This document shows, piece after piece, positions 1-36,122 of a stretch of 36,122 nucleotides of DNA (positions are counted from its first letter, which is position 1; the number at the start of each line of letters is the position of its first letter). The DNA lies in the NCBI GenBank assembly GCA_903933915.1, contig CAIZLW010000161.1, positions 1 through 36,122 on the forward strand, given 5' to 3'. The notes beneath the pieces were generated by a model that saw only the letters and a program-made list of their open reading frames with translations, had not been told where the DNA came from and did no database searches. Origin of the DNA: an uncultured beta proteobacterium (GTDB taxonomy: Bacteria > Pseudomonadota > Gammaproteobacteria > Burkholderiales > SG8-41). A program made the translations under genes and the position numbers.

Positions 1-13
1 ACGACTGTGCCCA

Positions 14-283
14 ATGCAGCAACAGGAAGCTGAGATCATCAACAAGCTCGGGCTGCACGCTCGGGCTTCGGCGAAACTGACCCAGTCAGCAGGTACCTAT
101 GCCAGCAGCGTCTGGCTGAGCCGCAACGGCCGTCGCGTCAATGCCAAGAGCATCATGGGTGTGATGATGCTGGCCGCGGCAAAAGGCTCGAAAATCCTCA
201 TCGAAACCGACGGCCCGGATGAATCCGAGGCGATGCAGGCATTGCTGGCACTGATCGCCGAGCGTTTCGGCGAAGGAGAATGA
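14..283 (+). CDS. ptsH: Phosphocarrier protein HPr
   Basis: HPr carries a phosphoryl group from enzyme I to EIIA proteins in the cytoplasm. The 89-residue length is normal for the family. The active-site histidine is H15 in the motif GLHARAS, and the regulatory serine region is seen as KSIMGVMML with S46. ptsI follows after 84 bases, so the two are probably co-transcribed. The start is the first ATG in frame and gives the expected N-terminus, with Gln/Glu residues before the IINKLGLHARAS strand. In betaproteobacteria this pair often follows an EIIA-Man-type gene and serves regulatory rather than sugar-uptake roles. That gene would lie left of the window and cannot be checked. No sugar-specific EIIBC gene is present here. 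Confidence 0.96.
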   Translation: MQQQEAEIINKLGLHARASAKLTQSAGTYASSVWLSRNGRRVNAKSIMGVMMLAAAKGSKILIETDGPDESEAMQALLALIAERFGEGE

Positions 284-367
284 CCGTCAAGGATTGAGGG
301 GCCAGCCGGCAAAGGGCAGAATACGTTCCATCGTCACTAACCGCAGCACCTTCCGGCCTCGACATCC

Positions 368-2095
368 ATGAGTTTCACGATCCACGGCATCGGCGTCTCC
401 GGCGGCATCGCCATCGGCCGCGCCCATCTGGTTTCGCACACCAAACTCGAAGTCGCGCACTATGAAGTGCCGCTGGAACAGCTGGCCGATGAAGTGGTGC
501 GTTTTGATCTTGCAGTGGCCACCGTGCGCGGCGAACTCGAGCAGTTGCGCGGCGCCGTGCCGGCAGGTGCGCCGGCGGAGTTCACGGCCTTCATCGACCT
601 GCACCTGATGATCCTCCACGACTCGACGCTGTCGGGCATCCCCCGGGACATCATCGAGACCGAGCATTGCAACGCCGAGTGGGCGCTGAAAATGCAGACC
701 GACGAACTGCTGCAGCAGTTTGATGCCATCGAGGACAGCTACCTGCGCGAACGCCGCACCGACGTGATTCAGGTCGCCCAGCGCGTCATGAAGGCACTGT
801 CGGGCCAGCCCGGTTATGTGCCGCCGCCCGCCGGAGACTCTGAAGAAAACCTGGTGCTGGTCGCACACGATCTGTCGCCCGCCGATGTCGTGCTGTTCAA
901 GCAGCACCAGTTCGCCAGCTTCGTCACCGATCTGGGCGGCTCCACATCACACACCGCGATTGTCGCGCGCAGCCTGAACATCCCCTGCATCGTCGCGCTG
1001 CACCAGGCACGGCAGCTGGTGCGCGAGAACGAGATCGTCATCGTCGACGGCACCCAGGGGGTGTTCATTGTCGATCCCGATGCGCAGGTGCTCGCCGAAT
1101 ACCAGCTGCGCCAGCGCGAATTCGGTCTCGAACGCCAGAAGCTCAAACGATTGCGCGACACGCCGGCGCGCACGCTCGACGGCGCCCAGGTCGAACTGCA
1201 CGCCAATATCGAACTGCCGGGCGATGTGTCGCTGGCCGTCGAAAACGGCGCTACCGGTATCGGCCTGTTCCGCACCGAATTCCTGTTTCTCAACCGGCCC
1301 GACCTGCCGGACGAGGACGAGCAGTTCGAAGCGTACCGCAAGGTGCTCGAAGAAATGCGCGGGCACCCCGTCACCATCCGCACCTATGATCTCGGTGCCG
1401 ACAAGCAGATTGATGATTCCGCACGTGCGTCGCCGAATCCGGCACTGGGCCTGCGCGCGATCCGGCTGTGCCTGACCGAGCCCAAACGCTTCATTACGCA
1501 GCTGCGCGCGATGCTGCGCGCCTCGAAGTACGGCAAGCTGCAGATCCTGATCCCGATGCTGATGAATGCCTCCGAAGTGGATCAGTCGCTGCAACTGGTC
1601 GAACAGGCCAAACGCAGTCTCGACGACGACGGCATCGCCTATGACCACGAAGTGCCGGTCGGCGGCATGGTTGAAATTCCCGCGGCAGCGCTCGCGCTGG
1701 GACTGCTGACCAAACGCCTGGATTTCCTGTCTGTCGGCACCAATGACCTGATCCAGTATCTGCTGGCGATCGACCGCACCGACGACACCGTGGCCCATCT
1801 CTACGATCCGCTGCACCCGGCGGTGCTGACCGTGCTCTCGCATATTTTCGCCACCGCCGGCAAATCGCAGATTCCGGTCGCGGTCTGCGGTGAGATGGCC
1901 GGCGACGTCGCCCTGACCCGGCTGCTGCTGGCCCTCGGGTTGCGCCGCTTCTCGATGCATTCGGCGCATCTGCTGGACGTCAAACAGCGGGTGCTGAAAA
2001 CCAATCTCGCCGACGCCCACCCCATCGCCAGAAAGATGCTGCGCACCACCGATCCGGTCAAACTGCGCAGCATGCTCGACAAGCTCAACGCCTGA
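368..2095 (+). CDS. ptsI: Phosphoenolpyruvate-protein phosphotransferase (enzyme I)
   Basis: Enzyme I takes the phosphoryl group from PEP and passes it to HPr. The 575 residues match the usual length. The phosphorylated histidine is H195 in GGSTSHTAIVARS, in the swivelling His domain. The C-terminal PEP-binding barrel shows FRTEFLF, the VGTNDLIQY segment and the active-site cysteine C507 in PVAVCGEMAGD. The N-terminal HPr-binding helical domain precedes residue 150. No strong Shine-Dalgarno sequence is seen before the ATG, so translation may depend on ptsH or on a weak site. The gene ends 155 bases before metX, which has its own promoter. Confidence 0.97.
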   Translation: MSFTIHGIGVSGGIAIGRAHLVSHTKLEVAHYEVPLEQLADEVVRFDLAVATVRGELEQLRGAVPAGAPAEFTAFIDLHLMILHDSTLSGIPRDIIETEHCNAEWALKMQTDELLQQFDAIEDSYLRERRTDVIQVAQRVMKALSGQPGYVPPPAGDSEENLVLVAHDLSPADVVLFKQHQFASFVTDLGGSTSHTAIVARSLNIPCIVALHQARQLVRENEIVIVDGTQGVFIVDPDAQVLAEYQLRQREFGLERQKLKRLRDTPARTLDGAQVELHANIELPGDVSLAVENGATGIGLFRTEFLFLNRPDLPDEDEQFEAYRKVLEEMRGHPVTIRTYDLGADKQIDDSARASPNPALGLRAIRLCLTEPKRFITQLRAMLRASKYGKLQILIPMLMNASEVDQSLQLVEQAKRSLDDDGIAYDHEVPVGGMVEIPAAALALGLLTKRLDFLSVGTNDLIQYLLAIDRTDDTVAHLYDPLHPAVLTVLSHIFATAGKSQIPVAVCGEMAGDVALTRLLLALGLRRFSMHSAHLLDVKQRVLKTNLADAHPIARKMLRTTDPVKLRSMLDKLNA

Positions 2096-2110
2096 ACCAG
2101 CGAAGGCGAT

Positions 2111-2139
2111 TTGACAAGGCGGCATCCCGCAGGTAACGT
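2111..2139 (+). promoter_or_regulatory. Sigma70-like promoter for the metX riboswitch transcript
   Basis: A perfect -35 hexamer TTGACA lies at 2111-2116 and a -10 TAACGT at 2134-2139, with a 17-base spacer. Transcription would start near 2146, just before the riboswitch aptamer at 2152. This gives metX-metW a promoter independent of ptsI. The assignment rests on hexamer match, spacing and position. Confidence 0.7.
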
Positions 2140-2151
2140 CAAAGCGTGGTT

Positions 2152-2203
2152 TCGCGCCGATTTGAGGTCAGCTTGCGGGCGCGTAATAAATCCGGCTAAA
2201 GAG
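2152..2203 (+). promoter_or_regulatory. SAM-II (SAM-alpha) riboswitch aptamer upstream of metX
   Basis: The segment follows the SAM-II pseudoknot layout. The P1 stem is CGCGC (2153-2157) with GCGCG (2179-2183). The loop strand GATTT (2159-2163) can pair with AAATC (2188-2192). The conserved GCTAAA block is at 2195-2200. It can be aligned nearly base for base to the SAM-II metX aptamer of known structure as I remember it, including the TAATAAAT linker before GCTAAA. SAM-II elements typically sit in front of metX and metA genes and lower expression when S-adenosylmethionine is plentiful. Position, length of about 52 nt and conserved bases agree. No covariance-model search was run. Confidence 0.87.
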
Positions 2204-2221
2204 ATGAACGAATTCTCGTAA
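2204..2221 (+). other. Possible five-codon leader ORF (MNEFS) after the riboswitch
   Basis: An ATG directly follows the AAAGAG end of the SAM-II aptamer, and a TAA comes after five codons. It ends within the first bases of the terminator stem. The purine run touches the ATG, so the spacing is poor for initiation and it may be chance. If translated, ribosomes would cover the base of the terminator hairpin. Confidence 0.25.
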
Positions 2222-2250
2222 CCCCGGAGCGCAGGCTGCGGGGTTTTTTT
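2220..2250 (+). terminator. Intrinsic terminator (expression platform) in the metX leader
   Basis: AACCCCG (2220-2226) pairs with CGGGGTT (2239-2245), and seven T residues run from 2244 to 2250, directly before the metX ATG. It lies 16 bases after the SAM-II aptamer, so it is likely the expression platform. The riboswitch bases TCCGG (2191-2195) are complementary to CCGGA (2224-2228) in the 5' arm, which offers a simple antiterminator when SAM is absent. The GGGG of the 3' arm also stands seven bases before the metX start and may be its ribosome binding site. Confidence 0.8.
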
Positions 2251-3408
2251 ATGGCTGCAGACAAAATTCAGGATACTCACCGTTCGGTCGGCGTGGTGAC
2301 GCCGCAGGTTGCACGCTTTGCCGCGCCGCTGTCGCTGCGCTGCGGGGCGTCCCTGCGCGATTACGAACTGGTCTATGAAACCTACGGCACGCTGAACGCG
2401 GACCGCTCGAATGCGGTGCTGGTGTGCCACGCGCTGAATGCCTCGCACCATGTCGCCGGTCATTACGCCGACGACCCGGCCAACACCGGCTGGTGGGACA
2501 ACATGATCGGGCCAGGCAAACCGCTCGATACGCGGCGATTTTTTGTCATCGGCGTCAACAACATCGGCGGCTGCCACGGCTCCACCGGTCCGCTGAGCAT
2601 CAATCCGGACACCGGCCGCATCTGGGGTGGCGATTTCCCGGTGATCACGGTCGAGGACTGGGTCGACGCCCAGGCACGACTGGCTGACCATCTCGGCATC
2701 AGGCAGTTCGCCGCGGTGATGGGCGGCAGCCTCGGTGCGATGCAGGCGCTGGCCTGGTCGGCGCGTTATCCGCAACGGCTGCGCCACAGCGTGATCATCG
2801 CCTGCGCGCCCAACCTCTCGGCGCAGAACATCGCCTTCAACGAAGTCGCGCGCCAGGCCATCATCACCGACCCGGATTTCAATGACGGCAACTACCACGC
2901 GCTGAACACGGCGCCGAAGCGCGGCCTGCGCGTCGCGCGCATGGTCGGCCACATCACCTATCTGTCGGACGACGAGATGGCGAACAAGTTCGGCCGCCAG
3001 CTGAAAAACGGCAAGCCGGGATACACCTTCGATACCGAATTCCAGATCGAGTCGTACCTGCGCCACCAGGGCAACAAGTTCGCCGACTATTTCGACGCCA
3101 ACACCTACCTGCGCATCACCAAAGCGCTGGACTACTTCGACCCCGCACTGGAGCATGGCGGCGATTTGGCCAAAGCCCTGCAATCGGTGGTCGCCGGCAT
3201 GCTCGTGGTTTCGTTCACCACCGACTGGCGTTTTTCACCGGAACGCTCGCGCGAAATCGTTCATGCGCTGATCAAGAACCGGGCGCCGGTCACCTACGCC
3301 GAAATCGATGCGCCGCACGGTCACGATGCCTTCCTGCTCGACGATGCGCGTTATCACCGGCTGGTCGCCGCCTATTTCGAACGGGTACACGGGGAGATTG
3401 CGTCATGA
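2251..3408 (+). CDS. metX: Homoserine O-acyltransferase MetX
   Basis: This alpha/beta-hydrolase fold enzyme activates homoserine by acylation in the first committed step of methionine synthesis. The 385 residues match the family. The catalytic triad is visible: nucleophile S160 in [13 protein letters not shown]325 in FTTDWRFSP and H358 in APHGHDAFL. Whether acetyl-CoA or succinyl-CoA is the donor cannot be settled here; MetX enzymes paired with MetW in proteobacteria are often succinyl-transferases. The ATG at 2251 follows the terminator T-run directly, and the only Shine-Dalgarno-like bases are GGGG inside the hairpin. A GTG at codon 15 is a less likely alternative. metW overlaps the stop codon. 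Confidence 0.95.
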
Positions 3409-4001
3409 ACGGCCTGCGCGGAAACCAGCGCCCCGACTTCGCCGTCATTGCCGAGTGGATCCCGCAGGGCGCCCGCGTGCTCGATCTGGGCTGCGGCGAC
3501 GGCACCTTGCTCAAATACCTGCAGCAGACGCGCGGCGTGACCGGCTATGGCATTGAAATCGATGACGGCAACGTGCTGGAGTGCGTCAAAAACGGCGTGC
3601 ATGTCATTCAAAGCGACCTGGAGCGGGGGCTGGCCGACTTTGATGACGGGTCATTCGATTTCGTGTTGCTGTCGCAGACGCTGCAGGCGATGCGCAACAC
3701 CGAACGCATCGTGCGTGAAATGCTGCGCGTCGGTCGCGCCGGCATCGTCACCTTCCCGAACTTCGGCTACTGGAAAAACCGCCTGCACGTGCTGCGCGGC
3801 CACATGCCGATCTCGGAAAACCTGCCGTTCGAGTGGTTCAATACGCCGAACATCCACCTGTGCACGGTCGACGATTTCGAAAAATTCTGCAGTCAGCGCG
3901 GCATCAATATCGTCGCGCGCACTGTGCTCACCGGCGGACGGCCGGCAACCGCATTGCCGAATCTGCTCGGCGAACTCGCGGTGTATCAGTTCGGCGGCTG
4001 A
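3405..4001 (+). CDS. metW: Methionine biosynthesis protein MetW
   Basis: MetW is a small class I methyltransferase-fold protein that works with MetX. In several proteobacteria the acyltransferase needs MetW for full activity, although MetW's own chemistry is not settled. The glycine-rich SAM-binding motif VLDLGCGDG is at residues 25-33, followed by the acidic loop GIEIDDGNV. The protein has 198 residues, the usual size. Its ATG overlaps the metX TGA as ATGA, so the two are translationally coupled and share the riboswitch. The 3' end overlaps the convergent ampG gene by 16 bases. Confidence 0.93.
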
Positions 4002-5239
4002 GGCGCCGCCGCTAGTCGCGTCACCCGGCGCAGCAGCAACAGTCCGGGGATCGCGATCAGTACGCACAGCAGGAAAAACCCGGACCAGCCCAGCATCTGC
4101 GCCAGCCAGCCCGTCGGCGCCGACAGCAGCACCCGCGGCACGCCCATCAGACTGGACAGCAAGGCGTATTGCGTTGCGGTGAAACGGCGGTCGGTCAACG
4201 CTGCCATGAAACCGACAAAGGCCGCCGTGCCCATGCCCGCCGTCAGATTTTCAATGGCGACCACAGCTGCCAGCGCAATTTCGCTCGGCGGCACCTGCGT
4301 CAACACGACAAAACCGAAGGTTGAAATCATCTGGCCAAAGCCGAACAGCCACAGCGCGCGGTGCATGCCGGCGCGCAGGATCCAGATGCCCCCCAGCGTG
4401 CCGCCGGCAATCGTCGCCCAGAACCCGAACAGTTTCACCACCGCGCCAATTTCGGTTTTGGTGTAGCCGAGATCCAGATAGAACGGCGTGGTCATCGCCG
4501 ACGCCATGGTGTCGCCCAGCTTGTAGAGCAGGATGAACGCCAGAATCAACCAGGCGCCGTCGCGGGTGAAATAGTCGCGGAACGGCAGCACCACCGCTTC
4601 ACGCAGATTGCGCGGCCGGCCCTCGGGCAGCGGCGGCTCGGGTGCAAACAACGTGACCGCGACACAGGCGGCCATAAACACCGCCATCAGCCGGTACATC
4701 GTCTCAAACGACAGCCAGTCGGCGAGTATCAATCCGCCACCGCCGGCGAGGAGCATGCCGATGCGATAGCCGTTGACGTATAACGCCGACCCCAGACCCA
4801 GTTCGGATTCCGCCAGACTTTCACGGCGATAGGCATCGATGACGATGTCCTGGGAGGCGGCGAAAAAAGACAGCAGCAGACCCGCCAGCATCACCGGCCA
4901 CAACTGTTCGGCCGTCGGTTGCGTCGTGCTCAACAGCAGCAATGCGCCGGCGACGGCCAGTTGCAGCACCATCAGCCAGCCGCGGCGGCGGCCCAGTGGC
5001 AAGGCAAAACGGTCAAACAGCGGTGACCAGAGAAATTTCAGGGTATACGGCAGCCCCGCCAGCGCAAACAGACCGATACGCGCCAGATCCACGCCGCCAT
5101 CCTTCAACCAGGCCTGCAGCACGGAACCAGTGAGCAGCAGCGGCAATCCCGATGAGAACCCCATCAGCAGCGCCACCAGCATGCGGCCGCTGAACGCGGC
5201 CTGCAGGGTTTCGCGCCAGGACAGACGAGCGCCGGTCAA
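3986..5239 (-). CDS. ampG: AmpG-like muropeptide MFS transporter
   Basis: AmpG is an inner-membrane major-facilitator permease that brings anhydro-muropeptides back into the cytoplasm for peptidoglycan recycling. The protein has about 12 hydrophobic segments. The N-terminus shows the family pattern of a short amphipathic stretch, then GFSSGLPLLLTGSVLQAWL, followed by LFALAGLPYTLKFLWSPLFDR. I start it at a TTG whose first bases overlap the xthA stop, preceded by GGGAAG at good spacing. This gives 417 residues, the usual length. The open frame continues 55 codons further upstream inside xthA, but that part reads as shadow sequence. Coupling with xthA suggests one mRNA. Substrate is inferred from family similarity only. 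Confidence 0.85.
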   Translation of the reverse strand: MTGARLSWRETLQAAFSGRMLVALLMGFSSGLPLLLTGSVLQAWLKDGGVDLARIGLFALAGLPYTLKFLWSPLFDRFALPLGRRRGWLMVLQLAVAGALLLLSTTQPTAEQLWPVMLAGLLLSFFAASQDIVIDAYRRESLAESELGLGSALYVNGYRIGMLLAGGGGLILADWLSFETMYRLMAVFMAACVAVTLFAPEPPLPEGRPRNLREAVVLPFRDYFTRDGAWLILAFILLYKLGDTMASAMTTPFYLDLGYTKTEIGAVVKLFGFWATIAGGTLGGIWILRAGMHRALWLFGFGQMISTFGFVVLTQVPPSEIALAAVVAIENLTAGMGTAAFVGFMAALTDRRFTATQYALLSSLMGVPRVLLSAPTGWLAQMLGWSGFFLLCVLIAIPGLLLLRRVTRLAAAPQPPN

Positions 5240-6018
5240 GCGAGCTTCCCGTCGTAGCGGACCGTCAGCGGCGCATGGTCGGAAAACCATTCGTCCTTGT
5301 AAATGGCAGCATCCTTTGCACGGTCGGCGACGCCCGGCGTGGCAATCTGGTAATCGATGCGCCAGCCAACGTTTTTGGCGCGTGCCTGACCGCGATTCGA
5401 CCACCAGGTATAGGACGCATCGGTCGCCTCGGGATGCAGGCGGCGATAGACATCGACCCAGCCGAGTTCGTCAAATATCCGGGTCATCCAGGCACGTTCC
5501 TCGGGCAGGAATCCTGAATTCTTCAGGTTGCCCTTCCAGTTCTTGAGGTCGATCTCCCGGTGCGCGATGTTCCAGTCGCCGCAAAGCACAACCTCGCGGC
5601 CGCCCTTGCGCAGCTTTTTCAGCTGCGGGATGAAGGCATCAAGGAAGCGGAACTTGGAAGCCTGGCGATGCTCACCGCTGGAGCCCGACGGCAGGTACAG
5701 CGAAATCACCGACAAGTCACCGAAATCGGCGCGCAGATAGCGCCCTTCGTCGTCGAACTCGGCAACGCCGAAACCCGCTTTTACCCGGTCCGGCGCCGGT
5801 TTCGAATAGATGCCCACGCCGCTATAACCCTTTTTCTCGGCGTAGTGGAAATGGCCGTGGTAGCCGGCCGGCGCCAGCAGTTCATCGGTCATATCCGCAG
5901 CCTGGGCCTTGAGTTCCTGAACACAGATCACGTCGGCATGCTGCTGCGGCAGCCACTCGAGGAAGCCTTTACGCGCGGCAGCGCGTATGCCGTTGAGATT
6001 CAGGGTTATAATTTTCAT
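5236..6018 (-). CDS. xthA: Exodeoxyribonuclease III
   Basis: This Mg-dependent AP endonuclease and 3'-5' exonuclease of base-excision repair belongs to the EEP phosphatase superfamily. The 260-residue protein begins with KIITLNLNGIRAA, then shows the metal ligand E35 in CVQELKAQ, the LCGDWNIAHREIDLKN motif with catalytic Asp and Asn, and D247/H248 in the C-terminal SDHAPLTV motif. The ATG at 6018 is chosen because the conserved beta strand begins there; 17 extra in-frame codons upstream are not conserved-looking. The gene is divergent from pyrE, with 58 bases between the starts, and its stop overlaps the presumed TTG start of ampG. Confidence 0.95.
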   Translation of the reverse strand: MKIITLNLNGIRAAARKGFLEWLPQQHADVICVQELKAQAADMTDELLAPAGYHGHFHYAEKKGYSGVGIYSKPAPDRVKAGFGVAEFDDEGRYLRADFGDLSVISLYLPSGSSGEHRQASKFRFLDAFIPQLKKLRKGGREVVLCGDWNIAHREIDLKNWKGNLKNSGFLPEERAWMTRIFDELGWVDVYRRLHPEATDASYTWWSNRGQARAKNVGWRIDYQIATPGVADRAKDAAIYKDEWFSDHAPLTVRYDGKLA

Positions 6019-6076
6019 TGTTTTCACTCTGGGAACAGTCGGCAATCCGCCGCGCTTCCCCCTGAACATTCAAGCC

Positions 6077-6727
6077 ATGACTGCCAGTTTCCGACACGAA
6101 TTCATCCGCTTCGCCATCAACACCCGGGTACTGTTGTTCGGGGAGTTCAAAACCAAAGCGGGACGCCTGTCGCCGTACTTTTTCAATGCCGGGCTGTTCT
6201 GCGACGGCGACTCGCTGCGCCAACTCGCGCAATTTTACGCGAAAGCAATTTCCGCGGCCGATGTGCCTTTTGACATGCTGTTCGGTCCCGCCTACAAGGG
6301 CATCCCGCTGGTGGCAGCGGTGGCCGTAGCGCTGTCCGAAGGCGGTCGCAACGTGAAGTTCAGCTACAACCGCAAGGAAGCCAAGGACCACGGCGAAGGC
6401 GGCAATGTCGTCGGCGCGCCGCTGGCCGGACGCGCGCTGATCGTCGACGACGTCATTTCCGCCGGCACCTCGGTGCGTGAATCGGTCAACCTGATTCGCG
6501 CCTCAGGCGCCTCTCCAGCAGGCGTGCTGATCGCGCTGGACCGCATGGAGCGCGGCACCGGGGAGCTGTCGGCGACGCAGGAGGTCGGGAAGCTGTATGA
6601 AATTCCGGTGGTCAGCATCGCAACGCTGGATGATCTGGTCGGATTCCTGGAAAACGAAAAAGATATGGCGGCGCAACTGGCGGCGGTCGCTGCCTATCGC
6701 AAACAGTATGGAGTGCAGCTTGTCTGA
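6077..6727 (+). CDS. pyrE: Orotate phosphoribosyltransferase
   Basis: PyrE joins orotate with PRPP to give OMP, the fifth step of pyrimidine synthesis. The 216 residues fit the enterobacterial-type enzyme. The PRPP-binding motif LIVDDVISAGTS is at residues 121-132, and the mobile catalytic loop RKEAKDHGEGG is at about 99-109. The N-terminal strand YFFNAGLFCDG is typical. The ATG at 6077 is chosen because the conserved region (FRHEFIRFAI) starts right after it; 30 further in-frame codons upstream run into xthA. A DUF4124 gene overlaps the 3' end by a few bases. Confidence 0.96.
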   Translation: MTASFRHEFIRFAINTRVLLFGEFKTKAGRLSPYFFNAGLFCDGDSLRQLAQFYAKAISAADVPFDMLFGPAYKGIPLVAAVAVALSEGGRNVKFSYNRKEAKDHGEGGNVVGAPLAGRALIVDDVISAGTSVRESVNLIRASGASPAGVLIALDRMERGTGELSATQEVGKLYEIPVVSIATLDDLVGFLENEKDMAAQLAAVAAYRKQYGVQLV

Positions 6728-7409
6728 ACGTTCAGCGTTTTTGTCGGCAACCAGCGCCTGCGCAGCCCTTGCGCTGCTGCTGACGGCTGCACCCCTGGCC
6801 CAGGCACAGCAGAAAATCATCTGCTGGAAAGACAAGACCGGCAAAGTCGTGGGCTGCGGCGACCGTGTCCCACCTGAGTTTCAGCAAAATGAATCAAAAA
6901 CCCTGGATAACCGCGGCATCACCCGCCAGACCAATGTATCGGCAGAAGAAGCGGCGCGCCTGAAACTGGAAGCCGAGAAAAAAGCCGCCCTCAAGGTGGA
7001 AGATGACCGCAAGATCGCCGAACAGCGCCGCCAGGATTCGGCGCTGGTCAACACCTACACCTCGGACAAGGAAATCGATCAGCGCCGCGACCGCGAAGTG
7101 CAGGTGGTTGATCTGCAGCTCGTCCACCTCAAGTCATCGCTGAAAAATGCGGCGGAAGCCGAAGCCGTTCTGCTGAAACGAAACGGTGATATTGCAAAGT
7201 CCGGCAAGCAGCTGTCGCCGGCGCTAGCCGATGAGCTGGCCCGCTCCACCGATGAGCGCAAACGTGTCGAAGCACGGGTTGCGGAAAAAGAAAAGGACAA
7301 AGCCGCGATCATCGCGCGCTATGCAGAACAAAAAGCGCGCTACCTTGAGTTGCGGGGCGGCAGCACAACGACCACACAGCCCGCGCCGGCGCCAGCCGCC
7401 AAAAAATAG
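6720..7409 (+). CDS. Exported DUF4124-type coiled-coil protein
   Basis: The protein starts with a signal peptide ending near APLAQAQQ, followed by the short DUF4124-like beta unit KIICWKDKTGKVVGCGDRVPPEF. A long charged helical stretch with coiled-coil character covers about residues 60-210, and the tail is Thr/Pro/Ala-rich. Function is unknown; it should sit in the periplasm or envelope. I use the TTG at 6720, which overlaps the pyrE stop and has GGAG six bases upstream. An in-frame ATG at 6708 lacks such a site. Translation is probably coupled to pyrE. It converges on gatB with only six bases between the stops and no clear terminator. Confidence 0.8.
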   Translation: MSERSAFLSATSACAALALLLTAAPLAQAQQKIICWKDKTGKVVGCGDRVPPEFQQNESKTLDNRGITRQTNVSAEEAARLKLEAEKKAALKVEDDRKIAEQRRQDSALVNTYTSDKEIDQRRDREVQVVDLQLVHLKSSLKNAAEAEAVLLKRNGDIAKSGKQLSPALADELARSTDERKRVEARVAEKEKDKAAIIARYAEQKARYLELRGGSTTTTQPAPAPAAKK

Positions 7410-7415
7410 CCGGGT

Positions 7416-8852
7416 TCAGGGCGCGAGTTTGCGCCGAAGGATGTCGTTGACCTGTTGCGGGTTGGCCTTGCCGCGCGAGGCCTTCATCACCTGCCCGACC
7501 AGCGAATTGAAGGCCTTCTCCTTGCCTGCGCGGAAATCCGCGACCTGCTGGGCATTCGCAGCCAGTACCTGATCAACGATTATTTCGATCTCGCCACTGT
7601 CGGAAATCTGCTTCAACCCCTTGGCGGCAATGATGGCGTCGGCGTCACCCTCGCCGGCCCAGATCGCATCGAAAATATCCTTGGCAATTTTTCCGGAGAT
7701 CGTGCCGTCGGCAATGCGGTCGACCAGACCGCGGAGCTGTTGCGCCGATAACCGGCTTTGCGCAATCTCCAGACCTTCTTCATTCAGTCGCGCGCTCAGG
7801 GCGCCGCTGATCCAGTTGGCGCAGAGTTTTCCGGTTTTTGCATCGGCCCCGGAAACCACGGACTCAAAATAATCCGCCAGCTCCCGGCTCGCCGTCAGCA
7901 GTCCGGCGTCATACGGCGTCAATCCGTACTGGGTGCAGAATTTTTCCCGCCGCGCCTGCGGCAAGGGCGGCATCGCCGCACGCACCGCTTCCAGGCGCTC
8001 GGCCGTCACTTCGAGCGGCAGCAGATCGGGATCCGGGAAATAACGATAGTCATGCGCGTCTTCCTTGGTGCGCATCATCCGCGTCTCGCCGCTGTCCGGG
8101 TCGAACAGTACGGTCGCCTGCTGGATCGCGCGGCCGTCTTCCAACTCATTGATCTGCCAGCGCACTTCATACTCGATCGCCTGCTGCAGAAAGCGGAAGC
8201 TGTTGAGGTTCTTGATCTCGCGGCGCGTGCCCAATGTCGTTGACCCCGCCGGACGCACCGAGACGTTGGCATCGCAGCGGAACGAGCCTTCCTGCATATT
8301 GCCGTCACAGACGTCGATCCAGCGCACCAGCGTGTGCAGCGCCTTGGCGTAGGCCACAGCTTCTTCCGCCGAACGCATGTCGGGCTCGGAGACGATTTCG
8401 AGCAGCGGCGTGCCGGCGCGGTTCAGGTCAATGCCGGTGCGGCCATGGAAATCTTCGTGCAGCGATTTGCCGGCGTCTTCTTCGAGGTGGGCGCGGGTCA
8501 GATGCACGGTTTTTTCGGTGTCACCAACCTGCATCGTCATCGTGCCGCCTTCGACGATCGGTCGTTCGTACTGGCTGATCTGGTAACCCTTGGGCAGATC
8601 AGGATAGAAATAATTCTTGCGCGCGAAAATCGACGGCGAATTGATTTTTGCGCCGACGGCAAGACCGAAGCGGATCGCACGTTCGACCGCGCCGGTGTTG
8701 AGCACCGGCAGCACGCCGGGCAGCGCGATATCGACGCCGCAGGCCTGGGTGTTCGGCGCCGCGCCAAAAGCGGTAGCAGCGCCCGAAAATATTTTCGACA
8801 CCGTCGACAGCTGCGCGTGGGTTTCCAGTCCGATGACCACTTCCCATTGCAT
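7416..8852 (-). CDS. gatB: Asp-tRNA(Asn)/Glu-tRNA(Gln) amidotransferase subunit B
   Basis: GatB holds the kinase/amide-transfer site that activates Glu or Asp on mischarged tRNA. The 478-residue protein starts with [13 protein letters not shown], then has the [15 protein letters not shown] and EEDAGKSLH motifs of the cradle domain. The C-terminal helical and YqeY-like tail ends in [26 protein letters not shown]. It is the last gene of gatC-gatA-gatB, two bases after the gatA stop. The trimer lets the organism make Gln-tRNA and/or Asn-tRNA by the indirect route. Confidence 0.98.
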
Positions 8853-8854
8853 GG

Positions 8855-10312
8855 TCAGATCGCTCCCTGGGGCGCACGCCGGTGCCAGTCGGTGGCGAGC
8901 TGATACTGGTGCGCCACGTTGAGCATGCGCGCTTCATCGAAATAATTACCGATGATCTGCAGCCCGACCGGCAGGCCGCCACCGTCAAACCCGCAGGGGA
9001 TCGACATGCCGGGCAGTCCGGCCAGATTCACCGCGATGGTGTAGATGTCCGACAGATACATCTGCACCGGAGCACTGCTTTTTTCGCCGATGCGGACCGC
9101 GGTGGGCGGGCTGGTCGGCCCCATGATCACATCGCAGTGCCTGAACGCGGCGACAAAATCCTGCGCGATCAGCCGGCGCAGTTTCTGTGCGCGGATGTAA
9201 TAGGCGTCGTAATAACCGTGCGACAGCACATAGGTGCCGATCAGGATGCGGCGCTTGACCTCGGCGCCGAAACCTTCGCCGCGGCTGCGTTTGTACATGT
9301 CGAGCAGATCGGTGTATTCGGCGGCGCGATGGCCGTAACGCACGCCATCAAAACGCGACAGGTTGCTCGAGGCTTCGGCCGGAGCCAGCACGTAATACAC
9401 CGGCACCGACAGACCCATGTTGGGCAGGCTGATGTCAACGACCGTGGCGCCGAGTTTTTTGTATTCGGCGATGGCCGCTTCAATCGCTTTCTGCACATCG
9501 GCCGACATTCCCGCCGCAAAAAATTCTTTGGGCAAACCGACGCGCAGCCCTTTGAGCGGTTTCGCCAGATCGCGGTTGTAATCTTCGGCCGGCCGTTCGA
9601 GGCTGGTCGAATCGCGCCTGTCATGGCCGGCCATCACGTTGAGCAGCAGGCCGAGGTCTTCGGCAGTGCGCGCCATCGGACCGGCCTGATCCAGGCTGGA
9701 AGCGAACGCGATCATGCCGTAACGCGACACCAATCCGTAAGTGGGCTTCAATCCGCAGATGCCGGTGAGCGCGGCGGGCTGGCGGATCGAGCCGCCGGTG
9801 TCGGTGCCGGTCGCCGCCGGTGCGAGCCGCGCAGCTACCGCAGCGGCCGAACCGCCGGAGCTGCCGCCGGGCACCCGCTCGCGATTCCACGGATTGCGCA
9901 CTGCGCCGAAATACGAGGTCTCGTTCGAAGAACCCATCGCGAACTCGTCCATGTTGGTCTTGCCCAGCGTGACCATGCCGGCGGCATCACAGCGCTCGAC
10001 CACATGTGCGTCGTACGGTGCAACAAAATTGGCGAGCATTTTCGAGCCGCAGGTGGTCAGCCAGCCCTTCGCACAGAAGATGTCCTTGTGCGCCAGCGGC
10101 ACCCCGGTCAGCGGCCCGGCATTGCCGGCGGCGCGGCGCGCATCCGCGGCCTGCGCCTGGGCCAGCGTCCGCGCCGCATCGACGGTCACGTAACAGCCGA
10201 GGTCTTTATTCAAGACATTGATTTTATTGATAAATTCTTGCGCGAGCTCAACGCTGGAGCAGGCCTTGGCAGCCAGCTGTGCGGACAGTTCTTTAATCGT
10301 GGCGTTGGACAT
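8855..10312 (-). CDS. gatA: Asp-tRNA(Asn)/Glu-tRNA(Gln) amidotransferase subunit A
   Basis: GatA is the amidase-signature subunit that releases ammonia from glutamine and feeds it to GatB. The 485 residues contain the catalytic triad K76 (PLAHKDIF), cis-serine S151 ([14 protein letters not shown]) and nucleophile S175 ([11 protein letters not shown]). The conserved [15 protein letters not shown] segment precedes them. The gene lies between gatC (51 bases upstream) and gatB (2 bases downstream) in an operon. Confidence 0.98.
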
Positions 10313-10363
10313 TGCTGGGGGGGCTGGCCTGCGGCGACAGGCCTGGCTCGGTTTATTCGATAA

Positions 10364-10651
10364 CTATTCGATGACCTTGGGCACCAGATAGAGCCCGGCT
10401 GCGACTTCAGGCGCGACGGACTGGAACAGATTGCGCTGATCACCCTCGGTCACGGCATCGGCACGCAAGCGCAACATCAGATCCTGGGCATGAGCCATCG
10501 GCTCGATGCCGGAAACATCAACCGCCTGCATGTCTTCAATCAACCCGAATACACGTGTCAGCTGTGCCAGTGCGGCCTCGGCTTCGGCGTCATCAATCGC
10601 GATCCGCGCCAGGTGCGCAGCGCGCCGCACATCGTCGAGGGTCAGGGCCAT
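10364..10651 (-). CDS. gatC: Asp-tRNA(Asn)/Glu-tRNA(Gln) amidotransferase subunit C
   Basis: GatC is a small wrapping subunit that stabilises the GatA-GatB contact. The 95-residue protein begins [17 protein letters not shown] and ends with the conserved [10 protein letters not shown] region and a C-terminal PKVIE. I start at the ATG at 10651; an upstream in-frame ATG would add a 16-residue hydrophobic leader not expected in this family. It is the first gene of the gatCAB operon and is divergent from mreB. Confidence 0.94.
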
Positions 10652-10670
10652 GAAAGGGATGAAAAAACCG

Positions 10671-11789
<1,119 letters not shown>

Positions 11790-11809
11790 TGCCGCAGACC
11801 CCGGCCTGC

Positions 11810-11860
11810 GTTCGCATTCCGGCCCGCTGCGGCTGCGAACCCGGGCCCGCCTGCGCGGGC
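11810..11860 (+). other. Two adjacent hairpins between mreB and mreC
   Basis: GTTCGCA (11810-11816) pairs with TGCGAAC (11834-11840). A second stem, GCCCGC (11845-11850) with GCGGGC (11855-11860), follows four bases later. There is no T-run, so this is not a standard terminator. The hairpins fill the only sizeable gap in an otherwise overlapping operon. They could protect or process the mRNA, raising mreB relative to mreCD; that role is inferred. Confidence 0.5.
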
Positions 11861-11875
11861 GGGCAATAACCCGCC

Positions 11876-12772
11876 ATGGAGCACTCGCCGCCACCGCTGT
11901 TCCGCACCGGCCCCACGCCGCTCGCGCGGCTGATGATTTTTTCGATGCTGTCGGTGGTGATGCTGATCGCCGACGCCCGCTTCAACTACCTGACGTTCCT
12001 GCGCCAGGTCACTGCCGTCATCGTTTATCCGCTGCAGCGTCTTGCCGCGGCACCGGCCGCCATCGGCGGGCACATCTCCGATTTTTTTGTCACCCATGGC
12101 TCGTTGCGCAGCGACAACCAGCGCCTGACCCAGCTCAATCTTGAGCTGGCGCGGGAAACCCAGCAGACGCAGGCGCTGCAGCTTGAAAATGCCCATCTGC
12201 GCGGCCTGCTTGCTGCGCGTGAGCGCGTCACTGCGCCAGCCACCGCGGCGGAAATTCTTTATGCCGCCCGCGATCCGTTCGCGCGCAAGGTGATGATCGA
12301 CCAGGGCCTGCAGCGCGGCATCGAACCCGGCCGTCCGGTGGTCGATCATGTCGGCGTCATCGGCCAGGTGACCCGGGTCTACCCATGGCTGTCCGAAGTC
12401 ACGCTGATCACCGACAAGGGGCATCTGGTGCCGGTGATGAACGTGCGCACGGGACTGCGCGCAGTGCTCGCCGGAACCGGTGACGACGGAAAACTCGAAC
12501 TGCGCTTCATTCCGCTGGCCGCCGACTTCCAAAACGGCGACCAGCTGGTGACCTCGGGCATCGACGGCATTTACCCGCCGGGACTGCCGGTGGCCGAAGT
12601 CACCAATGTCGAACGCAACACGGCCTACCTGTTCGCCAACATCACCTGCAAACCCGTCGCCGGCGTCAACACCCATGCCCAGGTGCTGGTGCTCGGCCCG
12701 ATGTCCGCCGCGCCGGAACGTCCGGAAGAAACCAAGGAAACGGTCCCGCAGAAGAAAAGGAGAAAATCCTGA
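11876..12772 (+). CDS. mreC: Rod-shape-determining protein MreC
   Basis: MreC is a bitopic inner-membrane protein whose periplasmic part activates PBP2 in the elongasome. The 298-residue protein has one N-terminal membrane segment (about 19-38), a coiled coil (about 75-118) and two beta-barrel domains with motifs such as HVGVIGQVTRVYPWLSEV and GDQLVTSGIDGIYPPGLPVAEV. The tail is rich in Glu and Lys. Its stop overlaps the mreD start. In this group the N-terminal sequence MEHSPPPLFR before the membrane segment is common. Confidence 0.96.
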   Translation: MEHSPPPLFRTGPTPLARLMIFSMLSVVMLIADARFNYLTFLRQVTAVIVYPLQRLAAAPAAIGGHISDFFVTHGSLRSDNQRLTQLNLELARETQQTQALQLENAHLRGLLAARERVTAPATAAEILYAARDPFARKVMIDQGLQRGIEPGRPVVDHVGVIGQVTRVYPWLSEVTLITDKGHLVPVMNVRTGLRAVLAGTGDDGKLELRFIPLAADFQNGDQLVTSGIDGIYPPGLPVAEVTNVERNTAYLFANITCKPVAGVNTHAQVLVLGPMSAAPERPEETKETVPQKKRRKS

Positions 12773-13293
12773 TGGCCGCGCCTTCGATGACGCCGCAGGA
12801 ACTGCTGCTGCCGGTCCGGCCTGGATTCATTTTCGTGACACTGCTGGCGGCGCTGCTCGCCAACCTGCTGCCGTGGACTGGCTGGGTGATGTGGCTGACG
12901 CCGGATTTTGTCGCGCTGCTGGTGCTCTACTGGTGCATCCACGAACCGCGGAAAATCGGATTCCTGACGGCTTGGTCCTTGGGCCTGCTGATGGACATCG
13001 CCGACGGCAGCCTGTTCGGCGAACATGCGCTGGCCTACTGCATCCTCGCTTACGCCGGCATGGTCCTGCACCGCCGCGTCCAGCGTTTCTCGATGGCGCC
13101 GCAGATCCTGCATGTGATCCCGCTGCTGCTGTTCACCGATCTCGTGGTGCTGCTGGTGCGCGCACTGGCCGGCTCCGATTTTCCCGGTTACGCCTACTTC
13201 CTCGGCAGCTTCGTCGGCGCCGCGCTGTGGCCACCGCTGACCCACCTGCTGAAACTGCCGCAGCACCCGCGTCCCGATCCGGACCGTGTCTGA
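12772..13293 (+). CDS. mreD: Rod-shape-determining protein MreD
   Basis: MreD is a small integral inner-membrane partner of MreC. The 173 residues contain about five to six hydrophobic segments, with LLPWTGWVMWLTPDFVALLVLYW and the conserved LGLLMDIADGSLFGEHALAY. The ATG overlaps the mreC TGA, and the end overlaps mrdA by eight bases, so the three genes are translationally coupled. Confidence 0.95.
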   Translation: MAAPSMTPQELLLPVRPGFIFVTLLAALLANLLPWTGWVMWLTPDFVALLVLYWCIHEPRKIGFLTAWSLGLLMDIADGSLFGEHALAYCILAYAGMVLHRRVQRFSMAPQILHVIPLLLFTDLVVLLVRALAGSDFPGYAYFLGSFVGAALWPPLTHLLKLPQHPRPDPDRV

Positions 13294-15175
13294 GCTTTCG
13301 ATCAATCCCGGCATTGAGATTCGCGACTCCGAGCGCGAGCTGCAGCGTTTCCGCGGCCGCCTGGCGATGCTCGGCATTTTCGTGTTGTCGCTGTTCGGCC
13401 TGCTGTTTCTGCGATTCTTCTATCTGCAGGTGATCCAGCACGGCCATTACAGCACGCTCGCCGAAGCCAACCGCATCTCCGTGCAGCCCATCGCCCCGCA
13501 TCGCGGCATCATCGTCGATCGCAACGGCATCCAGCTCGCGCACAACTACTCCGCCTACACGCTGGAAATCACGCCGAGCAAAGTTCCCGACCTCGACACC
13601 ACGATCGAGGAACTGGCGTCCATTGTCGAAATTTCACCCCGCGACCGCCGCCGTTTCCGCAAACTGCTCGAGGAAAGCAAACGCTTCGAAAGCCTGCCGA
13701 TCCGCACCCGCCTCTCCGACGAGGAAATCTCGCGTTTCGCCGCGCACCGTTACCGTTTCCCCGGCGTCGAAGCCAAGGCGCGGCTGTTCCGGCAGTACCC
13801 GCAGGGCGATATGTTCTCGCATGTGGTCGGCCATATCGGCCGCATCAATCAAAAAGAAGTCGAGCAACTGGAAACGGAAGACCGGCTGGCGAATTACCGC
13901 GGCAGCGACTACATCGGCAAAACCGGACTCGAACAGAGCTACGAAAAATTCCTGCATGGCACCACCGGCGTCGAGGAGGTCGAAGTCGATTCCGGCGGCC
14001 GTGCGGTGCGCACACTGTCGCGGACACCGCCGGTATCGGGCAACAACTTGGTGCTAAACCTCGATGCCAAGCTTCAGGAAATCGCCTACAACGCCTTCGG
14101 TGAGCGCCGCGGCGCGCTGGTCGCCATCGACCCGGCCACCGGCGGCATACTCGCCTTTGTCAGCAAACCCGGATTCGATCCCAACCTGTTCGTCGACGGC
14201 ATCGACCCGCAGAGCTGGGCGGAACTCAACGGCTCCATCGACAAACCGCTGCTCAACCGCGCCGCGGCCGGCACCTACCCGCCGGGCTCGACGTTCAAGC
14301 CGTTCATGGCGCTCGCCGCATTGTTCTACGGCAAGCGTACGCCGCAGCAGGCGATCAGCGATCCCGGTTACTACATGTTCGGCGGCCATCGCTTCCGCGA
14401 CGACAAGGTCGGCGGCCACGGCATGGTCGACATGTACAAATCCATCGTCGTGTCCTGCGACACTTATTACTATGTGCTGGCCAATGATCTCGGTATTGAT
14501 CCGATTTCCCGCTTCATGGGCATGTTCGGTTTCGGCAGCCGCACCGGCATCGACATCGGCGGCGAGTCTGCCGGCCTGCTGCCGTCATCGGACTGGAAAA
14601 TGCGCCGCTTCAAGCAGAAGTGGTATGCCGGCGAAACCATCAGCGTCGGCATCGGCCAGGGCTACAACAGCTACACGCCGCTGCAACTGGCTTCGGCGAC
14701 GGCGACACTGGCCAACGATGGCGTGATGTTCCGTCCGCATATCGTCAACTACGTCGAAGACATCCGCACCCGCGAAAAATCACCAATCGAACCCAAACCG
14801 CTGCGCGACCTCGGGCTGAAACCGGAGCACCTCAAGGTCATCAAGGATGCGCTGGTCGGCGTCAACAAGGAAGGCACCTCGGCACGCGTCTTCGCCGACG
14901 CACCGTATGTCTCCGCCGGCAAAACCGGCACCGCGCAGGTCATCGCCATCAAGCAGAACGAGAAATACGTCGAAAGCCGCGTTGCCGAACGTCATCGCGA
15001 CCATGCGCTGTTCATCGCCTATGCCCCGGCCGACAAGCCGACCATCGCGATCGCAGTGGTCGCCGAAAACTCCGGCTTCGGCGCACGCGCCGCGGCGCCG
15101 ATCGCGCGCCAGGTGCTCGACTATTACCTGCTGGGCAAAGTACCGAAAAAACCCGCGCCGTCGGAGGAGGACTGA
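13286..15175 (+). CDS. mrdA: Penicillin-binding protein 2 (peptidoglycan transpeptidase)
   Basis: PBP2 is the class B transpeptidase that cross-links new wall peptidoglycan during elongation together with RodA. The 629-residue protein has a single N-terminal membrane segment (about 30-52), a dimerisation domain, then the penicillin-binding motifs S335-T-F-K338 (PPGSTFKPF), S390-C-D392 and K546-T-G548 (AGKTGTAQV). The SCD variant of the SxN motif is usual for PBP2. The start is GTG at 13286, inside the end of mreD; the next sequence (SELSINPGIEIRD) has the length before the membrane segment expected for the family. Confidence 0.96.
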   Translation: MSELSINPGIEIRDSERELQRFRGRLAMLGIFVLSLFGLLFLRFFYLQVIQHGHYSTLAEANRISVQPIAPHRGIIVDRNGIQLAHNYSAYTLEITPSKVPDLDTTIEELASIVEISPRDRRRFRKLLEESKRFESLPIRTRLSDEEISRFAAHRYRFPGVEAKARLFRQYPQGDMFSHVVGHIGRINQKEVEQLETEDRLANYRGSDYIGKTGLEQSYEKFLHGTTGVEEVEVDSGGRAVRTLSRTPPVSGNNLVLNLDAKLQEIAYNAFGERRGALVAIDPATGGILAFVSKPGFDPNLFVDGIDPQSWAELNGSIDKPLLNRAAAGTYPPGSTFKPFMALAALFYGKRTPQQAISDPGYYMFGGHRFRDDKVGGHGMVDMYKSIVVSCDTYYYVLANDLGIDPISRFMGMFGFGSRTGIDIGGESAGLLPSSDWKMRRFKQKWYAGETISVGIGQGYNSYTPLQLASATATLANDGVMFRPHIVNYVEDIRTREKSPIEPKPLRDLGLKPEHLKVIKDALVGVNKEGTSARVFADAPYVSAGKTGTAQVIAIKQNEKYVESRVAERHRDHALFIAYAPADKPTIAIAVVAENSGFGARAAAPIARQVLDYYLLGKVPKKPAPSEED

Positions 15176-16278
15176 TGCATCCCGCCTTGCGCCGCCTGAC
15201 CCTGTTCCTGACCCGGCACATCGACGGCGTGCTGCTGTCAGCGATCCTGCTGCTGATGTTCACCGGGCTGCTGGTGCTGCTCAGCGCCTCCAACGGCAAC
15301 TTCGTGCGCACTTCAGGGCAGCTCGGCAACATGCTGGTGGCGCTGGGCGTGATGTGGCTGTTCGCCAACATTCCTCCGCATTACCTGCAGCGCCTCGCGC
15401 TGCCGGTATTTGCACTGGGCTTCGCGCTGCTGATCGGCGTCGCCCTGTTTGGCGACATCGTCAACGGCGCGCGGCGCTGGCTGCACGTCGGGGTCACCCG
15501 CATCCAGCCTTCTGAATTGATGAAAATCGCGCTGCCGCTGATGCTGGCCTGGTATTTCAACCGCCATGAAGCCTCGCTGAAACTTCGCAACTATCTGGTC
15601 GCCGCGCTGATGCTCGTCGCACCGGTGGCGCTGATCGCCCGCCAGCCCGATCTCGGCACCGCGATCCTGATCATGGCCAGCGGCTGCTACGTGATTTTCC
15701 TCGCCGGTCTGCCGTGGCGCATCATCATCGCGCTCGGCGTCGCCGCACTGACCAGCATGCCTTTTCTCTGGTCCGTCATGCATGACTACCAGCGGCAGCG
15801 CGTGCTCACGCTGCTCGATCCGACCACCGATCCGCTGGGCAGCGGTTACCACACCATCCAGTCGACCATCGCCGTCGGTTCCGGCGGCGTACTGGGCAAG
15901 GGCTGGATGAACGGCACCCAGACCCATCTCGACTTCATCCCCGAGCGGACCACCGACTTTATTTTTGCGGTTTTTGCTGAAGAGTTCGGCCTGCTTGGCA
16001 ACGCCATCCTGCTGCTGCTGCTCCTGTTCCTGATTGCCAGGGCGATGGTCATCACCGCCAACGCGCCGACGCTGTTCACACGCCTGCTCGGGGGAGCGGT
16101 CACGATGACGTTTTTCACCTATGCCTTTGTCAACATGGGTATGGTTTCGGGTATTCTGCCGGTGGTCGGCGTACCCCTGCCATTGATCAGCTACGGCGGA
16201 ACATCGTTAGTCTCGATCTGCCTCGGCTTTGGCATTCTGATGAGCATCAATACGCATAAAAAGCTTGTTCAAACATGA
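15175..16278 (+). CDS. rodA: Peptidoglycan glycosyltransferase RodA
   Basis: RodA is the SEDS-family polymerase that makes glycan strands for elongation, acting with PBP2. The 367 residues form about ten membrane segments and include GARRWL, RIQPSELMKIALPLMLAWY, RQPDLGTAILIM, ERTTDFIFAVFAEEFG and PLPLISYGGTSL, all SEDS hallmarks. Its ATG overlaps the mrdA TGA and is preceded by a GGAGGAGGA ribosome site inside mrdA. The in-frame stretch before it inside mrdA is shadow. Confidence 0.97.
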   Translation: MHPALRRLTLFLTRHIDGVLLSAILLLMFTGLLVLLSASNGNFVRTSGQLGNMLVALGVMWLFANIPPHYLQRLALPVFALGFALLIGVALFGDIVNGARRWLHVGVTRIQPSELMKIALPLMLAWYFNRHEASLKLRNYLVAALMLVAPVALIARQPDLGTAILIMASGCYVIFLAGLPWRIIIALGVAALTSMPFLWSVMHDYQRQRVLTLLDPTTDPLGSGYHTIQSTIAVGSGGVLGKGWMNGTQTHLDFIPERTTDFIFAVFAEEFGLLGNAILLLLLLFLIARAMVITANAPTLFTRLLGGAVTMTFFTYAFVNMGMVSGILPVVGVPLPLISYGGTSLVSICLGFGILMSINTHKKLVQT

Positions 16279-16311
16279 TTTGCATATCTGCGTAACAGAT
16301 TTCCGCCACAG

Positions 16312-17214
16312 ATGAAAACCGGCAAAATGAATATTTTAAAATGCATCGCAGGTCTGGCCATGATCGTTTCCATGACCGGTTGCGGCATTTTCAGCAAGGG
16401 CCCGCCTCCGGCGATCGGGCCAACCGGCGCGTCGGCAGGGACCGGCGGTTTTTACAAAGATGATGGCCCCGGCCTTTTCGCCCCCTCCAATCTCGAAGAG
16501 ATCCCCGACGCGGTGCCGAAAATGGAGCCCCTGCTTTCCGGCCCCATGCGACCTTACGTGGTGCTGGGCAAAGGTTATGCCCCGATGACCCGGTTAGAGC
16601 CGTACAAAGATCGGGGCATCGCAACCTGGTATGGCCGGCGCTACCACGGCAAACCCACTTCTTCCGGCGAAGCGTACGACATGTATGCAATGACGGCAGC
16701 GCACACCCTGCTGCCGATCCCGAGTTATGTCCGCGTCACCAATCTTGCCAACAAGAAATCCGTGGTGGTGCGCGTCAATGACCGCGGCCCCTTTATCGGC
16801 AATCGATTGATCGACCTTTCTTACACCGCGGCATACAAGCTGGGACTGGCGACCGCCGGGAGCGGAATGGTCGAGGTTGAAGTCATCATTCCCGGCAGCC
16901 CGGAGCCGGGAAAGACATCAGGGGCTTCGCCAAACATTGCGCCGGCTGCAGTCCAGCCAGTTGCACCCGCCAAACCGATGGCCACCGGATTCTTCGTGCA
17001 ACTGGCCGCCTTCAGCAGCAAAGAAAATGCAGATGCCTATCTGCAGAAAATTCGGGAACAGAAGGAATTGCAGGGCGAACCGCTGCAGATCCGGGAAAAT
17101 GCGGGGCTGTTCAGAATACATGCGGGACCGTATCCCAGCGATGCGGTAGCCCGGCAATCCGCGGAGCGCGTCGCCCGACTGCTCAATATCAGACCGCTGG
17201 TATCAGCGTACTGA
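16312..17214 (+). CDS. rlpA: Septal ring lipoprotein RlpA (lytic transglycosylase type, SPOR domain)
   Basis: RlpA binds denuded glycan and, in species where it was tested, cleaves it. The 300-residue protein has a lipoprotein signal with lipobox cysteine C24 (VSMTGC). A low-complexity Pro/Gly linker follows, then the double-psi beta-barrel domain at about 100-192 (GIATWYGRRYHGKPTSSGE; H131 and D157 in VRVNDRGPF fit the catalytic positions). A C-terminal SPOR domain covers about 225-300. It follows rodA by 33 bases in the elongation cluster. An ATG at codon 6 is an alternative start; neither has a clear ribosome site. Confidence 0.95.
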   Translation: MKTGKMNILKCIAGLAMIVSMTGCGIFSKGPPPAIGPTGASAGTGGFYKDDGPGLFAPSNLEEIPDAVPKMEPLLSGPMRPYVVLGKGYAPMTRLEPYKDRGIATWYGRRYHGKPTSSGEAYDMYAMTAAHTLLPIPSYVRVTNLANKKSVVVRVNDRGPFIGNRLIDLSYTAAYKLGLATAGSGMVEVEVIIPGSPEPGKTSGASPNIAPAAVQPVAPAKPMATGFFVQLAAFSSKENADAYLQKIREQKELQGEPLQIRENAGLFRIHAGPYPSDAVARQSAERVARLLNIRPLVSAY

Positions 17215-17346
17215 ACAGATCTGCACGGACACCCACGGATCGATCCTGTTGCGGTTGATCGCGCCACTGATGGATTTCTGCCGGTGGCAGACGGTTCATC
17301 CTGCTCATCATCGCCAAATCATGCCTTGGCAGTGCCGTGGGTCGGG

Positions 17347-17769
17347 TCAATCGCCGCCCGAGGGATCGGTGACAAAACCGATCCTCTTCAGCCCCGCCTT
17401 GCCCGCCATGGACATGACCTGCGCGACATTTTCATAATGCACCAGCCGGTCGGCGCGGATATGAATCTCGGGCTGCGGATCCAATGTGGCGGCCTGGGAC
17501 ATCCGTTTCTGCAAATCGGCTTTCTCAGCCTGCTCCCCATTCCAGAACAACCGGCCGTCCTGACGGATGCCGATCTGCACATGCTCGGGCTTGGTGATGT
17601 TCGGATTGCTGCTGGCCTTGGGCAGATCGATCTTCACTGAATGCGTCAACAGGGGGGCTGTGATGATAAAAATCACCAGCAGCACCAGCATGACGTCAAT
17701 CAACGGAACCATATTGATTTCAGCCATGGGCTTTTGATCACCACCCGAATCAAATCCGCCAAATGCCAT
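17347..17769 (-). CDS. exbD: Biopolymer transport protein ExbD
   Basis: ExbD forms the proton channel with ExbB that powers TonB. The 140-residue protein has a short cytosolic N-terminus, one membrane helix containing the essential aspartate in MAEINMVPLIDVMLVLLVIF, and a periplasmic domain ending GLKRIGFVTDPSGGD. It lies one base after exbB, and is the last gene of the long minus-strand metal block. The 132 bases between its stop and the rlpA stop hold no clear terminator or gene. Confidence 0.95.
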   Translation of the reverse strand: MAFGGFDSGGDQKPMAEINMVPLIDVMLVLLVIFIITAPLLTHSVKIDLPKASSNPNITKPEHVQIGIRQDGRLFWNGEQAEKADLQKRMSQAATLDPQPEIHIRADRLVHYENVAQVMSMAGKAGLKRIGFVTDPSGGD

Positions 17770-17770
17770 T

Positions 17771-18472
17771 TCAGCTGCTCCGGTTTTTCAGCTGGGCGCC
17801 TGTCGTCAGCAGGGAAAACAGGTCGTGGGCAAAGGCATCGAGCTTCGCCCCGAGCAGTCTGTTCTGCCGGTTGAAGGTGTTGTAGGCGAGCACCGCCGGA
17901 ATCGCGACTGCAAGTCCTATCGCCGTCATGATCAAGGCCTCACCAACCGGACCGGCGACCTTGTCCAGCGTGCCCTGCCCGGTCATGCCGATGCTGATCA
18001 GCGCCTTGTAGACACCCCAGACCGTACCGAATAGCCCGACAAACGGTGCGGTGGCGCCGACCGAAGCCAGCAGTGTCATGCCGCTTTCCGCACGCAAATT
18101 CTGATCGGCAATCGCACTGCGCATTGCACGCATCAGAAAATCCTGCGAGCTCCCGGCCTCATCCAGCCGCTGGGCGCCATGCAGCGCGTGATGTTCACGG
18201 GCTCGCAATGCCCGAACTGTCAGCATGGCAAACGGGTCTCTGTTTTCTTGCGCATCCATGCCCTCGGTAGCCTGTTCAATCGAGGAAGCGGCCCAGAACC
18301 GGTCGAGGAACTGACTGACGCTGCGCCGGACAAAAATACCCTGCAGCGTCTTGCTGATGATCAGATACCAGGTGGTCATCGACATCAGCACCATCGCGAT
18401 CAAAACAATCTTTCCGACAACATCCGTCTGGCTGAGGAATGCACCTACCCCATAAGCCTGCGTGGCATCCAT
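17771..18472 (-). CDS. exbB: TonB-system proton channel protein ExbB
   Basis: ExbB is the pentameric inner-membrane scaffold of the TonB motor (MotA/TolQ/ExbB family). The 233-residue protein has three membrane segments at about 17-38, 127-150 and 170-192. The conserved stretches are SVGATAPFVGLFGTVWGVY and GPVGEALIMTAIGLAVAIPAV, with Thr residues lining the channel. tonB lies three bases upstream and exbD one base downstream, so the three are one translational block. Confidence 0.95.
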   Translation of the reverse strand: MDATQAYGVGAFLSQTDVVGKIVLIAMVLMSMTTWYLIISKTLQGIFVRRSVSQFLDRFWAASSIEQATEGMDAQENRDPFAMLTVRALRAREHHALHGAQRLDEAGSSQDFLMRAMRSAIADQNLRAESGMTLLASVGATAPFVGLFGTVWGVYKALISIGMTGQGTLDKVAGPVGEALIMTAIGLAVAIPAVLAYNTFNRQNRLLGAKLDAFAHDLFSLLTTGAQLKNRSS

Positions 18473-18475
18473 TAA

Positions 18476-19099
18476 TCAATTCTCCAAGGAAAATACAATA
18501 GGAACAATCACAAAGGCGGCAACCGGCTGTGTGCCCTGCCGTGCCGGGACAAAACGCCATCTCCGAACCGCTTCCAGCGCGGCCGTGTCCAGCGAAGGGA
18601 AACCGCTGGATGTCCGCACCTGCACGGTCTCCACCTCGCCCTGCGCGGAGACATAAACCCGCAGCATCACCGTACCCTTTTCACCGCGGCGCCGCGACAT
18701 CAGCGGATACGCCGGCGGCGGATTCTGCAGATAGGCCGCATTGAACGAGGGCGCCACCACGGGGGCAGGCGCCGCTGCCTGCACCTGGCTATCGGGTTTG
18801 GGTGCAGGAACCACGACGGCCTGCGCGGGTGCCGGCGATTCTGCAACCAGCACGGGGGGGGCTTCGCTCGGCGGCGCCTTGGCAACCGGCGGTTGATCCC
18901 GCGCTACCGGCCGCGGCTTGGGCGGCACGACCTCCGGGGGAGGCTGTTTCATTTCCGGCGGTTTGATCAACTCCACCATGATCGGCAGGCTGTCCATCAA
19001 GGGTTTGCGAATGCCCTCGAACTGCAGCAACGCAGCGACCGCCGCAACATGCATTGCAGCCGTCACACTCCAGGCAACCGTGCGTTGCGACAGACTCAT
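18476..19099 (-). CDS. tonB: Energy-transducing protein TonB
   Basis: TonB spans the periplasm and pulls on TonB boxes of outer-membrane receptors. The 207 residues show an N-terminal membrane anchor (about 8-26), a Pro-rich spacer with many PP and KP pairs (about 45-115), and a C-terminal TonB domain from about 120 containing YPLMSRRRGEKGTVMLRVYVS and the SSGFPSLDTAALEAVRRWRFVPAR motif. The gene is directly before exbB-exbD and downstream of two receptor genes, so it is probably their dedicated energiser. No Shine-Dalgarno sequence is obvious before the ATG. Confidence 0.94.
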   Translation of the reverse strand: MSLSQRTVAWSVTAAMHVAAVAALLQFEGIRKPLMDSLPIMVELIKPPEMKQPPPEVVPPKPRPVARDQPPVAKAPPSEAPPVLVAESPAPAQAVVVPAPKPDSQVQAAAPAPVVAPSFNAAYLQNPPPAYPLMSRRRGEKGTVMLRVYVSAQGEVETVQVRTSSGFPSLDTAALEAVRRWRFVPARQGTQPVAAFVIVPIVFSLEN

Positions 19100-19189
19100 C
19101 GACGGTAAAGGCTGCGACAGGAAAAATCGTGCCGCGATGCGAGGATCATGGGGCGGGGGATTTTTACCAGCACGGACAATTCCTCCCGC

Positions 19190-19666
19190 TCACCGGGCCA
19201 GCGCCAGGAACTGCTCGAGTTCCCGTGCTGGTGGTGCTCCGGTAAAAAATTTCACCGGCTTTCCCGGTGCCATGAAAGCGACATAGGGCGTGATTCCACG
19301 CCAGTCCGGATTTACCGTGTATCTGACCGCCTGCTCATGACCGTCGAATACGAACACCCTGTCCACCCGGTTATAGGGCGGCTTCGCAAGAAGTCCCGGC
19401 GGTTCTTCATCCATAACCACACCGATCAGGGAAACTTTGCCGCCCGACCCGGCTTTGTCTTTGGCAATCTTCTGGATGACCGCAGGACAATGGGTACAGT
19501 ACGTCGCCGAAAAAATCACGATGGTCGGTTTTTTCAAGTCCGCACTGAGCGTCTTCCAGGTTTTCCCGTCAAAAGGCTCGATGACTTTCGGCGGCGCGGC
19601 GCCAGCGGCCATCGCTAAACAGCAGCACAGCACCGCCGCACCGGCTCTAGTCAGCAAGGCGTTCAA
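19190..19666 (-). CDS. Exported thioredoxin-fold (redoxin) protein
   Basis: The protein has a signal peptide ending near AMAAGAAPP, then a thioredoxin-like fold with redox motif CTHC in SATYCTHCPAVIQKIA, and a late cis-proline region at RGITPYVAFMAPG. It should act in the periplasm as a thiol oxidoreductase or a thiol-based metal handler; the partner is unknown. I start at the TTG at 19666, which has AAAGGA six bases before it and overlaps the stop of the upstream gene. An ATG at 19687 is an alternative. In copper loci such proteins may keep Cys ligands reduced; that is inference from position. Confidence 0.75.
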   Translation of the reverse strand: MNALLTRAGAAVLCCCLAMAAGAAPPKVIEPFDGKTWKTLSADLKKPTIVIFSATYCTHCPAVIQKIAKDKAGSGGKVSLIGVVMDEEPPGLLAKPPYNRVDRVFVFDGHEQAVRYTVNPDWRGITPYVAFMAPGKPVKFFTGAPPARELEQFLALAR

Positions 19667-20900
19667 TCTGAATCCTTTCACCGGCATTCCAAAGCCCGAA
19701 GATTTCAGAGCCTCTGGACAGCAGAAGCGGGTAATCGTTAACGCCACTGACTGCGCCGATGTTCTTCACCACAAAGGTGGCGCCGGCGTCCCTGGAGACC
19801 CAAGCCCGCCAATGCGTGCGCTCACCATCAAAACTGCGCCACGAGATCACCACATTGTTGCCGGCGCTCCTGACATCGGCATGCTCGGCACGGGCATCCG
19901 GCAATTCAACCGGACTGCCCTTCGGCTGGCCTTTGGCGTCGAGAAGGCTGTAGCGGGCGGCGGCTTTGCCGGCCTTCTCGCCAAACCAGACCGCGTGATA
20001 GCCGCCGTTCTTCGCAGGCGCCAGACCGGGGCCGTGATGCGGGCAGGCGTCCAGCGCCCAGCGGTCATAGGTCGCTCGCATCAGCACCTGCTGTGCGGGC
20101 GCCTGACCGACGCGGGAAAATGCATGGTCGCGTTCATTCGGCTCAAAAACATGCCGCCACATCGCAACAAGCCCTCCGGCGGGATCCGGCGCCAGCGCAA
20201 TGCGGCAGCACTCGCAACTGTGATCGGCCAGCTTGAGATCCGGACCGAAAGTCTTGCCGCCATCCTTTGACTCGTTGCGGTAAATCGCAGCGCCGCGATA
20301 GGCAAGCTCGCGTTTTGCACCCTTGTCCGTTTTCGCGGCCTTGAGCGCCTCACCGTCGCGCTTGTCAATCCACAGGGTATGCAAAGTCCCCTCTGCATCA
20401 AATGCGGCCGAATCGAAACGGTGGGTAATGATCTGGCGATCCTGATGAACGGTATAGGGAAGTGAAAAATTAACCCCGCCGTCCTCGGACCGGAGCATGC
20501 GAATCTCCCCGGTATAAGGCTTGGCCAGCGGCTGGGTATAGGTGATCACCGCCCATGGATGGGGTCCGAAAACGATCTTGGGCCGGCTTTCGCCTTCCGC
20601 GGCAATCGTATCGTTGCCGGTATCAATGATGCGGGGCTGTCCCAAGGCCTCAGCAGCCGGTGCCCCTGCTGTCCGGACATAGAGCTTTCCTTCGCCATTG
20701 ACCCCCACCACCCACAACCGGCCATCGGGAGAGAACGCCGCGTTGATGGCGGGCTGTTGACGGGCGGGTCGCGGTTTCGCATCTTTGGCGGGTTTGCCGT
20801 GCTGATGCTCCGCCATCTGGGCATGGACGGCGGCCGGGATCAACATCAGCACTGCTGAAGCCAGCCCGGCACGCCACCATTGTTTAAAACCATGCCTCAT
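19647..20900 (-). CDS. Exported BNR-repeat (sialidase-fold) beta-propeller protein
   Basis: The 417-residue protein has a signal peptide (about 1-28), a His/Lys-rich stretch (EHQHGKPAKDAKPRP) and several BNR-type Asp boxes, such as SEDGGVNF, SKDGGKTFGPDL and SRDAGATFV, which mark a sialidase-like six-bladed propeller. A cluster HSCECCR in the middle could bind metal. The arginine triad needed for sialic acid hydrolysis is not evident, so an enzymatic sialidase role is doubtful. It lies 23 bases after a TonB receptor gene and overlaps the redoxin gene. This suggests a periplasmic partner in metal uptake. Confidence 0.75.
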   Translation of the reverse strand: MRHGFKQWWRAGLASAVLMLIPAAVHAQMAEHQHGKPAKDAKPRPARQQPAINAAFSPDGRLWVVGVNGEGKLYVRTAGAPAAEALGQPRIIDTGNDTIAAEGESRPKIVFGPHPWAVITYTQPLAKPYTGEIRMLRSEDGGVNFSLPYTVHQDRQIITHRFDSAAFDAEGTLHTLWIDKRDGEALKAAKTDKGAKRELAYRGAAIYRNESKDGGKTFGPDLKLADHSCECCRIALAPDPAGGLVAMWRHVFEPNERDHAFSRVGQAPAQQVLMRATYDRWALDACPHHGPGLAPAKNGGYHAVWFGEKAGKAAARYSLLDAKGQPKGSPVELPDARAEHADVRSAGNNVVISWRSFDGERTHWRAWVSRDAGATFVVKNIGAVSGVNDYPLLLSRGSEIFGLWNAGERIQIERLAD

Positions 20901-20923
20901 CGGATCATCTTCGGGTGAATTTC

Positions 20924-23074
20924 CTAGAACTTGGCTTCCACGCCGGCATAAACCGTGCGGGGCAGCCCCGGTGAATACAACCCACCGTTCGCAGAACTTT
21001 GGGAAGCGCTGTCCGCATAGCGCTTGTCGAGCAGATTCGTCACGCGGGCGAACAGCGAGAGGTCCTTGGAAACGCCCTGGCTTGCACGCAAGTTGAACAG
21101 ATCATGGCCCGGATACTTGCCATAAATGTTTTCCTGATCAAGGAAATACGACCCGATTTTAACCCACTCCAGTTGCGCAGTCGTTTTCGCGGCTGGCTTC
21201 CAGGTCAGCCGGGTGTTGGCCATCAAACGCGGCGAGGCCTCGATTTCCTTGCCGGAATAATTGACTGTCGAAGTCACCCAGTTGGTATAGGTATGTTTTG
21301 CGTATGAACCTGCCAGATCCAGACGGAGGCTCGACAGCAGCGTCTTACCCAGGCCCAGTTCGATCCCTTTGTGTTCGGTTTCGCCATTATTGGTCTGGAC
21401 GGCAAAACCGGTGGAGTCCTTCTGGCTGAGCAGATCATCCTTTTTCTTCAGCAAATACCCGACCACATCATAGTTCCAGCCCGCCGCAAAGCCGCGGAAT
21501 CCCAGTTCATATTGCTCGGCCTTGATCGCATTCAGGTTCAGCGCAGCGTTGGACAGTGCACGGGCCTGCGCCTGCTGGGTCGCCGGTGCGCCGGCATCGG
21601 AACGCCCGCCGCGGAACAGCTGACTCTCCGACGGCGTACGGAATCCCTGATTGTAGGAAGTATAAAGATGGGATTGTTCGCTCAACTGATAAGTTGCCCC
21701 CAGTTTCGGACTCAGCCGGGAAAAGTCGACGCTGGCATCCGCTGGCGTGTAGTACTGGCGACCGGATGCCGTGACAAAACCCGGGGTCATCTGGTTTTTC
21801 ATGTCGTACAGCGCGTAGTCGTAGCGCAATCCCATCGTCACCCGCAGCTTTTCGGAGGGCGACATTTCGAGGTGGGCATAGGGCGCCGCACTGGTATAAG
21901 TCGACTCGTAGTCATAGATCCGGCTGCCCAGGGTGTAGCCGGTGTACTGGGTATATAAACTGTTGGGACCGATCAAGGTGGAGGTCAGATTGATCTTGGT
22001 TTCCTTGCGCTTGCTCGGGCTGTAATCCAGATCCACACCGACAATCAGCCGCGTACGCAGGGGATCGGAAAAATCCTGGCGAAACTTGGTCATCACGCCA
22101 TACGACTGGACCTGGGTCTCCTCGATGCGGGCATCCCCGGTGAAATTGAAGGTGCCGTTCAGATCCATCGAGTTGTTGCGGATATACGGCGTCACCGTCA
22201 CTTCCTTGCCCTTACCCAAGTCGCGGGCGACGGAGGTCGACAACCGCAGCGCTTCTACGTTACGAAATGCCGGCGAGCGCAGATTGACGGTCGGATTGTT
22301 GACATAAAGGTCATACGGCAGGGCGCTGTTGGCGCCCGTCTGCATGTCGATCTTCGAGTATCCCAGGATGGTTTTAACCGCCGTCTGACCGTCCGGTTCG
22401 CGATCCCAGCGCAGATTCAGGCTTTGCCGGTCATACCCGGTCTGGATGCGCCAGCCATCGCTATGCATCAGATTGATGTCGGCACGCAAGGCATCCTTGT
22501 CGCTGCGGCCGGTATCAATGCCGCCGAGGAATCTCTGGAAACCGTGTTGACCAAACTCCAGCGAGGCATCTGCCCCTTGTTTATCGGAAGGGGTGCGGGT
22601 CAGCACGTTGACAATGCCGCCGATCGCATCGGAACCGTACAGCGCCGTGCCGATGCCGCGGATCACCTCCACGCCGCCGGCGCTGGACAGATTCACTTCA
22701 TAAAGCCCGTTGTGATTGAAATTGCCGGTCGCCCGCGTCGGGATCCCGTCCTCCAGGAACAGATAGACCGGAGCGGTGGTGAAACCCTGGCGGATCGCCG
22801 TGTTGTGTCCCTCGCCATTGGTCACGCCAATGGCAACCCCCGGGACCTGGCTCAGAATCTCTGCGGGATGCGCGGGACGCGTCAATTGAATCGATTCGCG
22901 CGGGATAACGCCGACGGAAACCGGGGTTTCCGAAATTTTTTCGGCTTCCCGGGTACCCGTCACCGTCACCGTCGGCAAATCGGGAAAGTTGGCGTTCTGT
23001 GCATAGACTTGTGCGCTGAACAGGCTGGTGATGGCAATCGCCATCGCTTTTTTTACTGGTTTTTTTGTGCTCAT
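20924..23074 (-). CDS. TonB-dependent outer-membrane receptor (first of the copper-type block)
   Basis: The 716-residue protein has a signal peptide ending QVYAQ and a TonB box near LPTVTVTG. The plug domain contains ILSQVPGVAIG and the GGVEVIRGIGTALYGSDAIGGIVNV motif. A long beta-barrel follows, ending in an aromatic residue (VYAGVEAKF). I start at the ATG at 23074 because GGAG stands six bases before it; an ATG four codons upstream has none. Substrate cannot be read from the sequence. Its operon includes a PCu(A)C chaperone, another receptor and tonB-exbBD, so a copper complex or chalkophore-like ligand is plausible. Confidence 0.88.
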   Translation of the reverse strand: MSTKKPVKKAMAIAITSLFSAQVYAQNANFPDLPTVTVTGTREAEKISETPVSVGVIPRESIQLTRPAHPAEILSQVPGVAIGVTNGEGHNTAIRQGFTTAPVYLFLEDGIPTRATGNFNHNGLYEVNLSSAGGVEVIRGIGTALYGSDAIGGIVNVLTRTPSDKQGADASLEFGQHGFQRFLGGIDTGRSDKDALRADINLMHSDGWRIQTGYDRQSLNLRWDREPDGQTAVKTILGYSKIDMQTGANSALPYDLYVNNPTVNLRSPAFRNVEALRLSTSVARDLGKGKEVTVTPYIRNNSMDLNGTFNFTGDARIEETQVQSYGVMTKFRQDFSDPLRTRLIVGVDLDYSPSKRKETKINLTSTLIGPNSLYTQYTGYTLGSRIYDYESTYTSAAPYAHLEMSPSEKLRVTMGLRYDYALYDMKNQMTPGFVTASGRQYYTPADASVDFSRLSPKLGATYQLSEQSHLYTSYNQGFRTPSESQLFRGGRSDAGAPATQQAQARALSNAALNLNAIKAEQYELGFRGFAAGWNYDVVGYLLKKKDDLLSQKDSTGFAVQTNNGETEHKGIELGLGKTLLSSLRLDLAGSYAKHTYTNWVTSTVNYSGKEIEASPRLMANTRLTWKPAAKTTAQLEWVKIGSYFLDQENIYGKYPGHDLFNLRASQGVSKDLSLFARVTNLLDKRYADSASQSSANGGLYSPGLPRTVYAGVEAKF

Positions 23075-23161
23075 GTTTTTCTCCATTCATTAATGACCAG
23101 ATTCAAATTCAAAACGGATTTCCATTACGGCGGAGGCGAAGCCCCGGCCTCGTGCAATCAC

Positions 23162-23620
23162 TCAAGCGGCCTGCAAGACGGCGTAGTGGCCGGCATCCGG
23201 CGGCGCAAGCGCCACGAAACAAGCCGGTTGCCGGACCTGCAATACGCAGCCACTCTCATCCGCAATTTCACGTGTCCCTCTGGTGCGCCCCGGCTTTGGG
23301 CCGGTACGGCGCTCGGCGCATCCATGCAAGCCCGCCTGCAACAAAGCCTTCAGGCGCAGCGCCCTGGCGGCGCCGGCAGCGTCAAGCAGCCGGTTCCAGA
23401 CGCCGTCATGCTGCCAGCGCAGGTAGCGGACATAGGCTGCGTGCCAGCCGCCAAACTCAACCGGCATCTCCCGCCACCGCGCGCCGGTAATGCCAACCCA
23501 CAACACCGCATCCACAAACAGCCGGTTGTCTTTCGCGGTAACTCCGCGGTCTTTTAATTTCCCCGGAAGTAACGGTTCGAGAAACAGCCACTCATCATCG
23601 TTTAATTGTCTGATCGTCAT
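23162..23620 (-). CDS. Orphan IS5-type transposase N-terminal (DUF4096) protein
   Basis: Residues 1-80 match the DUF4096 N-terminal domain of IS5-family transposases: DDEWLFLEPLLPG, VDAVLWVGITGARWREMP and WHAAYVRYLRWQHDGVWNRLLDA. The remaining 70 residues do not resemble a DDE catalytic domain, and no orfB, terminal repeats or target duplication are seen. The start is the ATG with GAGG eight bases upstream, 10 bases after the copper-uptake-associated gene. It may be an IS remnant caught in the operon or a domesticated DNA-binding protein. The lack of frameshifts over 152 codons slightly favours an intact gene. Confidence 0.65.
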   Translation of the reverse strand: MTIRQLNDDEWLFLEPLLPGKLKDRGVTAKDNRLFVDAVLWVGITGARWREMPVEFGGWHAAYVRYLRWQHDGVWNRLLDAAGAARALRLKALLQAGLHGCAERRTGPKPGRTRGTREIADESGCVLQVRQPACFVALAPPDAGHYAVLQAA

Positions 23621-23630
23621 TTCATGATCC

Positions 23631-24227
23631 TCACTTATGAACATGAGAATGCTGTCCATGGTCTGCGTCCATAGGGATCGTCTTGCCGAACGAATCAAAG
23701 CGCCGGCGCTGATCTTCGGTAAAACGCGCTTCTGCCGTTTTCAGGCGTGTTGCGATATCCTGCGCAGCGTTTTCGGAGATCCCCGATTCACGCAATACGC
23801 CGGCATCCCGCATACCGTCACCTCCGCAGGCAATGACGCGCCATGTAGTGCCGCGACGCATCAACAGCGCCCGCCCTCCTTTATCACCCTGGAGCCAGCT
23901 GGCAACGCTGTAATTGCCCGAAACAATCACCGGCGCAACCTGTAATGGTTGTCCAGGTTTGTCCCATGTCGCCTTCATCACCCCCACCACCGCTTGCTCA
24001 TCGGTCTGCGACTGGGTTGCAGCAATGCAGGAGAAAGTCATAACCAGAGAACCGCCAATAACGATCAAGAACCCGAAAAGCTTGCTTAACAGGGTCTTTG
24101 CCGCGTTGGAACGGGAGTCACCGATCTTGAAACCTTCAAAAAATCCCGTCCCAACATCCCTTGTTGGAATGCGTCGTAACAGCAGGCACATTGATGCCTG
24201 CCAGCACCGGGGAATTGTCATATTCAT
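23631..24227 (-). CDS. Copper-uptake-system-associated protein
   Basis: The C-terminal 130 residues resemble the small exported family annotated as copper uptake system-associated protein: DEQAVVGVMKATWDKPG, VSGNYSVASWLQGDKGGRALL, WRVIACGGDGMRD and a His-rich end (DADHGQHSHVHK). A hydrophobic segment at about 47-68 (LFGFLIVIGGSLVMTFSC) can be a signal or anchor. The N-terminal 45 residues are unusual and coincide with a nested palindrome. GAGGGG lies eight bases before the ATG, and the preceding receptor gene ends 16 bases upstream, so this start fits the operon. The molecular role in the family is not established. Confidence 0.72.
   Translation of the reverse strand: MNMTIPRCWQASMCLLLRRIPTRDVGTGFFEGFKIGDSRSNAAKTLLSKLFGFLIVIGGSLVMTFSCIAATQSQTDEQAVVGVMKATWDKPGQPLQVAPVIVSGNYSVASWLQGDKGGRALLMRRGTTWRVIACGGDGMRDAGVLRESGISENAAQDIATRLKTAEARFTEDQRRRFDSFGKTIPMDADHGQHSHVHK
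24105..24167. repeat. Nested palindromic element inside coding sequence
   Basis: GTTGGAACGGGA (24105-24116) and TCCCGTCCCAAC (24144-24155) are inverted repeats with 11 of 12 bases matching. Between them TTGAA and TTCAA form a short inner stem. A second palindrome, CCAACA (24151-24156) with TGTTGG (24162-24167), overlaps the outer arm. The layout recalls REP/MITE-like repeats. It falls in the unusual N-terminal part of the copper-uptake-associated gene and keeps the frame open. Other copies were not seen in this window. Confidence 0.5.
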
Positions 24228-24243
24228 CGCATCGGCCCCTCAA

Positions 24244-26238
24244 TCAGAAGCCAGCAATCAAGCCAACGCGGAAGTTACGGCCCGGCATCGGGTAACCGGC
24301 GTTGTATTGATAGTCGGCATCAAATAGGTTGTTGACCGCCACGTAGATTTCCCCGCCTTTGCCGAGGCTTGCCGTCGGGTAGGCAATGCGGGCGTTGGCT
24401 ACGGTGAACCCGGCTACCGGATTGGGGGCAAATGTGCCGCGATCCTGCGTCAGTGAATACATGCCGGACTGATGCTGGGCATCAATGGCCAGCTTGAATC
24501 CACCGACTTTCCCGTTAACACCGCCCGAAATGGCGGTGTCCGGCAAATAAGGCATGTTGCTGATCGTCGACTCCAGCATGGTCAGCCCGCCGAAAACCGT
24601 CCATTGGCGATTAACCTCGTGCCGTACGGAAACCTCACCGCCGTTGATGCGATACGCCGGAAAACTGTTGCTCCAGGTTCCTGATGCCGGGGGCGCGAAC
24701 GCACCGGCGTTAAACCCACTCCAGACGTAGCGGTCGCTGACTTCATCGTTAAAGATGCTGATATCAATTTGCGTCGCGGCACTCAGATTCAGCTTGACGC
24801 CGATCTCGCTGTGTTTGTCCTCGGTCGGTGACAGCCGGTCCCAGCCGTTATTGGCAGCAAATGCCATCGGCAACGCACGCGTCAACGTGTAGGTTTCAGC
24901 ACCGGGATACAGCAACCCTCTTGAATAATTGGCGTATACGGTCATTGCATCCGAGATCAGGGAAACGCCGGCATTGGGTCCCGCCTTGGATTCGTAGTAA
25001 TTGCTGTCGTAGAACCTCGCGCCGACAGAGGGCAACAGCATCCAGCCGCTGCTGAGATTGATCTTCTGGCTGACGCCGGCATAGGCGGAGAGGAGCTTGA
25101 AGTCGGGGATTTCAGCAGAACCCTGGACGCCGAATCCGAACGGTGTGCCCACCGGTGAACCGACATGCGTGCCGGACACCGTTCCGGAGACCGTCTCCTG
25201 ATCAATGCCCGCAACAATCTGCCCGCCCTGCCAGGGCGAAAACTCTTCTTTCCAGCGAAACCCGGACATCTTGAATTTGCTGTTGAAAGTGCCCCAGTTC
25301 GGGTCATTGGTCAGGTCGTTGTGACCCTTGTTGTCATATATCTTGAACTCCCCTTTCCAGTCACCGTGTCTGTGTGCGACGGAAGCCGTAAACATGGTTG
25401 TGGCGGAGTCATTTCGCGCCACTCCGTTGGAAAAGGTGTAAGGTCCGACGCCCACATTCGATACCGGAAACCGGTTATCGCCGGGATCACCCACCTCGTT
25501 GTTAACCGTCAGGAAACTCGCCCCGACAGACCAGGCGCTGTTGATTTTGAGACCGACCTTGCCCATGGCATTTTTGAGTCTGCCGTCGGAGTTAGGACGA
25601 TCACCGTCGGACTCGATCTGTCCGACTGCGAGCATGAAATCAACGTCATCCTTGCGACCCAAAAGATTGGCCTGCAGCACCTTCGTGGAAAACGATCCGG
25701 CGGACAGATTGACTTCCCCCTCGACACCTTCCCGTGTTGCTGTTTTGGTCTGGAGATTGATTGATCCGAAATTGTTGCCGCTCGACTGTGGCTGGGGTCC
25801 CTTGTAAATATCAATCGACTTGATGCCATTCAAGGGCAGCAGGTCCATCAGCGGATGATTCCAGACACCCATGTAGACGGGGATTCCGTCCAGATATGTC
25901 TTGATTTCCGAGCCCGGCCGGCTGGCACCCATGCCGCGGATGTAGACGTTACCGCCCTGGTCTCCGCTATAGGAGCCGACTTCGTTATAACGTGAAATCT
26001 GAACACCCGGCGCCATGCGCAAACCTGCAGCCAGGTCCAGCGCAGACAGGTCTTTCAACTGGGATTCCGTTACACGCGTCGAGAAGCTGGAGAACAGATC
26101 AACGTTGTTGGATTCAATGATCGGGCTACTGGTCACGACGACTGAATCCAGCTTTTTGTCACCGGCTTGCTGTGCATGCGCTTCAGCAGCAAGTGCTGCA
26201 AGCGCCAGGGTCACAGACAAAGAAAGATAATTTTTCAT
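24244..26238 (-). CDS. TonB-dependent outer-membrane receptor (second of the copper-type block)
   Basis: The 664-residue protein has a signal peptide ending AEAHAQQ, a TonB box at LDSVVVTSSP, and a plug with GLRMAPGVQISRYNE, GNVYIRGMGASRPGSEIKTYLDGIPVYMG and IDIYKGPQPQSSGNNFGSINL. The barrel ends in FRVGLIAGF. The plug loop MGVWNHPLMDLL brings two Met and one His near the ligand side, which would suit copper, but this is inference. The gene sits between a small membrane protein and the copper-uptake-associated gene, downstream of the PCu(A)C chaperone. Confidence 0.88.
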   Translation of the reverse strand: MKNYLSLSVTLALAALAAEAHAQQAGDKKLDSVVVTSSPIIESNNVDLFSSFSTRVTESQLKDLSALDLAAGLRMAPGVQISRYNEVGSYSGDQGGNVYIRGMGASRPGSEIKTYLDGIPVYMGVWNHPLMDLLPLNGIKSIDIYKGPQPQSSGNNFGSINLQTKTATREGVEGEVNLSAGSFSTKVLQANLLGRKDDVDFMLAVGQIESDGDRPNSDGRLKNAMGKVGLKINSAWSVGASFLTVNNEVGDPGDNRFPVSNVGVGPYTFSNGVARNDSATTMFTASVAHRHGDWKGEFKIYDNKGHNDLTNDPNWGTFNSKFKMSGFRWKEEFSPWQGGQIVAGIDQETVSGTVSGTHVGSPVGTPFGFGVQGSAEIPDFKLLSAYAGVSQKINLSSGWMLLPSVGARFYDSNYYESKAGPNAGVSLISDAMTVYANYSRGLLYPGAETYTLTRALPMAFAANNGWDRLSPTEDKHSEIGVKLNLSAATQIDISIFNDEVSDRYVWSGFNAGAFAPPASGTWSNSFPAYRINGGEVSVRHEVNRQWTVFGGLTMLESTISNMPYLPDTAISGGVNGKVGGFKLAIDAQHQSGMYSLTQDRGTFAPNPVAGFTVANARIAYPTASLGKGGEIYVAVNNLFDADYQYNAGYPMPGRNFRVGLIAGF

Positions 26239-26275
26239 TTTATTTACCTGAAATTTTTAGGGGAATGGCTTTGAT

Positions 26276-26515
26276 TTAATTTCTCAAAGCAACGTCGGTG
26301 CGACCCGCCCAGTCGGTTACCTGATGTAAAACACAATTGCAGCCGTGAATTCGCAGTACTCCGCCGCTTAGGCTCGAGCTGTCATGCGAGCCCATCGCCG
26401 CCAAGGACAGCCACAGACAGAGGGCTAGCATTGCCGCGACGTTGAGGTTTGCGATGATTCGCATCAGCAACCGGATTCGGCTGATTGCTGCTTCGTACCC
26501 GCTGTCAGTGTCCAT
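26276..26515 (-). CDS. Small membrane protein with a Cys-x-Cys tail
   Basis: A 79-residue protein of no family I recognise. It has a charged N-terminus (MDTDSGYEAAISRIRLLMR), one hydrophobic segment at about 22-42, and a tail with H57-G-C59-N-C61 followed by VLHQ. AAAGG stands five bases before the ATG, and the start overlaps the end of the PCu(A)C gene by 11 bases, which argues for coupled translation. An ATG nine codons upstream is possible. The His/Cys tail could hold a metal ion on either face of the inner membrane. The product is hypothetical. Confidence 0.6.
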   Translation of the reverse strand: MDTDSGYEAAISRIRLLMRIIANLNVAAMLALCLWLSLAAMGSHDSSSLSGGVLRIHGCNCVLHQVTDWAGRTDVALRN

Positions 26516-26996
26516 TGCGGCCTTTCTGTTCAGGCTGGGCATTGCCTTTCAGGTCGCGGACTTCAACGTTCAACGCGATGGTTTCGCGCTTCTTGTCGGC
26601 CAGTTCAAAGGTCAGTTTGAAGGGGATGCTCCTGCCCGCCTGCAGCGGCATGTTCAAGCCCATCAACATCACGTGATAACCACCTGGTGCCAGTTTCACG
26701 GTTTTACCGGCCGGCAGATCCAGGCCATCGACCGGGAACATTTTCATGACCCCGCCCTCGACCTTCATGTTGTGCACTTCAACCGTCTTCGCTGCAGGAC
26801 TCGATGCGCTGATCAGCCGGGCGTTGTTTTTGCTGGTCAGTTCCATGAACGCGCCGGTGGCGCTCTGGCCCTGTACCGTGCCGCGAACCCAGGCCTCCTT
26901 GACTTCGACAGACTGCGCGTAAACGCTGGTGGTCAGGCACACAGACAGGACAACGGACGTGATGGATGCAGCAATGGCCTTGCAGGTCGTCTTCAT
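26505..26996 (-). CDS. Periplasmic copper chaperone PCu(A)C
   Basis: PCu(A)C proteins bind Cu(I) in the periplasm and deliver it to the CuA or CuB centres of cytochrome oxidase. The 163-residue protein has a signal peptide ending VYAQ and the full family motif H(M)x10Mx21HxM: H75-N-M77, M86, H108 and M110. The domain start VKEAWVRGTVQGQSATGAFM is typical. The ATG at 26996 has AAGGA upstream; earlier in-frame codons are not conserved-looking. It follows a DUF2946 gene by 114 bases. This gene is the best evidence that the block handles copper. Confidence 0.94.
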   Translation of the reverse strand: MKTTCKAIAASITSVVLSVCLTTSVYAQSVEVKEAWVRGTVQGQSATGAFMELTSKNNARLISASSPAAKTVEVHNMKVEGGVMKMFPVDGLDLPAGKTVKLAPGGYHVMLMGLNMPLQAGRSIPFKLTFELADKKRETIALNVEVRDLKGNAQPEQKGRNGH

Positions 26997-27110
26997 GACG
27001 ATTCCTTTTTGCAAATGAACGGTGGATTGAATTCGTCGCCATGCACGCGCAGTGCACGCAGCGAGGGCGCGGCAAATGCCGCGCGGCTCAGGCAACCGAA
27101 GTGCGGAAGG

Positions 27111-27488
27111 TCAGGTGCGCGGCGGGGCGCGCGGATTCAGCGGCTGCAGGGCCGCCATGCCGGACACCACAGGGGGGGCGTCGGCAGAAACAACAATGAT
27201 GACCGGGCTTCTCGGCACCAGGGAGGCACCGCTAACTTCCGGGAACAAAAAGGGCGTGGTCGCAGAACCGACGCAGGTCAGGCAGTGCTGGGTTGAAACC
27301 TTGCCGCCCGGAGCAGGCGTCTCGCCGTTTGCCGCCGCCTGGATTGATTCAACGGGGCTGCAAACCTTGGCAAAAGCAACAGGATCAATGGCATAGCGCA
27401 CCACTGCCATCGCGGGGACCGCGAAAGCAAAGAGCAGCGCCACCAGTGCGAAACTGGCTATGAACCGTTGTTTTACGAAAATTTTCAC
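27111..27488 (-). CDS. DUF2946-type exported protein
   Basis: The 125-residue protein has a signal peptide ending VPAMA, a pair of cysteines in QHCLTCVG, and the Pro-rich C-terminus PRAPPRT typical of DUF2946 proteins, which often lie next to copper-handling and TonB receptor genes. Function is unknown; the Cys pair may bind metal. The start is GTG at 27488. It lies only about nine bases after a strong -10 box and has no Shine-Dalgarno sequence, so the mRNA may be nearly leaderless. It is the first gene of the copper-type block. Confidence 0.8.
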   Translation of the reverse strand: MKIFVKQRFIASFALVALLFAFAVPAMAVVRYAIDPVAFAKVCSPVESIQAAANGETPAPGGKVSTQHCLTCVGSATTPFLFPEVSGASLVPRSPVIIVVSADAPPVVSGMAALQPLNPRAPPRT

Positions 27489-27496
27489 TTTTTTAG

Positions 27497-27524
27497 ATTA
27501 TCAAATTTTCACAAATACTGTCAA
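27497..27524 (-). promoter_or_regulatory. Strong sigma70-like promoter of the copper-type block
   Basis: On the minus strand TTGACA (27524-27519) is followed after 16 bases by GATAAT (27502-27497). The surrounding bases are AT-rich. Transcription would start near 27490, two or three bases before the GTG of the DUF2946 gene. No clear palindrome for CueR, CopY, Fur or Zur was recognised across it. Confidence 0.7.
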
Positions 27525-27563
27525 GCCGACGGTTAAACCCCTAAGAACGAGGGATTTTATTCC

Positions 27564-27600
27564 AAAAAAGCTGCCGCCCGGATTGACGCCGGTGCGGCAG
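27564..27600 (-). terminator. Intrinsic terminator after the ZnuD-like receptor gene
   Basis: On the minus strand CTGCCGC (27600-27594) pairs with GCGGCAG (27577-27571), followed by C and six T residues (27569-27564). It begins eight bases after the receptor stop codon. It separates the zinc-type cluster from the copper-type block. Confidence 0.85.
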
Positions 27601-27608
27601 CGAAGGCG

Positions 27609-29705
27609 TCAGAACTGCCCGCGTATCCCCAGTTGCGCACTGCGCCGGCCCAGCGGCGCGATATCTTTCAGAAAGGACACGTGATTGCGCGCCTCTTCGT
27701 TGAGCAGGTTGACGCCGCGCAGGAAGGCCTCCAGCCGGACACCCGACGCCGGCAATCGGTAACTGACCGACGCATTCAACATGGTGTAACCGTCGGTCGG
27801 CAATTCACCGGCAGCTACGCGATCCTGGCCATCGACAACAGTGGCATCGACGCGGGCACCGAGACGATCCTGGCGATAATCCACGCCGATGCCGTAACGC
27901 AAGGGTGCAATGCGCGGTAGCGGCAGACCGGTCGATTGATCCTCAGCGCGCACATAGCTTGCGTTGACCAACAGGTCGACCACGCCGCCGCGCTCCATCA
28001 CGCGAAAGCGGCCTTCGCCTTCAATGCCGCGAAACCGCGCCGGCACTGCGCGATAGGCAAACTCCGGCAGGATTTCTTCACCGGTATTCAGCGAAGTGCC
28101 GTCACCGGCATCCGGCGGATTCAGCTCGCCATCGGCGCCGCGGGTATTGCCGGAATTGACCAGCGTGATGTAATTGTCGAAGCGGTTCTGAAACACACCG
28201 ACACTACCCGAGTGTTTTCCGGATTTCATGCGTAACGTGAGATCCAGCGCTTTCGACTTTTCCTTGCCGAATGCCGAATTACCGATTTCATAAACACCGG
28301 TCGCGGCATGCGGACCATTGGCATACAGCTCGTAATAGGTCGGTGCGCGTTCGGTGTAGGCGCCATTAACGGCCAGCGCCATACCCGGGCTCAGGCTCCA
28401 GACCGCTCCGAGCGCACCGCTGTTGCCGCTGAATGTCCGGGTCTGCGCAGGATCGAAACGCGGCCCGGCGCCGCCAAATGGCACCGTACCGCCACCTTCA
28501 CTGCTGACTTCCGTACGTTCATGCCGGCCTCCGAAGGTTAGTTTTAGCGGCCCCAGGGGCAGTTCCTCGTAAAAGAAACCGGCCTTGGCATCCGTGCTGG
28601 TTGAAGGCACAAAGGCTTCGGCACCGAGTGCCGAAAAATCAAAATTGGTGAGCTGCAAACCGAACGCACCTTTGAGCGGTCCAAGATTGCCGTGGGTCGC
28701 TTCCAGGTGCATGTCGTGCCCCTTGTTGCGGAATACTGTGGCCGGAACGCCGGCATCGAGTTCTGTATGTTCGTAGTCGGTTTTACCGGCCTTGAACTTC
28801 AGCGCACGGATCGCAGTGCCCAGCTCGCGCACTTCGCCGGCGACATCCCAGCGACTGCTTTGCATGTCGATGCTGACCGTCGGTTCTGCCACCGTGCCGT
28901 AAGTCGAATTGAAATCGGAACGGGAAATACCGATGTAGCCGTTGGCCCAGGTCTGCGAAACGCCAAAGGAACCGCCGTCTGATTTTGCCGCGCTGTTGGG
29001 CAGAGTGCCTTGGGCTTCGACGGGCTGCGGGTCAGAAGCGCGCAAACGGGCGGATCGGGCAAAACCTTTTATTTTCAGGTCGTCAGTGTCGCGGGAATAA
29101 ACGTCAGCATGCAGTGCAAGACTGCCGTTGCCCGCCTCAAAAACGACAGCACCCGCCTTTTCCCGCTCGGCGCCGCCGAAGCGGCCTTCAACGCGTCCGT
29201 TGACACCCTGTATTGCCGCTTGCGGAATGCGGTTATCGATGACATTGACCACACCGCCAACGGCGCTGCCGCCGTAGAACAATGCCGCCGGTCCGCGCAC
29301 GACTTCCGCGCGTTCGATCACCAGCGGATCGATCGATACCGCGTGGTCAAAACTCAGCGAAGAGGCGTCCAGCATGCCGATGCCGTTCTGCAGCAGGCGG
29401 ATGCGGTCACCATCAAGGCCGCGGATCACCGGACGGCTGGCGTTGGGGCCGAAACCGGTCGCGGCCACCCCGGGCAGGCCGTCCAGCGTGTCGCCGAGCG
29501 TGGAACGGCGCAGGCGGAACAATTCTTCGCCCTGCACCACCGATGCCGGTGATGCCATTTCGAACAAATCGCTGCCCAGCGGATTGCCGGTGACGATGAC
29601 TTCCGGCAGTGTCGCCGGTGACGTTTTATTGCTGACCTGCGCGTGGACGGTCGTGGCATGCGCCGCGACCGCCATCAGCGCAAGCATAAAGGGCTTGCTG
29701 CTCAT
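27609..29705 (-). CDS. znuD: ZnuD-like TonB-dependent zinc receptor
   Basis: The 698-residue protein has a signal peptide ending TTVHAQ and a TonB box at LPEVIVTGNP. The plug carries TLGDTLDGLPGVAATGFGPNASRPVIRG, LDGDRIRLLQNG and IERAEVVRGPAALFYGGSAVGGVVNV, the signature of the ZnuD group of zinc and haem receptors. The barrel ends QLGIRGQF. The ATG at 29705 has GGAGA six bases upstream; 11 earlier in-frame codons are dropped. The gene lies at the end of a run of zinc-starvation-type genes, which supports zinc as ligand. The symbol rests on similarity recalled, not on a search. Confidence 0.82.
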   Translation of the reverse strand: MSSKPFMLALMAVAAHATTVHAQVSNKTSPATLPEVIVTGNPLGSDLFEMASPASVVQGEELFRLRRSTLGDTLDGLPGVAATGFGPNASRPVIRGLDGDRIRLLQNGIGMLDASSLSFDHAVSIDPLVIERAEVVRGPAALFYGGSAVGGVVNVIDNRIPQAAIQGVNGRVEGRFGGAEREKAGAVVFEAGNGSLALHADVYSRDTDDLKIKGFARSARLRASDPQPVEAQGTLPNSAAKSDGGSFGVSQTWANGYIGISRSDFNSTYGTVAEPTVSIDMQSSRWDVAGEVRELGTAIRALKFKAGKTDYEHTELDAGVPATVFRNKGHDMHLEATHGNLGPLKGAFGLQLTNFDFSALGAEAFVPSTSTDAKAGFFYEELPLGPLKLTFGGRHERTEVSSEGGGTVPFGGAGPRFDPAQTRTFSGNSGALGAVWSLSPGMALAVNGAYTERAPTYYELYANGPHAATGVYEIGNSAFGKEKSKALDLTLRMKSGKHSGSVGVFQNRFDNYITLVNSGNTRGADGELNPPDAGDGTSLNTGEEILPEFAYRAVPARFRGIEGEGRFRVMERGGVVDLLVNASYVRAEDQSTGLPLPRIAPLRYGIGVDYRQDRLGARVDATVVDGQDRVAAGELPTDGYTMLNASVSYRLPASGVRLEAFLRGVNLLNEEARNHVSFLKDIAPLGRRSAQLGIRGQF

Positions 29706-29805
29706 GACGTTCTCCGTATGACGGAACGGCGCGCGCAACCTCAGGCCGGCGCATCACGCTCCGCTAATTAATCAGGATGGGAACACCGGCCGGGCCGGTG
29801 GTGTG

Positions 29806-30207
29806 TCAGGAGCGGACCGGAGGGCCGCGGGAATCGTACGGAACATCAGCCGTCGTGCCGCGCGACTGCGGCACGATAACGACATGGGCAACAGCTTCGG
29901 TCGCCGAGAAATGAAACGCGTGATCGGCGTGCATGCCGCCGAGCACCTGGCTGTAAACCAGATCAAAAGCGCACTGCTCGGAAACAATGCGTTTGCCCGG
30001 CGCCTGGTGCTGATCAAGCGCATCGCTGTGCGCTTGATACAGCGGCGACTGTGCCTGCAGCGCCGCGACGGATTCATGGGCATGCCCGGCGGCATGACCC
30101 AGCGCATGGGTCAGTGCGCCCTGCTGCGCCACCAGCAACAGCAGCGCCAGCAGCCATCGCAAGGTGATGGCGCGCAACACTCTGGCGAGCAGCGGCAAAC
30201 GAGGCAT
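29806..30207 (-). CDS. His-rich exported protein with RGPP C-terminus
   Basis: The 133-residue protein has an Arg-rich start and hydrophobic signal or anchor (about 10-30), then many histidines in clusters (THALGHAAGHAHES, YQAHSDALDQHQ, MHADHAFHF), one Cys in SEQCAFDL and a C-terminal DSRGPPVRS resembling the end of DUF2946 proteins. It follows the DUF3299 gene by 13 bases and precedes the ZnuD-like receptor gene. A periplasmic zinc-binding or zinc-buffering role is inferred from composition and context. The 100-base gap to the receptor holds a short palindrome at 29784-29800 but no T-run. Confidence 0.72.
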   Translation of the reverse strand: MPRLPLLARVLRAITLRWLLALLLLVAQQGALTHALGHAAGHAHESVAALQAQSPLYQAHSDALDQHQAPGKRIVSEQCAFDLVYSQVLGGMHADHAFHFSATEAVAHVVIVPQSRGTTADVPYDSRGPPVRS

Positions 30208-30220
30208 GGCTATTGCGGAA

Positions 30221-30748
30221 TCAGCGCGGCGTGGTCACGGCAACCGCGTCGGTCAGCCGGTAATAAAGCCCCATCGAGTCATCGCGCAGCACGGTGAAGC
30301 GGCCGGAGACAACGATGGGCTCAAAGCCGTATTTCACCGGCGTCTTGGCCTGAACTTCAACCATTTGCTCCGGGCCGCCGGGCATGCAGAACGAGCAGGT
30401 GGGTGGCAGCGCGGCGAGGATGAAACGCTTCTGCCGCTCCCCCATATCCAGCGGCATCATAAAGCCCTGAATTCGCACTTCCTGCTTGTCGAGCGTCGCC
30501 ACACTTTTGCCAAATTCAGGCATGAAGCGATCTTTCTGCTTCACGGTTTTGACATCAGCCAGCGTCTTCCAGGACGTCACCCCCTTCAGTTCGGGTAACG
30601 GTTTGAAGGCATACGGTGAAGGCGGCAAATTGGCATCCGCATCCAAGGGTTTTTTCATCAAATCATTCTTGCCTGCGGAACCCTGGAATCCCTGCGCGCT
30701 GGCCGAGACCGCCAATGCAAGCATGATTGCGCCAAGTTGAATTTTCAT
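30221..30748 (-). CDS. DUF3299-domain exported protein
   Basis: The 175-residue protein has a signal peptide ending VSASAQ. It then has the DUF3299 features SWKTLADV, FGKSVATLDKQEVRIQGFMMPLD and ILAALPPTCSFCMPGGPEQMVEV, where a Cys-x-x-Cys pair lies near the conserved PGGP. Biochemical function is unknown. In Pseudomonas the Zur-regulated PA4063-PA4066 cluster, as I recall it, joins a protein of this kind to an ABC ATPase and permease; the same set is present here. No Shine-Dalgarno sequence precedes the ATG, and a possible -10 box ends six bases before it. Confidence 0.83.
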   Translation of the reverse strand: MKIQLGAIMLALAVSASAQGFQGSAGKNDLMKKPLDADANLPPSPYAFKPLPELKGVTSWKTLADVKTVKQKDRFMPEFGKSVATLDKQEVRIQGFMMPLDMGERQKRFILAALPPTCSFCMPGGPEQMVEVQAKTPVKYGFEPIVVSGRFTVLRDDSMGLYYRLTDAVAVTTPR

Positions 30749-30754
30749 AAGTTT

Positions 30755-30784
30755 AATATAATGAATAAAATCAATTAGTTACAA
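30755..30784 (-). promoter_or_regulatory. Possible promoter before the DUF3299 gene
   Basis: On the minus strand TTGTAA (30784-30779) and TATATT (30760-30755) are spaced by 18 bases in a very AT-rich 60-base gap. Transcription would begin at or next to the ATG, giving a leaderless mRNA. The stretch TTATATTA resembles half of a Zur-type box, but no full palindrome is present. The call is weak. Confidence 0.35.
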
Positions 30785-30808
30785 GGATTCCGCAAGGTCT
30801 GCAGCCGA

Positions 30809-31075
30809 CTAGTGGCTGTGCTTCATCCCGCAGTATTTGCCGATTGCCAGCCCTTTGCAATCCTTGGCCAACTGGCCGTGACATTCCTTTTCGGATTTGC
30901 CGGCTTCAAAACATTTCGCCGCATTGAGATGGGCCTCGGCCATCGCGCGATGATCGGCGATGTCTTTTTTCGCTTCTGCGGCGCCGTGGGGTTTGGCTTT
31001 CTCTGCAGCCAGTGCCGGTTGTACGGCTAGGGCCGCCACAATCATGGCTGTCGTAATGAATCCAATGTTTTTCAT
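30809..31075 (-). CDS. Small exported Cys/His-rich protein
   Basis: The 88-residue protein has a signal peptide ending PALAAEK. The mature part has four cysteines (C55, C65, C73, C82) and several histidines, ending KYCGMKHSH. The Cys pairs sit on predicted helices and could form disulfides or a zinc site. GGAG lies eight bases before the ATG. It stands between the ABC permease gene and the DUF3299 gene, so it is probably a periplasmic partner of that transporter. I do not recognise a named family with certainty. Confidence 0.72.
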   Translation of the reverse strand: MKNIGFITTAMIVAALAVQPALAAEKAKPHGAAEAKKDIADHRAMAEAHLNAAKCFEAGKSEKECHGQLAKDCKGLAIGKYCGMKHSH

Positions 31076-31129
31076 GGGTTGATCTCCAGGGTTAAGTTAA
31101 TGAATCAATCGGCCGCCGGTAAAGCTGCT

Positions 31130-32341
31130 TCAGCCGCGAGCCAGCGTGCCTGCAATATCGGTGCGATACGCACGCCACGCCGGCACCAGCGCAGCAAGAG
31201 CACCAACAACAATCGAAAATCCGAGAATCACGAATTCCTCCGGCAGCCACAGGCGCCCCGTCATGCTGCCCTGCTGGGCCGCTCGCATCGCGTAACCGAC
31301 GATTTCGGCAAAACCATGTCCCAACGCGATGCCGAGCAAACCGCCGGCGCCGGCGAGCAACATTCCCTCTCCGAGCAATAACGCCATCAGGCGTTGCGGA
31401 GAAGCGCCCAGGGTTCGCATGATTGCGAGGTCGTAACGCCGCTCTTCCAGCGCGTTATAAAGTGCGATAAACACCGACAGCGCTGCACTGAATACCAGCA
31501 CCAGCGCAAAGCCGCGCAGCACGTCGGTGCCAACACCGATGATGCTGAACAATCGTGCAGTCTCGTACGCCGGTGAAGCCGCCTGCATGTCGCTGTTGTT
31601 GTTGACGTAACGGGGCAGGATCGCTGCCGCCAGCGGGCTCGCATACTGCACCAGCAGCGCGGTGTATTCCTTGTCTTCGTCCTTCATCTGTGCGGCGACA
31701 TTCTCGATATCGTGTATGCCCTGATGTTCGGCATGTACCGCCCACACGCTTTCGACCGAGGTCAGCACCAGCCGGTCCAGCACTGTTCCGCTAGGTGCCA
31801 GCACGCCAACTACGGTGTAGTCCGCGCCCTCATGCATGTCCCCGCCATCACCAAGTCCGTGCGCCCCGGCGAATTTCGCCCGGAGGCCATGCCCGGTGCG
31901 CGCGGCGACTTCAGCGCCGATGACCACATCCAGGGGCTTTTCCCACAGCCGGCCGGTCGCCAGTTGCGCACCATAAAGCGCGACATAGTCATGGTTGGTG
32001 CCGGCAATACGAAAGCCGCGGTAACTGTCCCCCAGCGCCAGCGGGATGGTTTTCTTGACAGCACGGTGCGCGGCGATTTCCTTCGCCTGCTTGTAAGCGA
32101 TGTTACCGGTCGGCACATCCAGGTGATAAATCGCCGACAGGATGATCTGCAAGGGGCTGCCCTTGGCACCGATCACCAAATCAATGCCTTCGGCGTCGCG
32201 GCGCATACGTTGATCAAGCTGCGTGGTCGCCAGCAGGAGTAAGGTGATGGTGCCGATACCCAGCGCAAACAGTACAACCTGCAGCGTTGTATTCAAGGCG
32301 CGGGCGCGCAGATAACTCGCCGACAGTTTGACGAGATTCAT
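31130..32341 (-). CDS. FtsX/MacB-type ABC transporter permease
   Basis: The 403-residue protein has an N-terminal membrane helix (about 15-40), a large periplasmic domain (about 45-270), and three C-terminal membrane helices with the FtsX signature YNALEERRYDLAIMRTLGASPQRLM and a final VPAWRAYRTDIAGTLARG. Such permeases work as mechanotransmission pumps or lipoprotein extractors, not as classical metal importers. The ATG at 32341 overlaps the ATPase stop as ATGA. The surrounding zinc-type genes suggest that it is made under zinc shortage. The substrate is unknown. Confidence 0.85.
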   Translation of the reverse strand: MNLVKLSASYLRARALNTTLQVVLFALGIGTITLLLLATTQLDQRMRRDAEGIDLVIGAKGSPLQIILSAIYHLDVPTGNIAYKQAKEIAAHRAVKKTIPLALGDSYRGFRIAGTNHDYVALYGAQLATGRLWEKPLDVVIGAEVAARTGHGLRAKFAGAHGLGDGGDMHEGADYTVVGVLAPSGTVLDRLVLTSVESVWAVHAEHQGIHDIENVAAQMKDEDKEYTALLVQYASPLAAAILPRYVNNNSDMQAASPAYETARLFSIIGVGTDVLRGFALVLVFSAALSVFIALYNALEERRYDLAIMRTLGASPQRLMALLLGEGMLLAGAGGLLGIALGHGFAEIVGYAMRAAQQGSMTGRLWLPEEFVILGFSIVVGALAALVPAWRAYRTDIAGTLARG

Positions 32342-32982
32342 TGTGTCGCCCCCAGCTGGAAATGGTTCGAAACCCGGGCCTTCACACGCTGGTCGTGTGT
32401 CGCGATGACCAGCGTCGCACCGCACGCCGCCGCCTGGGAGAGGAGCAGATCCAGCACCTGTGTGCATCGCGCATCGTCGAGATTCGAAGTCGGTTCATCA
32501 GCGATCAACAGGCGGGGCCGGTTGACCACGGCACGCGCGATCGCGACACGCTGAGCCTGTCCGTGCGACAGCGCGTGAGGGTGGGCGTCCGCCTTGTCGG
32601 CAAGATCCAGCCCTTCGAGCACTTCCCGGACACGCCCGCTGTCCTGCTTCACACCGGCAAGATATTGCGCGAGCAATACGTTCTGGGCCACGGTAAGGCT
32701 GGAAAGCAAATGCAGGCGCTGGAGGACGACGCCGATATTGCGGCCGCGGAAGCGGTCAAGATCGCTTGCCAGTAACCCGCTGAAATCCTGGTCGGCGACC
32801 ACAGCCCGCCCGGAGGTCGGACGCAGAATGCCGGCAAGAATATGCAACAGTGTCGTTTTGCCGCTGCCCGAAGGCCCCAGCATCAGCCATTGATCGCCTT
32901 GCTGCGCAACCCATGCGTCGACCCGCAAGACCTCCTTGCCGGCATACTGGTGACGCACATCGCGCAGTTCAAACACACTCAT
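32338..32982 (-). CDS. ABC transporter ATP-binding protein (LolD/MacB type)
   Basis: The 214-residue ATPase shows Walker [10 protein letters not shown] (36-44), Q-loop near [14 protein letters not shown], signature [14 protein letters not shown] (138-151, with His in place of the first Gly of LSGGQ), Walker [13 protein letters not shown] (158-169) and H-loop ATHD (H196). It belongs to the subfamily that pairs with FtsX-like permeases. The ATG at 32982 overlaps the stop of the COG0523 gene by four bases, and the permease start overlaps its own stop, so all three are translationally coupled. Confidence 0.9.
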
Positions 32983-34202
32983 TCCTCTTCGATCTCTGTC
33001 CAGGGTGGAAACGGGTCCTGGAAACGCTGCCACTCGCTTTCGCCTGCAGTCATTTCCGCATCGGTCAACAGACAGTCATCGAGCAATCGCTGGATCTCGA
33101 CCTGATCCATCCCGATACCAATAAACACCAGCTCCTGCCTGCGATCCCCGAAGTCTCCAACTGATTTCTGATCGATAAGTTTGATGTATTCCGGATCTTT
33201 AGGCCAGTCCTTGCGATCCACGGCAGCCCACCACAGGCCAGCGGCACTATGCCGGCAAACCCCGCCGGCCTGCGACCATGACCCGGCAAAGTCCATACGC
33301 GTCGCCAGCCAGAAGTAGCCTTTGGACCGGAGCACGCCGTCCCATTCAGACCGGATCAGATCCATAAATCGCTGCGGATGAAACGGCCGGCGCGAACGAT
33401 AGACAAAACTTGAAATGCCGTATTCCTCGGTCTCCGGCAGATGTTCACCCCTCATTTCCTTTAACCAGCCCGGCGCAGCCGATGCGCGATCAAAATCAAA
33501 ACGTCCGGTATCCAGAATCTTTTGCAAGGGCACTTCACCGAACTTTGAGACCACGATTTCAGCCTCGGGATTGAGGGTATGCAGGATTGAAGCCAGGCGC
33601 GCCATCTCATCCATGGTCACCAAATCACCCTTGTTGACGACAATCACGTCGGCAAATTCGATCTGGTTGACCAGCAGATCAACCACCGTACGCTCGTCTT
33701 CCTCTCCCAGACTTTCACCGCGATCGTGCAGATAATCACTTGATGCGTAATCTTTCAGAAAGTTGTAGGCATCAACAACCGTAACCATGGTGTCCAGTCG
33801 CGCAACATCTGAAAGGCTGCGGTCTTCTTCATCGCGAAAAGTGAAGGTTTCGGCAACAGGCAGAGGCTCCGAAATGCCGGTCGACTCGATCAGCAGATAG
33901 TCGAAGCGGCCCTCGCGCGCAAGCTTGTTGATCTCGACCAGCAGGTCTTCGCGCAGTGTGCAGCAGATGCAGCCATTGGACATCTCGACAAGCTTTTCCT
34001 CCGCCCTCGACAGCGCCGCGCCGCCTTCGCGCACCAGTTGCGCGTCGATATTGACTTCGGACATGTCGTTGACGATAACGGCCACGCGCAGGCCTTCGCG
34101 GTTGTTTAGCACATGGTTCAGCAGTGTGGTCTTTCCGGCCCCGAGAAATCCGGAAAGCACCGTAACCGGCAGGCGGTCGGGCAGGGAATTGGCTTGTGTC
34201 AT
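32979..34202 (-). CDS. COG0523 (CobW/ZigA-type) GTPase, putative zinc metallochaperone
   Basis: The 407-residue protein has a Walker [14 protein letters not shown] (18-30), the metal-binding GCICC motif (C78, C80, C81), ESTGISEP switch and the VVNKGDLV G4 motif. The C-terminal CobW domain includes [15 protein letters not shown] and KGYFWLATR. This subgroup, with YciC/ZigA, is expressed under zinc starvation and is thought to pass zinc to client enzymes using GTP. It starts 14 bases after a small unknown gene and overlaps the ABC ATPase gene. The protein is complete, unlike the second COG0523 gene at the window edge. Confidence 0.9.
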
Positions 34203-34216
34203 GGCAGTAACCCCTT

Positions 34217-34495
34217 CTACTGGCGGGTGTAGGGCGCGCCGGTATGGCTTTGCGCGACATGGGCAGCCAGTTGCCCGAGCACACCGGCAACACCGAGCGG
34301 GCCATAGGCGTCAACCAGTCGCGGCAGCAGTTCGGCGATCAACACGGCATTGACCGTCGCCTTGTCGATCCCCCTGTTGTCGCAGTTCAAAAGCGCGCCA
34401 CGGATCTCGGACACCACCACAGCATGTTCAGCGGACATGACTTCAGACACGTCTTCCGCACGGGGCAGCCCGTTCAAATCGTCGATGTTCATCAT
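34217..34495 (-). CDS. Small protein of unknown function in the zinc-type cluster
   Basis: The 92-residue protein has no signal peptide and reads as a soluble helical protein: [21 protein letters not shown], then [33 protein letters not shown] and [18 protein letters not shown] do not recognise the family. Its ATG overlaps the DUF1826 stop (ATGA) and a COG0523 gene follows after 14 bases, so it is a coupled member of the operon. The alternating Ala/Val/Leu pattern suggests helix packing or dimerisation. Confidence 0.72.
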
Positions 34496-35154
34496 TTCAC
34501 CTCATCTATGCACAGTCTCAGCCGGCGTTCACCGGCCATCTCGATCGGCGGAGAACGATGGACAATGCCGTTGCCGGCATTGCCCGGATACGACTCGCCC
34601 TTCTGCACCGTCACCCACCACGGCCTGCAACTGCGAATCTGCCCCGTCCTCGAGACAATGGCGCGATTGGCGGCATCGAAGCTGCGTCCCTGCGCCATCA
34701 ACTGGTCGCGGCGCACATTGTCATTGGTCACCCACTGCGTTCCGAAACCGCTGTAGGTCACCAGCAAACGCAGCGCCGCCGCGTCAACGTGGAACAGTCG
34801 GCAAGCATCGGTGGAAACGCTTTCGAGATGCACGCGCAAGGTTGCACAGCCCGAAATGCGGCCGAAACGTCGCACCAAATAATCGATATCGGCGGCCAGC
34901 ATGTCGCGAGCGCCGCAGGCCGGAAGATCGGCCAGAAACATCCAGACCTCGGGGTCGTCACTGTGCAGTACTGCCTCGACATCCAGATCGTGAGCAGCGT
35001 TGAAAGCATCGACCAGCCCGCTCATCTGCGGCTCCTGCTCGCGCCTCCACACCACCAGATTGACGCCAGATGTGTGGATGGCCTCAAGGTCGCCGGCACC
35101 GCGCGCGTAGCGAAAATGGAATGGCAACACCACGTTCAGCGCATCAGTGGCCAT
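34492..35154 (-). CDS. DUF1826-family protein
   Basis: The 220-residue protein matches DUF1826, a soluble family often found in Zur-regulated clusters: VVWRREQEP, HVDAAALRLLVTYSGFGTQWV with the usual His/Asp pair, SRTGQIRSC and HRSPPIEMAGERRLRLCID. The H-x-D plus later HRSP arrangement recalls a cupin or oxygenase-like metal site, but function is not established. The ATG at 35154 overlaps the dksA-like gene by 11 bases; 50 in-frame codons before it lie inside that gene and look like shadow. It is coupled downstream to the small 92-residue protein. Confidence 0.83.
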   Translation of the reverse strand: MATDALNVVLPFHFRYARGAGDLEAIHTSGVNLVVWRREQEPQMSGLVDAFNAAHDLDVEAVLHSDDPEVWMFLADLPACGARDMLAADIDYLVRRFGRISGCATLRVHLESVSTDACRLFHVDAAALRLLVTYSGFGTQWVTNDNVRRDQLMAQGRSFDAANRAIVSRTGQIRSCRPWWVTVQKGESYPGNAGNGIVHRSPPIEMAGERRLRLCIDEVK

Positions 35155-35584
35155 AAACACGCTCCCGCTTCTCGCGCCGCTCCTGAGCCTCCAGACACAG
35201 CGTTGCGGTCGGCCGCGCCAAAAGCCTCTGCAGGCCGATGGCCTCTCCAGTTTCCTCGCACCAGCCATAACTGCCGTCTTCGATCCGCTCGAGCACCTGC
35301 GCAATCTTGCGCATCAGCTTGCGTTCGCGGTCACGGGTTCGCAATTCGATCGCCTGCTCTTCTTCCTGAGTTGCACGATCCATCGGATCAGTGGCGACTT
35401 CGACTTGCTGCAGGTGGGCACCGGTCTCCCTGACGTTGTCGATCAAAGTCTGGCGCATCGTCAGCAGTTGGTTCCGGAAAAATGCGATCTGCAGCGCGCT
35501 CATATATTCACGCTCCGGCATCGCCAGCAGTTCGACGGCACTGGCAGGTGCCCGGCTCACTTTTTTCAGATTACGGACGCTCAT
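35144..35584 (-). CDS. dksA2: DksA2-type RNA polymerase regulator lacking a full zinc finger
   Basis: DksA binds the RNA polymerase secondary channel and works with ppGpp. This 146-residue paralogue keeps the coiled-coil tip DPMDRATQEEE (D66, D69, A71) and the helix ELRTRDRERKLMRKI. Its finger has only two of the four usual cysteines: C109-E-E-T112 and C130-L-E-A133. The same C-T-C-A pattern is known in Pseudomonas aeruginosa DksA2, which replaces zinc-dependent DksA when zinc is scarce and is Zur-regulated. It overlaps the COG0523 gene stop by one base and the DUF1826 start by 11. Confidence 0.9.
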   Translation of the reverse strand: MSVRNLKKVSRAPASAVELLAMPEREYMSALQIAFFRNQLLTMRQTLIDNVRETGAHLQQVEVATDPMDRATQEEEQAIELRTRDRERKLMRKIAQVLERIEDGSYGWCEETGEAIGLQRLLARPTATLCLEAQERREKRERVYGH

Positions 35585-36122
35585 CAGGACAGCACCTCTG
35601 CCGGATCAGCGGCAACGCTGGCACGGCACAGTGCCAGCCCTTTTTCGATCAATCCCCGGGGCAGGGAACGGCCGATAAACACCATCGTCGTCTCACGGGG
35701 TTCACCGTTCGCCCAAGGCTTGCCTTCGTCTGCGCCGAAGAGCATGTGCACCCCTTGGAAAATCACTCGCCTTGACTTGCCTTCGATATTGAGCACACCC
35801 TTGTAGCGCAGTAAATCAGTGCCGTAAGTTTGCAGAAGAAGGCTGAAAAAAGTTTCCAGCCTTTCCAGGTCAAAGGCTTCTGCATCGCGGTATGCGAATG
35901 AGCCGATGTCATCGTCATGCTCGTGGGTGACATCTTCCAGAAAAGCCGGATCCACCTGCAAAATGGTGTCCAGCCTGAATCCGTGGATGTCGAGGACCTC
36001 CGCAACATCAACGCTGCCGAACACGACCGGCAAAATCGGTGCCCGCGGGTTGATTGCGTGCAGCCGCTTTTGCAGCGCTTCAACCTCTCCGCCGCTCACC
36101 AGATCGGTCTTGGACAGCAGAA
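35584..36122 (-). CDS. COG0523 GTPase, C-terminal part (5' end beyond window)
   Basis: The frame is open to the right edge, and the visible part begins in the G4 motif LLSKTDLV. The rest is the linker RLHAINPRAPILPVVFGSVD, an acidic His/Asp stretch THEHDDD and a CobW C-terminal domain with ETFFSLLLQTYGTDLLRYKGVLNIEG and RRVIFQGVHMLF. An internal ATG at 36099 is not the real start, since the conserved motif precedes it. This is a different subgroup from the CxCC-bearing COG0523 protein downstream, closer to YjiA/YeiR-like proteins. About 179 residues are visible. Confidence 0.9.
   Translation of the reverse strand, partial: LLSKTDLVSGGEVEALQKRLHAINPRAPILPVVFGSVDVAEVLDIHGFRLDTILQVDPAFLEDVTHEHDDDIGSFAYRDAEAFDLERLETFFSLLLQTYGTDLLRYKGVLNIEGKSRRVIFQGVHMLFGADEGKPWANGEPRETTMVFIGRSLPRGLIEKGLALCRASVAADPAEVLS

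Follow-up and report, generated by a model that had tools for sequence, protein, structure and literature searches.

CruR-controlled operons are known from Bordetella pertussis, where a receptor is under the control of CruR by way of its RAPP motif (PMC9426467) and where its arrest has been demonstrated in vitro (PMC12992588). The operon cruR-bfrG(crtA)-bp2921 shares with the locus analyzed here a DUF2946-like leader, CxxC, a C-terminal RAPP, a long gap and a TonB receptor, and some crtA operons also have TonB/ExbBD and PCuAC genes (PMC9426467, PMC12914433). R(A/G)PP arrest peptides have been described as small exported ORFs with a C-terminal RAPP or RGPP preceding a receptor and copper genes, an arrangement resembling the one here; the main text of that report does not use the word zinc and is not known to describe a ZnuD-linked form with CxxD at the sensor register (PMC12992588). 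In the cutFOG system of Rhodobacter capsulatus, a DUF2946-like nascent exported copper sensor controls downstream genes, as we propose here, but CutF favors CutO in the presence of copper, carries a CxxxC motif and has a stem-loop partner (PMC9973294). The Bradyrhizobium pcu operon, induced by copper starvation, shares PCu(A)C and a TonB receptor, PcuB (PMC12617631).

We analyzed a window of 36,122 nucleotides, this being the whole stretch of DNA under study, in which the original prediction had placed a self-contained 12-gene copper-type import operon. The pcu operon is not known to carry a CruR-type leader, a motor, a propeller or a second receptor, and we liken it to this locus by description rather than by sequence. 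Judged from its sequence, the copper operon is a variant of the CruR-controlled operons. It differs from cruR-bfrG(crtA)-bp2921 in lacking a PepSY_TM protein (no PepSY family among the twelve products in Pfam), in adding a propeller, a redoxin, an NF033672 protein and two receptors, and in having a receptor 2 that does not resemble CrtA most closely. Its promoter also almost abuts the leader ORF, whereas transcription of B. pertussis cruR starts 45 bp upstream of the uORF (PMC9426467).

Operon layout and the copper leader

The features considered here are, in the direction of transcription:

29806-30207 (-), putative zinc counterpart leader, His-rich, with CAFD at residues 79-82 and RGPP at 127-130 of 133
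27609-29705 (-), zinc receptor of ZnuD type that follows the zinc leader; its frame is open from 29738
27564-27601 (-), intrinsic-terminator-like hairpin with U-tract separating the zinc operon from the copper operon (-24.5 kcal/mol, z -3.8)
27497-27524 (-), sigma-70-type promoter of the copper operon, TTGACA-16-GATAAT (scan and Markov control)
27111-27488 (-), putative CruR-type copper-sensing uORF, DUF2946-like (HCLTC, RAPP, position)
26997-27110 (-), uORF-PCuAC intergenic region of 114 nt, proposed Rho-termination zone
26505-26996 (-), copper chaperone of PCu(A)C type (Pfam; motif H-x10-M-x21-H-x-M matched exactly)
26276-26514 (-), membrane-type ORF with CxC, 79 aa, which may be spurious
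24244-26238 (-), TonB-dependent receptor 1, rare inserted cassette (Pfam Plug domain)
23631-24227 (-), protein of the "copper uptake system-associated" family NF033672 (NCBIfam), paired with receptor 1
23162-23620 (-), truncated IS5-family transposase (NF033580), previously called a DUF4096 protein
20924-23086 (-), TonB-dependent receptor 2, core cassette (Pfam Plug and barrel)
19647-20900 (-), Cys-rich beta-propeller, sialidase/lectin fold (structure model and alignment)
19190-19747 (-), thioredoxin-like redoxin (YCTHC)
18476-19099 (-), TonB (Pfam, NCBIfam)
17771-18472 (-), ExbB (Pfam)
17347-17769 (-), ExbD (Pfam)

All twelve co-directional ORFs are present on the minus strand at 17347-27488, with gaps of -101 to +114 nt given the start codons judged likeliest. 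The strong promoter proposed for them was also borne out: the site agrees with the consensus at 11 of 12 positions, and the promoter scan reported no other on the minus strand of 17200-30300. Overall the scan reported 2 sites against a shuffle mean of 4.2, which is no excess over shuffles, and a Markov control (100 draws) gave an expectation of 0.02 sites with 11/12 matches per 10.25 kb of one strand. Only 8 nt separate the promoter from the GTG start codon of the uORF, so its mRNA would be nearly leaderless. Upstream, the hairpin and U-tract set the copper operon apart from the zinc operon. Rfam returned no match at gathering score within 17000-36122, and therefore no known riboswitch at that score.

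The first gene (27111-27488) is probably a regulatory CruR-type uORF and not a structural part, as suggested by its motifs and position. It is the first ORF after the promoter, has a visible hydrophobic N terminus, and is followed by the 114-nt gap that precedes PCuAC. CxxC occupies residues 69-72 within HCLTC, and RAPP, at residues 120-123 of 125, ends two residues short of the C terminus. The 47 residues between the two motifs compare with 45 in B. pertussis CruR (PMC9426467) and with 41-47 in all 60 leaders whose next recognized gene is a PCuAC or receptor gene of the copper loci. Its match to Pfam DUF2946 reaches 23.1 bits, slightly short of the curated cut-off of 23.7. A regulatory role for the first gene had gone unrecognized in the original prediction.

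Homologues of the leader within the genus (four sequences) have pS of 0.65-0.72 exceeding pN of 0.26-0.47, a pattern that shows selection acting on the encoded peptide while being silent on what the peptide does. By eye, two genomes of the same genus have a TTTGAC...TAACAT promoter immediately ahead of the leader, and a third genome has a weaker one there. The C/G ratio is 1.32 in the 114-nt gap plus the 3' part of the uORF versus 0.91-1.01 in five other genes. However, the 80-nt window of the region with the greatest excess of C over G falls inside the propeller gene, the end of the leader ranking second, so the C-rich stretch lends weak support to Rho.

A recurring core and an inserted cassette

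PCuAC, TonB, ExbB and ExbD all exceed their curated Pfam cut-offs, and the redoxin, at 22.1, falls below the Pfam Thioredoxin cut-off of 23.5. What had been called a BNR propeller is predicted with confidence to adopt a beta-propeller fold, although its score for Pfam BNR (18.3) is below the cut-off of 27. Its profile matches sialidases over parts only, and the top folds are lectin propellers, with query TM of 0.41-0.58 among the matches listed. The motifs SC[ED]CC and CPH[HT]G are invariant in 9/9 aligned homologues, one weak match having been left out. No relevant paper was among those listed by literature searches combining sialidases or propellers with copper.

The two predicted receptors are unequally supported in Pfam, receptor 2 by Plug and barrel domains and receptor 1 by the Plug domain only. 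Among solved receptors, the best relatives of receptor 2 are PqqU/YncD, and PqqU (72.8 bits) outscores the copper receptor CrtA (9RVQ, 55.5 bits); receptor 1 matched no solved structure at E <= 0.001. Against the OprC/NosA model TIGR01778 (cut-off 472.45), receptor 2 scores 33.2, and the model is not listed for receptor 1. The predicted CxC membrane protein exists as a membrane-type ORF, but it matches no Pfam or NCBIfam family over cut-off, and BLAST against the 80 named loci described below turned up no relative at E <= 1e-4.

Homologues of the propeller were confirmed in 571 stretches, and we analyzed the best 80 of these loci, nearly all of which are titled Betaproteobacteria or their groups. 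R(A/G)PP stood at the C terminus of 98 of the 6149 small complete ORFs in these best 80 of 571 loci, 92 of the 98 also having CxxC. The next recognized gene was a receptor-2 homologue for 28 of the 98, and all 28 had CxxC. Among 61 loci with room (78 for the redoxin count), an R(A/G)PP leader precedes the propeller gene by no more than 4.5 kb in 52/61, a recognized receptor lies directly upstream in 42/61, the redoxin directly downstream in 56/78, PCuAC within 6 kb in 31/61, and TonB, ExbB and ExbD within 7 kb in 8/61. By the criteria used, leader, receptor and redoxin occur together in only 28/61 loci. The type of receptor preceding the propeller differs among relatives, and within the genus the propeller is found in 2/21 genomes and is missing from most. 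A core cassette thus recurs in relatives: leader, optionally PCuAC, TonB receptor, Cys-rich beta-propeller and redoxin, optionally followed by TonB-ExbB-ExbD. Limnohabitans is one of the cultured relatives with this core.

Within this core sits a rare cassette of receptor 1 and the NF033672 protein, adjoining an IS remnant; the operon is a composite. None of the 4 same-genus neighborhoods examined contains receptor 1, no ORF of the 80 named loci (8 of them shorter than 6 kb) has it as its best label, and just 5 of the 300 genomes searched in the order have it. The partner of receptor 1 matches NF033672, a family tied to methanobactin-linked uptake, at 119.6 (cut-off 50); no methanobactin biosynthesis family appears among the matches of the twelve products (Pfam 12, NCBIfam 10). 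The supposed DUF4096 component is instead a transposase fragment covering positions 4-143 of 258 in NF033580, approximately 54% of the transposase, at 81.7 bits against a cut-off of 110. It is the only copy found in the assembly.

The full gene set was present in none of the other loci examined, so its components do not have to function as a single machine. In our neighborhood comparison the neighbors vary, but in modules and not at random. The idea of a self-contained 12-gene system is not supported: the first gene most probably serves as a regulatory uORF, another is most likely a transposase remnant, and receptor 1 has no counterpart in the 4 same-genus neighborhoods. Support does exist for copper acquisition powered by a dedicated motor, in the form of the CruR-type leader, the exact PCuAC motif, NF033672, and a core that recurs, sometimes with TonB-ExbB-ExbD.

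Proposed mechanism and competing readings

We consider it likely, from sequence comparison, that this is a copper-acquisition operon under CruR-type attenuation whose products would work as one path, and that ample copper probably leads the operon to shut itself down. Transcription would start from the promoter at 27524-27497. Under copper scarcity, a ribosome on the uORF would stall at RAPP and keep Rho off the transcript, allowing polymerase to continue through PCuAC to ExbD. Copper binding to HCxxC of the emerging chain would relieve the stall, and Rho would then terminate transcription in the 114-nt gap. The two receptors, powered by TonB-ExbB-ExbD from the same operon, would import chelated copper. 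In the periplasm, the Cys-rich propeller and the redoxin may receive, reduce or hold the copper, and PCu(A)C would pass it to heme-copper oxidases. We infer the stalling, the action of Rho, copper as the ligand, and all steps after import. What was observed here is the order of the genes, the match to the promoter consensus, the terminator-like hairpin, the motifs with their register, and the recurrence of the core. Counted against the mechanism are the sub-cut-off DUF2946 match, the greater similarity of receptor 2 to PqqU than to CrtA, the lack of a solved match for receptor 1, the near-leaderless uORF, and the absence of the full set from the other loci examined.

It is very unlikely that the first gene encodes an ordinary exported protein and that the operon is controlled at its promoter only. 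The near-threshold DUF2946 match and the strong near-consensus promoter would suit such an arrangement, but RAPP lies two residues from the C terminus, the CxxC register and the position of the leader are conserved in relatives, and the excess of pS over pN points to selection on the peptide, whatever its function. Open frames and short gaps in the remaining genes, and a scan that reported no second minus-strand promoter, argue against a decaying patchwork in which the IS remnant and the insertion leave the genes beyond them poorly expressed. That reading, which would account for a truncated IS5 transposase between cassettes and for the rarity of receptor 1 in the order and of the propeller in the genus, strikes us as decidedly improbable.

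A different ligand is somewhat easier to imagine, albeit still unlikely: the core of receptor 2, propeller and redoxin might import a quinone cofactor or another metallophore, with PCuAC as a passenger. PqqU/YncD being the best solved relatives of receptor 2, the various receptor types preceding the propeller, and the resemblance of the propeller to glycan-binding folds all lean in that direction. Set against this are the 28 CxxC-bearing leaders placed before a receptor-2 homologue, the frequent proximity of PCuAC, and the invariant Cys/His motifs of the propeller.

A putative zinc counterpart upstream

The zinc operon lies directly upstream of the copper operon. Its receptor scores 202.4 bits against solved ZnuD (4rdr), the next best being 53.1, and the CAFD of its leader sits at the CxxC register. 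As a query across the class, the zinc leader gave only three weak, partial matches besides its own (4/369 genomes), and we therefore anchored the upstream survey on the ZnuD-type receptor. ORFs ending in R(A/G)PP precede 41/70 ZnuD-type genes examined in the order (controls 0/772) and 16/28 elsewhere in the class (controls 0/110). This ending is present in 24 of the 28 rows of the zinc-leader alignment, the window's own included. At two plasmid ZnuD-type loci, Caballeronia NK8 and Polaromonas E19S (2 of 22 records found), there was no R(A/G)PP leader.

In the order set, 40/41 putative zinc leaders have a Cys at a distance of 45-49 residues ahead of the R(A/G)PP Arg, leaving 1/41 without a Cys in register; 6/41 have neither CxxC nor CxxD. 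CxxC is present in 12/16 leaders before ZnuD-type genes in the class-wide set, by our own reading, and in 3/4 leaders before a ZnuD-type receptor in the copper-locus set. For this reason we rejected CxxD as a general mark of zinc leaders and regard it as confined to this lineage. No Zur box was matched in the window with up to 3 mismatches to a consensus, and the promoter of the zinc operon could be located past the end of the contig.

Published examples of arrest peptides ahead of TonB receptors exist. A zinc-linked arrest peptide of this kind was the subject of no paper among those listed by our searches, which covered few subscription papers or preprints. The proposal that zinc uptake is also governed by metal-sensing arrest peptides could equally prove right or wrong. 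Under it, the R(A/G)PP leaders found before ZnuD-type receptors across the class would act as such peptides; here, replacement of CxxC by CxxD at the same tunnel register would turn a copper switch into a zinc switch, and the tandem zinc and copper versions would set two neighboring import operons by stalling.

Copper import in Gram-negative bacteria is poorly mapped, and the core described here is a recurring, testable gene set that sometimes has its own motor. Zinc uptake is otherwise explained by the repressor Zur. If the zinc proposal is true, a post-transcriptional layer would be added to zinc uptake, and the paired copper and zinc leaders would represent one stalling device re-tuned by few ligand changes at a fixed distance from the ribosome active site.

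Layout and components of the copper operon

Having been proposed from the sequence alone as a self-contained 12-gene copper-type import operon, the twelve minus-strand ORFs were all found where the original prediction had placed them:

17347-27488, minus strand: copper operon, twelve ORFs
27111-27488, minus strand: first gene, probable CruR-type leader
24244-26238, minus strand: receptor 1, TonB-dependent
23631-24227, minus strand: "copper uptake system-associated" protein NF033672
20924-23086, minus strand: receptor 2
19647-20900, minus strand: propeller
19190-19747, minus strand: redoxin

Taking the likeliest starts, the intergenic gaps are 114, -10, 37, 16, 10, 75, 23, -101, 90, 3 and 1 nt. 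A promoter, TTGACA-16-GATAAT at 27524-27497, agrees with 11/12 consensus positions and is the single near-consensus site ahead of the ORFs (a Markov control of the region gave a mean of 0.02 sites at this match over 100 draws). Further upstream, at 27564-27601, a hairpin and U-tract (-24.5 kcal/mol, z -3.8) are predicted to terminate the preceding zinc operon. Because a near-consensus promoter precedes the ORFs and the hairpin ends the upstream operon, the claimed single-promoter anatomy holds at the sequence level. By eye, both the window and three loci of the same genus (L140, L141, L012) have a -10-like element only 7-8 nt ahead of the start codon of CruR, which suggests that the mRNA of the regulatory uORF is almost leaderless.

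Several components were readily recognized. PCuAC scored 125 bits and has the exact H-x10-M-x21-H-x-M motif, NF033672 scored 119.6 against a cut-off of 50, and TonB, ExbB and ExbD gave clear family matches, the ExbD being one of three ExbD/TolR-type genes in the assembly. The supposed DUF4096 component is instead an IS5 transposase cut short: it covers model positions 4-143 of 258, scores 81.7 bits where the cut-off is 110, and was found in one copy in the assembly. The CxC ORF matched no family above cut-off and had no relative among the 80 named loci, the relatives' propeller neighbourhoods. Score comparison with solved receptors indicates that receptor 2 is not a CrtA.

The propeller structure was predicted confidently (mean pLDDT 87.2, pTM 0.85), and lectin and sialidase propellers made up most of its best 50 solved folds (query TM 0.41-0.58). 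Its SC[ED]CC and CPH[HT]G motifs were invariant in 9/9 aligned homologues. Eight of these came from a search with the whole protein, which had ten hits including the window; the weak hit G038 was left out of the alignment. Among the named loci, which were selected by one or other motif, 78/80 propeller ORFs carry SC[ED]CC and 80/80 carry CPH[HT]G. Given the invariant Cys/His and the gene order, our guess is that the propeller accepts copper in the periplasm, with the redoxin keeping the propeller reduced.

A probable CruR-type leader and a recurring core

The first gene encodes 125 residues with a hydrophobic N-terminal stretch, HCLTC, and the C-terminal end NPRAPPRT; 47 residues separate CxxC from RAPP. 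B. pertussis CruR has the same anatomy; there, leader translation controls the operon, RAPP is required for downstream expression and CxxC for the copper response, and Rho termination occurs in the gap (PMC9426467). Arrest of CruR at RAPP has been demonstrated in vitro (PMC12992588). A DUF2946 score 0.6 bits below cut-off counts against such a regulator, although on its sequence the first gene is probably a CruR-type copper-sensing leader. In the 80 loci, R(A/G)PP occurred within the last 16 residues of 98/6149 complete ORFs of 60-220 residues, and 92 of these 98 also contain CxxC. The next recognized gene was PCuAC for 17 and a receptor for 47 (28+15+4), with none within reach for 27. All 60 leaders that precede PCuAC or a copper-locus receptor have a spacing of 41-47 from CxxC to R(A/G)PP. 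Four CruR-type leaders of the genus had pS (0.65-0.72) above pN (0.26-0.47), with synonymous sites near saturation.

A scan of named genomes with the propeller alignment gave at least 592 pattern stretches, at least 571 of them confirmed, and the best 80 were kept. Neighbours were counted by BLAST against in-house references, which probably missed divergent receptors and redoxins. Where there was room, a receptor lay immediately upstream of the propeller in 42/61 loci and a redoxin immediately downstream in 56/78. An R(A/G)PP leader lay within 4.5 kb in 52/61, PCuAC within 6 kb in 31/61, and a complete TonB-ExbB-ExbD motor within 7 kb in 8/61. Leader, receptor and redoxin occurred together in 28/61, and all five elements in 2/61 (L064, L111). 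Within the window's genus, 2/21 genomes have the propeller. One of its genomes (G017) reads zinc leader, ZnuD, TonB, CruR, PCuAC, receptor 2, propeller, redoxin; two others (G013, G007) follow this order as far as PCuAC and no further, as does G005, but with a CruR-matching ORF lacking the RAPP end.

In none of the 80 loci (8 of them <6 kb) did an ORF have receptor 1 as its best label; 11 ORFs there matched it weakly, with E no better than 1e-9. NF033672 appeared in one of the loci (L056). Across the order, receptor 1 homologues (E <= 1e-60) occurred in 5/300 genomes, window counted; NF033672 lies beside the receptor in three of the other four (L135, L136, L138; not L137). Since the core recurs and receptor 1 is rare, the operon reads as a core with an inserted receptor-1 cassette and an IS remnant at one edge, in an order of events that we infer. 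The neighbourhood search found the core in relatives, but the exact gene set was not met again among the genomes and loci searched, and it is partly accidental.

On this evidence the operon is likely a copper-import path under CruR-type attenuation, which the first gene would govern. It is a previously undescribed version of CruR-controlled uptake operons. In B. pertussis, CrtA takes up the chelated copper that supplies heme-copper oxidases, and some crtA operons include ExbBD/TonB or PCuAC genes (PMC12914433). Seven loci (L071, L079, L082, L093, L094, L103, L109) have two leaders per copper operon, RAPP before PCuAC and RGPP before the receptor, an arrangement that may give each segment its own gate. 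At L136:8050-15129, a copper island in a 1.9-Mb genome assembled as one contig, a single RAPP leader is accompanied by two ORFs that resemble it but finish with SAAPP and a few further residues; the arrest motif may have decayed or changed in these two.

A candidate zinc arrest peptide next door

The adjoining region reads as a zinc-starvation operon upstream of the copper operon:

27609-36122: putative zinc-starvation operon
27609-29705, minus strand: ZnuD-type receptor
29806-30207, minus strand: zinc leader
30809-31075: small four-Cys protein ending CGMKH
35144-35584: DksA paralogue

The receptor scored 202.4 bits to solved ZnuD and 53.1 to the next. The zinc-finger form of DksA has four cysteines; the paralogue has only two (109, 130), as we would expect of a zinc-sparing DksA. 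Pfam also identified DUF1826, DUF3299 and an FtsX permease, and CobW-type and ABC ATPase genes were assigned by reading of ORFs alone. No Zur box was found in the window. On a Polaromonas plasmid, a look-alike of the four-Cys protein (L245:2110-2373) is flanked by a zinc ABC binding protein and a ZnuD-type receptor.

The zinc leader, encoded between DUF3299 and the receptor, is 133 residues long, and Pfam returned nothing for it below E 0.21. Ten of its residues are His, its only Cys belongs to CAFD, and 44 residues separate CAFD from the terminal RGPP. At E <= 0.01, 35/74 genomes of the family had a relative, the weakest matches being doubtful. The R(A/G)PP end was present in 24/28 rows (from 30 loci, window's own counted); L030, L032, L040 and L047, the last of them unrelated, lack it. 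Across 14 close sequences the motifs persist at the peptide level while the codons for Cys, Asp and the two Pro differ, the preceding Ser-Arg codons being invariant; dN/dS against three close relatives was 0.23, 0.20 and 0.45. G005 has two zinc-type leaders, one before LolD-FtsX-DUF3299 genes and one before ZnuD (L139:8758-9135, 12035-12424).

To gauge breadth, we surveyed 95 ZnuD-type receptor places in 300 genomes of the order and read upstream DNA for 70 (30 loci, 40 stretches); fragments and the lowest-scoring remainder were set aside. An R(A/G)PP-ending ORF stopped near the receptor at 41/70 places, compared with 0/772 for the remaining ORF segments in these stretches. A Cys precedes the Arg by 45-49 residues in 40/41 (exception L156), and the ligand motifs were 21 Cxx(x)D, 13 CxxC, 6 other and 1 none. 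Copper-locus leaders carried CxxC in 60/60 cases before PCuAC or copper-locus receptors, in all four before TonB, and in the single cases before NF033672 and CruR. Before ZnuD-type receptors there were 3 CxxC and 1 Cxx(x)D, before ExbB 1 Cxx(x)D, and without a recognized next gene 22 CxxC, 3 other and 2 none. In the class, 28 of 42 ZnuD-type places (369 genomes) were read, with a leader at 16/28 and in 0/110 control segments. CxxD as a universal zinc mark was rejected: by reading, 12/16 class-wide leaders carry CxxC, and CxxD is therefore a lineage feature. No p-value is attached to the leader counts because the sequences are related by descent. Near-miss leaders at L187, L193 and L151, excluded from the counts, end QAPP before ZnuD-type receptors.

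Relief of leader arrest by zinc is plausible by analogy, because a small zinc finger, when Zn2+ drives it to fold within the ribosome tunnel, prevents SecM arrest (PMC4571824). That effect was maximal when 24-26 residues separated the finger from the arrest point (PMC4571824), a shorter distance than the zinc leader's 44. As a lead, the zinc arrest peptide candidate is of higher value than the copper operon.
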